This document shows, one piece after another, positions 1 through 64,000 of a DNA stretch of 64,000 bases (the stretch's first letter is position 1; each line of letters starts with the position of its first letter). Both the position numbers and the translations under genes were made by a program. The notes beneath the pieces are model-generated. The model was not told the origin of the DNA. It did no database searches and saw only the letters and a program-made list of their open reading frames with translations. The stretch spans positions 248,001-312,000 of the forward strand of contig JAIGNY010003061.1 in assembly GCA_020152595.1 (NCBI GenBank), written 5' to 3'. The stretch comes from Chiridota heheva. Taxonomy: Eukaryota; Echinodermata; Holothuroidea; Apodida; Chiridotidae.

Positions 1-459
1 TGGGAAAGGGAATTTGCTGCCATAAAATTGTTAAAATAAAAAAAGTTTCTGTTGCAAAATATTTTGAGTTCATAATGCTTGTACATGCAATTTATAATGC
101 CTTGCACATGCAATTTAACATGAATATGTTTTGTCTTGAAATTAGTAAATACTTTTAGGTATTATTCTGTATTTTTATGTTGTATTGTTATCATATAGTT
201 AGTGTGAATAATCTAAACAGCGCTTCTAAGTGAAATAGTATTTTTGCTGATTTTAAATATTACTTGCTGAAATACTGTGCTTTTGCAAAGAAATGAGAAG
301 TGGTTTATATATCATACAGATGAAATAAAAGGATAAAATGAAGAAACAAAGGAATTGCAAGTCTCCTTCTCAATAATCTGTAGAGAGTATACAGAGATAG
401 TTTAATTTGTTGCAAGCATACACAAGACCCTTTCTTATCAGCATTTTAGTATTATTATT

Positions 460-586
460 AGTAGTAGTAGTATTTTTTTTAAACTATTTTTATTATTATT
501 AATTTTATCATTTTTTTAATTTTTATTTTTATTATTATTATTATTATTATTATAATTATTATTATATATATTTTTTAAATATTTAT

Positions 587-620
<34 letters not shown>

Positions 621-628
621 ATATATAT
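460..628 (+). repeat. ATT and AT microsatellites
   Basis: Runs of TTA/ATT followed by an AT run with TATATATATA to about 620. Upstream (1-459) and between here and the LINE (629-801) I see only AT-rich sequence. Confidence 0.9.
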
Positions 629-801
629 GTTTTTTGGAGGAATGAGGGAAAGGGGGTTGAAGACCTAGGGTTTAATAAATTGTTATGTTTTGTCTAGTTT
701 GTCCTAATAGTTTCATATGTGTCCTTAAGCATTGATAAAGTTGTCCTGCACATTGAGGTAAATCACTGATAGATCGATCACCTGCACCTGTATCTTAGTG
801 T

Positions 802-2130
802 TTGAATATCTCCACCAAATACTTCAATACTCCAATGAACTCCCCTTTGACCTCAGGTGCACCAGGACCAGCCTCTCCTTCGCTCTTCGTATCCTCACCA
901 ATTCACGGAACCCTTGCTTCCATTCGCTCTCCCTCCTTCGGCAACCTCAATAAACGTATCCCCCACCTTTCGGGATCCGGATGCACTCTCACTTCACCAA
1001 AAAAACATCAACATTTTCTCGATTGCCAGGCACACTATCCCTCCCATGCCCACCTGGGTTATCAATCCCCAAGGTTTTCCTTGGCCTTTCCTCCTACAGG
1101 AAAGCTTTCCACAACCCAGCCTTCTCTCGCTCCAAATACTGCAAACTCAGTAGACATTTCTCCAACTTCTCTTTCCTCTTCACCAACGGCTCCACATAAG
1201 AAGGTTCCTCTGCAGCCGCCGCCTCCTGTCCTGGCCTCACCCTCTCCTCAAGCTTGCCCAATGGAGCCTCAATCTACTCTGCTGAAGCAAAGGCCATCCT
1301 CCTGACCTTAAACTTTGTTGCACTCTCCTTTCGCCCCCGCTTCGTCATCTTCGCCGAATCTAAATCCGTTCTCACTGGCATCCTCAACATGCTCTGGTCC
1401 AATCCACTCATCCTACAAATCCTGAATAAACTTTACGCTCTTTCCTCCTTAGGGAAAAAAATATGTATTTTGCTGGATCCCCAGCCACGTCGGCATTTCC
1501 GGCAAGGAGAGAACTGACAAAGCTGCCAACAACACTCTGTCGAAACACATCTCTCTTTTTCCTATCCCGCACTCAGACTTCCGTTTCTCCACTTAACATC
1601 TACCTCAGTAAGACATGGCATGAATCCTGGAATCTCGAGACCAGTAACAAACTTCACACATCACAATCAGCATGCACAGTCGCAACCGCAGGGAAGACGT
1701 TGTTAGCACCCACATCCGCCTTGGCCACACCTTTCTCACCCACTTTCCGGCTCCCCTGCTCCTCTCTGCCCTACATGCAACACCGATCTCTTGATCAAGC
1801 ATATCCTCTCAACCATACATGAACTCCAGATCACACTGCTTTCCCTCCATCTCAATTTCCGATCTTTTCAAGAACAATCCTACCTCCAACTTTATCACCT
1901 TTCTCCTCAAGAGCAATTTATTCCACCTGATCTAAACTTCCCTTTCCTTCCCTTCTCTGCCTTACCTTCCTCACCTTCCTTTTATTACCTTAACTTCTTT
2001 CCCTTATTCACCTTCTCTCCCCCTTTCCCTCTATTTCACCTCTCTTTCCTCTTTGTCCTAACTCAAGCACCTTAGTTTTTAACACCCTCTTGGCACATTT
2101 GACTCTGACTGTTGCGGTGCCATTAAACAT
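802..2130 (+). mobile_element. 5'-truncated LINE fragment: RT linker, RNase H and 3' end
   Basis: Same family as 43,790-46,282. NELPFDLRC...LSFALRILTNSRNP (near 834-908) parallels NEPPLFLLRC...LSYAFRFLTNTQNP there. An RNase H block follows (NGASIYSAEAKAILLTLNFV, near 1,255-1,322), then a cysteine-containing CPTCNTDLLIKHILSTIHE tail (near 1,770-1,825). The 3' end is TTGGCACATTTGACTCTGAC then GGTGCCATTAAACATTAAG (to ~2,130). Several stops and frameshifts break it. Confidence 0.8.
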
Positions 2131-2724
2131 TAAGAAACCAAGCCAAATACTTCAAGCCTATACTGAAGTGAGATATTTCATGTGAAGCCCATCCTTATGT
2201 AGAGCATACGTCTTTATGTTAAGAGTTATGTGGACATTGAGGGTTTTTTCACGAAGGTCTTTTTCCTAATTTTTCTCCCTTGTAACACATATATGATACA
2301 ATATATTCTTTTGAAATCATATGCTTTTTCTTTCCCGTGAGATGAATAGGCCAAAATGATAGTATTTCTGTCTGAATCTTATATTGATCTGACAATTGTA
2401 GTTGGGTAAGTTATTGGGAGCGTTTTTGCACATGTCCCCTCCAACAAACTTGTTTGTATTGTTTATTAGCTTAAGCTTATAGGCAGCTCCTACCAACATT
2501 GCTGCATATGCTTGTTAGAAATTCTGAAAAGCTACTTGCATTTGTAACTAGTAAATATTGCTCTTTCTATCTCACCTCACCACACCTATCTACTTTGCGC
2601 CAGGTAGCACATAATGCCTCCGCAGAATGCCCCAACCCGTAGGACAAAATATATGTTATGGTTCATTTATTCACATCTTGAGATGTTTTAGTGCTAGCTT
2701 GACTACCATAGGATTGGTAGATAT
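2131..2724. other. no feature seen
   Basis: AT-rich single-copy-looking sequence between the LINE fragment and the 20-bp minisatellite. The short open frames lack any recognisable protein. Confidence 0.6.
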
Positions 2725-2992
2725 GGCTGAGGTGAGTGATAGGGGCTGGGGTGAGTGATAAGGGGTGGGGGTGAGTGATAGGGGCTGGGGTGAGTGATAG
2801 GGGCTGGGGTGAGTGATAGGGGCTGGGGTGAGTGATAGGGGCTGGGGTGAGTGATAGGGGCTGGGGTGAGTGATAGGGGCTGGGGTGAGTGATAGGGGCT
2901 GGGGTGAGTGATAGGGGCTGGGGTGAGTGATAGGGGCTGGGGTGAGTGATAGGGGCTGGGGTGAGTGATAGGGGTTGGGGTGAGTGATAGGA
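2725..2992 (+). repeat. 20-bp minisatellite GTGAGTGATAGGGGCTGGGG
   Basis: About thirteen nearly identical copies; one G-run per unit makes the strand G-quadruplex-prone. Confidence 0.95.
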
Positions 2993-3794
2993 GGAGTTAG
3001 TCTGGGTTCAAAGAGGAAGTTTTAATTCTCAGAGTTCAAGATGGGTAAGTTTAAAAGATGATTGATTTGCGCCGTTTACAAAGTGGATGTCAATTATGTA
3101 ATTTTTGTTCAATTTTTATTCTCTTGTGGAAATAACACAAAAGCTGAGCTTTACTTATCAGGTATTGTACAGGTGGTTTCTCTCAGTGCATTGTCGTGGT
3201 TGTTTAATCGTATATATCATGCATGCGATCTTATGACATAGTCCTGCTTATACGGTGTTGCTGAATATTTTGCACTTTCTGCAGCTTGTAATAGCTCAAT
3301 ATAGGAACATGTTATTTTGCTAATAAAAAATATACTTTGATTATATGTCAGCCTTTTTTCCATCAGGTCATTTTCATAATTCCCCACTTTTTTTCTTCAA
3401 ATTGGATAATTTAGTCTGTGTAGAAGTTATCCATATATGTAGAATGACAGGAATAGTTGGTGAGTGCTGTTCAAGACTGTCAAAATGTTTAGTAAAACTG
3501 ATTATTCACAAAAATACGATAAGTGTGTCCTAGTATACCGTAACAGTGATCGTAAATACTCAAAAAAATCACCAATAAGGTTTAAGCCATTCATTGAGAA
3601 CAAACCTCTTTATGCTAAAAAAGTCTTTCAAAATCGAGCAAATTCCTTTATTTTCTTGATCGTTTACGCCTTACTACGACAAAGCTATGACACATTTTGT
3701 CTTTTCTTTTTTTTATTCCGTTACCAAGAACCAATTGTTGGCGTACTAGTTGTTGGAACTGGACATTGTGGATTAAGTCAATATGGAAGAGGGA
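2993..3794. other. no feature seen
   Basis: AT-rich sequence. Open frames of 62-111 codons lack homology or splice context that I can recognise. Confidence 0.55.
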
Positions 3795-4995
3795 CCTAAT
3801 CCCCAACCAAACTGACCCATCCAGTCCAGCTTTAATCCCCAAACTGACTTAATCCTCTCAAACTGATTCCACCAGTCCATCTTTCATACAAAAGCAGACT
3901 TCCATCTTTGATTTAAAAAAAAAAAAACTTAATCCCAACAAAACTGATTCCATCTTTCATATGAAAGCAGACTTCATCCAATCGGGGACATTTATATCTT
4001 TCATACAGAAGTTGATTCCCCTAATTCATATTTAATCCCAAAACAGACTCAATCCCCAATCAAACTGACTCCTCCAGTCCAGCTTTAATCCCCAAACTAA
4101 CTTAATCCCCCAAACTGATTCCACCAGTCCATCTTTCATACAACAGATGATTCCTTCAATCTTGGACCGTTGTATCCTTCATTTAAATGCTGATTCTACC
4201 TGTCCATCTTATCCCACCAGTCCTTCTTTCATACAACAGATGATTCCACCAGTCCATCTTTTATACAACAGCTGATTGCACCAGTCCATCTTTTATACAA
4301 CAGCTGATTCCACCAGTCCATCTTTTATGCAACGGCTGATTCCACCAGTCCATCTTTTATACAACAGCTGATTCCACCAGTCCATCTTTTATACAACAGC
4401 TGATTCCACCAGTCCATCTTTTATACAACAGCTGATTCCACCAGTCCATCTTTTATACAACAGCTGATTCCACCAGTCCATCTTTTATACAACGGCTGAT
4501 TCCACCAGTCCATCTTTTATACAACGGCTGATTCCACCAGTCCATCTTTCATACAAGAGCTGATTCCACCAGTCCATCTTTCATACAAGAGCTGATTCCA
4601 CCAGTCCATCTTTCATACAACGGCTGATTCCACCAGTCCATCTTTCATACAACAGCTGATTCCACCAGTCCATCTTTCATACAACAGCCGATTCCACCAG
4701 TCCATCTTTCATACAACAGCCGATTCCACCAATCCATCTTTCATACAATAGCTGATTCCACCACTTCATCTTTCATATAAAAACTGATTCGACCAGCCCA
4801 TCTTTCATACAACGGCTGATTCCACCAGTCCATCTTTCATACAACAGCTGATGCCACTTAGTCCATCTTTCATACAACAGCTGATTCCACTTAGTCCATC
4901 TTTCATAAAACATGCGATTCCACCAGTCCATCTTTTAAACAACAACTGATTCCACCAGTCCATCTTTTATACAACAGCTGATTTCACCAGTTCCA
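3795..4995 (+). repeat. 32-bp minisatellite (CTGATTCCACCAGTCCATCT...)
   Basis: From about 4,196 there are some 25 copies of a 32-bp unit ending TTTATACAACAG. Before that (3,795-4,195) are more diverged relatives (CCAGTCCAGCTTTAATCCCC). Sequence grades from diverged to uniform and back. Confidence 0.92.
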
Positions 4996-5829
4996 TCTTT
5001 TTTTTCCATTCAGTTCCAGTCATGAATAGCAATTAAGATATTGGTTTGTGAAAAGCCATACAATAGATCCTCTCACTTTGTGTTATTCTGGTAGCTCAAT
5101 TGGTAAACCTTGAACAATAAATATAACAATTTACTTCAAGTTATACCTTACCTTCCATGCTATTAATATATGCAATCTGGTCACATGACCTGATTCTAAC
5201 GCTTGAAGGTAGCTGGGAGCATGTGTCCTACATTGGCAGGAACTTACCGAAAGAAGGGGAGGAGGGAGATCACTAAATCAAATTTATACAAAGTAGGAGA
5301 GGATCTCATAAGTCATGCTAAGATACCAAAAAATTACCAAGTGAAAGATAAGAAATTTTAGAATATGTGGGAGGGGAAGTCGCCCTCCTTTTCCAATCTG
5401 GTGATCTTGTCTATGGAACCCTACATATAAGAAAAAAATCTACTACAACTTAAAAATTTATTTTGGTAGACCACAAACCTTTATGGCATTGAAAGTAGCG
5501 AAACTTAAACTTAAAAGGGGGAGTTGGTGTCAAATGGGATAATCATCTTTAAATTCATTGTAAATCAATTTCTTTATTTGTTGAAAGAGCATTAAAATCT
5601 AAGCGAATCAGTTTTTGAATGTTGAAAAAAAAAAAACACTTAATTTGTTTAAGTTATGGCTGATTAAAGTTTGATCAGTTTTTAATCCATGCAAAATTTG
5701 TGATATACAACTGGGGGTGGACAGCTCAAAATGTTAAAGTAATTTTTTTTAAATTTCTTTCCTAAATTTTAAGCACTGTAAAAGATGGAAAAATATATTT
5801 CTGCCAGAATTTTATTGGGGCATGGCAAA
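4996..5829. other. no gene; carries a 33-bp block shared with 7,571
   Basis: Near 5,249, GAAAGAAGGGGAGGAGGGAG followed by ATCACTAAATCAA is identical to a block inserted in the minisatellite at 7,571. Otherwise featureless AT-rich sequence. Confidence 0.6.
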
Positions 5830-6083
5830 GACTCGAATGTGTTGCACCTTTTTTAAAGAATTATAATAGACATAGACAAAGGATTTACAAAAGAAAATAC
5901 CAAGATCACCCTGTAGTACATCACAAAATTTGCATAAAATATGCAAATTAATACCCGAGATTTAGAAACACTGTAAAATGGGCAATGTGTAACAGATTTT
6001 GATGAACTTTTTTCTACTATGATGGTTTATGAAAGATTGTAAAGCAATTTAGCTGACGTTGCCTATACATACCTTTAAGGTCT
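5830..6083 (-). mobile_element. partial copy of TTAA family A
   Basis: Read in reverse complement from 6,083: TTAAAGGTATGTATAGGCAA, later ACACATTGCCCATTTTACAG and AATTTGCATATTTTATGCAA, the same order as in the element at 6,445. The other end is not recognisable. Confidence 0.55.
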
Positions 6084-6444
6084 AACACAGCAAGCGAGCC
6101 TTTGAGGGTGTAATGCCCTTGTCTCAGATGAACCTTATCCTTATATTAAGAACTGATTCATACTAGATACTTTTTATTATATATTTTCATTGTTGGCAGT
6201 GTGTGAGAACTTACTATGTAATTGTGAAGTTATTACATTCAGCATTAAACTGCAAGTGTGGAACACCTTTTGAGTAAAACCTTTTCATGTCATTGCCAGA
6301 TCTATTGATTTATTTCATAGGATTCTATTTATTGCACTTTTATGTCAGCTGTAGTATATTTATGAGCTTTTGATCTTGTAATGTTGATATTTCTACTAAG
6401 TATAAAGACGAGAGTAACTACACTATTTCATGTGCTTATTTTAA

Positions 6445-6855
6445 AGGTATGTGGACAGGTAGCAACAATATAAGCTTGTATACTCATAACCATGCAAACC
6501 ACAAAAGAACCCGTCAAGCTCAGTCAAACATTGACCATTTTACAGCATTTTAAAACTTAGATACCTAATTTGCATAAATTGCACAACATTTTGTGACCTC
6601 AGAATAGAACAACTAGAAAAATGCTGATGTTAACTTATTGTATTTTGGTCCTCCCTCATTTTGAATGGGAGAAGTCGGCTATAGTGTACAGGAAATGTAA
6701 TATTATTATAACTTTGACCCAGATTTACAATAGAATGCAATTTGAGTTCTACCTAAAGTTGATATTCAAAATTTGGGAAAGAAAATGTAAAGAATGCTCA
6801 GCTGAGAATTGAATGCTCTGTCATCTGGGTAAAAACTTAACCTGTCCATATACCT
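6445..6855. mobile_element. TTAA-associated inverted-repeat element, family A
   Basis: TTAA-AGGTATGTGGACAGGT (6,441) is mirrored by ACCTGTCCATATACCT-TTAA (to 6,859). Inverted similarity extends a few bases outside (TGTGCTTATT), so the true ends are uncertain. The interior holds AAACATTGACCATTTTACAGCA and ATTTGCATAAATTGCA, shared with other family members. Confidence 0.65.
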
Positions 6856-7084
6856 TTAATAAGCACACCATCAGTTGTGGCTACTTAGTTTGGCAGTGTG
6901 GTTTTACATAATCTATAATGTGTTGGATACTTTTTATATGTGTGCATCAACTGTATTTTGATTTTGAAGAAATCTTCTGAACTTCACCTTGATTATGCCA
7001 TGATGTCTGTAGATGACTTGCTATCATGTTATGCAACATAGATTGTTGGCTTTTGTCTATGTGTATTTTGTTGCCCTATTTGAT

Positions 7085-7730
7085 GTCATTTATAGCCTGC
7101 AGCTTCTTTTATGTTTCAGTATGATGGGAAAGGCCCACAATTTTTTTTCTGTTTTAGTACAATGGGATGGCCTGGAATTTTATTTTGTGTTTCAGTACAA
7201 TGGGGTGGCCTGCAACTTTATTTTCTGTTTCAGGAAAATGGGTGGACTTAAACTTCATTTTCTGTTTCAGTAAACTGAGAGGGCCTGCAACTTTATTTTT
7301 AGTTTTAGTACAATGCCAGGGAAAGCCCACATTTGGTCTTTGTAATTTCACTGCGAAGGCCTGGAACTTTTTTTCTGTTTCAGTACAATGGGGTGGCCTG
7401 GAACTTTATTTTCTGTTTCAGTACAATGGGGTGGCCTGGAACTTTATTTTCCATTTCAGTACCATGGGGTGACCTGGAACTTTATTTTCTGTTTCAGTGC
7501 AATGGGAAGGGCCATTAATTTTAGGTTTTAGTACAATGTGAGGCTTTGCAATATTTGTTGTTTCAGTTCATGAAAGAAGGGGAGGAGGGAGATCACTAAA
7601 TCAATATTCGTTGTTTCAGTTAATGCCTTAAACTTTCTTTTCTTTTCAATAAAATGCCAGGGAAGGCCCACATTTTTTCTGTGTCAGTACAATGGGAAGG
7701 CCCACATTTCTGTCTGTTTCAGTGCAATTG
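7085..7730 (+). repeat. ~38-40-bp minisatellite (TTTCTGTTTCAGTACAATGG...)
   Basis: About fifteen units including GGTGGCCTGGAACTTTATT. Each unit carries TTTCTGTTTCAG, which looks like a 3' splice site. Overlapping open frames here are products of the array. A 33-bp block shared with 5,250 interrupts it near 7,571. Confidence 0.88.
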
Positions 7731-7739
7731 TAAAAATTA

Positions 7740-7965
7740 AACTTCCATCAAGCATTATTTTCAGGATATTTCCTTTAATTTTTATAAAATCTGTTCAATT
7801 TTGAAGAAATGTTTCTTCAATTTTGTGAAACTTTTTTCAATTTTGTGAAACTTTTCTTCAATTTTGAGAAATTTTCCTCAATTTTGGGGATATTTTCTTC
7901 AATTTTAGGGAAATTTTCTTTAATTTTGTTTATCAAAAATTTGAATAATTTTACCCCCCAACTGG
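7740..7965 (+). repeat. TTCAATTTTGWGAAA repeat family, locus 1
   Basis: About twenty-base imperfect units such as TTCAATTTTGTGAAACTTTT, closing with ...TAATTTTAC-CCCCCAACTGGGGA. The same composite occurs at 18,000-18,290 and, inverted, at 56,630-57,060. Confidence 0.6.
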
Positions 7966-10240
7966 GGACAAAGCATGTAAGCGGGATGGTGAAATCCTCT
8001 CTGATATCCTACCTTCTCACCAATGTGGATCTCAAGTAATGAAAAGTGTGGCCTCCAACCTTCCACCCAAATTAAACATACATCGCTACTCATGTTGCCT
8101 ATTATTATTATTATTATTTATTAAAGATTTGATATACTCTTACAGTCTTGATCTGAACTTCAAGTGGTCCTTATTACTTTTCACCCAAATTAAAGATTAC
8201 TTGCAATTATTTACTCATTTTGCCCCTCTACCCTCACGAATATTTGATACATTTTTGCCATCTTGTTTGATCCTGGTGTGGTCTTGATTTTGGAGATAAT
8301 CCATAACATATCATAATCCTGATTTTCATAAAATTACAATGTATTTTCAAGGGCTAATAATAGTATAGTGTCTAGGAACATTAATTTTGAATTGTCTTCT
8401 TTTAGTACTGCATGTTGTGGTGATTGTATTGAATGGTTGTTGTCAGTGGCTTCTTATAAAGGTCTTGTGACACCTTTGTTGATCAAAGTTCCAAGATTTT
8501 TCAATATTTAAGGGAACCTTTTATAGACTTTCCCTTGATAACAGATTGTGAAGTGATGAGTGTACCAAAGAAATAAGAGATCCCTTCAAATGATGCCATT
8601 TGATCTATTCTTGAGTAACTACAATCTTGGCCAAAAGTGTCAGATCAAAAAGTTTCAAAAACTTTTTAGGGGCATTTCCCCCTACCTCCCCACCCCACCC
8701 CCCCCCCATTTTAAAGTTGTCCCCTTTGCACAAAACCAGGAAAAATATTTAACATTGGTGAAAAGGGTAGCATTTTTCCTAACTAATTTTGGCAATATTG
8801 AAGTCCCTGAAAATGAAATAGCTATGCAATGGTTAATTTGAATAGATTAAAATGGTATTTTTTATATTGATTTTCAATTTAGTTTATAACAGCTTCAGGT
8901 GTCAGCATGGAGGTATACTGGTGTCAGTGGCCTTTTAGATTCACTGATTGAGTTTCACTGAGGTTAATGCACTAACAGTGTAAGTTAGCATGCTATTGTG
9001 GATGCACATTTTTTGGTGCCAGTGTATTTGAGTATTCGGTCATCCGGGCATTTTGAACATCCGGGACTTTGTGGGTGAAAACGTGCTACGATTTGTGCAC
9101 AAGTAAACACCACGCTTTATTCTACGTACGCATGATACATATATTTCAAACTTTGAAATGATCTTTTCTACGATATTTCCTCCACATTTGCAACAATTTC
9201 CTGCAAAAGTACCAAAAGCAAACATAGGATTTAGGCCTCTAAAGGTGACCAATTTCACACTGGCTGTAATGGTAAATGCTTTTGTTTTCACCGACAAACT
9301 GGTTGTTCAGATTTACGCACGTTATTGTGACGTCATCCCGAATACGCAGATAGTGCAAAATTATTATAATTTGTTCAAATAATGCAATGTATTATTCACA
9401 CACTCTTTTGCATATCGGAATTACAAATGTTTTGTAATGTTGTTTACATTATTGGAAAAGACATTAATTACATTAATTAAATTTACAAAAAGCAAAAGAT
9501 GCATTCTGGTAAATATTTCAGTGAAAATCAAAAAAATAGAATAACTTGCAACTTACTTTACAGTAAGTTATATACTTGTAAAAATATATAATGTTGTCAG
9601 TTCTGTAGTAGTTTTATATTGCATTTAATTATCCTGTGTGTTAAGTTAATTGTAATATACAGTTGTAGGTGTTGTGTGATATATTTGAATATTAAGTTTT
9701 AAAAGGTTCTATGCTTTTGCACCTTGATTCAATCAAAAGAAGATGTATTTTTCTAATCTATTTAATTGCTTCCCAACTTGTTCTTGTGATCAAGGTGTTC
9801 TTATATTATTAAATTTGTTTTCACCAAAAACATACAGAAATTTCAAAAAGAAAATTGAGCTTGGACAGTCAATTTAGTCAGCATATTTTCAATTCAAGAA
9901 AATTTTTAATATATAAAGACGACTTACACATTTAGTATAACATGCCATTGAAAGTTAATTTTTTGGGGTGATGATGCTTATCATTGTAATAAAAGCATGA
10001 AACTTATCATTTGAAGTTAATATATGGTTTAGTTCATAGTACGGTAATTAGCATGCTTTGTTGGGTTAATGATTTATTAGCAGCATGTACCAGATGAGGA
10101 AGTTGATACACTTTTTATTAACAAATTATGAAGAAGTTATTGCTTTTGGGATAGGTTGCCATTAGTTTTATTGCATGGAAAGTCTTCACATTTTTAAAGG
10201 TACTGGAGTGCAGACTGAATTAACCTGTCCGAGTTAGATG
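7966..10240. other. no gene recognised
   Basis: AT-rich, with an ATT microsatellite (8,101-8,120), a C-run (8,696-8,708) and a slightly CpG-richer pocket at 9,030-9,340 containing a TGACGTCA (9,328-9,335). The opposite-strand frame there has several cysteines but no family I recognise. Confidence 0.5.
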
Positions 10241-10425
10241 ATTGACAGCTTTTCCAACCAATCACCGCTCGAATTTGTCTAGCAACAATATCTGCGTGAC
10301 TAAGTGGGGCAAAACTCCTATGCGGTACTGGTACAGTATAGCTAGCTAGCAGCACGCACTCATGCAGTCAATGCAACATACTGTACAAAACAAATTTCTG
10401 CACACACAGATGGAGTGACAACAAA

Positions 10426-10645
10426 ATGGTAAACAAATATTGCCCAGATGGGCCTGCTATGGGCTTTGTAAATCCGATTCCTGTTACTCAGAACGGTTAG
10501 CAAACAGAATTTTGTTTATTCCTTTTGCTAAAAGCTCGGAGATGTGCCATAAATGGATCAAAACTTGCGGCAGGCCATATAAACATCTAAAGGTCATGGT
10601 CATGCACGATTGCGTATTCCAGGTTTGTTTGCCCCACCTAGTTAC
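10426..10645 (+). pseudogene. THAP-type zinc-finger exon, frameshifted
   Basis: An ATG in AAAATGG context (10,426) starts MVNKYC. One base out of frame from 10,440 follows PRWACYGLCKSDSCYSERL, then RILFIPFAK, then HKWIKTCGRPYKHL and finally VCLPHL. This is the layout of an invertebrate THAP domain: paired cysteines, FIPFPK-like segment, invariant Trp, and a closing C-x2-H. THAP domains bind DNA and occur in transposases (P, Kolobok and others) and host regulators. The frame break near 10,440 implies one missing base. No downstream transposase part is visible before the foldback element at 10,811. A CCAAT motif lies near 10,257. A transposon relic is the likeliest origin. Confidence 0.6.
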
Positions 10646-10810
10646 CGCATTGCTATGGTAGGTGTGGCTTTTTTCTTAACCCAGAGACGTTAATTACCTG
10701 GATTGTGGTACAATTTGGCCTAATTAACTGTTAATTTACTTTGATAAACTGTAAACATTACTGGCTCCCTGCATCTTTGATAGCATTACACATAAAAAAA
10801 TTGTGGTTAA

Positions 10811-11353
10811 AGGAATTTTCCTGTGGATTTTTAATTTTCATATATATGGTAGAGGACTATAAAAGAAACAATTTGGTGTAAAAATAATATTGATATCTTT
10901 TTTTGTTTAGGAGACATTGAATTTCAAAGACTTGATGAGTCTGATGAAAAGTGTCTTTACAGTGTACAATGTGATGTCATAAAGGCAGATCCATGACACT
11001 GTGTATTTCTCTGAAATTTACTTCTCTTCCATAATTACAGGAAGCATTTATTGTTTATTTATTGAGATGGGGTATAACATACACTTTATAAGAAAGTGCT
11101 CTGCCCATCTGCTCATGAACCTTAAACTCATATGTAAGAGATAAACATTTTGTTGTTGATATAAATACATAAGAATTGTGTTGAATCTGCCTTTATGACA
11201 TCAGATTTTACACTGAAGGTCACTTTTCAACACACCTGTGCAATCTTTTTAATGCAATAACTTCAAAACAGAAATCGATATCAACATGATTTTTACACCA
11301 AATGGTATTTTGAATAATCTATCATATATATGAAAATTTACAGGAATATTCCT
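10811..11353. mobile_element. foldback element, family B
   Basis: Arms of about 150 bases are inverted copies. AGGAATTTTCCTGTGGA, then TTTTCATATATATGGTAGAG, then TTTGGTGTAAAAATAATATTGATATC and GTGATGTCATAAAGGCAGA on the left match, in reverse complement, the right arm to 11,353. TTAA precedes the left end; the right border is TTAC/TACA. The spacer (~11,000-11,165) is non-coding. Confidence 0.75.
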
Positions 11354-11982
11354 TACAGGGAAAATTGGATGTTAGGTAGTGATATTAACTTTACTTTCAA
11401 TGAAGACCATCATAATGATATTGCTGCAACCCCAAATTCAATATAACCATATTGATAGGAGTTGTATGTCAATTCCTTCCCCCCAACCCCACCTTCAATT
11501 ATATATTTGGAAATAATCATTTTGGTTTTAATTGGCTAAACATAGTATAAATACATGGAAGACATATAATGTTGCAAAACAAAGTTTGGGGTTAAGGAAA
11601 TGTTAATGCATTGTAGATTATTTTAGATAATTTAGGACAATCCAGCAAAAATTCCTGGGCCTTCACATGGATTCAAAGAAAGCAGCTTGAAGCAGAATAT
11701 ATTTAAAAGTTGCATGCAATTATTTGGGAAAACAAATAATCAGTGATCATTGTGTGCTTGTCAAATAATCTGATCTGACATTCTGACCAATGCGCTCTGT
11801 TTTGCTTGGTTACTTTTTTTTTTTAGTCTGGAACTGTTTGGTTTGACGCAGGTGTTTGACTTGTTTGTTTTGTTCATTCACTAACAGTTTGTTGCTATGA
11901 AAATATATTTGTACTTTGTTTTGACTTAAAAGATGTACCACAAATGTGTTCAAAGTGAGTCATATTTTCCTCTCCATTTCAG

Positions 11983-12031
11983 GATTGTGCCTTGGAAAAG
12001 AGCCTTTTATCGACTCATATCAGGTCTATAG
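11983..12031 (+). pseudogene. decayed duplicate of an ERO1 exon
   Basis: After a CAG acceptor in the same context (CATATTTTCC, CATTTCAG), the sequence GATTGTGCCTTG...GAGC and TTTTATCGACTCATATCAGG repeats the ERO1 exon at 12,914. One base is lost after GCCTTG, which shifts the frame, and homology stops at TCAGGTCTATAG. The lost base removes the frame that reads [13 protein letters not shown]. It lies in the upstream copy of a tandem duplication, so it is a dead exon copy rather than a mutually exclusive exon. Confidence 0.8.
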
Positions 12032-12418
12032 AAATATGATGTTTCAAAACAAACTTGAGGGTTTAGGAAATCTTGATGCTTTCTACAATCTTGGACAAAA
12101 CTTGTTGAAACACTTTAGTGAAAATATGTGATGCTCTTCATGAACCTATTTTTCTATTGTAAAGTATTCCACATTTGAAAATTATAAATGCTGGAAATAT
12201 TTTCTATTGTTTCTTCAATCCTTATTCTTTCATTTGTAATTAATATTTTAGAATTATAAAGACGTTGTAATTTCATTGATGCTGCCAGTGTCCTCTTTTA
12301 CTCTCTCACTATATTAACCTACCTCTCCTCCCTCTCCCTGTTTGTTCAATGTTGGCCATTGTTAATGATTTTTCAGGAAATGATGTTAAGACAATTAAAT
12401 CCAACATTGAAAAAGAAA

Positions 12419-12451
12419 GGGGTGGGGGTGGGGGCAGGGAGAGGGGTAGGG
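12419..12451 (+). other. G-quadruplex-prone block
   Basis: Six runs of three to five G separated by one to three bases lie in 33 bases, between the two copies of the ERO1-exon duplication and about 460 bases upstream of the functional exon. Confidence 0.6.
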
Positions 12452-12913
12452 AGATGCAATTCTTGGAAAAAACATGAAAGAAACATAATGCTTTAACATA
12501 TGTAATTTTATAATGCTGAATTGTACCAACAGTTTTGTCTCAAGATTGTAGATTATTTTTATCATTTTTTGACAATCCAGCAAATGTTTCTGGGCCTTTA
12601 CATGGATTTAAAGAAAGCAATATGAAGCAGAATAAATTACCCACAACTTATGAGTAATAAATGAACCAGTGTTCATCATGTGCTTGTCAAAACAAATCTG
12701 GTCTGACATTCTGACCAATGTTTTTCTTGATAACTTGAATCTTTAGTCTTGAGCTGATTGGCTTGAATGTTGGTTTTGTTCTTTTTGCTAACAGTTTGTT
12801 GTTGCTGGTGCAGTAATTTAGAGTGTACCATTTGATAATTTTGTACATTGTTTTTACTTTAAAATGAACCGCATGTGTGTTTAAAGTGAGTCATATTTTC
12901 CTTTCCATTTCAG

Positions 12914-13006
12914 GATTGTGCCTTGAGAAAAGAGCATTTTATCGACTCATATCAGGTCTTCATAGCAGCATCAATATTCATCTAAGTGCCAAATATTTAA
13001 TATCAG
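12914..13006 (+). CDS. ERO1: ERO1 exon with FAD-contact SGLH motif
   Basis: A 93-nt exon after a CAG acceptor (12,911-12,913), ending before GT at 13,007. It enters two bases into a codon and leaves one base, and reads [20 protein letters not shown] (first 20 residues) followed by [10 protein letters not shown]. The Ser and His of SGLH correspond to the FAD-binding S252 and H255 of human ERO1A. A damaged copy of this exon lies about 930 bases upstream (11,983). Confidence 0.93.
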
Positions 13007-16000
13007 GTACGGAAAATTACATTCAGTTTTATAAAAGTTCTTTAACACCAGATGTATCAAAGCACTCTTAATGTTTCATTATATAAACACAAATGTATGT
13101 TTTTGTAGTTAGTACTATGTGAAATGTACTGCTAGGAATAAGTATATGGAATTAGTTTCGCTGATAGCTGAGTAAAAGTAATTTTCCTCTTGGTCAAATA
13201 GAATTAAAGACACAAGTATGAAGGAAAGTACAAATTGGTTTTCCGATAAGTCGGCTTTTTGTTTGTGTGATTGTGGTTTTAAGATCTGTCAATCTATCTG
13301 AGTTACCGTATGTAACGTAATAAGGGCAATAAACAATAAGCTAAGGAAAATAAAATTGCGTCACTATTTGGGTGCCCACGTTCCTGACAGCATACAGTGT
13401 GGTATTCAAACTGTATTGTATGAATTGGTTCTATACTAGACCTACAATAACCACTACAAAATCACTGTCAGCATCAGAAGCAAAATATGCAAATGATGTA
13501 ACAAAACTTATTTCAAGTCTTCCAGTTAATTATTATGTTATCAGTTGCAAAATGTTATGGTTCTTGCCTTAAGTTGAATATGGTACTTGCCCAAGTATAT
13601 GTCTTAGATGTATTATGGAAAGCATGAAAAATTACCAAATAAGTAATGCGTTTTAGATATTGATAATAGTTTGTCATATATTAACCCGATTTTTTGAAAC
13701 ACTAGGTTTTAAAACAAAACAAAAAGCAATTCCACTTATGTACTTTTTTTGTCCTATTTTTTGAAAATGTGTTTTTAGATAAAGTACAGTGATATGTTAA
13801 TCCCACTTTTTGAAGAAGAAGAAGAACAAAAATCATTTTTCACTGATTTTATATTTTTCTCAATTTCACAAGTTTCTATACACCTAATGATGTCCCATCC
13901 TTCTTTGACAGAACATATGATGCCTGGAACCAAGGAGACATGGGGACCAAATGACAGAGAATTTCAACAAGATTTGACCCAAAACCAGCGATGGTCAAGG
14001 CCCTATTAGATTGAAAAATTTATTTTTTACTTATTTAGTAGTTCTTCGTGCAATTGTGAAGGCTAAACCTTTATTAGAGAAAGAATCATTTTATACAGGT
14101 GAGCTCTTTGTGATGCTTTTGTAGGTGTATGAGGGGTGAAAACCTCCCCATAGTAGGTGGGGGTTGATGGAGGTTCCCCTTCAAACCAAATAGTATATGT
14201 TCAAGCAGACCAATAAATGGAATTGTGTCAGTAACACATCATTTTCAGACAATTTCCATTTCCCCCCTCCCTAATCAAAATTGGACTCTATGCCTATGAT
14301 TATTGTATTGTATATTTTCTTCTCTTGGATTCAAAATGTTAAAGGGTTAGGTCAAACATATCTATGTTGGGTCAATACAAGGAACCCATTGGTGGAGAAA
14401 TTCTTTAAATATCTTATTCTGTTAATGAGATATTAACTTTAAATGTTTATTTAGTTTGTTTCCAAAATGACCTAAGTCAGAAAGTTGTGACACCACACCC
14501 CTTAGAGTCCTAGTGGGTTTCAAGTGACATATCTTCTAGGTTTCTTTTGCTAAATGACAACTATAAGAATTGTCAGGAAAGTACTAAAACAGACTCCAGT
14601 AAAGTAACTGAACCAAAATTTTAGCACTCTGTAGAGTGCATACCTCAACCCACTTGATAATTTCAACATGCCTAAAAGTTCACCCCCATCTCCAATACGA
14701 TCTATCTCAGAAATCTTAGACCCACTAAGTTTTTATCCCAAATCCCTTTTCTCACTTTTAATCAGTATTTGGCATTTGCATGATAGACACTATAGGGTTA
14801 TCTACCTTGATTGTTTTCAGTTTCATTCAGGCTAAGCATTCATTGTTTGAGTTCTATTCAGGCAAGATTCACATTCCATCCTTTTCCATTCATGCCAAAA
14901 GCAATTGTTTTCATTTTGTTTAATACCCAACCACTAGATTTGATTTCTTTTAGAGTCCAGAGAATGGATTGTTTGGAAATCTTTTCATTTTTCAGCACAT
15001 TCTATTTAAAAGTTTGAACTAGAAGTCTTGACTGATCTCATCCAAAACATCCCCACCATTTGTCCCCTGTTCCAATATGTCTAAAAGATTATAAAATGTT
15101 GCTTAAAGGTCCTGAAAATTTGCTAAGAGGTCCAGATTTTGAGCCAATGAAGTTGTTTTGTTTTTTTTTTTTGGTCTTCAGTAAAATTTGACCCTGAACA
15201 GTTTAAAGACAATTTTGTAAAATAATTTATGTCATCAGCAATTTTTCCCTTTATACGACCTCCCCCCCCCCACCTCCCATCCAAAAGGCTGGCTACACCC
15301 CTGACCAGATAGACATTTCTGACCAAATATTGGAAAAACTTGTAATAAAAAGCTACATTGTATTTCTCTGCTGAAAGTACATGTGTGAAATTAATGAAAT
15401 ACAATGAATTCTGTGTACATGAATCTAAAACTTGCAATTGACCATTATTGTTATTTTGTTTGCAGCATTAATCTTATTTCCATTCTATGGTGACTGAAAA
15501 TGTGATTTTAAATGACATGTATGCAACATTAATGTTATTTTTGGTTAGCATGCAAAGCATAATGTGAACTTATGTAATGACCATTTGACAGTTTTGCCTA
15601 AGAATTCCTCAGAAATGTTAAAGTTTTTGAGAATTCTTCAGAAAATGTTAAAGTTTCTTTAGAGTTTCTCAGAAAAAGTTATAAGTTTTTTCAGATATCC
15701 TCATGGAAGGCTGGAATTTCCTTACTAAATGTTAAAAGTTTTTTAGAGACTCTTAAGACAGGTTGAAGACTTGTTTCCTTAAAAAAGTCTACAAAACATT
15801 TGATATTTCCTTGGAAGATAATTGTATTAAAGATGATATGATTTCCCTAAAATTTTCAAAGATTCTTAAGTGTTCTCATGATACTGGAGGTTTCAAAACC
15901 CTTAAACCTCTTCAAAATATTTGTGCACCAACGGCTGTATCAGGCATGATTATATTAAACCTTTTATTGTGTTTATTTGCATAAAGTTGCTACAGTGTAT

Positions 16001-19000
16001 TGAACTGAACACTTTTTTTACTTAGTATGCTCAGTCAGGGAGTGTGACAGGATGTAACTGCATATGGACATAGAAAGGGATGCCTTATGGGATATGGATG
16101 GGGGCCATTAAGGACATAGGATAAAATATATAACATGTGGTATGCACCAAGTGCTAAATCAGGCATGATTATTTTACTCGGCCTGTTTTTTCTTACTCAA
16201 CAAGTCATTTACATATAAGGTTATTATAACTGACAGACTTTCACACATAGTGTGCTCAATCAGGGACTGATAGCTAGGACGAGACTTCTTATGGAGCTTA
16301 TGGGATGTCAAGTGGAACATGGGGTGAAATGCCATGTGGTGCAGGGTGGGATGCCACGAGTAACACAGAGTGTGATATAGGTTAGGATGCCATGTGTGAC
16401 CTAGGGTAGAAGGCTATGTGGGACACAGGGTAGGAAGCCATAGGGACATGGGATGTGATGCCATGTGGGACATAAAGTAGGATTTCATTGGGACATTGGG
16501 AGAGATACCATGTGGAACATATGGTGGGATCCATTGTGGGACTTAAGGTGGGATGCCATGTGGGACATCAGGTGGGAAGCCACTGATGTGGGGCATAAGG
16601 TGGGATGCCATGGGGGACATGGGAATGTGGGAGGGATGCCATGTGGGATGGGACATGTGGGACATGGGATGCCATGTGGGGGGACACATGGGGAGGGATG
16701 GGATAATGTGGGTATATATGGTTGGATTAATGTGGGACATATGTGGGGATGGGATCCATGTGGGACATGGGGAACATGCCAGGGTGGGATGCCATGTGGA
16801 ACATGGGATGGGATGCCATGGGATGGAACATGGGTCATTGGGTGGGATGCCATGTGGAACATGGGTGCCAGGGTGGAATGCCATGTGGGACATATGGTAG
16901 GATGCCATGTGAGACATGTGGGTTGATGGGATGCCATGTGGGGGACATGGGACTGTATGGTGGAATGCCATGTGGGACATGGGATGCCATGGTGGAATGC
17001 CATGTGGGAGATATGGTGGAATGCCATGTGGGACAAGGGATGGGATTGGATGCCATGTGGGACATGGGGTGGGATGCCATGACATGGGTCATAGGATGGG
17101 ATGCCATGGGACATGGGTCATATGGTGGATGGGATGCCATGTGGGACATGGGATGGGATGGGTCATGTGGGACATGGGGTATGGGATGGCATGTGGGACA
17201 TGGGATGCCATAGTGGAATGCCATGTGGGACATGGGATGGGATGGGTCATGGGGACAAGGGATGGGATGTCATGTGGGGGATATGGGGTGGGATGCCATG
17301 GGACATGGGATGGGATGGGATGCCATGTGGGACATGGGATGCCATGTGGGACATGGGATGCCATGGGCCATGGGATGCCATGTGGGACATGGATGCCATG
17401 TGGGACATGGGATGCCATGTGTGGGATGCCATGACATGGATGCCATGTGGGACATGGGATGCCATGTGGGACATGGGATGCCATGTGGGACATGGGATGC
17501 CATGTGGGACTTAGTGTGAGATGCCATTTTTATAATTGGCCAGGTCATATAATATGGATGTCAATTTGCATGGGCATGTGAACCATGACCGTATTTACTG
17601 TTCTAGTTATTCTATGGTGACTGGAAATTTGATCGCAAATGACTTGTATGCAACATTAATGTTATTTTCATTCTATGGAGAGTGCAAATGCAAATGACTT
17701 GTATGCAACATTAATGTTATTTCCATTATATGGAGATAGCAAATGCATAATAGCTGCATGAAGCTTTTGTTTGCTTTCTATAAAAGCAAGAAAACACAAA
17801 TAAAGAAACCTCTCCTTATGTATCCAGATTTGTTCTTTTACTTTTAATAGATTTTTTACAGCCTATGGTTTGATGTCTCAGATAATATAGGTATTTGGAT
17901 AACTGAGACATTACAGAAGCAGAAGATGTTGGATTTGAAATATCAGTCTTCAGCAGTGGCATAGGAAGGGTCCCCTCTCAGAGGGCAAAAAAAAACAATT
18001 CCTGGTTACAAGCTGAAAAATTGCACTAGTAAATTAAGTTTCCATCAAACATTGCTGCTAATTGAAACATCTTCAATTTTCTGGAAATCTCATTTAATTT
18101 TAAGAAATTTCCATCATTTTTAGGAAATTTTCTCTAACATTTACAATATTTCTTTTATTTTGCAGAAATTATTACCAACATTTTTAATAATTTTACGAAA
18201 TTTGCAACTGGGAAGGTGAAATCTCCTCAGGAGCAGTTTTTTCCTCAGGGGCAGTCCTCCCCCTTCCCCACTTTCTATGCCCCTTGCCAGTCAGCATTTG
18301 ATCCTCCCATTTAACAATGACCGTTTTTTTCTGTCTCGAGTAATGATAATTTTTGTATACTACCTTCTTAATGTTATTACTGCAAATTGTGCCTCAACTT
18401 TGAATTTTGTCTTTTTTGTCTAAAGGTATCGCTGGAGAAGATAAGGAGGTGAAAACAGGAGTTTTAAATATCATCGATCTGGCCAAAAAGTTTCCAGACC
18501 ATTTTAACGAAAGCTTGATGTTTCAAGGCAACTCAAAGGAAGCGCTTCAACTCAAGGTACTTTCTTTGTATTAATGAGTTGTATTAATATTGGTGTTAGC
18601 AGTGGATAAGGAGAATGAATTGTATTAATATTGGTGTTAGTGGATAAGGAGAATGAATTGTATTAATATTGGTGTTAGCAGTGGATAAGGAGAATGAATT
18701 GTATTAATATTGGTGTTAGTGGATAAGGAGAATGAATTGTATTAATATTGGTGTTAGCAGTGAATAAGGAGAATGAATTGTATTAATATTGGTGTTAGTG
18801 GATAGGAGAATGAATTGTATTAATTTTGGTGTTAGCAGTGGATAGGGAGAGTGAATTGTATTAATATTGGTGTTAGCAGTGGATAAGGAGAGTGAATTGT
18901 ATTAATATTGGTGTTAGCAGTGGATAAGGAGAGTGAATTGTATTAATATTGGTGTTAGCGGTGGATAAGGAGAGTGAATAGTATTAATATTGGTGTTAGC

Positions 19001-22000
19001 AGTGGATAAGGAGAATGAATTGTATTAATATTGGTGTTAGCAGTGGATAAGGAGAATGAATTGTATTAATATTGGTGTTAGCGGTGGATAAGGAGAGTGA
19101 ATTGTATTAATATTGGTGTTAGCAGTGGATAAGGAGAATGAATTGTATTAATATTGGTGTTAGCAGTGGATAGGAGAATGAATTGTATTAATATTGGTGT
19201 TAGCAGTGGATAAGGAGAATGAATTGTATTAATATTGGTGTTAGCAGTGAATAAGGAGAATGAATTGTATTAATATTGGTGTTAGCAGTGGATAGGAGAG
19301 AATTGTATTAATATTGGTGTTAGCAGTGGATAAGGAGAGTGAATTGTATTAATATTGGTGTTAGCAGTGGATAGGGAGAGTGAATTGTATTAATATTGGT
19401 GTTAGCAGTGGATAAGGAGAGTGAATTGTATTAATATTGGTGTTAGCAGTGGATAAGGAGAGTGAATTGTATTAATATTGGTGTTAGCAGTAGATAAGGA
19501 GAATGAATTGTATTAATATTGGTGTTAGCAGTGGATAAGGAGAAAAAATTGTATTAATATTGGTGTTAGCAGTGGATAAGGAGAGGGAATTGTATTAATA
19601 TTGGTGTTAGCGGTGGATAAGGAGAGTGAATTGTATTAATATTGGTGTTAGCAGTGGATAAGGAGAGTGAATTGTATTAATATTGGTGTTAGCAGTGGAT
19701 AAGGAGAATGAATTGTATTAATATTGGTGTTAGCAGTGGATAAGGAGAATGAATTGTATTAATATTGATGTTAGCAGTGAATAAGGAGAATGAATTGTAT
19801 TAATATTGGTGTTAGCAGTGGATAAGGAAAATGAATTGTATTAGTATTGGTATCAGCAGTGGAGAGAATGAATTGTATTAATATTGGTGTTAGCAGTGGA
19901 TAAGGAGAATGAATTGTATTAATATTGGTGTTAGCAGTGGATAAGGAGAATGAATTGTATTAATATTGGTGTTAGCAGTGGAATAAGGAGAATGAATTGT
20001 ATTAATATTGGTGTTAGCAGTGGATAAGGAGAATGAATTGTATTAATATTGGTGTTAGCAGTGGATAAGGAGAATGAATTGTAAATTGGTATTAAGTAGA
20101 TTATATAAACAGCTTGTGGTGCTCTCCTATATCTGCCAGGGTTCTTTCACAGTGGCTATTCTCCCCTTATATTGAGGGTTATATACTTGAAGAATGATAT
20201 CACTTATTTGTACTTAGGGGATGTGTATATGGTGAATATGTGAGTGGAAGCAGAGTTAATGAGTGAAAATTGTATGACATGATTACTGAAAAGAAAATAA
20301 CTGTGTGAAATAAAAGTGAAAAAGTTTAACCATTGTAACTACTTCCTTGGGAGAAACCTTCTAAATTGCCCCAATGGATATCCAAAATATGATATCACAA
20401 ACATTGTAAATCAATCAATTTACCACATATTCTTCAACTGTTAAATTTCTTCTTACATTTTATCTGTACTTTATTTTTCCGGTATCAAGAACCATGATTA
20501 CAGTTGCAGAATATATACCCTACATTTAGGAAATTTGTATTTCTTAAATCATCTCTAATTTCAACTTAATTTAATTTTAGGTTAATGGCATAGTTTTTAT
20601 TTCTGTTTGTGTGAATAATTTGGAGAAGTACATTTTTTTTTAAGATCTATGACAGGTAGCAACAGCTTGAGTAATAATTAGAAGAAAATATGCTATAAAC
20701 TATGAAAATGCTTATGAACTATGATATATAAACCATGAAAATAGACTATAAACCATGAAAATAGGCTATAACCCAAGAAAATCATGTTATAAACCAAGAA
20801 AATATGCTATAAACATGAAAATATATAAAATGAGCTATAAACCATGAAAATATGCTATATAAATATGCTATCAACCATAAAAGTTACAAAATGTTTCATC
20901 AGAATCAGTCAGCATTGATCATTTGACAAAATTTTGAATTTAGAAAAAGATCTTATTATAATAATATTGTATGAAACTTTGTGACATTATAAAAAAAAAA
21001 CATATCAATTATTGTTAACATTTGTTTGCAATCCTTGACATTTGTTTGCAATCCTTCACCAACATAAGTTAAATGTGATTGGTGGAATATGACCAAGAGA
21101 TTTTTGAATCTTCATCAAACCTTGAATCAGAATTTTGCAGGAGAAAACTGAAATTTAGGACAAACATTTACATGAAGATTTTAAGCTGACTTTGCTTTCT
21201 ATAACTTTTGCAAACATTGAAAATTGTTCACATTTGTTTTCTTCAGAAGTTATTCTGTTGAGAATTTAAAGCTCTTTCTGGGGTAAGGTCTCAACCTGAC
21301 AAATGTTTTCTCCATAACTCTTTTCTGTACCTTGGCTCCTTTCTTCCAGGGATCCTATGCCACAACAACATTTGTTAATGAAATAGAGAGTGATATTACC
21401 CTGAAGGTAAAATCCTAATAGATCTCATCATCAACCAAGTTTATCCATTTTCAATTTTATTCATTTTAGATGTTTCTCATCTTGCAATATGTCTTAAATT
21501 TACCACTTTTTAAATTTATTTATTAATTTTTTTTTGTTGAAACATTGGAATCTGCCTCAGAAGATTTTAGGAATAGCTCCATGCTATCTGCATCAATTAC
21601 CTCTTGACCATGTATATTTAATGATCCTATTTTTTTATCATTGATTTTGACTTGATTATCTTTATTTTAATTAAGACATTTTGTTGTTTATTTACCTTCT
21701 TTCTAGTGCTGTCATGACATATCGATTATCGCGATATCACGATATCTCTTTTCCCACGACATGAAATATGCCTTCGTGACATATTCGTGATACCAAAAAC
21801 TAATACTCAACTAAGAAAGTTTCGCTCAACTAGGCTAGGCTACTTTATACGTTACAATTCTGACATTACTGTATTAAATCTAAAAGTCAAGTTTAGGCCA
21901 TTAAAAACATGCAAAGATATTGTGAAACAAAACTACTTAAAAATTGTGCAAAAATATCGTGAAACAAAAAAACCTACTTAAAAATTGTGCTTCTTCACCC

Positions 22001-25000
22001 TACACTGGCATGCACCGATGTAAGTTGGCAAAAAGAACAACAAATTGGCCCAGAACATGCCTCTCAAGCTCTCACTTCAATGATTCATGAATTACCAAAC
22101 ACGTGCATGATGATGTACGTAATAGTCACACGATCATGTTGTTTGCTAGATCTGCAAACAATTTTTTCTTGCATTCATTATTAAAAAGTAACGTTAGTGA
22201 TTTTAACAATTTGTGTGGTTAGTCAGTTTTCTTTAAAAGTATCACAATTTACCAATATATCGCGATATTTTTCTCCACGATAATTGATACCTTATAGAGC
22301 CATGTCATGACAGCACTACTTTTTTCACACAGAATTATAAGTATATTTGGAAAAGCAGTATAGTGACCATTTAATTCATGTACAAATTGTATGCGGAAGC
22401 AGGCATGTTCTGCTCCCCATGAAGATCATTTTCACCAAAACCATCTTAGCATGTTTTGATATTCGAAAATAATGTGCTCTGGTTTTGTGTTACTAGCAAG
22501 AAGTGTATTTTTGCAGTGTTATCACTGGTTCAAATAGTTTAGAATAGTAACACTGTTGTGGTACTCATGTTGTAAATAATTTGGAATTGGTTCCCTCTCT
22601 CTCATGTGAGGACCCCCCCCCAGAGAACAACACCCCCCCCCCCCCCCCTTCCCCTTTTTCTGACTTATTTAAGATAGATTCTGTTATCTGCACAAGTACT
22701 CACACTAAATGTGTGTGAAATGGGAATATCTGGAAATATTATTGTTTATATGAAGGGTAAAAAAGTCTTGAGTGTACTTGTTGCATTGTTCTAAAGAAAT
22801 TAGTGGAATTGTACAGTTTGTACAAATATTTGTTCATGTCACCCCCAAACAATAACCTTCTACAGTATATGCTTATCAGCAAATGATTGGAAACATTGAT
22901 GTTGTACATTAAGTGAAGGAATGCAAGTGGCTTTTTGACATGTTTCAATCTGTTTGGAGTAAAATTATGAAGCCCAATTATAAATGTTGTCAGTCAGTTC
23001 TAAAGCTGAAGGGTGTGTATTGACTGTATTGTCCTTTCTTGTGGGCATAATGGTAAAATCCTAGTATAGCGGTAAATTTCTATATAAGGATTTTTGCTTT
23101 TTCTTTTTGTAATTTTGGTTTTGTTTAGTTGTATTTATGTATTTTAACAATTTTGTTTTTAGATTTGGGTCTTTTAAGTAGAAACTAAGCTAAAATTGTT
23201 TAAAAAAAGAGGAATAATTCTTACGTTTTGGCTTTCCAATCGAAACTTTTACTCGTCAGTGTATATACTACTGTTGTACTGACGAGTGGAGTCTGCAAGC
23301 CGTTTTGCCGGTTAACTGAAATTTTAAAAAAACGTGCGTATAACTCATATCTCATAGGTTTTAGTATTAGGTTTTAGGATTAGGTTTAGGATTAGGTTTT
23401 AGGAATTAGGTTTTGGTATTAGGTTTTGGGATTAGGATTAGGTTTTAGGATTAGGATTAAGGATTAGGTTTTAGGATTAGGGTTTAGGATTAAGATTAGG
23501 TTTTAGTATTAGGTTTTAGGATTAGGTTTTAAGATTAGAGTTTAGGATTAGGGTTTAGGATTAGGGTTTAGGATTAGGATTTAGATTAGGGTTTAAGATT
23601 AGGTTTTAGGATTAGGTTTTAGAATTAGGTTTTAGGATTAGGATTTAAGATTAGGGTTTAGGATTAGGTTTTAGGATTTTGACATTGTTAAAATTTCTCT
23701 GCACTGTTATTCAGCTTTATTTCTTTGTTTTCTTCAAAATGGCTGACAAGAATGCAAAGTTTGTGAACTCGTGATTTATTATCCTTTTTTAACGAAATTT
23801 GCCAAAAAAATTCCCCCAAATTTTATCAGATTTAAATAAAAACCCGTTTTTTGCCTCAAAATTCCTAGATTGTTAACTAAAATTGATATTTTAAGATTTG
23901 TCAAATTTTCCTTTGTAAATTCTAAAAGTTTGAAGAAAATCAGTCACCTATAAGTATTAAAAATGTTGAAATTAATTCCTATATAGTGATTTACTGCTAT
24001 ACTAGGATTGTTCTGGCATAATGGGCAACAGTCTTTCAAAGCAGCACTGTTTATGCTCTAATCTAATTATAAAATAGTTGCAATACTTGCTCAACTAAAC
24101 TCAAAAATTGCTGAGAAAAATGCTTTTTGTTTTGGACACTTGAGTCCACTTCTTGACATGACTGGAGTTCAATTGATAGAATTTTGTGTTTTCTTTCAGT
24201 TATAGGGCTTTGTTATTCTTTGTACCGTATGATTTGGGTAACAACTTCTCTGTCTTTATTGACCTAAGGATTTGACTTGTTGTGATGCAATACAACTTAA
24301 ACCATAGTGCTAGCTTTAATGAAATGCAGATGCAAACATCAAAATTGAATAGAACTCACACCTTGAATGCTTAGTGCAGCTATATGAGCTGTTAAGGGTA
24401 TTTGCTTCAGGGATGCTTTTCTTATAACATGCTTTTTTTTTTTTTTTCATTTTCTTTTAAACTTCTTTATCGTTTATTATTTATTTACTACATCAAATGT
24501 GGAGTCAAATTTTCCTTCTCTAAATGGTTTGAACCAAAATTCTGTAATACAATACTCAAATAATTTAAGAAACTTAAATCTGTAATGTGAACACTAGTCT
24601 GATCTGTTATTTCTACACAAATCTATTATGCACTTGTCAATTGTGTGACTCACCCCTACACCCCAGACAAGTAAAGTGGGTTGACAAAACATGTACATTG
24701 ATGCACCCCTCAGTCACTTAAATGACTGAAATTTTTTGTGAAATGACTTACCCCAAATGAATCGCATCTGTACAAAGTCAATGGGTCTTAAGTAAATTGT
24801 CTCACCCCAGAGTCACTCTGGTGACAGACAATTTGGTATAATGATGCACATGTGAGTCACTATTTGATATGTCAGTGACTCACCTTTGACTGACATTGAC
24901 AGGGTAGTATGGGTGAGTCATACAACTGACAAGTGCATACAACAAACCTGAATGAAAGAAAAGATGTGACTTGCTCCTCATTTTTTGCCCTCTTATTGTC

Positions 25001-28000
25001 ATCTATCCCATAACAAGGATATGCCTGGCCACCAATTATGTCTTTTAAAGAATAAGTTCATTGGTTAAGCAAGTCATCTTTAATAAGATAAGACTTCAAA
25101 AAGATACAAAATGGTGAAGAAAGCATTTAAAAATCTTATTCTGTTCAGAAAGTATTCAAGTTCAAAGTTCTATAGAAACGAATGAAATCAAGACTATTTT
25201 TAACGTCACTTCTTCACATTTTTCAGTCTTTATGTTTTATTTCATATTTTTTCTTGAGATTTTGTTCCTGAAAAATATTGCTTGTCTGGAAAATAGTAAA
25301 ACAGAATTTAGTAAGAAAATATAATTTACACCTGATGAAATTTTGAAGTAAAAAAAAATTATTTGATAAAAATGGAAATTAGCTTTCTTCAAAATACAAC
25401 AACAATTGTTAAGAAAGTGAGGATGAGGGCGCCAACCTTTTAGATTAGACTTTCCACACCACTCAATTCTACACAAATGAGACAGAACTTGAAACTTGAA
25501 TATCTCTTTAATGGAAATATATTTTGTTTTGAAAGATTTCTTCACTAATTTGTTTATTCTTAAGTCTTCTTTCATAATCCTGTAAGTCTTCTAAATTATG
25601 CTGTTAGACTCACATCCTAATGGTCTTATCTTCCCTACCATGGGTGCCGAGTTCAGCTAGACATAGTTCCTGGCATTTTTGCTGTGAGAATGAGTAGCAT
25701 CATTCAAAACTTGCTCTGCAACAGGGAACTGTCAAGGGCGGCAAATTGCTCACACTTCTCCACTTCCCCCTAAAAAAACTATGGTATAAGCACAGACTTG
25801 ATCAACCAGTATAGATTTAACAAGTTTTTACACTTATCTGAATTTAAGATTTCATTTTGAACATGAGGATATGTTACATAAAGTTTCACTGGTTATTTGG
25901 GTCATGGTTCACTCTCACCACCATAAGTTTGCTTTTGGTTCATATCAAAAGAGTTCATTGATTTTCAGTCATATGTTAATGATTAAATTCCTTGCGTTGT
26001 AAAAATATCAGTTTGTACAAATATTTGTCCATTTCATACGCCAAAATAACCTGAATCTTCCATCAAAGTTCTGTTTTAAAAGAGAACAAAATGCAGTAAT
26101 TGGTTGGTAGAAAATGTCAAATTACTAAGGTCGTGACATTTTCAATAGGGTGACTTTATGAAGGATGTATTTTTTTCAAAACGTAACTTTAAAGGCTTTC
26201 TTTCATTCATCATGATTCTCACTTCTTTAAAATTAAGGAATCCCAGTTTGTAAGTTTCTATGTCCAGAATTTAAAATAATTATTTGTTGTTACATTGAAG
26301 ATCATCCTTATATTTTGGAAATGTCTACATATTAAAAATGATGGGAGTATATTTTTCCATCAGGATCATCAGGTCACGGCATGATTAGTGATTTTCACCT
26401 TGTGTTTGGCAACATATTTAGGTTATTCTGGTGAGTTGACAAGAAGAGAAATCAAATCTCGACAAATAAGAAGACTGAAATCGTCATATTTCCTGATATT
26501 TCATGAAAGCATCATGATAGTTATGAATGAATACTAGTTTTAAGAATTCTTTTGCATTTCTTGTTGGGGATGTTTCGCATTGGAATAAATACTGTGATAA
26601 CTCATTCTTATTTACATGTCAACTATATCTTGAAGTTAAAAGCAACTTCGTATGGGTGATAGTTAATATCTGCCTACTTTTGCAAAATTAAAAAGTATTA
26701 TCAAATCAATAAATTAAATCCATATGTTGATCATGTTTATTTTTCATTTAAAGAAGTCAAAATAAATCAATGAAAATAGGTTTACTATTGATGACAATAA
26801 CAGTGGCAGCAGGCACTAGCCAAAGGGCTGAATGTCGATTTTTTTGGGACGTTTTTAAAACTATTATTGTAACGGTTATGCTTCTGAGTTTTCCGCTTTA
26901 TATATGGTTCACTCAGGTGAAAGTTATTTTTCATAGAGGTTGGCTCCCCCTCCCCTCCCTTCCCTTCTTTAAAATTTCTAGCTACGTGCCTGAGGGTCGG
27001 ATCCAGGATTCAAGAAAGGGGGTTGACAGACAAGTGTCCCATTAAGGTGCAAAGCACAGTGCAGTGGTGATGTGGGAGTTTTGTCCCCATGGCAAAATAG
27101 GGAGTTTAAAATCGGGTGAGAAAGCATAAGGCTAATGGTTAAAGAGACATAAAGTCTCATATAATCATTATTTCATATGATAGAGATCAAAATCTAACCG
27201 ATTGCCAAACACAGCAAGTCAAAATCTTATTCCTATCTCAAGTTATTCATGTTTGAAGTCGACACATGGGGGCTGCCATTTTGTAAAATTCTGTATTTAA
27301 TTATTGTTCATAATGTCATAATTTTCCCAAAGGGACATAAGGATTATATTGTATTTCTTTATGAATGTGATTAAAGTTTTTATTCCAACATGATGTGACA
27401 CAAACTTTTAACAGCATGTTTTGATGATTACATGTGAACACAAAAATTTCCTTATTCCTTACAAAAGAAAAACAATTTTTCATAAGATGGAAAACTTGAG
27501 GTAGATTATAAAGAAATACAAAGCATTCCAACATCCTGCTGGGCTGATGACATCATAATCTGCATGTTTTGAAATCAAAATGGCAGCTCCCATGGTACTA
27601 TTAAGTAGTAGTATTAAAAGTTTTAATGATTGCAAAAAATGTGTTAGATTTCTTCGGGAGGTATGAAACTTGGTCAGTACACTTGTTATTTTCAATGAAA
27701 TAATATGAAATAAGAATTATGTCAGAAGAAAGGATAAGGATTATGTCGTCTCCTATACAAAAGGTTGATAGGTTTGCATTATGTGTTAGACCATATAATA
27801 GGCCTAGGAATATTTATTTTGTTTTTGCTGGGGAAGGGCTGCTAGCCACCCTATTCACCCCCTCCCCCCCCCCCTCTCCCCATCCACCACTGAATACAAA
27901 TGTGTAAGTTATAGTTTTATCCAAATAACAGATATGCAGTTATGAGCAAAATTTGATTACCAGGATGTATATTCACATTTGTCATTTCTTCATCACTATG

Positions 28001-31000
28001 ATACCCATTCATGGAATCATGCAGCTTTTTGGAACTCACTTGCTTAACTTTAATGAATGTTAATGTGATACCCCTATTGTAAGTGTTGGATATTTTGTAC
28101 TCTGTTTCTTGTCATAGCCTTGAAAGGCTGAATAACATTTGATTAAATTTGATGAAATGTCTTTTCATTGATGGAGAAAAAAAAATCATTTATCATTTGA
28201 GAGGTTTGTGCAGTATTTACCAGGGTTGTAGGAAGCCTTCCATAAGTGGGAGGGCACGACCTCTTAAGGGGCACTTCCAAAGTGATATGCATATGTCTGT
28301 AGATAGTAAAGTAAAAGGGGCGCTTTATGTTTAGAAACGGGCATTTTTCTATCGGTAACACATCCCCCCATGCATGGGACTGACTATTGGGTCTGTAATT
28401 AATGGGCATTTCATTTTGAAAGGGGTACCTGTGGTATTTACCATATATGGTATTGACCATTTTTTATTAAATAGGTTAAGATTTTAGAGACCTAGTGTGA
28501 AGAATTACCAGTTCTTTTGCTGCATATGGTAGATATATTGATATATTGACCTTGTGAAAAGAAATAAACAATATTTTTATTTTCCTTTTTTTTGCAGGAA
28601 GAATTCAGAATGCACTTTTGGAATATCTCAAGGATAATGGACTGTGTAGGATGTGACAAATGTAAATTATGGGGGAAACTGCAGGTAAATTCCAGACTTG
28701 AAGCAAAAATAATGGATATTCTTAAATATGTATTTGTTTTTCTTCATGTGTCTGTCTGTTAAGTTGTGCCTATATCTGTGCAACTTTTAATGAAATTTAA
28801 TTTGTTTGTATGGTGTTGGTTAGTATATATGAAGACATGTGTTTAGGTCATTGTAGGTGAATGGAATGTTGCTACTGTGCATCTCCATTAAAAAGAAATT
28901 TACATCTTAAGATTAAGTCTTCTTCTGGTATCAATCTTAGTGAAGCAAGGGAGAGAATATTGAGGGCAAACATGAGCAAGTTTTATTGTTTAAGTTAGAA
29001 GAGATTCTTCCCAGCATTCCATCTTACTTTGTGACCCTCAAAGTTCCAAAAATTTAAATTTTATTTTTCATTTCATCATGAAATGTCATGCATTAGGGAC
29101 TAGGTTCAGTCAATGCTCCATGCCCCCCTTCTCCCCCCTCTTCTCCCCCTCTTCTCCCCCTTCTCCCCCCGCTCCCCCTCTTCTCCCCCCTTCTCTCCCC
29201 TTTCTCCCCCTCCACTCCCAATTGTATGACTTCCTATTAACTAACCAATCAAATCCCAGCAAAGTCTTTTGTGATAGCCCAAATATTTTTTAATTGGGCT
29301 AAAATTTGTCTTATTCCAAATAAGGAATAATTAATTAGCATGTGACCATTTGAGATTTAATGCACTCTAATGAATGAGTCTATTGTCAATGAATAAACAA
29401 TGCATCTATTAGTAGTGTTAGTGAATAAGCTAGTAAACAAGATGGAAGGCACTGGACTAAACTTTCCATTTCACTGCAACAATATTTTTGTCCATTTTGT
29501 TTTTTTAAAGTTTTAAAATTTTTTTTATCCCTTTTAGACTGACTTCCTCTTCTATTGTATGTATCAAAGACACATTCCATCAAACACCTGTTTGTTTGAA
29601 TATTTAAGTTTATTGTTGTTCAAATTTTTAAAGAAAAGCAGCATTCCACAAAACACCTGCTTGCCAGCCAGCATTCCAACTTTGTTATTCTAATCTGGTT
29701 GATATAGTCTCATTAGCATATCAATAATGTTACTTCCTGGTGCATTTTCTCAATGATAAAGCATTCTTTAAAAGGAACATGGGGCCATTTCTGCTTTGCC
29801 TGAATTTTATTTGTTTGGAAACAAAAGCAGATTTCTAAAATAGCACAACATCTGTTTTTGGATATGCCTGCTTAAAGAAAAAGATAAGAAAACAAACTTT
29901 TTTTTCCACTTTTACTGACAAAAATAATTGCACTTCAATGACTTTGCCTAGTTTGAAGTTTTGTTTATATTTTATGTAGCTGATTTATTCAGTGTCAAAT
30001 TATTTAATGTATGCTGAATATTATGGAGTCAATGTTATTTATTCATAGTGGATAAGTACTTCATAAAAACATCCCTTTGCTGGAAAATTGTTTTAAAAGT
30101 CTTAAATCAAACATGGAATTTTGTTTAGGGATCAATATCATGGCACTGATTTTCATTACATTGGATTTCTAAGGTAATCAACATTATTTTTGCGAAATTA
30201 ATGTCTTTTTTTTTTGGGGTAAGGGGGTATTGCCTGGATTTACCACCCACAATGGTATAACCAACCCCCTCACAATTCTTCATGAACTTGCTTTGTTGCT
30301 TGGAAAGGGGTATAGGTATAATATATATGTGTCATTTTTTATCTGATTTTGATTTTGATTTCCCAGATCAATGTTGCAAAATATGTCTTGAAGAAATATG
30401 TGAATAAAGGAGAAAAAGCATGAAAATAAAACCAACTGAATTATTACATTTATTTTTGCAGATACATGGACTGGGAACTGCATTAAAAATCTTATTTACA
30501 CCTGGAAATAGGCTCAGACTGAACAGGCAAGAAATAGTAGCACTTTTCAATGGATTTGGAAGGTAAAATGTTCTACAACTTCAGTATGCTTATAATTACA
30601 GTTTTTCTGCATGAAAAGGAAAGTCATGAGCTGAACTCAGCAGATATGTATGGACAAATGATCTTAGAGGAACATTCCCATTGAGTTTCATTTAATGTGT
30701 CTAGTAGAGAAAAATTTAAGAAACAGATTGCTTAAAAAATCATGTTGATTTCTCATTCCTAAAGAAGTTATTGAACTTAAATGATTTTTCTAACCTGCAT
30801 AAAAATATCTTTTGTACAGAGTCTAAGTCATCATTATGATGTCATCACAGCACTTCCTGTACTAATCTTTATGTATTTCTATGAAAATTAATTGCCATTT
30901 TTCCATAATTCGAATATAAGTTACAAGAACAGATTGCAAAATATTATTGTAAATTTCATTCCTCACAATTTTTAATCATTTTTGAGAAAAAAATAGTCCC

Positions 31001-33928
31001 AATCATTAAGAAAATATGAAATTAATTTTTAAAGAAATACATAAAGAATATAGTACAGGAAGTGCTGTGATGGCAATGATGGCTCAGACCAACAATCTCT
31101 TTTATGCAGACGGGATCAATCTTTTAAAATTCAATAACTTCTGCTAGGAAAAAGACATCAACTTGTATTTTTCACTTATCTGTTTCTTTCGTTATGAAAT
31201 TCAATGGGAATATTCCTTTAACACTTGAACACCCAGCTCACGACTTAGATACTCATTTTAGGTAAGCATTTAAGCCAGTACAATGACCATTTCAGTGTTG
31301 ATTTGATTTCAGGTTGTCTTGTTCCGTTGACTCATTAAAAAAAAAATCTAAAAACCCATCTCTTGTGTGATGCCTATGCAAATATGTAGTTAATTTAAAA
31401 TCACTGTTTCATTCATTTTATTGTTCATGTATACTTATCTGTAATTTTATTGTTATATGTACGGCGCCTTGAGCATCCATTAGGATGGATATGTGCGCGT
31501 TATAAATCTTATTTATTATTATTATTATTATATGGAAATTAAGGTGTGATGACATATGGATCAAAGGGTGGGATGACTTGAAGGACATAGGGTGGGATGT
31601 CATATTGAAGGAGGGTGGGATTGCATATGATATGTCACATGGGTCATAAGTGGGATGGCATGTCGGGCAGAAGGATTGGGTGGCATATGGCTTGGTGGTG
31701 GTGTAACATTCGGGCGGGCTAGGATGGGTATCTGGGAGGGGGTGGTATGTGGTGCTGGATGGAGGGGAGGTGGCATATGGGATGGAGGGTGGGATGCTAT
31801 AGGTTGCTTCTATTGTGCTTGTCAATCAGTTTATCTTTAGCTTCTGCATGCAGGCCATGAATGTTTTAAAGTTTATAGTTTGAAAGGTGTATGGATGTAA
31901 GGAAATTTAGTCAAATTGCTACATAATCTATTAAAAACCATGTACCAAGTCACAACAAATCTCATAAAAATCGGTTATACATTGAAAGTTAAGTTTTAGC
32001 AAGAGAAGAATTAAGTTGAGGAAAAGTTGAACAGCTGAAGGGGAATCCGGTCAGGATTTGAAAAGCTTTCTTTTTCCGCTCTGAAGATAGAACATATAAT
32101 AAGACCTCTTAGCATTGGAAACAGCTTTCAAACTATGAATCTTTCAAAGTTATTGAAACACTTACAGCCTTTTGTATTTTCTAAACTCTGAAAACTGAAA
32201 GTCCTATTTTCAAAATTCAAAACCCTTCTTCAGATTTTCAAACTCTTTTGATCAATGTATAAATTGCGTGCCTGACCTGTTACATGTTTAACTTTTAGAG
32301 AGATCATTTTTTTGTTTTCTTTTAATTTTTGGTGAGCTGTTTTGAGTTGTTTTATTAGGCTAAGACTTTAAATGACGCATTGATGTGCATTTGCTTTTAA
32401 AGCCTGCAGATTAATTCAAGTTGGCTTAGTGAATATGTAAGCGTACCCTCTTTGTTGGAAAAGAAAATGTTGCAAAAAACGTCCTTTCCAATTAAAGCAC
32501 TATCAGTTTATTTCGAATTGCCGACCGATCGAACCCCTTGCTGCAAAGGTGATGTCATAAAGATGCTATTTTTAATATGAGTACATTTATTTATTTCAGC
32601 CATTTAAAAATTATATGCATTACTGAGTAATTGCATTACACTGATAATAAAAGTAAAGGGAAATACCTTGTTTTTGATGCGAGTGTCGTCCATGTTGAAC
32701 TTAGTAAATGATTATCACTGTTGATGTAACAAGCAGTGACATTAGGTTGTAGGTCCGCCCGTGCTCCTCTCACTGCAAATTCTATCAACCAATCAGCGTG
32801 GTGCACTGAACAACACTCAAGAGTCAATGTTGTTTCAAAATGAAATCACTTTCAAATTGAATCCACCCCTGTTTTTTTTTTTTTTATATACTCTGAATGT
32901 CATTAAGATCATTACCTTACTTGGTGTTTAAACAGATGTTATCTTTTTGGGTCTACGGCAACACCCGACAATATTATTAATCTCTCCACGCGCTATCCTT
33001 TTGACGAGTACCCTAGCAGACATTAGCAGTATGTGCGTAAGTTTGTTTGAAGTTGGTAACTTTGCCTTTGTTTTTCTAGTAAAATTTGATCGACTGTGAC
33101 GCAATCTTTGTTGCTGACAGAATGATAACACATGTACCAATAAATTTCGTGCTTCTGACAAAGTTTGGGGACCCACCTGAGTCGCGACCCATAAATTGCG
33201 GATTGCCATCTTGGACTAATCAATCAAAAAGAGTCACAATGCACAGTATCATTTATATTGTTGAATCCCTTACTCATTTTTTCTTCTTGATAGATTATAA
33301 ACATCACTTTTCCTCATGACTTCAAAACCTGTGAAAAAATGAACACAATCAAACCTTGATGTGAATTTTGGAGTGTTCTGAATTTTATGGGTCGCTGTTT
33401 TGTAGTGTTTGTTTTCAATTATCCATCAATATTTTTCATTAAGGTACATCTGGTTATGAATGTCACACACTTTATCAACAATATTTGAATGAAACAAGTG
33501 AATTTTCACAATTTTAAAATAAAAAGGTTGGCACAAATAGATAGATTAAAACATTTCCTTAAAACTAGCAAGACCTTTTATAAAGTTACAAAGCAGGTTT
33601 ATAATGTTAGAAATGACTAATTCTTCATTTGCATGAGCCAAAAATACAGACGTTACAATTTTCAAAATTTGATTTATTAAATGCTCTGTGAACAACAGAC
33701 ATATCTGTCTGTATAAATGGATTTTATGAATGTTTTATGCCATTTCATTTTGTTTTGGTTTTCTATTTTGCTCTCAACAGATTATCAAGCAGTGTGAAGG
33801 AACTCGAAGATTTTCAGATGAGGCTTGGCAAGAACTCTAATAAAAATAAAAAGGCCAGGTCAGCGGGAGGTTTTTTTAACACTTACTGTGTGACATCATT
33901 GACGTCAAGGTTTTTAGTCTGGTCTTAA
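12914..33928 (+). CDS. ERO1: ERO1 (endoplasmic reticulum oxidoreductin 1), C-terminal part, multi-exon
   Basis: ERO1 is the FAD-dependent thiol oxidase of the ER lumen that re-oxidises protein disulfide isomerase using O2. Six exons on this strand reproduce the second half of the family in order: the FAD-contact helix with SGLH (12,914-13,006), the WGPN...FQQ and LKNL...LRAI segment (13,912-14,098), the LAKKFPDHF segment (18,426-18,556), the catalytic CVGCDKC motif (28,598-28,684), the [11 protein letters not shown] segment (30,462-30,562) and the terminal VKELEDF segment (33,781-33,928). Every junction has GT/AG sites and matching codon phase. The N-terminal exons, with the shuttle cysteine pair and the first FAD-binding region, were not found and probably lie upstream. 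The introns hold about 20 kb of repeats. Exon 13,912-14,098 carries two apparent single-base losses. All other exons are open, so I read this as a functional gene with probable assembly errors. I cannot tell which vertebrate paralogue (A or B) it corresponds to. Confidence 0.93.
13912..14098 (+). CDS. ERO1: ERO1 exon with two apparent single-base deletions
   Basis: The acceptor is TTTGACAG (to 13,911) and the donor is GT at 14,099. The exon opens in phase with the previous one and reads [12 protein letters not shown]. It then shifts frame near 13,969 (an AA run where AAA is expected) and again near 13,979 (CCC where CCCC is expected). After the second shift it reads [17 protein letters not shown] and then [19 protein letters not shown], both diagnostic for ERO1. 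The observed length of 187 nt becomes a phase-correct 189 if the two bases are restored. The first missing base falls in the codon for the Arg equivalent to human R287, an FAD contact. Two homopolymer losses within about 11 bases look like sequencing or assembly error; a true lesion or polymorphism is the alternative. Confidence 0.85.
14099..15480. other. ERO1 intron, no feature beyond C/T-rich runs
   Basis: AT-rich intron sequence with a C-run at 15,260. The frames at 14,811 and 15,123 look random. Confidence 0.6.
15600..15765 (+). repeat. degenerate ~33-bp repeat
   Basis: Units such as GAATTCTTCAGAAAATGTTAAAGTTT repeated about five times with drift. Confidence 0.6.
16285..17530 (+). repeat. 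1.2-kb minisatellite GGGATGCCATGTGGGACAT
   Basis: Sixty or so copies of a 19-20-bp unit with variants (GGTGGAATGCC, GGTCATGGG). The unit lacks stops in several frames, so long open frames rich in Met-Gly-Trp-Asp (+) and His-Pro-Met-Ser (-) overlap on both strands. They have no protein homology and are artefacts. The array lies in an ERO1 intron. Confidence 0.95.
17957..18290 (+). repeat. TTCAATTTTGWGAAA repeat family, locus 2, with inverted ends
   Basis: The composite is bounded by GTGGCATAGGAAGGG and CCCCACTTTCTATGCCCC, which pair imperfectly, suggesting a non-autonomous DNA element. The body contains TCAATTTTCTGGAAA, TTTTAGGAAATTTTC and GCAACTGGGAAGGTGAAATC. It ends about 135 bases before an ERO1 exon. 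Confidence 0.55.
18426..18556 (+). CDS. ERO1: ERO1 exon (LAKKFPDHF segment)
   Basis: A 131-nt exon after TCTAAAG, with donor GT at 18,557. The previous exon leaves one G, so the junction codon is GGT, giving [11 protein letters not shown]. It continues [18 protein letters not shown] and ends SKEALQLK. This matches the helical stretch just before the catalytic segment in ERO1 (human LLEILHEIKSFPLHF...AHKLK). It ends in phase 0. A 1.5-kb minisatellite begins about 20 bases into the following intron. Confidence 0.92.
18577..20083 (+). repeat. 1.5-kb, 41-bp minisatellite just inside an ERO1 donor site
   Basis: About 37 units of GAATTGTATTAATATTGGTG + TTAGCAGTGGATAAGGAGAAT. In the first ~230 bases, 41-bp units alternate with 38-bp units lacking CAG (TTAGTGGAT), a higher-order dimer. 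The rest is mostly the 41-bp form. It begins about 20 bases after the donor at 18,557. Confidence 0.95.
20640..20990 (+). mobile_element. partial copy of TTAA family A with internal short repeats
   Basis: TTTAAGATCTATGACAGGTAGCAACAGCTTGAG resembles the left end at 6,441. CAGAATCAGTCAGCATTGATCATTTGACA, then a TTTGTGACATTA block, follow as in the other copies. Between them (20,690-20,880) is a roughly 20-bp array TATAAACCATGAAAATATGC. Confidence 0.5.
21350..21406 (+). CDS. ERO1: candidate in-frame cassette exon of ERO1 (57 nt)
   Basis: Between two constitutive phase-0 ERO1 exons, a pyrimidine tract ending TTTCTTCCAG (to 21,349) is followed by an open 57-nt block and a GTAAAA donor at 21,407. 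Its 19 codons begin [11 protein letters not shown] and end SDITLK. Both ends are phase 0, so inclusion would insert 19 residues between ALQLK and EEFRMHF without shifting the frame. A CTGAC branch-point-like sequence lies near 21,296. The human and fly ERO1 sequences I know have no insert at this junction, so it would be lineage-specific and alternative. No homology supports the peptide; the case rests on splice signals, phase and openness, and chance remains possible. Confidence 0.4.
21704..22318. mobile_element. hAT-like MITE, 615 bp
   Basis: TAGTGCTGTCATGACAT at the left end and ATGTCATGACAGCACTA at the right are perfect inverted repeats of 17 bp. A second inner pair is built on ATATCGCGATAT. 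Flanks CTTCTTTC (21,696-21,703) and CTTTTTTC (22,319-22,326) agree at 7 of 8 positions, as an aged 8-bp target duplication. No transposase; two short open frames inside look accidental. It lies 300 bases downstream of the candidate ERO1 cassette exon. Confidence 0.8.
22604..22655 (+). repeat. poly-C tracts
   Basis: Two C-runs of 9 and about 15 bases separated by AGAGAACAACA, in an ERO1 intron. Such runs are hard to sequence exactly. Confidence 0.85.
23054..24014. mobile_element. 961-bp DNA element with 10-bp target duplication and telomere-like core
   Basis: Inverted ends share AATCCTAGTATAGCRGTAAAT followed by CTATATA. Both flanks carry GGCATAATGG (23,044-23,053 and 24,015-24,024). A 9-11 bp duplication points to a Mutator-like source. 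Inside is an array of TTAGGATTAGG-like units (23,345-23,680) and a hairpin ACTCGTCAGT...ACTGACGAGT (23,251-23,288). No coding capacity. Confidence 0.75.
23345..23680 (+). repeat. telomere-like TTAGGAT/TTTTAGG array
   Basis: About 335 bases of irregular TTAGG-containing 6-7-mers (TTTTAGGATTAGG, GGTTTAGGATTAGG), lying inside the element at 23,054-24,014. Similar to, but not, canonical TTAGGG. Confidence 0.85.
24629..24937. mobile_element. TA-flanked MITE, 309 bp
   Basis: The left TGCACTTGTCAATTGTGTGA (continuing CTCACCC) and right GGGTGAGTCATACAACTGAC (continuing AAGTGCA) are inverted repeats of 27 bp with two mismatches, each bordered by TA. TA duplication fits the Tc1/mariner group. The interior repeats short GTGACTCAC / GAGTCACT motifs. 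Non-coding. Confidence 0.8.
24938..27138. other. ERO1 intron, nothing recognised
   Basis: AT-rich, no array. A GGATCCAGGATTCAAGAAAGGGGG phrase near 26,998 looks like part of a dispersed repeat. The frame at 26,770 has a hydrophobic start but no other support. Confidence 0.55.
27139..27710. mobile_element. possible foldback element
   Basis: CATGGGGGCTGCCATTTTG (27,266) pairs with CAAAATGGCAGCTCCCATGG (27,577). Weaker inverted similarity extends outward (TCATTATTTCATAT / ATGAAATAATATGAA). Ends not defined. Confidence 0.4.
27711..28597. other. ERO1 intron, nothing firm
   Basis: Contains a C-run (27,862-27,873) and, at 28,110-28,150, a CTTGAAAGGCTGAATAACAT + TTGATTAAATTTGATGAAAT stretch that might be a LINE tail. 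Confidence 0.45.
28598..28684 (+). CDS. ERO1: ERO1 catalytic exon (CVGCDKC)
   Basis: An 87-nt exon, phase 0 at both ends, after TTTTTGCAG with donor GTAAAT at 28,685. It reads [19 protein letters not shown], then [17 protein letters not shown] corresponds to human CVGCFKC, which contains the active-site pair C394/C397 adjacent to FAD. All three cysteines are present. This is the strongest identification in the window. Confidence 0.96.
28685..30461. other. ERO1 intron, pyrimidine tract only
   Basis: A CTTCTCCCCC tract lies at 29,115-29,217. The rest is AT-rich with no recognised element. Confidence 0.6.
30462..30562 (+). CDS. ERO1: ERO1 exon ([11 protein letters not shown] segment)
   Basis: A 101-nt exon after TTTTTGCAG with donor GTAAAA at 30,563. 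It reads [12 protein letters not shown], then a short loop TPGNRLRLN, then [12 protein letters not shown], and leaves two bases (AG). The loop is shorter than in human ERO1A, where about ten more residues separate the same blocks. Confidence 0.94.
30668..31217. mobile_element. foldback element, family B
   Basis: AGGAACATTCCCATTGAGTTTCAT (left) and ATGAAATTCAATGGGAATATTCCT (right) bound arms of about 230-270 bases. The inner arms share CATCACAGCACTTCCTGTACT and ATGTATTTCT. Borders are TTAG and TTAA. The AGGAAYWTTCC ends are like those of the element at 10,811. It lies in the ERO1 intron just after exon 30,462-30,562. Confidence 0.75.
31300..31533 (+). mobile_element. 3' end of a second LINE-like element with (ATT)n tail
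   Basis: AAATCTAAAAACCCATCTCTTGTG resembles the KTHLL end of CR1/L2/Jockey-type proteins. GGCGCCTTGAGCATCC...GGATATGTGCGCGTTATAAATCTTATTT then ends in ATT repeats. This GCGCCTTGAGC / GCGCTATATAAAT-type tail is a common LINE 3' end in marine invertebrates. Short remnant only. Confidence 0.5.
31545..31800 (+). repeat. diverged minisatellite of the GGGATG..CATATGG family
   Basis: GGGTGGGATGNCATATGG-type units directly after the (ATT)n tail of the LINE at 31,300-31,533. Confidence 0.7.
31801..33780. other. ERO1 intron with a CpG-richer pocket at 32,440-33,250
   Basis: The pocket contains CCAATCAG (32,789) and two - strand ATG-to-donor stretches: MDDTRIKNK before GTATTT near 32,693-32,667, and [11 protein letters not shown] before GTGGGT near 33,209-33,176. 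They resemble first exons of a lost promoter or mobile element; no partner exon found. Confidence 0.4.
33781..33928 (+). CDS. ERO1: ERO1 last recognised exon and stop
   Basis: The acceptor is CTCAACAG (to 33,780). The first A completes the Arg codon from the previous exon, then [20 protein letters not shown] matches the family C-terminus. The frame continues through a lysine-rich stretch to TAA at 33,926-33,928. The roughly 20 residues after NKNKKAR have no family counterpart. A CCAG/GTCAGC sequence near 33,857 could be a donor to a further exon, so the last ~20 codons are uncertain. Confidence 0.85.
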
Positions 33929-34429
33929 GACCGGGGAAGTGCATTATAAATCCAGCAAATGGACCACAAAATGTTGATGTCCAGTTTGCAATTATTTTGA
34001 AGAGTGAATGGTAGCTGTTAAAGGAAAGATGTTTTGGTGAGGGAGTATTTGTTAGAAAATTTCCTAAACCTATGCATCTTTCCCGACCCACCCCTTCACC
34101 TCTGTTTTTGGTAAAGGCCTACTAAAAGGATGCTACCAGAATAGGGGAGTTCTGTAATGACTTGAATTTTATATATCGAGGTGTCTTTCATACAATTTTG
34201 ACTTTTGTGCATTGTATGAATAAGTTACTTTAGTTTGTTATCTGGACTATTCAAAGAATAGTAGAGCTATTCTACTACCCTGGTGTCAGCGTCTGCATCC
34301 GGTTACAATTTTGTAAACTTTTGGTTAAAGTTTTTATTTAGAATTTTAGGTTAAAGTTTTCATAAGTTATGAATAGTGTATGTTAATGTAATTTGGAATA
34401 GGGGTAGAAAACATAGGGGTGGGGTACTG

Positions 34430-35395
34430 TTCAAATGCATGATTGGGGGGTTGTTTGTGCATACTTATTAGCTTATTTGCATAAAATGAAAATATTTGTC
34501 TGATCAAAGTTTTTGGTTAAAGTTTTTATAACTTAAGTTGTGAGTGGTGTACATTTATGTATCTTGGCATAGGGGTAGAGGACATGGTTACTGTTCAAAT
34601 GAGCATGATTTAGGGGTTGTATGTGCATTCTAATTAGCTTAATTTGCATAATTTATTATACATATTTGAAAATATTTGGATCAATAATATGTCTTGAATT
34701 AAAGCGGGAGTGGGGATTTTGTTTACACAAATGATCATATATGTGAAGAGCATTGTCTACACTTAATCGTAAGGTGTAATGTGCATAATAATTAGGTTAT
34801 TTGCATAAGAATAGAGTCGCATAAAATATTTAATCTGAGATAATAACTTGGTACAAGGGTAGAGAACATGAGTACTGTTCAAATGAGCATGATTTGGGGT
34901 TGTGTGTGCATATTAATTAGTTTATTTGCATAACAATGAAAATATTTGTATCTATGGTATCTCTTAAATTAAGGTGGGACTGGAGATTTTGTTTACACAA
35001 ATGATCATATATGTGAAGAGCATTGTCTACACTCAATGTGTAGTGTGCATATTAAAGTAGGTTATTTGCATAACAATAGACTTGTGTACACAATATTTAT
35101 CTGAGATAATGACTTGCTATTTGGTTCAATGGTACAGGGCATTGGTACTGTTCAGTTGAGCATGATTGGGGGGTTTTGTGTGCATACTAATTAGCCTATT
35201 TGCATAGCAATGAAAATATTTGTATATGTGGTATCTTTTTAATTAAAGTGGGTATGAGGATTTTGCTTCAACAAATGATCATACAGTATACGTGAAGAGC
35301 ATTGTTCACACTTAATGGTGAGGTGTAGTGTGCATATCAATTAGGTTATTTGCATAACAATAGACTTTGCTGCAAAATGATTGACCTGAGATAAA
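34430..35395 (+). repeat. ~280-bp tandem repeat, three to four units
   Basis: Blocks CATGATTGGGGGGTTGTTTG + TGCATACTTATTAGC, ATGATCATATATGTGAAGAGCATTGT and AGGTTATTTGCATAA recur in order. It is preceded at 34,260-34,330 by CTACCCTGGTGTCAGCGTCTGC, a dispersed-repeat-like head. ERO1's stop lies 500 bases upstream. Confidence 0.85.
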
Positions 35396-35599
35396 AAATA
35401 TATGGCTCATGGACTTACTAACTTTACATTTGTAGTTTTGTTATGATATTGACATTCCTGACATAAATAGCAATCAAAATGTTTGCCTTGCCATGAATAA
35501 AGAAGGAAATAAAAGTTTCCTTGCTTCTAAAGAATGTTGATTAGGGGTTTAGGAAATAAACATTAAGCAGAATGTGGGGTAGAAGATGACATGATGATG

Positions 35600-36045
35600 A
35601 AGTAGCTGAAGGAATTAGGATGAGGGTGGGATTTCATAAGGAACAGGGTGGAATTGTATGTAAGGCAAGGTGAGGTGGGATGTTGGTCAGGATGCATTGG
35701 CATGTTAGACAGGGTGAATTGGCATGTAGAACATGGTGGCTTGGCATGTGGAACAGGTGGATTGGCATGTAGAACATGGTGGGTTGGCATGTGGAACAGG
35801 ATGCATTGGCATGTGGAATAGGGAAGGTTGGCATGTGGAACATTGTGGGTTGACATGTGGGACAGGGCGGAATGGCATGTGGTGGGATGTAATCTGGATT
35901 TTAGTTGTGATGACATGTGGGTCATGCAATTGGTGGAATGACATACAGTATTTGGTTTTCAGGTGTGATTGCATGGAGTATAGGAATGGGATGATATTGG
36001 GACAGGTTGGGATGGAATGTGGGACAGTCTGGGATATGCATTATT
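35600..36045 (+). repeat. minisatellite related to the 16.3-kb array
   Basis: Units such as TTGGCATGTGGAACAGG and TTGGCATGTAGAACATGG, then more diverged GGGATG / GGGACAGG forms. Same unit family as 16,285-17,530. Confidence 0.85.
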
Positions 36046-36609
36046 AGCGGTGAGGGGATTTGTATCATTTCCAATGTTTAGTTTGTTATACGTTAAGCAA
36101 TATTGTTTTGCATAATTTTGCTTTAATGTTGTTGTACATTTTCCATGCTGCTTGACTTTGCTTAACACACATATTTTCTTAAATTGAAAGTTGTTTTACA
36201 ATCCAGGATGTAGTTCTGGTAATGTGTAAGGGTTGGGGGAGGGTACAGATTGGAAAGGGGTTTAATGCCATTCTTTCATTGACATTGGCAAGTCAGGGAC
36301 TCTTCTTTCTTTGTTATTCAATTGATAGAATTAAGAGAGGTGTTGTTGTTATAAATACTGCTAGCTTTTACATGTTTTCCAAGTTACTGGGTGAGGTAAC
36401 GCTGAGGGTTTTATTTGTCTTTAAATATTTGGGAGAAATCAATAATATTTTGAAGCTTGAAGTGCAAATGAAAATGTGAGTGCATCTTTCAAAGCTCAAG
36501 CAATTGAAAGCATCTGCCCTTGCTACGCTATGTCTGTATATTCTTCCCTTTATAAGCCCATTCTCTATACTAGCTTTGAATAGTCGAGCATACTGTCCTT
36601 CCAACAGTT

Positions 36610-37225
36610 CTTGTTTGTTTGTTTGGTGAGGTTTAATGTCACCATGGCAACTATGGTCAAATTGCACCAGAGAGATAAGATTATGTCAGAGATGAAAAGA
36701 GAATGGAGAAGTTGGGTACATTGCAGTAGGTAGGTGAACGTCTGGAGAAGGTCAGGACAAGATAACTTTAGATATAGTTATGGTAGCAGGTATAGTGAAG
36801 GAAGGAGATGATTTTTTCTGGGAAGTTTTTGCAGAGCTCGACAATGGAGTTGAAGGGATTGAGGGAAGCCCTGGGTGGGGTTGGTGAAGAGAGCAAGTCA
36901 ATGAGGATGTGTTTGACTGTAAGGGACTTATGACAGTTAATGCAGAGAGGTGGGGATCAGTGAGAATGTGTGAGGTGGGTGTGACTTATTCTGAGGTGAA
37001 TGAAGTAGACTTGGTCTTTATAAGAGAGGTTGTGGGAAAGGAAGCCTGAATGTTGTCAAGTTTGTTTTCAGTATGGGTATTCCAATATGATTGCCAGCGG
37101 TGATGGACATGGGAAACAATAAGCGCTTTGAGGTCAGCATGTGTTTTTGGGAAACAGGGTGGGGGTTGGGAGAATGAGATATTTTTTGGCAGCCACGTCG
37201 GCTTTGTCATTGCCAGGGATGCCAC
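36610..37225 (-). mobile_element. LINE 3' fragment (RNase H end and 3' tail)
   Basis: On the - strand, GIPGNDKADVAAK near 37,215-37,180, then FPKTHADLKALIV and HRWQSYWNTHTENKLDNIQ follow the same order as the RNase H end of the LINE at 45.7 kb. It closes with GTGCAATTTGACC...GGTGACATTAAACCTCACC and CAAACAAACAAAC near 36,610. Confidence 0.75.
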
Positions 37226-39800
37226 ATGACTGTTACCTTTAGGAATCACAAACCTATGGCAGTTTACAATTTACAGTTTATTTAATGCAGGACTACAATA
37301 TGGGGTATGTGGTACAAATAATTAAAATTGCAAAACAATGTGAGCAAAGAACACAAAAGTATGTCTCCAAAAAATGATAATATATGTACATTAATTTACA
37401 GTTGTGTGGATGGACAGGAATAAAAAAAAACAAAACATAAATATAATGAAAACCAAGGTGTTTTGCAGAGGTGTGTAAGTAGGGATCCCTGTAATCTTTT
37501 AGACATTTCTCCCCTCCAGTTTAAAAAGTGTTCTTCCATCACCTTATGTCAACAGAGGTTTGCATTATTTTGTTTTGATGACTAAAGAATAAACCAACTT
37601 TTGTTTACAGTTTTAAACATTGTGGATGAATATCATTTTTGAACTTGATGCTCCTGAAAATTACAAGACTAAAATGTTTTCATGTCCGTGATATTTATAC
37701 TGCACGCTTGAAAAGAAAGATAAAGTTTGTAAATTAAGGAATGTAGAAATCAGAATTGTGATGTATAGTTTAGCTATTCTAGTAGTACATTCCAGGAGTT
37801 TGGGTAAAATTAATGAAGGTACATGCATGTATGATAAAAAAAAACCCTGTTGATGTTTTATTTTTAATGTCAGATATCTGAGGTTGCTCTGATTCAAAAT
37901 TAAAGAATATTTTTCCTCAAAAATATGTATGTTAGGAAGAATTTGTTTCTTTTCCAGGTGTCAAAAATGTGTTTTATGAACCAATATTGTAGTTTTATCG
38001 AAAACTAAAAATGGCTTTTCTTTGAATTTATTGTGGCATGAATATACTTACAATTCTGGGCATATTATATTCAGCATTAATTTTGATAAATTACTTGAGC
38101 TAATAATAAATAGTGTATTGCTTGAATGTTTTAAATATGCACATAATTTGTTCTCCCAAAGTTAAGATTATGCATCAGAACATATTACAGACAGATCTAT
38201 ATTTGCATATTTTATTTGAAAGCTTAGTTGCAAGTATTTGAAAAAAATTGAATTGTCTAAATGAGTATGTGAAATATATGCTAAACTAATTATTTTGCTC
38301 TGTGAATAAAGATTTTTAAAGTTACGTGGCGTACTATCTAAAAATAATTATTCTTATGCACAATCATGCCAATAAATATGAAAACAAAAGTAAATAAGAA
38401 TATTAGATATAGTAACAAGGTAATGCAAGACAAAGATACAGATTAAATTATAGAATTGAAAGCAAAATGTTGGAACTGTTGAAGGATTTTAGCAGATTTG
38501 ATTTAAAGGGGCAACAAACTACTAATTCTACGGTTCCGGTGATTATAATCGCAGAAATCAGGAATTTGGAAGAAAAACAAATATAGATTTCTTGAGTAAA
38601 CAACAGTATATGTAGTAAATATGTGCTCTAATAACGCCCCCATGTACTTCTGCGATGAAAAGTACATTAAATTGCGAAAGAGGGAAGTATATAAAGATGT
38701 ATTCAATAAATTAATATTACTTCTCTTGCGAATTTTTTTGGGAAGATTTTCAACACCTTTATTTAGATCTGGGGGATATTTTATAATTAATTCCCATCTC
38801 CATAACTAATCGTACAACAAGATGATCATATATTTCATTACTGAGCACCCATTGATTTTTGCATCCAATTTTTTATCAGCACATATTTTAGCTTTCAGTT
38901 TCACCTTTTTTTGTGGAGGCTGTAAATATTGCATAAGAATGTTGCAAGGGAACTGATATGTATATTAAAAATTGTTAATATCTTAAAATGAAATTTTGAA
39001 AAATGCCATTTTTGAAGTATGATTGTACATGAAAATAAAAACAGTAGACAGCATGGTTAACGAATTCAATACCAGAATATTCAGGGAAAAAATTAATTTG
39101 GATGTAATTGTTGTAGTAGTTGCGCATGGAATCAAATTCTTGTGTTTTTTTGTTGTTGTTATGGAGAAATAACTCCACCTTAAGTTTGGTCCTGTCTTTA
39201 AATGTTGAATATTCATATCTTGTTTTGTCATATGAGTCATGGATAATTTGTTTATTTTAAATATGTTTAGAATAATTATCATTTTCAAAGCCTATGCATA
39301 TCAAATTTACTTGTAAATATTTTTTAACGCATCTGAGCGAAAAAATTAAAAATTGAAATCAAATTATTTTCCCTAATTTATATTCAAAGTTAACTACATG
39401 CTGCTAGTATTTACTTTCTTCTCTTAATCTCATCATTTGAGTTATAATTCGAACATGAATTTCGAAGTATATGAAGGAGCAAAAGATATCTGTGAAAGAA
39501 GAACTGTGTCATTGAATTAGCTGAATTTTTTTGATAACAGCGGGGAAATAGTATACAAAAACCTTTTTAGTCTTTGTAATTTTTAATTTATTTTTATAAG
39601 ATGGTGGTTAAAGGCTTCAGAAATAAAAGATATTTCTGGATTGACATATAAGATTCAGAGTTAAAGGAGTTGCAAAATCTGATTGAATTTAAAAAGTATT
39701 AAAGGCTCAAAATAACTATTTTTTGTATAATTTTCTTTAGCTTTTGATGAGGCTTATGTTTAATTAGTGTTTGTACAAAATTTCCATGGAGAATGCTTAA
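37226..39800. other. intergenic AT-rich sequence, nothing recognised
   Basis: No array, inverted repeat or coding signal that I can support. Confidence 0.6.
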
Positions 39801-40016
39801 AAGAGCACTAGAACAAAAAGTGAGGGCGCTCATTTTTGTGAATTTCACAGATCCACAGAACTTCATGCCTCCAAAGCCCACAGATGACATGAGGGCAAAG
39901 GTCTTTTGAATATTCATATTAACCAGAAAATTACTATATGGTTGCGTGCTAGATAAGCATTTGATTTTATGAGTGACCCCTAAAAATACGGCCTCACTTT
40001 TCAGCCTAGTGCTCTT
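39801..40016. mobile_element. small MITE with TTAA borders, about 216 bp
   Basis: ATGC-TTAA-AAGAGCACTAG on the left is the exact inverse of CTAGTGCTCTT-TTAA-GCAT on the right. Inner AAAAGTGAGGGC / GGCCTCACTTTT also pairs. Either TTAA is the target duplication or the inverted repeat extends through it. Confidence 0.7.
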
Positions 40017-40864
40017 TTAAGCATTTCAGTAATGTTCCTTGGACTTTTCTTTGTTTTAAAATGATATTTTTATTTCTTGCAATTGGCCAAAAAAAGTTGA
40101 AGGAGCAATAAGTAAATTACAGAGGATGAAATGGGAAGACAACTTGTTTCTTATTTTCAAATTAGCTTTGGGATGAGAATTCGTAGATTTAAAATTATTG
40201 GTTAGAAACTAAACTGGGAATTGATCACATGAAAGGTGAGAAAGTCTTAGAACCTTCTTCAAACAGTAGTTCATGAGAACATTTTTATGCAAGATTGATT
40301 AAACTTTGTGTGTGTGTGTAAAGGGGAGGAAGGATTTGTTCATCTTTGTGGAACCACCTTTGTATGAGTGCTGCAAAAATCACCTTCCCGTTTTGAGAAA
40401 AAGATTTTGATGTGATCAAGACTTAATGGATTTAAGCTCTCATTTTATTCTAAATTTGGGTTAGATAAAAGGATTTTGTTAGTTTAGAATATTTAAGATT
40501 TATTTTAGTTAATTTTCATTAGCCGCAATTGTTATAGTGTGATTTCATCCAGACCTACTTGAAATAATAATATTATTCATACTTATTACGTTGCTTTGGC
40601 AGATTTTGTGGTGGTGTGGTTTTGTTGGTTCATATCATTGGTCCTAAAAACTTAGTTTAAAATTTGTATCCATGTACAGGCCATAGAGAGGATGCAGTGG
40701 GTGCATTTGCACCCCCACCCCACCCCCACCCCACCCATCGAGCACCAAAATACACACATCTCCTACCTCTGTATAATTCATGTGAAATTTTACTGAGGAA
40801 AGACACTCCCTCCATGGAAAATCCTGGCCATGTGCCTGATGTATGACTACTTGATAAAAATTGC

Positions 40865-41625
40865 ACATCCTAAAACCTGACAAGAATAATGAATATTGTA
40901 TGTTAAAGCAACACATAAACCTGACAAGATCATGAATAGTGTATGTCAAAGCAACATATAAACCTGGCAAGATAATGAATGTTGTATGTTAAAGCAACAC
41001 ATAAAACCTGACAAGATCATGAATATTGTATGTCAAAGCAACATATAAACCCTGACAAGATCATGAATATTGTATGTCAAAGCAACATAAAACCTGACAA
41101 GATAATGAATATTGTATGTTAAGCAACGTATAAAACCTGACAAGACAAGGTAATGATCAAAGAAACATAAAATGACAAGATTGTATGTCAATGTCAAAGC
41201 AACATATAAAACCTGACAAGGTAATATTGTATGTTAAGTAACATAAAACATGACAAGATATTGTATGTCAAAGAAACAAAACCTGACAAGACAATGAATA
41301 TTGTATGTCAAAGCAACATATAAAACCTGACAAGATAATGAATATTGTATGTCAAAGAAACATAAAACCTGACAAGATAATGAATATTGTATGTTAAGTA
41401 ACATAAAACAACATGTTAAAACATAAAACCTGACAAGATAATGAATATTGTATAGAGTAGAGCAACATATAAAACCTCACAAGATAATGAATATTGTATG
41501 TTAAGTAACATAAAACCTCACAAGATAATGAATATTGTATGTTAAGTAACATAAAACCTGACAAGATAATGAATATTGTATGTAGAGCAACATATAAAAC
41601 CTGACAAGATAATTATTATTGTATG
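40865..41625 (+). repeat. ~43-bp minisatellite (ACCTGACAAGATAATGAATATTG...)
   Basis: About eighteen units of ACCTGACAAGATAATGAATA + TTGTATGTTAAAGCAACATAAA with frequent internal deletions. Preceded by a C-rich block (40,711-40,736) able to form a quadruplex on the other strand. Confidence 0.9.
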
Positions 41626-43789
41626 TTGAGCAAGATATAATTCTGGTTTTTAAAGTTCTTTTCTCAGAAGCATTAGTTCATCTTTATGGTTCCTAATGTA
41701 TTTTATAGCTGCTTGTTGTTCTTTCCTAAGCATTGAAAAATACCATAGTATACTTTTGTGCAGTCAATGATGTAGAATAAATATCATAATTTTAATTTTG
41801 TAATTCAGTAATGATAAAATGACGGTTAAGATTATAAAAAGTACTGAAGGTTCACAACGAATTGATAATTAAAAAATATGCACTATGCAGATAATTCTTT
41901 GGTATTATATAACATTATTGTTCTTTTGCATTTGCATTTTAAGGTAATTTAGTGCAAGATAAGGCCCTGCTTGATTCTTTTTACCATAGAAAAATCTAGG
42001 CTAACAATGAAATGTCACATAAAATTCTATCAATAGGAGGGATTTTTACACACATTTCAAACCGATTTTAGTTGAACATAATCAATCAATTGCAAGGAAA
42101 ATATTGCATTTGTTACCCAACAAATCAACTGTAGTTACTGGAAGAAAAGTTATAAGCAACAATGTGTGCAGGTATTACCTCCATAAATAATGCATAATTA
42201 GTGTTTGAAGCATTTTCTTTCATACACTTGGTCCTATAGAATTGTGCAGACTAGTTGATAAGATTCCCTTAGTATACGATTGGTCCATTATGGACACATG
42301 AATTTCGGGCATGTGACATTATTTAAATTTATTTTCCGGAAATTGCTGATTCAGATTTCAAAAGGTCTATAGAAGGTATTTTACTTCTATCAAAGATAGA
42401 TAAGCCTATCTTATAAGCCTCTGCAGCCTTAAGGACTATGGACATCTATAGGCAACATGGGCTTAATTTGTTTAAAATATGATCCTAAATATTAAAGCAG
42501 AAAATAGTTCCACCAAAATTGGTTAAAAATTGACCGATTTACAGCATTTTTTATTTTTAGCTGTTATTGCGCAATAATCTGTAACATCAATGGGGGAAGG
42601 ATTGTTTTTTTATTCCTCTAATTTTGTTTTAAATATAGCATTGGACTTGGGGCAATTTTTTTTTTGGAACTAGGTCATACCCTAAATCATCATGTATCTA
42701 GAAAAGACATTCTAAAATTCACATTTTTTATTTTTAGTTAGCTGTAACATCAATAAGGGAAGGATTGTTTCTTTATTCCTCTAATTTTGTTTGAAATAAA
42801 GCAATTTGAAGAACAGGATTTAAAGAATTTAATAAAGATTTTGAGATGTGTTACTCTTACTATATCACACATTCTGCACAAATTCACAAATCTTGAAACT
42901 TTGTTCGGTCATAACTTGAAAACTAAATAAGCTTTTCACGAATTTTAAAAACTTTTCCACTCTTAAATCTGCTAGATGTCCGTATTCCTTCAAGACTGAC
43001 AGGTGCTCTACATCATTAATGTCTATGGTGAAAACTCAGACAAATCATTTTTTTTTTTTTTTTGCATTTTCATGAAAATGTTTAGACTCGACAAACTGTT
43101 TCTTAAGAATTAATGTAGCAACAATTTTGTTAAGGTTAAAAAAAAAAATGAGGCTAAAATTGATGATGTGATGAGAAGGTATCCAATTTGTGTCTGTGAA
43201 GAAAAAACAGTTTTGTAATAGTACTTTCAATGAAGTATTTCTGCTTAATGCTTTGGATGTTGTGACCAAGGACTCAAGGCCAAGCCAAAGTGGGATAAAA
43301 TGTCCACCATACACAAGCTCATAGGGGTCTTGGGCTACAGGCTATTCATAGTAAAAGTTTACTTTCATTTTTGACGGGAAGTTAAGTGAATTAAGCATCT
43401 CAAACCAATTTGCCATGGGCCCCTATTCTAGTTGTAATGTTGTCAAATGTAATTTGTTTGATTTTTAATCAGAAGTGTTCATATATTTTAGTCTTATTTA
43501 TTCTTGTACTCATAAAGAGGTTCCTGCAGACAAAGTTAAGAAATTATTGCAGTAAAATGGAGGTCATCTATTTTGGAAAGTTGGTTGATTTTTTGGATAT
43601 ATATTACTCAAAAAATTTGGTATCAACTTTATCTCAAAGTAATAGATTTAAAAGTGAATATTTTACAGATTGTGTTTATTTTTACATTCTTTCCTGATGT
43701 TATCCATATTTAAAGAACAAGTGACATGTGGTCAGTTATTGACAAACCAGAAGTTATCTTTTCAAAATTGGATGAAAATTTACAATCTG
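41626..43789. other. intergenic sequence with a partial TTAA-family copy
   Basis: Apart from 42,430-42,800 (described separately) I see only AT-rich sequence up to the LINE. Confidence 0.55.
42430..42600 (+). mobile_element. partial copy of TTAA family A
   Basis: CCTTAAGGACTATGGACATCTATAGGCAAC then AAAATTGACCGATTTACAGCATTTT, in the order of family A. A direct duplication (GTAACATCAAT, then GGAAGGATTGTTT, then TTTATTCCTCTAATTTTGTTT) follows at about 42,580-42,635 and 42,748-42,795. Confidence 0.45.
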
Positions 43790-46282
43790 TCACCTTTAAA
43801 CCAAGCTATCCACGATGCTGGCTGCACCTCCAAGGACCCACATAACATCCACTACCACTTCCTAAAACACCTCCCCAACAAGCCACCACTACCCTACTCA
43901 CCATTCTCAACTACATTTGGTCCTCGCACTCCTTTTGCCTTATCTAGAGGACAGCTATCAGCACCTCCATCCCCAAACCGGGGAAGGACAATACTGACCC
44001 CTCCAGCTACTGCCTTATTGCCCTCACCTGCTGTCTCTGTAAAATTATGGAAAGGATCATTAATCAGAGACTAAACTGGTTCCTTGAGACCAACAGAATC
44101 CTCTCCCCTCACCAAAGCGGCTTCCGGAACGTTGTAATACCCTGGACCAGTTAATTACGCTCGACACTGCTATCCGGGAATCCTTTGCAAAATAGAAACA
44201 CCTCATTGCCATCTTTTTCGACCTTGAGAAAGCTTTTGGAAATATGGCATTATCTGCAAACCTTATACCATCGGCCTCAGCGGCCACCTCCCCTTCTTTA
44301 TTCAAAACTTCCCTCTTACCTAGGCAGTTAAGTTCGTATTGGTCACACCCTCTCCAACCCCTACCCCCAAGAAGAGAACGTCCCCCAAGGCAGCATCCTC
44401 TCTCCCACTCTCTTCAAACTGAGTATTAACGACATCGTGGACAACCTTGGCCACAACATCAAACGTGCCCTCTACGTGGACAACTTCACCATCTTCTACT
44501 CCTCCCCTAGCTTTCCTCTTGTCGAAAATAGGCTCCAACTCGGCCTCAACCAGCTCCAAGACTGGTGCAACAATAATGGTTTTAAATTCCCCAAAGACAA
44601 GACAGTCTGCATGCACTTCTGTCATTTCAACAACCTCCACCCCAACCCGAACCTCGTGCTCAATGGCAATCGCATCCCTAAAGTTGAACACACTAAGTTC
44701 CTGGGTTTAACTCTAGACCCCAAGCTATTCTACAAGCAACATATCACCAACCTGAAACAAATGCAACAGCTCCCTCAACATTCTCCGCCTCCTCTCCTCT
44801 CCAACACCACTTGGGGTGCGAACCGCCGAAACAAATGCAACAGCTCCCTCAAAATTCTCCGCCTCCTCTCCAACACCACTTGGGGTGCGAACCGCCATGC
44901 TCTCCTCAAAATCTTTAGGCTCATCAATCGTGCCAAGCTTGACTATGGCAATATTGTCTACTGTGTTGCTCACAACTCTTACCTCAACCACATCAACACC
45001 ATCCAAAATGAAGCCCTCAGGCTTTGTCTGGGTGCCTACAGGACCTCCCAAATCACCAGCCTTCATGTTGAAGTTAATGAACCCCCCCTCTTTCTGCTAA
45101 GGTGTAGAAAGCTTAGCCTCTCCTATGCTTTTAGATTCCTCACCAACACCCAGAACCCTGTTTACAACTTCATTATGTACCCCAATTTCTCCACCCTCTT
45201 CGATAGGACTAAATCCCTATCCCCTCAACCCCGCCACTCTTGGCACCTTCTCCTGGCCCACTTTTCCTCCCTGGGCCACCTCCCTCCCTTCTATCCACCT
45301 AGACCTCTCCACTCATCACAAAACCCAAACCCACCCTAACCTTTTCATCAACCTCCACAACCAAATTAAAGACCAACTCTCAAACTACACCTCCATCTAT
45401 ACTGATGGCTCCAATGAAGGCAACAAGACAGCTACTGCTGCCGTCATCCAACACATTACCCTCAGTAGCAGGCTTCCCGACTACTCATCCATCTTCTGGG
45501 CCGAGGCCAAGGCCATCCTCCTTGCCCTCAACTTTCTTGAGTACTCTCCGCTCAACCACTTTGCCATCTTCTCCGACTTCAAGACTCCTTTACTTAATCT
45601 TAAATGGGATAACCCCACATCCTACCTCCTCTGTAAACTCCTTTCGCGCACCCTCTGCAGAAAAAGTATTCTTTTCTTCTGAATACCCAGCCATGTTGGC
45701 ATTCCTGGAAATGACAGGGCTGATGCAGCCGCTAAGCTTGCCCTCAACCTCCATCCTACGCCATTTCCCAAAACCCTTTCTGACATCAAACTGCTTATCG
45801 CCTCCCTCATTTGTGACCGCTCGCAAACCTCATGGGACTCCCAAATTGATAACAAACTCCACGTCATCCAGCCCATCATTCCGATCAAACCTACCATCCA
45901 CAACTTCTCCCATGTCAACCTCTGCAACAATTGCCATTACACCCTCACAGTCCATCACGTTCTCCTTGCTTGCTCCCTGTACAACCTTCTCAAAGCTTCC
46001 CTCGCTCCCCACAACTCAAAAGCTGAGCTCTTCCAGAAAACCCCTCTGGATAAAATTCATCTCTTTCCTTCATCATGCTTCCCTCTACAACCATATTTAG
46101 TCCTCCCCCACCCCCCTTCTCTCTACTCTGTTCTTTCACCCATACACTTCCTCTCTCGATCCCAGCTTTCTGGCATTTAGTTCTTGTGTTTCTCACAATC
46201 TCCCCGTTTTCTTTCGTTCCTACCTCTGGAATGATCTAACCTCTCAGGCACAATTTGACCCTCACTGTTGTGGTGCCGTTAA
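43790..46282 (+). mobile_element. degraded non-LTR retrotransposon (RT plus RNase H)
   Basis: This stretch is more C-rich than its surroundings and codes, through several frameshifts and stops, for reverse-transcriptase motifs: an IALTC-LCKIMERIINQRLNW-like block (44,010-44,075), VPQGSILSPTLF (near 44,375-44,410), then a catalytic box YVDN (44,473) where family members have A/V-DD. The second Asp is thus Asn. FLGLTLDPKL follows near 44,698. An RNase H domain follows at 45,398-45,720 (YTDGSNEG, then AEAKAILLALNF, then IPSHVGIPGNDRADAAAK). A Cys/His tail (CNNCHYTLTVHHVLLAC) is near 45,925-45,980. Domain order fits Jockey/I-type LINEs with RNase H. A 5' endonuclease part is not visible, so it is probably 5'-truncated. 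Non-functional. Confidence 0.82.
44756..44896 (+). repeat. internal tandem duplication inside the LINE
   Basis: GAAACAAATGCAACAGCTCC through TTGGGGTGCGAACCGCC occurs twice in a row (unit about 65-70 bp), interrupting the RT-connection coding region. The first copy has an extra CTCCT. Confidence 0.85.
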
Positions 46283-46304
46283 GGTGGGGATACCCCCAAA
46301 ATAG
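46283..46304 (+). repeat. left terminal inverted repeat of the TTAA transposon
   Basis: GGTGGGGATACCCCC followed by AAAATAG, directly after TTAA. It matches the reverse complement of 50,068-50,089. Confidence 0.88.
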
Positions 46305-46960
46305 GGTTTTTCTGGCATGCTCTAGTAAAAGGAATATAACTCTGTCTGTGGAATAGTTAGTATACCAAAAGTATATATTTTTGGAAAGAGCAAAGGTAGC
46401 TCTATCAAAAGATGCAAAATTTGACCTTGAAATAGGTATTTAATTTGCATATAATTAAAATTAAAGTGATAATGGAGAAATACAACAGTGATAAGGGTAC
46501 ATAAGTCACCACATTCAAACTTCTTGTGAAAAACTATTTCAAACTTTGTATTCTACCTATGTTATAAACCTACTTGACACAATAAGACTATGAGAGGATT
46601 TTCTAAAATTATGCATATTAATTAGTTGGCAGTCACATGACCAAACTTCCAGCAAAATCACAATAATTTACTCATAACTTCTAAAGGGAACATAAGAATA
46701 ATAAATGCTCTCATAGTCTTTTTGCACATGTTATAAATAATAAGTGTACCAAATTTCAGGTGATTTGAATGTGTATTTTTTGAGTTATTACAAATTATAG
46801 GTCATAAAAAGTAATTTTGAGAAAACGGCGATTTACCGCAAAAATGCAAGAATTGTCATAAAATGGCTTGATTTCGCGTGTTTTTCACATATGAAGTGTT
46901 CAGTCTTGTCTCCAGATATGATTTATACATAAAACACATAACCACTCAGTTTGTACTAAT

Positions 46961-49637
46961 TTAGAATGCCCCAGCACTGTAACTTTCTCCCTCTTCAGCC
47001 ACTTTCTTCTCTTCTTCCTTCTGTTTTTCCAATTTTTCATGTTTCCTACGACGTTTCGTGACCTCCTTTTCAATTTCAATTGATCTCCTTATGCGCTTCT
47101 TGTCTTTTCTGTCATTCTGCTCTCTGCTAAAAATACCTGGTTTTATACTGAGAGCTGTCATAACCTTCTCTCTAGTGCTTGCACCATTATTCCAGTACAT
47201 AACTGCTGAGGATAGAGCCCTATTTAATCATTTTTGGCCCAACAGATTTCTCCTTTGGGCATCTCTGCCACAACAAATTGTTGAACGCTTCATTCTGATT
47301 TTGCGTCAGGCCTGGTAAGCATCTTTTCAGCAAGGAGGCATCTGACAACCTGTTGTAGACAGGTAGCATGTATTGCAAGAACTGGTGAGGCAATCTCCTG
47401 CCTTCTGTGTATAAGTGGGTGCCTTCCCACATGTCTTTGCGATATTGGCACCAGTCATCATCAGGGCAGAACTGATGCTGTTCATCGACGTCATCGTGAT
47501 GTGTGTTGTGATACAGCCCTGCCATCACCTCCTTCTTCATTTTCTCCACATGTGAAGAAATAACAGACTCCTCTTTGGATGTGGTCACATACTTGCAAAT
47601 AGTATTTCGGTAGTAATCACCCAGTTTTGTTATGAAAGAATTACTGAGTCCTTTCTGACCACCCTTCACTTCCTTATTCTTATCGCGCACAGATTTCAAA
47701 TTTGAAAACATACGTTTGTGAACATGATTTATGCAATCTAGTTTTTCAATGTGGATTTCACTTCCATAAGGTTGATCCTCATTGAGCTTGTCATAAGTGT
47801 TGCTGTCTCCATCAGAGAGAATAAATTTGTATCGGAGCTTGTGCTTGTCAACGGATCTTGCCCATAGAATCTTCGCCATGTGGGATTCCATAGCAGGGCT
47901 TGAGCCTGAATAGTTAGCTTGGCACAGGCCACTTTCAGTGTGCTCTCTCTCCCAATCTTTGTATTCCTCACTTTCCTTGTCCACATGCTTCCACTTTTGG
48001 CAGACTTCACAAACTTTTGAAGCAAGTTCAACATCCAGAATTTCTCCTGTGTCAACAGAGATCACAACTCCCACTCCGAAATTTGACGTGTAACCCCGCT
48101 TATGCCATGTTCCATCATATGACACCATAACGTCAAGGATCGCATTTGAATCAAGTGATGGATCATCAAGAAGAATTTGTGATCTTAATTTCTTTCCAGC
48201 TGTTGTCATGTCTACTTCCATTTCTTCAGACAAAGTTGTAGTTATAACTGTGGCATGATTTGCCCAATTCTTGGGTTGAATAGGAGGAGGCATATTCATA
48301 AGCCCACAAAAGTCAGTGAGTCCAGAACGTCCCATTCCCAATTCACTCGTGGCGTAGCATGCCCTTCTGTTGACATCATAAAATTGGACACCTTCTGATA
48401 GACAAGAAGTCATGAATGGCGTCTTTCTACCACAGCGAGTACATGATGCAAGTAGCGATGAAGCTAAACCACATCGTTCATCCAAGTTTTCTTTGATGAT
48501 AATTCTTCCTGTTATGCAAAGATTTAAAAAAAAGAGAATTCTTGTAAATGTGTGACAATTTCTTATTTTTACTTTAAATAATGAGTCCATAAACACATAC
48601 ATTCTTGAGCTTATGCATAGTATCTTCAAAAACTCATAACATTCATTGATGTGAATTGCAAAATCAAGAACAGCATATTTGAAAATATTGAGTACGAAGA
48701 TGGCATTCATCCACAACAAACCTAGAAACTTGGTAAGATACAGCCAATACATTCAAAACAGGTGTTGCACTGTTCAGGAGAACCACATTATAAAGATTTA
48801 TAAGAGAACAATAACATAAAGCATGTGTCAAATTAGTTTTTACTATTTATAAAGGCGATACTTTTTAAAGCAAGTTGTAGAGTTAGACGATCGCGCAAAA
48901 TGAATTGTAAAATACAATACCTATCAATATTTGTACATGGATGGCAGCCAGAACTTATCTAAAATTCTACTGATATAGCCATGATGAAGATACAAGTTAT
49001 ATTCTGAAGCCCCTTACTCTTTTTCCCTTGGGTCTCAATCCTATCCAAGTTCTCACCTTGTAGTATTAGGCATTCATTATATTATGCTGGAATCATTTAT
49101 GAAATGTAATACATAAAGTCAATGTATAGGTAACCATTTCTTTGCACATGACAGGGACTACAATAAATTCTTTCATAAAATACTAACTCATGCAAACTGG
49201 TATCCCATCTGCAGCTAAATTAATGATGGGTCCTTTTCTTTCCATTTTAATTTTTTTATATATATAAAGCAAAATTGTTTGTACTTACCATTTTCACAAA
49301 CATGGACATCAGTCAGTAATTTATTCAGAACTGAAAGATCCATTAGCCTGTAGCCTTCTGCATTGACCAATCCAAACTGACTTTCAGAATCATCCTTCTG
49401 CTCTTTTATTACTCTAGAGTCTTGTAATTTCTTTGTAGAAACAGTTTCAAGTGGTTTTTCTTCTTGTTTTTGCCGAAATTCTTGAGCAACATCAGTTCCG
49501 CGACTACTGCTCGGCTCATTATTGCTTTGTTCCAAGTTCGATTCTTGGTCACATTTTGTGTCCACATTTTCATCCATTTGTTTCTTTTTCCAAGAAGGTA
49601 TCCCCTTGAAAACATTCTTCTTTCCTTTCTTCCCCAT
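46961..49637 (-). pseudogene. Mutator-like (MULE-type DDE) transposase, two exons, one-base frameshift
   Basis: Exon 1 (49,637-49,289) starts MGKKGKKNVFKGIPSW, is charged and disordered, then reads EGYRLMDLSVLNKLLTDVHV. A GTAAGT donor and TAACAG acceptor join it in phase at GAA AAT G/GA to exon 2 (48,508 down), giving CENG-RIIIKENLDERCGLAS with a CTRC zinc pair. The metazoan Mutator-like transposase core follows: SYDGTWHKRGYTSNFGVGV (first Asp ~residue 248), ILSDGDSNTY (second Asp ~349), CINH (C-x2-H, ~375) and TQNQNEAFNNLLW (Glu ~523). All catalytic positions are present. The frame meets TAG at 47,222-47,220; skipping one T continues as ALSSAVMYWNNG, SIKPGIF and a basic tail to 46,961. About 630 residues in all. 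It is the only gene in the element at 46,283-50,089. Confidence 0.85.
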
Positions 49638-50067
49638 TATATGAAACAAAATTCCAATAACTATCCAAAACACTGACGATGATTGAAGATTTCTTTTACA
49701 AATTTTTCAGCAGGAGATTATCAATTTATTCAAGTTCCTTAGATTAAAAATCACTGTAAATAATCATGTGACAAGTCATGTGAGAGGGGGCTCTATGGTA
49801 ATACATTTCTAAGAGTCCCTAAATACTGGAAAACAACAAATTGAGATTTCTCAGCAGTTTCTGGGCGGATTTTTGTGAAAAAATGTTCACTTCCGGTTTG
49901 AAAAACGGACTTTTTGTTTACAAAAATATATGGAGGAAAATACTGATTATTTTTTGTGAAATTTCTGTGACTTAGGCCCCTTATTTTAGCAAGTGCTTTT
50001 ATATCAGTCTTCTACACATATTAAAGAATACAAAAATGCAAAAAAATGGAAATTGACCAAAAAAATA

Positions 50068-50089
50068 TTTTTTAGGGGGTATCCCCACC
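50068..50089 (-). repeat. right terminal inverted repeat of the TTAA transposon
   Basis: TATTTTTTA then GGGGGTATCCCCACC, directly before TTAA at 50,090-50,093. Confidence 0.88.
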
Positions 50090-50093
50090 TTAA

Positions 50094-50799
50094 GCCCTCT
50101 TTAAACAAACTGTCACTTTTTTGAAATCTCAATTTTCATGCTAAGTTCAAAACCAGCAGTCCTTAGCAATTGTAGTCCTAATTCTTACCTTATTATCCTT
50201 TGTATGTCACAGAGGATATCTCATCTCACCCAATTTTGAGGTTTTTACCCTATCAGACATCATATATATGAAGTAAATGCTTGAAGTCATAAGTTATTTT
50301 ACCACCAAGTTCTAGTCGTAAAAGATATGACTATAGTCATGAGTCAGAATCAAAGGTAATGGACACTGACCCTTTAATACAAAACTTTTTTCTGGAATTA
50401 GGTCACTAGATTGTAATAACATTGCTAAGAGAAAGAAATGAAGGATACAATTGAAGACATGATGATATATCTCCTATTTGAGATTCTGCATCATCCATAC
50501 AGAAACTTGAGGATTCATGTGAACAGTCTGGGTTGTTGTATTCCTGCTATTGTGAATAATAGTCTTCAAACTTTGATCAGCCATAAGTCAGTTTTGCAGT
50601 TTATGGGATTAAGAATTACTTACAAAAAGTTCTAGGTACACATGATACAAAAGTAGTTCAATCATTACAAAACAATCGGATACAATCAAAATAATCTATT
50701 ACTTATTATTTCATGTACAACAAAATATACAGAGTAAAATATATTTTTGAACATTTTTTCAATAACGTGGAAAAGGATTGTGGAAGATCAAGTTACATT
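50094..50799. other. 3' flank of the nested LINE/transposon, no gene
   Basis: The first bases (GCCCTCTTTAAACAAAC) are probably the residual 3' end of the interrupted LINE. The remainder is unrecognised. Confidence 0.5.
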
Positions 50800-50960
50800 A
50801 AACCAGTGATGATGATTAGGTTTGGTTTGTTGATGTTTAACAGCACCGCGACAGTTATGAGTCAAATGTGCCAAGAGGGTGTTAATAAATAATGGTGTAA
50901 GAATTAGGATAGTGAGGAGATGGAAGGTTTGTTAGAGAGATAAAGGGGAAATGATGAAAC
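50800..50960 (-). mobile_element. LINE 3'-end fragment
   Basis: The reverse complement reads AACACCCTCTTGGCACATTT, then GACTCATAACTGTCGCGGTG, then CTGTTAAACATCAACAAACC: the 3' end seen at 2,076-2,130 and, in part, at 46,240-46,282. No coding domain remains. Confidence 0.72.
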
Positions 50961-51039
50961 TAATAAATGATGAATCACCAGTTTTGTCTATTAATTTGAC
51001 CGTCAAGCATTGGAAATATCATTAATACTAATTAATCAT

Positions 51040-51180
51040 GTTGAAGAATTTGATAAAAGGAACATTTGCTGCAAGAACTTGGAATTTATAAACAACTCAA
51101 CATTGATCTCCTTGGGAGGCAGTAAGAAGAGCTACGTCCTCTAAATTTTCAACAATATTTGTATTCTTGTTATTGACATG
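51040..51180 (-). mobile_element. inverted copy of the SINE-like repeat
   Basis: The reverse complement contains ATTGTTGAAAATTTAGAGGA, CTGCCTCCCAAGGAGATCAA, GTTGAGTTGTTTATAAATTC and CAAATGTTCCTTTTATCAAATT, parallel to 57,176-57,300. Confidence 0.55.
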
Positions 51181-51892
51181 GATAAAAAAGTGGACAGGCC
51201 TGCAAATGAAAATTAATTCAAGCAATTATTTTGTTTACAGAATCCTACATATTTGATGGTGAGGAAGATTATGAGGGAAGATATGATATGGCATTTAGTA
51301 TGAGAGATGAGACGATGTTGACATTGAAGATAAGTTTTATCTTATAACTTTTGAGTGAGTTGCTACCACATGAAAAGTGACAAATATGAGGACATTTTGT
51401 GGAGCATTTACAACCCAGGATATATTCATACTTTGTGGTGTATTCATTAATTATTAAATGGGGGAAAGGCCAGCTTCATTTCAAAACTTTTTCAGAAAGA
51501 AGGAGTAAGTAGTAAGTGAAATATTTACATGCAACATGACACTTGTACTGTCTGTCATTTAAAATGTATTGGAACGGCTGTGTAAATTAAGAACTGGTTT
51601 AATGTTCCATTTTAAAATAAATCTTTGCTGAAACTAGATACTGATTTGAGAGTAATGGAGCAAGCAGCATGGTTAAACCTTGCTGTAACTTCCATACTGA
51701 TGGGAATGGTTTTACGGGAAGGGCTCACACTCTTTTGGTATTATACTTATGAAGAAAAATGTGATCTGAAGAATTTCCACTAAAACCTATTTCACCATAA
51801 AAGAGATATTTAAAAAATAGTATGAAAAGCACTGATATATATATATATTTTTTCATGCATGTATTAACTTCTTTTTGTTGTAAAAGACAAAA

Positions 51893-51955
51893 TCACTTAG
51901 CGGTAGAGGATTCTGGTCTCTTATAAAAGATACTGATTTGGGTTAAAATCCTGCT
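51893..51955 (+). mobile_element. tRNA-like SINE head
   Basis: TTAGCGGTAGAGGATTC resembles an A box and GGTTAAAATCC, about 40 bases on, a degenerate B box. The stretch is too decayed for a tRNA gene; a tRNA-derived SINE head is the likeliest reading. Confidence 0.35.
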
Positions 51956-52184
51956 GGAAAATCAACAAAAATTGAACATCCTAAAAAATTCAAGAATAAG
52001 ATATGCACAAATCTGTAAAACATAGTATCATTCATGAAATGGAAGACTGCATGGACAGAAGTATTTTTTGGGTAATCTTAATTGCACCATAGTTTAGCTA
52101 TCATTTTTGGTTTCAGTGCCATAGCATCAGGACCCTATGCGGTCATGATGGTGTGTGTAGGTATGTATGTATGTTTGTTTGTGA

Positions 52185-53040
52185 CAGACAGCTCATAAAC
52201 GCGATATCTCAAGAACGATACACTCGATTCATGTCATATGTGGAACACAGACAGCCAGTGGTCTGTAGATGTGCCCTATTGTATTTGATGGTGATGTCAT
52301 GCATATAATGAGTAAGCGGGGCTTAATGTAAATCTCTTGAAATGCTTATATTTAACCGCATGTCGGTTTTGTTTCAAATTTGGTATAATTATGTTGTTAT
52401 TTGGTGTGTACATATTCATGGCGTAAAAACGTTTAATTTCATTAATATGTGTAGTGGGCGGGGCTTAATATGATTTTGTTGAAAAGAGCTTGTAAACACA
52501 GTATCTCAAGAACAGTAAACTGGATTCATGTCATATTTGGTACACAGATAGCCCATGGTCTGTAGATGTGACCTAATGTTTGGGTGGTGATTTCATGCAT
52601 ATTGATAAGTGGGCGGGGCTTTAAGTGAAAATTTTGAAAAAGTGATAAATGAGCGACTGTATGTCCATTTTGCATCATATTGGGCATGATAATTTTGTTG
52701 GTTATTGTGTACAGATTATGTTATCAACAGGTATCATTAATATGCATGGTGGGCATGGCTTAATGTGAAAGTGCTAAATGATGGAAACACCATAAACGAT
52801 ATATATCAGATTTATGCTATTTGTAGTACACAGATGGGTCATGGTCTGTACGTATGTTCTAATGTTGTGGTGGTGATGTCGTGAATGCTAATGAATAGGC
52901 GGGGCTTACTGGCAAATTCATGAAATAGGATAAATGAGCAATCGTTTTTGCATCATACTTGTTTTGATGATGTTGTTAATTACTGTGCAAATGCTAATGT
53001 TGTCAACATTTTCATTGATCTGCATGGTGGGTGTGGCTTA
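52185..53040 (+). repeat. ~295-bp tandem repeat with GGGCGGGGCTT boxes
   Basis: Three diverged units share TATCTCAAGAAC, ATTCATGTCATAT, ACACAGA, ATGGTCTGTAGATGTG and a half-unit GTGGGCGGGGCTTA that recurs twice per period. A TATGTATGTTTGTTTGTGACAG run starts it. Non-coding. Confidence 0.85.
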
Positions 53041-53796
53041 TGAATAAATATCATGGAACAATTTTTTTTATGATATGCAATGACATGACAGTAAGTATAA
53101 ATTTTGCAAATCAATCAGCAAATGAAAAAGCATCAGAACCACAAAACCTTTTGGTTCTGGTCTTTGAAAAAGAGAATGAAATAAGTGACAATTTTAAAGA
53201 ATATACAAATGAAAAAGGATGTTAACGAGCAATTATTGCCAATACAATTATATTATAGAAGACAGTTGAAAAGGCACCAATCATGTGGCCTATTACTATG
53301 ACATAATACTTACAAATTACTAAGAGAAAATTATTCAAATAAGTCTTTTACTAATGTAGAGGAAGACTTCTTTGCTGTTATGGAAGAATTGGGATTTGTG
53401 GCACTTTGTTTCTTAGGATTCTTCATTATTGTAGAAATTAGAAGACTAAAATAGAATAAGTTGGATGCAAATTCAGCAATTCTCCATTTGATTAGAAAAC
53501 CCAGCAATTCCCCATTTTGTAAAACATGAATTTTGGTATTTTTCACACTTCCAGTAAATTCTGTGAAAATGAGAGGTATAAAGCTTGGTGTTCTATGACA
53601 ATAACAGCTGTGACAATGTCTCTGAAATTCACTAAACTTACTAACCACAATCACCAGAAAATAATGAAAAATGAACACACTTTCCCGGTATTCAACAAAA
53701 ACACAAAACATGAGCTATTTGATCTCTATTTGTGTACAACTTGCGGTGACTTATTTCAAGTCGAGCTTCACAAAATAAGTGTTCAATGTTTCCGAA
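53041..53796. other. BBOF1 downstream region, probably 3' UTR
   Basis: It directly follows the BBOF1 stop on the - strand. Long frames on both strands are unsupported. No clear AATAAA close to the stop. Confidence 0.4.
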
Positions 53797-53959
53797 TCAC
53801 AACACCTGAGCAACATCTTGCCTCGTGTCTGGTAAACTCTGCGTTGCAGCGATTCTAGGGAGTGATGTTAATCTGTCATTTGACTGGTTTGTGAGGTCTG
53901 CAGGGTCAGCTTGGGTCAAGAAAGTGTTGTCTGCTTCGTATGGAGCTTCAATGGCAAGA
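53797..53959 (-). CDS. BBOF1: BBOF1 probable last exon
   Basis: A CTATTTTAG acceptor precedes T-CTT-GCC, giving LAIEAPYEADNTFLTQADP in the phase required by the preceding exon, and an open frame of 53 codons to TGA at 53,799-53,797. The composition is that of a disordered tail and I recognise no domain. Assignment rests on phase, splice site and openness; the vertebrate tail is too variable to confirm it. Confidence 0.6.
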
Positions 53960-56900
53960 CTAAAATAGAAATTGAAAAAATAAAGGGGAAATGAGATGAC
54001 AGAAGATATATATCTATATTATTTCATTATCATGGTTAAGTTTTTAAAGCTTAGCAAGCAAGGATTTGCCCCCAAATAAACTAAAAGAACAAGCCTTCTG
54101 AATATTTACAGATAAAAATTAGGTGGGTTCCTTTTGCAAGTAACTCTATTTAAATATATTATGCTTTACTATGCTCATCATTCACTCACAATCCCTTATA
54201 GCCCAGAATATATTGGATGTTTGTATGGTACCAGCTATAACTGATGAAGGAATAGACATGTCCATTATCAAGTATAAGTACATGACATTACTACATGGAA
54301 GCCGGACATTGCAAATGATACACATCCCCTCGCTGCTAATAACATGCTATCCAGCCTCTATCACACCTGCCATCCCACCCTCTGTTCTTGTTTTCATACT
54401 ATGCTACTTCCCTCCCTACATAAAATCATACATGAAATCCAGATACCATTCCACAACATGACCTGTATGCCATCACACCTGCAATCAAGATGACATCCTG
54501 TCCCACATGCCATCCTGTCCTACATGCCATTCCACCCTGTCCCACCTTTCATCCCATCCTGTCCCCCATGCCATCCCACCTCCATTCTAATTCCTACATC
54601 TACCAATCATTCTACCATCCTCCGCCCAACATTCTTTCCTCTCACTCCCATTCCCTTACTTCTATCATCTCAACAAGCCCTATTCACCTACCATCCCCCC
54701 ACATCTGCCATCCCCTGTTCATCTACAATCCTCCACTCATCTGCCATCCTCTATTACCCAACATGCCCCATTCCCCACCCCCTCATCTGCCATCCCCTGT
54801 ACCATTCCCCATATTACTGTACCATTCCCCATTCATTCCCCATTCACGTACCATTCCCTATTCACCTAACATTCCCCATTCACCTACCATCCCCCATTCC
54901 CCATTCACCTATCCCCATACCCATCCCCATTCACCTACCATCCCCATTCACCTACCATCCCCATTCACCTACCATCCCCATTCACCTACCATCCCCATTC
55001 ACCTACCATCCCCATTCATCTACCATCCCCATTCATCTACCATCCCCCATTCACCTACCATCCCCCATTCACCTAACATCTCCCATTCATCTAACATCCC
55101 ACATTCACCTAACTAACACATTCATAACAACAACTCCACTCTCCTCCATTGCACTACAGCCCCTCCCCCAGCCTTAACTAAAATCTGACACTTCCAACAG
55201 AAACATGCTCAACTTTTTCCCCCTTATAAACCAGATAGAGCTGATCTTTCTACCTCATCAGAATGAAAATTCAGTACAGATTAATTTGCAGATTATCATG
55301 TCTATATGTGTCCACTCTGCTCAAACGAAGACATTGTTTTTTAGCTATTCATTCGCAAGACCAAGACACTTTATTATAAATTCCATTCAGTCGTTAGATT
55401 TATTATTCAACTTTGAAAATTAAGTAAAGATTAATTTGCAGATTATCATAAGTCTATCATGTGTCCCTACACTAAACGAAGACTTATTGGGCTTTTTTGC
55501 TATTCATTCGCAACAAACTTCATGATAAATTACATTCAGTCGTCAAATCTATTATTCAACTTTTTTTTATCCCAGACCAAATCCTTTAATTGCTGCTATT
55601 CAAGTCTGTAATGCATTTGTTCCACTTTATATAAATTTCTTTTCATAAAGATAGTTGGAATTCCTTTCCTGGGGCAGCAATGTTTTGTTCCCTAGTAGGC
55701 TGAACAATGCATGAGGCTGGACGGACAATAGATGTGGATGGACAGATGAAGGGTAAATATGCTATATCCCCCCTCTTCACCAACTTTGTTGGCGAGGGAA
55801 TACTAGGCACAAATCTTTGAAATGGATCCAATCCAAGATACCTACAAGTACCAGCTGCAAGACATATCTTGTATTAAAAGTGAATGGAATGACCCTCCCA
55901 TTATTATTGTCTAATTATATTTTCTTACTACCCTTCCTTAATACAACCTATTTTCAAATTATCCCAGAAGTTCTGAACAAATTCATGAAAATATGCAAAC
56001 TACCAAACTGGATGCCCCATAAAAGTTATCTAGAAAATAATCAGGAGTTGAAATGGTCCTGCATACTGCAATATTTAGTCATACAGTATAATCTCTTGCA
56101 TGTGTTTCCTGCTGCAATTCTATTCTATTTGACATACAGACTTTATCCCTGATCCTAATATCTTGCTAAGGATGGCATTTGAAGGATCATGTTACTGCAA
56201 AACATAAATATGATGTCAAAACTATTAAGTTCGCATTTCTGTACATAATTTCCCCTACTTTTGAGCATCCACCACAACCCCTGCAAGCAGGGGTGCAGAT
56301 CCATGAGGATTTTTTTTTTTGTTGGGGGGCAAAAACTTAATTTTTTTGGGAGGGCCAAGGAAGTGAAAATGTGTGATTTATTGCCTGGCCTTCAAGCAAT
56401 GACCCCTTTTTCACCTCTTTGGCCAATGCTGTGTTTCTAAAAGGAATTCTCACCCCTCAGGCCTATGGGAGATGTTTGAATTGGGGGCGGTCTTGATTTT
56501 GCTTTGAATTAGCCTTCCCTCTCCCCCCCTTCCCTCAAATCAATGCAAAACTAAAAGAAGCTGTGTTTATGATTGTTCTGGCAATTGATATCAATTATTT
56601 TCTCCATATCATTAATATTTTCTCACATCAAAGCTTCCCAAAAATGAAGGCAAATTTCACAAAATAAATCAAAATTCAGGAACATGAAGGATATTTTATG
56701 AAATTTAAAAACAAATTCCCAAAAATTAATAGAAACTTCTCAAAAATTAAAGCAAATTTCCCCAAACTGAAAGAAATTGCATAAAAATTAAACAAAATTA
56801 CATGAAAATTAAAAAAACTTTTCAAAAATTAAAGAAATTTTCCTGAAAATGCGGAAAGAAATTGCACAAATACAGAAGCAAATTTCACTGAAAAGAAGGA

Positions 56901-59900
56901 AATTGAGCAAATATTGAAGCAAATTGCACGATAATGAAGGAAACTTTATGAAAATTGAAGATTTTCCGTAAATTGAAGATTTCCAATAAAAAAGAAGCCA
57001 TATAGGGAGGGGACCTATTCATATTTCATATTAAAATATTATTTGGGGGGAGGGCAATCCCCTCCTATGTAATGGGCCTATACCTGCAAGGTTCAGATAT
57101 CTATGGCAGTTGTCCTGGGTTCGACCTCCAACCAGTGTTGGTCAATACTAATCATGGAGATCTTCACTAACAAAACTATTGTTGAAAATTTAGGATGTAA
57201 CTCTGTTCTTACCACCTCACCTCCCAAGGAGATAAACGTTGAGTTGCTTACATTTATTTGTTAAGTTCTTGCAAAACATGTTCCTTTTATCAAATTCAAA
57301 CAAACTGAAGATAAACTTTTTGTATTTTTTAAGACTGCACAAAGAGACATATTTTGGAAAATCCACTTCTGACATCTGACATATGTGATCAAAGATAAGG
57401 AATACTGTGACTTACACTTTCTGATGATGACCAGTAATTTGAACCTGCGGCCTCTTTTGTGATTCTGTTGGTCTAAGATCGGTTGGTTGAGTGGGCTTCA
57501 CCTTGGACCCATTCATCTTAGCAAACAACATCCTTAAGATTCTCTCTCGTTGCTCCCAGGTAAGGTCGCTGATGTCAACTTTATGTCCAAGTCCAGCCCT
57601 TCAACAAACGAAAAGTAAACAAGGATTATAGCAGGAAATATGATCATATCTTTAAGAGTTACCTCTATATTCATCTTCCCTTATAAATGAGTGAACAAGT
57701 AGTATGAAAAACTGTGTCTATAAATACAAAAAAAATCCCCACTTTTTAACATAAGAAGACCTACAAAGAATTTGAAAATATTTCATATTTCATGTGTATT
57801 TTCTGACATGTGTTACATAATGTTATATAATTTCTATGGAGTTTTTGCATTGTTATGACCCGTGCATTAAATTTACATAATGCACGACCTTTAGTATTTG
57901 GCTTAGTCTATTTTTACAACAGGTGAATTTCTTAACAAAGCGAAAAAATCTATGTAAACTTTCTTGTTTTTCTTTCTTTTTTTGTTGTTTTTTATGTATT
58001 TTAAATAATCTAACACAGAAATTTTATAATAAGATTAATGTTTTGGCATCGTCTTTAGATGCGTATTAAATGTACAGTTCAAAAGACTTTGCACTCCCGA
58101 ATGACCCTCCTAAGTCAGGTCATTCTACTTGAGCCAAAATCCTTTGCCCGTGCATTACATACGCATACAAACACTCTGCCTCAACAATAATCTTTGATAA
58201 ATAGAATATGAACAGAAAACCTTCACTAAGTGTGGAACAGTGTGTCACAACCTGTGGCAGAGTAAGGCACAAGTTATAGGCTTACACTTTTTCACATTCA
58301 AACAGGTGTGATCGAATGTTTGCCACATGTGGAATTGGTGACACACTTTTTCAGATTCAAACAGGTGTGATCGCATGTTTGCCACATGTGGAATTGGTGA
58401 CACACTTTTCACATTCAAACAGGTGTGATCGCATGTTTGCCACATGTGGAACTAAAATAGGTGACACACTTTTTCACATTCAAACAGGTATGATCGTATG
58501 CTTACCACATGTGGAATAAGTGACACACTTTTTCACATTCAAACATGTGTAATCGCATGTTTGCCACATGTGGAAATGGAATAGGTAACACACTTTTTCA
58601 TAAGGGAAAAGTAAAAATCTATTACATGATAATTTTCCATGTATTCGAGCTTGATATTTTAAAATAGTCTGAAAATTAAAATTTGAATTAAAAATCTCTT
58701 ACCAGGTTTCAGCAGCCTTCAGATCTGCATAGACACTGTTTGTACTCTGACCAGATTGTTGGAAAGTTCTTATTTTGGGGAAGTCACTCTTGCCTCTATG
58801 GGCAGCTAGCATCCTCTTTTGATATGCTACGGAGGCATCTTTCAGATATTTTGCCTGATTGGCAACTATTTCCTTCTTAACGTGCTCAAGAGACTGCAGG
58901 AAGAATTGTTCCATTTCTGTTCTCTGTATAACAAAATTTTTAAACGCATCAATGTTAAAAAGATGTTAAACTTTGTAATGGTAATCAATTTTCATCATTT
59001 TAAATTCCATCTTCGAGTTATTTGAAAAAATTAAAAAAGCAAATATTTGAAGACTCACATCAGTGACTTTCTACTTGATTATTTTAAATCAAAAAGTTGT
59101 GATTACTGATTCATGATTAGCTTTCTACAACAAAAAGTATCTCACTAAATTTCATTCAGTTTTGGATATTTTCCTATAGAGTATGTGCAAATGACATCAC
59201 TGGGGAAACATGGGTCGCAAAGTAAGTTTTGTATGTACTCTCTACATTACAAATGACACTTATTGACAAAATAGACAGTAATCAAATAATCTCAGTAATC
59301 AAAAACAAAATCAAATACCAAATATAACACTTTCTCAAATGCAAGGACAAAAGAAATGAATTAGTTTCATTTTTGAGATGTTTTTGTTATGAAAGATGTT
59401 GTGGAGACAAACCAAGGGTATATTTTGCACTGCGCTCATTGTGTTTTTACCATTCCTGGACTGCAAAGTGATTGGGTCATGACCCATATTCTCTAGAGGG
59501 ATTTCATCACGTGACTCTAACTCATCTGGAAGCTATTTTGCCGGGCAGGCGTTGTTGCATTTCATGCCTCTTTACACAGCTCAGTCAAATCACATGTACA
59601 ACAAACATACTGCCTGCTAACCTACGTACCAGTACCAGTTCAGCAAATTTTATTGTTATTGTTTGCGGCTGCGATTTTACTTCATATTTTCCTAACATTT
59701 TATATATTCACTGGGTATACGAAGAGTAACTTTTACGTGAACGCCATCTGATTGTTCGTTATATGCAGACAAAGCTTACATACCTGGCATAAAGTGCTCA
59801 CTGCAAATCCGATGGAAATCGAGAAAACATCTTTTTATTCCCTGGCACATGTCTATAAGTGCGATCAAGGGCACAGCAAGATTTCGGCATAATTATCTTA

Positions 59901-61513
59901 CAAAAATGATCTTTTATAACAACATGCAAGCGTTTGTAAGTCTAAATAAGTGTACAGCAGACGATCATTCTCACCCGACAAAATGGTGATATAAACAAAG
60001 TCACATGACGTCAGCTGAAACACTCTTATTGGTGGTGCACATACTATATCCACTCTGTTTCTTTGAATATGTAAGGAAATCTAGTTATAGATTATAAAAC
60101 AATACTAACCTGATCTAAGATTGCTTTGGCTAATCTCTTCACTTTATTCATTTCTTTATTTTGCATTTCTACAGTTTTCATGAGTTTGGCAATCTCCACT
60201 TTCCCTGCTCCAGTTTGAATCTCTGCTTTCTTCACAGTGATTTCCTGCTCCCGATCAAACTCTCTCACAACATGACTTAATGATATTTCTAAACTTTGCA
60301 CCTTCTCTTGAAGCTAAAACAAAAGCAATAAAGACAAAGAAAATCTATCACCTCACAAAAGTTATAAGGTCTTGGCTTAAAGAAATGGACAATCATGATG
60401 TGTCAATGAAACATATCAACCTAATCAATGATTTTTATAATAGTGTTCATTCCCTTTAAATCAGTGAAACTGAGTACACTGAAGCATAAATCAATGACAG
60501 CCCACTTGACACATTATGTGCATTTTGCAAGTTGCCCACATGTTGATAGCCCATGTGTATCGAAACCCAGATGCATATAAAGGCGGGTGAACCAGATCGC
60601 TGATATGCTATTGAAATATTCCTGCATCCTTATACAAACCATTAAATAGAAAAATTTAATGAAACATTGGTGTTGCATGTCTACTCACTAAGGGCATATG
60701 TTTATATAGAAAAGAAGGGCAATACTAAGGGTACATTAGATCCATGTGTGTTGATAGCCAATGAATAGCAGAATGAAGATGAAACTTGACATAGGCTTTA
60801 GCATGTGTGAAATATGACCAAGGATACATTCAATCGGTTTACTTATGACACTAATGCATATAGTCATTATCTCGACATATCAGGCAACATTCAAACTTAA
60901 TTTAGGAGTAGCCAATTAGACCAGAGAAGTGTAACTTCAGAAAAATGTATTTCAAGTACTTACTTCTTCTCCACAAATTTATCACATTTTAAGCCCTCCA
61001 CCCCCTCCTTTCCCTTCTCCAAAAAATGAATGAACAAGGCATTACCAGCCTTATTCATAATATTTTTTTCAGTCCATATGATGTTCAATGTCTATAAGTA
61101 AGTTTAAGCCTGTTTTCAAAATATAGAATATATAAAATAAATTAAACATTACAATGCATATATATATATATATATCTGCATATGCATATATATATATATA
61201 TATCTGCATATATGCATTTTTTGACCCTGAATAAATAGGTCAGAACAATTATAACATTATCTTCCCTTTCAGGGAGCCAAAAGCAGTAAAACTACATACC
61301 TCTTTGATTTGTTGTTTTTGCTTCTTATTTTCAATAATTTTCTCTTGCACCAAAAGTTCATTCAACTCCTTTTTTTCATTGAATTCCTTGTTTTCTTTTT
61401 CAAGTTTGTCCTTTTCTTCCTTGAGGTCTTCAGATTCTTTGATGTGATACCCCAGGGCCTCATTAACACGGACGTTCTCTTTGTAAACGGAGCGGGTTGT
61501 CTCATCCAGCTTG
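53797..61513 (-). CDS. BBOF1: BBOF1 (basal body-orientation factor 1 / CCDC176), C-terminal part, multi-exon
   Basis: BBOF1 is a coiled-coil protein of motile cilia and sperm flagella, named for aligning basal bodies and maintaining axonemal structure. Five exons on this strand give about 328 residues in continuous phase: 61,513-61,300, 60,313-60,110, 58,923-58,703, 57,598-57,416 and 59,... no further host exon, ending with 53,959-53,797. They follow the vertebrate protein in order: SVYKENVRVNEALGYHIKES, NELLVQEKI, the AGKVEIAKL / MNKVKRLAKAILD segment, RTEMEQFFLQSLEHVKK, the FPKIRTF and STNSV segment, and DLTWEQRERILRMLFAKMNG. The sequence is charged and heptad-like throughout. Exons coding the N-terminal half lie beyond 64,000. 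The gene converges on ERO1 with about 20 kb of mobile DNA between them. Confidence 0.92.
54290..55135 (-). repeat. C-rich minisatellite, inverse relative of the 16.3-kb array
   Basis: The first part (54,340-54,590) holds CATGCCATCCCACC-type units, i.e. the reverse complement of GGGATGGCATG. The second part (54,830-55,120) is a uniform 16-17-bp CCATTCACCTACCATCC array. Long Pro/His/Ser frames here are artefacts. Confidence 0.85.
55270..55566 (+). repeat. ~150-bp tandem duplication
   Basis: AGATTAATTTGCAGATTATCAT, AAACGAAGAC, GCTATTCATTCGCAA, ATTCAGTCGT and TTATTCAACTTT occur in the same order at 55,278-55,415 and 55,427-55,563. Confidence 0.85.
56280..57090 (-). repeat. TTCAATTTTGWGAAA repeat family, locus 3
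   Basis: An A-rich inverted form with about fifteen units such as AAATTAAAGAAATTTTCCTGA between G-rich blocks (GGGGGGCAAAAACTT near 56,325 and GGGGGGAGGGCAATCCCCTCCTA near 57,045). Confidence 0.55.
57118..57300 (+). mobile_element. SINE-like dispersed repeat, B-box at start
   Basis: GGTTCGACCTCC is a good B-box. The following body (ATTGTTGAAAATTTAGGATG, then CCTCCCAAGGAGATAAACGTTGAGTTG, then AAGTTCTTGCA, ATGTTCCTTTTATCAAATT) recurs inverted at 51,040-51,180. Confidence 0.5.
57416..57598 (-). CDS. BBOF1: BBOF1 exon (DLTWEQRERILRMLFAKMNG segment)
   Basis: A 183-nt exon. Its first G completes the Trp codon of AAETW. It reads AGLGHKVDISDLTWEQRERI, then LRMLFAKMNG and a proline/glutamine-rich tail. 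The DLTWEQ...RMLFAKMNG block is the conserved C-terminal signature. I chose the donor AAAGT/GTAAGT because it joins in phase to 53,959. If unspliced, the frame would stop after HHQKV. Confidence 0.88.
58250..58600 (+). repeat. ~66-bp minisatellite in a BBOF1 intron
   Basis: Five units of CACACTTTTTCACATTCAAA + CAGGTGTGATCGCATGTTTGCCACATGTGGAATTGGTGA. Each contains the palindrome CCACATGTGG. Confidence 0.92.
58703..58923 (-). CDS. BBOF1: BBOF1 exon (RTEMEQFFLQSLEHVKK segment)
   Basis: A 221-nt exon after TATACAG, with donor GTAAGA. It encodes 73 residues plus two bases: RTEMEQFFLQSLEHVKKEI, then KRMLAAHRGKSDFPKIRTF, then STNSVYADLKAAETW. It continues directly from ILDQ of the previous exon, as human ILDERTEVERFF does. 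A 66-bp minisatellite lies about 100 bases downstream in the intron. Confidence 0.93.
59783..59890 (-). pseudogene. THAP-type zinc-finger exon with internal deletion
   Basis: Reading down from ATG at 59,890: MPKSCCALDRTYRHVPGNKK, then MFSRFPSD, which is the start of a THAP domain. The expected middle (with the invariant Trp) is missing, and out of frame follows CSEHFMPG, the closing C-x2-H of the domain, ending at a GTATGT donor. The second zinc Cys of the usual CAVGC is replaced by Arg. It lies inside a BBOF1 intron on the same strand and has a promoter-like cluster just upstream. It is a dead copy of a THAP gene or transposon. Confidence 0.6.
59985..60032 (-). promoter_or_regulatory. promoter-like CCAAT, CRE and TATA cluster upstream of the THAP remnant
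   Basis: On the - strand, CCAAT (60,032-60,028) is followed by a perfect CRE TGACGTCA (60,013-60,006) with an adjoining CATGTGAC, and TTTATAT (59,996 down to ~59,989). The ATG of the THAP remnant is about 100 bases further on. The order and spacing are those of a compact RNA polymerase II promoter. No expression evidence; it could act as an internal BBOF1 promoter or be inert. Confidence 0.35.
60110..60313 (-). CDS. BBOF1: BBOF1 exon (LQEKVQSLEISLSHVVREF segment)
   Basis: A 204-nt exon, phase 0 at both ends, 68 codons, beginning LQEKVQSLEISLSHVVREF and ending MNKVKRLAKAILDQ. The donor is GTTAGT at 60,109. It matches human AGQVEIDKL...MNRVKKLAKNILDE. Confidence 0.93.
61146..61215 (+). repeat. 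AT microsatellite with CTGCATATGCAT spacers
   Basis: Two ATATATAT blocks separated by CTGCATATGC, about 85 bases from a BBOF1 donor. Confidence 0.9.
61300..61513 (-). CDS. BBOF1: BBOF1 exon (SVYKEN...LNELLVQEK segment)
   Basis: A 214-nt exon. Acceptor AG is complementary to CT at 61,514-61,515 and the donor GTATGT starts at 61,299. It begins one base into a codon and encodes 71 residues, including LDETTRSVYKENVRVNEALG and KKELNELLVQEKIIENKKQK. Strong coiled-coil composition (Glu/Lys/Leu). It aligns with human NVFKEN...LAYHLKET...INDLLVKEKI. Confidence 0.9.
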
Positions 61514-64000
61514 CTGTGAAGGAATCAAAACATACTTTAATTTCTTCACTTACACAAGTAACTTAAACCCTGTGTCAATATATTCGGCAAGAACAACTGG
61601 CTGTTAAAGAACACATGAGAGGATTTTCTCTGCAGTGTGTAGGGTGTGGCTAAGATTTCCAGATAGTAGAAAACGAAGTGGTGCATTTTCACTAGCTTTG
61701 CAAATAAATCTGACTGACTTTTCCTACAACAAATTTCTGAAAATCAAAGATGAAAGTTATCCAATATTTTCTAGTTCCATAAGGACCACAATCTGCTCCC
61801 CCACCCGCAATGGAAATTTCTCAAGGTGAAAAACATTTACAAGGAAATTCAAATCCTTGTATGAATCAAAATTGAATGATTCATATGATTTAGGTATAAT
61901 CAATCACATCCAAAAAACAACCTTATTTGTAGTTTTTAAAAGAATAGCTCACTTATGACTAGTGACCCCTAAAGACAATAGTAGTCTTATAAATTTAAAA
62001 CCTATTGGAAAGTATGAGAAAAGCATAATATTCCATTTACATATTTTTCAGTTTTCAGGCTACAATTGTTCAAGAAAGTATGCAATTTTCTAACATCACC
62101 CATGAAAAACACTGCATTTGTCTCATTTGTCTTTTTTATCTACAGACAAAATGATTAGAGAAAGTCAACCAATATTTAAAAATAGCTTCTTGAGGTGGCT
62201 GAATATTAAGAGTAAAAATATCTAAGGGCAGCCTTCGAAACCTTGAAACTTTAATCAGCCATAACTCTGAGATCAAATAATCTTATTACAAAGTTTGCAG
62301 ATTATTTCTACCAGACTTCTGATGCTCTTCTTGGACGCAATTAAACAAAAGCAGACTTAAATATCAGTAGTTCTTTGATTAGGGCCATATGCATAATGAT
62401 CAGCGCCTATGTTCCCTGACAATGTAAAGTGATTAGTGATATAGGCCTACTAATGAAGAATTAATCTTTAAAAATTAAAATATCATCTTTAACATCCTGA
62501 TTAAACGATTATTATTTAATTATTATTACTTAAACATTTTTAAGGTGACATATATATGTAAAAACATAAGCTACGACACTGTACAATAGCCAATAAGGTA
62601 CAAAACAAAAAGACAAATCAAGTAGTAATTAAAAACTTAAGTCCTAAAAAAACTGAAACCTTAAATGACTAAAACCCACAGAATAAATCCTAAAAGAGTC
62701 AAGCAAAAATGAGATAGATAAATAAGGTATGAAACAAAAGTATAAGACAAACATAGTAAAAGTAGCAATTAAGAACTAAGTCCTGAAAAACTAGAACCAT
62801 GAATCACTAAAAACCAACAGATTAAATCCTTCAAAAATCAAGTGAAAGTAAAATAGATGGAAGTAAGGATAAATCAATAAAAACAACATTTAAGATCAAA
62901 TATGGATAAAAGGCTGTAAATAAAAAATTAATAGTAGAAACATTTAAAAATAAAGGTCTTAAGATTCTTATAGTCTAACGATAGGCCTAATAATGAAGAA
63001 TGAATCTTTAAAAATCAAAATATTATCTTTAACATCCTGATTAAATGTAAAACTTTTGATTTTTTGTTTCTATTTTACATAAGAAAGTTTTACTCTGAAA
63101 AACCATCAATAGTAACTAGAAACCTCTCCCATCAGTCACCATCTTTATCAATATCACTGATCCAAGTAAACAACTGTATTTAAGCTGCTGAACCCTACAA
63201 CATAATATTCACTCTAAGAACAACAAAAACAGACTAGAGCTTTTCTATTCCATGAAGCAACATCTTTCCTTAAGAGAAATGGTCCGTGAATCATTCACAG
63301 TTAATGCACAAATCACTTTAGGCATTATGATACACAGCTATTCTTATCATCAGTTTGAAAAGAAATTTCTCCACTACGACACCTAACACGGTTGAGTGAT
63401 TTCAATCAAAAAAGTGTCTTGATTATTCAGCTCTGGCTTTGTGTAATCTTATACATAAATAGCCTTGGGCTACTTGACTGTGGTGTGCATGGGAATGGCA
63501 TGATGAATATCTGGCTATAAATTTTCAGTCTAATGCACCCAAACTCACCAGAGTGTTTATAACTCACTGATGAAAACCTCCTTTTAAAAGTCCAAATGAA
63601 TCCTCAGCCCCACATTACACACATGGCTTGGCCCTGCAGTAACTAAATCCTATACCTGGCTCTTCAAAATAAGTTCCATTGTGTGCATATAGATGATTGG
63701 GAGTGTAATTACTGATGCATAAAATCACTGAACTATCTGTGGTGGGTATCTTAATTGCTTCTAAGAGAGTCTAAAAGTCATACCCACCAAAATGGAGGTT
63801 TTTGAGGGTAAAAAGACTGAAATTTTGTAGCGAGGATTGGGCGTAATGGCAGATAAACAATCATTGTTTGGAGTGGAAACACAATACACTGAACAGAAAG
63901 TCGGGTTGGTAATTGTCATACCTGAGTTTACAGGATTAACTCAGGTATCGGGTGCGGGTAGGCTTAAAGAAAAACTTTTCGGCATGCACATAAAAGCTAG
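61514..64000. other. BBOF1 upstream intron, no exon recognised
   Basis: I looked on the - strand for the preceding BBOF1 segment and found no match. Apart from the duplicated blocks at 62.4-63.1 kb it is AT-rich and unremarkable. Confidence 0.55.
62440..63060 (+). repeat. duplicated A-rich blocks
   Basis: TAATGAAGAATTAATCTTTAAAAAT...ATCATCTTTAACATCCTGATTAAA occurs at 62,452 and 62,990. Between them an ~130-bp unit (AAGTCCTAAAAAAACTGAAACC...) is tandemly doubled at 62,604 and 62,734. Confidence 0.65.

Follow-up and report, generated by a model that had tools for sequence, protein, structure and literature searches.

The ERO1 gene on the contig

The window, i.e., the whole stretch of 64,000 nucleotides analyzed here, comprises bases 248001-312000 of contig C2946, such that a contig coordinate equals the window coordinate plus 248000 and negative coordinates lie upstream of the window. 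It holds the 3′ part of a gene for ERO1, the enzyme that introduces disulfide bonds; the part of the gene found starts ~28.7 kb upstream of the window and ends at window position 33,928. When joined, the four 3′ exons score 140.8 bits against the Pfam ERO1 profile (cut-off 27), and the CxxCxxC catalytic segment is present as CVGCDKC in exon 28598-28684. A search of the whole 1.1-Gb genome with the same profile returned four exon-sized matches, all on contig C2946, which implies one ERO1 gene at this sensitivity. Nine of the ten internal exons were identified by tblastn similarity to human ERO1A, which served both as query and as the basis of residue numbering; one of the nine (-11877 to -11793) matches only at E 0.005. 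The tenth internal exon (-9847 to -9794, DEVPCGLK…) came from a splice-site scan, and its acceptor scores 3.49; it resembles the human stretch DEVPDGIK. The exons are:

-14989 to -14870, + strand: internal ERO1 exon (tblastn with human ERO1A)
-11877 to -11793 (C2946 236123-236207), + strand: internal ERO1 exon, 85 nt (tblastn, E 0.005)
-9847 to -9794, + strand: internal ERO1 exon (splice-site scan)
-3349 to -3178, + strand: internal ERO1 exon (tblastn with human ERO1A)
-1872 to -1752, + strand: internal ERO1 exon (tblastn with human ERO1A)
12914 to 13006, + strand: ERO1 exon for which a 30-residue peptide is quoted (tblastn, E 3e-12; Pfam ERO1; splice sites)
13912 to 14098, + strand: ERO1 exon, 187 nt, with two frame breaks inside (tblastn; splice sites)
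18426 to 18556, + strand: ERO1 exon directly 5′ of the candidate block described below, ending …NSKEALQLK in phase 0 (tblastn; splice sites)
28598 to 28684, + strand: ERO1 catalytic exon, beginning EEFRMHF… in phase 0 (tblastn; Pfam; splice sites)
30462 to 30562, + strand: ERO1 exon with donor AAG/gtaaaa (tblastn; Pfam; splice sites)
33781 to 33928, + strand: last ERO1 coding exon found, ending LVWS and a stop (tblastn; splice sites)

The ERO1 reading frame is not intact in the assembly: one +1 and two -1 frame breaks lie in two exons, beside short base runs. Judged by their phases, the exon of 85 nt has one base in excess and that of 187 nt lacks two. An exon for human residues ~211-237 would be expected between C2946 246248 and 260914, but neither a motif search nor a splice-site rule recovered it. 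For the frame breaks, assembly error seems likelier than decay of the sole ERO1 gene. Stops occurred in 4 of 149 matches of a WD40 search, but the shortness of these matches makes them hardly informative on frame breaks. Two further features accompany the exons of the window: at 11930-12045, ~950 bp 5′ of exon 12914-13006, lies a partial copy of that exon and its upstream intron flank, whose frame is broken such that an 11-residue stretch is in another frame than the start of the copy, and at 18573-20083 a 41-bp minisatellite (37 copies, 94% match) begins 17 bases past the weak donor of exon 18426-18556.

A 57-nt exon-like block before the catalytic exon

The exon ending …EALQLK at 18556 and the catalytic exon beginning EEFRMHF… at 28598 are separated by an intron of 10,041 nt (18557-28597), and both of these junctions are of phase 0. 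In this intron an earlier note, made from the sequence, had pointed to a 57-nt block with a pyrimidine tract, an AG acceptor and a GTAAAA donor, free of stops and in phase 0 on both sides, and its coordinates, frame and sites were all confirmed. In phase 0 the block encodes 19 residues, and its longest run of a single base is 3. The features at the block are:

21296 to 21349, + strand: candidate 3′ splice-site region, with CTGAC at 21296-21300, a pyrimidine tract and CAG (from the sequence)
21350 to 21406, + strand: candidate block
21416 to 21418, + strand: in-frame TAA, 9 nt past the end of the block, reached after VKS if the candidate donor is unused (from the sequence)

The CTGAC is branch-point-like, judged by the consensus. 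Splice sites were scored with generic animal matrices, using the base composition of this region. The candidate acceptor (ccttggctcctttcttccag/GGATCC), which ends in a strong CAG, scores 10.94 and thereby exceeds a set of ten ERO1 acceptors (1.37-10.05) as well as the eleventh given above. The donor (AAG/gtaaaa, gt onward at 21407-21412) lacks a G at +5 and scores 2.21, within the range of the ten ERO1 donors (0.96-8.41); it has the same nine bases as the donor of the exon ending at 30562, and is stronger than AAG/gtactt of exon 18426-18556, the weakest ERO1 donor scored (0.96). The summed score of the block, 13.15, ranks fourth among the 11 internal ERO1 blocks, itself included. The 60 nt free of AG before the acceptor lie within the range of ERO1 acceptors (21-84), so that this feature fits but does not discriminate.

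The block is richer in GC (36.8%) than the whole intron (32.2%) and than the 100 nt that follow it (27%), with 39% in the 100 nt that precede it. Codon usage was evaluated by log-odds trained on 407 codons from ERO1 and PLC-beta, with the block scored in one frame: among 8056 stop-free intron windows of 57 nt, 4.4% match or exceed its value of +1.33. This test has little power, since windows of the catalytic exon are negative (-1.8, -3.6) while those of the preceding exon reach +10.9 and +8.3, and all four stem from the training set.

Rarity of the block

To place the block against its surroundings, both strands were scanned for blocks of 24-300 nt whose length is a multiple of 3, which are stop-free in phase 0, and whose acceptor and donor score at least 3.0 and at least 0.9, respectively. 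In 114 kb, the best block on the + strand is the ERO1 catalytic exon (14.72), followed by the candidate (13.15); outside ERO1 exons, 7.78 is the next score on the + strand, and the top block of the - strand reaches 11.9. In 314 kb (5000 N included), five blocks score at least 13.14, all of them on the + strand: two PLC-beta exons (17.61 and 15.03), the ERO1 catalytic exon, the candidate, and one 30-nt block without assigned identity (C2946 353061-353090, summed score 13.21). The assignment of two exons to PLC-beta follows from Pfam PH_14, matched at E 8.9e-11 and 0.001 (the latter short of the curated cut-off), and from a joint match to PLC-beta-3 with E 1.6e-13. Simulated Markov sequence (4 Mb per model) yields 3 blocks at order 2 and 4 blocks at order 4 that reach the candidate's summed score, and none in either combines an acceptor of at least 10.9 with a donor of at least 2.2. 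These nulls amount to 0.75-1.0 blocks per Mb, or an expectation of ~0.01 for the host intron. However, the threshold was the candidate's own score and the whole window was there to choose from, so that the effective chance is estimated to be nearer 0.1.

The strength of an acceptor alone is not specific: two of the 11 acceptors that score at least 10 on either strand of the 314 kb are those of known-protein exons, and four sit in what reads like retrotransposon open reading frames. The combination with an in-phase, stop-free donor is specific, as three of the 11 have such a donor of at least 2.2, namely the two known exons and the candidate. Over all AGs the partner-donor rate is 1039/32653; by acceptor score it is 47/1136 (2-4), 7/524 (4-6), 3/133 (6-8), and 2/35 (8-10), one of the last two being a PLC-beta exon. 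The candidate block is clearly more exon-like than expected by chance.

Origin of the block and its flanks

Positions 21248-21302, where the presumed branch point lies, align to units of a tandem array with an 84-bp period at 778620-786882 of contig C1207, and stretches overlapping these positions have a single match each on C2205 and on C2351 (79-91% identity). This 55-nt piece just 5′ of the block is repeat-derived and represents one diverged array unit. About 300 nt 3′ of the block, a perfect 17-bp inverted repeat (21704-21720 and 22302-22318, ends TAGTGCTGTCATGACAT) delimits what is probably a small inverted-repeat transposon of ~615 bp (21704-22318). For the 57 nt themselves, a second copy in the genome was not seen among the matches scored (best candidates only). 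Neither Rfam at gathering thresholds nor a tRNA scan gave matches in the window.

Derivation of the block from the preceding ERO1 exon was considered and rejected: the local DNA score is 14.0 against a shuffle mean of 13.9, 53% of 500 shuffles scoring as high, and at the protein level p is 0.08-0.26. Use of the block as an exon mutually exclusive with 18426-18556 is ruled out by the phases. A second exon-like block lies at 21247-21282 (acceptor 5.5, donor 5.9) and is followed by a well-formed 67-nt intron that leads to the candidate acceptor. A two-exon insert of 21247-21282 and 21350-21406 was discarded, as the first part has an in-frame TGA in phase 0, and joint inclusion would therefore act as a poison exon.

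Predicted position of the insert in the protein

Human ERO1A aligns across the 18556/28598 junction without a gap (…KLK/EDF…), and the insert would fall between the equivalents of Lys375 and Glu376. Yeast Ero1p shows no insert in the alignment either and lacks two residues a few positions upstream, so that the two proteins are of unequal length in the stretch leading up to the junction. The point of insertion would be where the conserved LK-[ED][ED]-F segment begins, with the first Cys of CVGCDKC 15 residues further on. The earlier note had spoken of a linker, but the junction falls inside a conserved segment and not strictly in a linker. Insertion of the 19 residues lowers the Pfam ERO1 score of the joined exons from 140.8 to 130.4 bits (-10.4).

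The statement that the peptide has no known homologue agrees with a search of the PDB, in which a 34-aa query gave no match up to E 10. With a longer query, four glucokinase rows (E 0.025-0.091) overlap the peptide, with no stretch passing alone, and are taken as chance. In the literature, an ERO1 isoform with such an insert was not found among the matches listed. A search of viral contigs with the ERO1 peptide gave seven pattern matches and no confirmed relative.

Aligned to yeast Ero1p by phmmer, the inserted form places the tail of the insert on VFANDLSLTLK and leaves out the native tail, which suggests how the insert could be accommodated; in the alignment to human ERO1A, the native tail is retained as a stretch of its own, and the insert supplies only the final LK. 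The resemblance of the insert tail to the Ero1 segment before (E/D)EF was compared with AAG-ending peptides (p 0.017 for yeast, 0.12 for human, 0.08 for the preceding exon), with peptides whose LK ends were held fixed (0.057, 0.23 and 0.21, respectively), and with shuffled peptides (0.14, 0.43 and 0.26). A yeast-like ending of the peptide (F.N…TLK before EEF) was hence not retained, as it is not significant once LK endings are fixed or by shuffling.

Cassette exon, pseudo-exon, or other outcomes

That the 57-nt block in ERO1 is a real exon is a well-supported prediction and, on balance, probable. The earlier note had put it forward as a possible cassette exon, an interpretation that is partly supported: the strength of the splice sites, the frame, and the rarity in 314 kb speak, short of proof, for an exon as such. 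The weighing combines the chance figures with a guessed prior of ~0.1-0.2 for a gene of this size to contain an in-frame exon that human and yeast do not have. As to the kind of exon, the best explanation, albeit a tentative one, is a lineage-restricted cassette exon of ERO1, a reading in which splicing, partial inclusion and placement in the protein are extrapolated from the observed sequence, sites, frame and rarity. Inside the 10-kb intron, the spliceosome would recognize a strong 3′ site (21350) and a moderate 5′ site (21406), and some of the transcripts would carry the 57 nt, spliced in frame between exon 18426-18556 and exon 28598-28684. The gene would then give two forms of ERO1, one of them 19 residues longer than the other. 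In the longer one, the end of the insert (…SDITLK) would replace …EALQLK before the EEFRMHF segment, and the remainder might bulge where the length of ERO1 already varies; without the 57 nt, the product corresponds to the human and yeast proteins. With its 57 nt in phase 0 on both sides, a strong acceptor, a moderate donor and long flanking introns, the putative exon is similar to symmetric 0-0 cassette exons of animals, as it also would be in adding residues near a length-variable site.

A chance pseudo-exon has to be taken seriously as well, although it is the less expected outcome: a pyrimidine-rich stretch by a repeat remnant, an AG, an open frame of 57 nt and a GT might have come together in a form that the spliceosome ignores or silences. 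There is no scarcity of strong acceptors that go unused, only 2 of the 11 scoring at least 10 in 314 kb being those of known-protein exons, and the 30-nt block without assigned identity reaches the same summed score; the repeat-derived upstream flank, the peptide without a homologue found in the PDB up to E 10, and the search across the whole window, which raises the expected number of chance finds above 0.01, perhaps to 0.1 (an estimate), point in the same direction. Against a pseudo-exon speak the ~0.01 blocks expected per 10-kb intron and the two 4-Mb simulations with 0 blocks having both sites this strong, as do the mildly coding-like codons of the candidate. If the exon is real, it may still be constitutive, so that the 19 residues would be encoded in all ERO1 mRNA of the species and would have been lost from other lineages or never have existed there. 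Inclusion keeps both neighboring exons in frame, and the strongest scored acceptor of the gene follows its weakest scored donor, which might make the exon hard to skip; however, human and yeast ERO1 lack it, and an obligatory insert would be unusual at a conserved segment, making constitutive use unlikely. An alternative terminal exon, in which the acceptor is used and the donor is not, translation stops after VKS, and intronic polyadenylation leaves an ERO1 without the catalytic CxxC, draws on the donor being the weaker site and on the nearby TAA, but the next 2.1 kb contain no AATAAA, and the three ATTAAA (21873, 21900, 22180) all lie within the probable inverted-repeat transposon, which leaves this outcome highly improbable.

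Implications for ERO1 function

The exons flanking the block are recognizable as ERO1 (PF04137; human ERO1A, 3AHQ; yeast Ero1p, 3M31) by the segment LK-[ED][ED]-F…IMDCV-C..C, and in contrast to the candidate form, human ERO1A (3AHQ) and yeast Ero1p (3M31) are both without the 19-residue insert. The active site in exon 28598-28684 reads C-D-K-C as in Ero1-beta, whereas Ero1-alpha has C-F-K-C, and the C-D-K-C form put into Ero1-alpha was linked to higher oxidase activity, according to PMC3971451. The same source describes the inner active site of Ero1 as adjoining FAD in a four-helix bundle, and places a PDI-binding β-hairpin near Cys262 of Ero1-beta, i.e., elsewhere in the protein, so that an effect of the insert on PDI docking, as had been suggested, is unsupported here (PMC3971451). 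Effects of the insert on docking or oxidase activity are speculation. Splicing variation in an ERO1 gene has a parallel in an exon-skipping splicing QTL of human ERO1B; there, however, an exon is skipped and the frame truncated, and an in-frame insert before the catalytic segment is not described in the portion of the source at hand (PMC9479353).

If the exon is real, regulated splicing would alter the enzyme at a point 15 residues away from where the cysteines of its active-site segment begin, in a genome with one ERO1 gene by Pfam. Disulfide switches are regarded as what controls the activity of ERO1 (PMC3971451), and the exon would offer a direct test of whether this activity can be set at the RNA level. 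Going further, the animal might control ER oxidation through splicing where vertebrates use two genes, with one gene yielding two ERO1 proteins by switching a 19-residue insert at the base of the segment that bears the cysteine pair close to FAD; such a function is quite unlikely. A pseudo-exon, on the other hand, would be an ordinary intronic decoy.

Other features of the window

Outside ERO1, an open frame of 509 residues on the - strand (47226-48752) matches the Mutator-like transposase PF20700 (E 9.7e-71), and an open frame on the + strand (44332-45336) matches reverse transcriptase PF00078 (E 4.3e-15) and is probably a LINE. Open stretches on the - strand at 57415-61524 look like exons of a coiled-coil protein that resembles BBOF1; of two stretches tested, one gave no match, and the other matches DUF4515 (E 3.6e-5, just under the cut-off).
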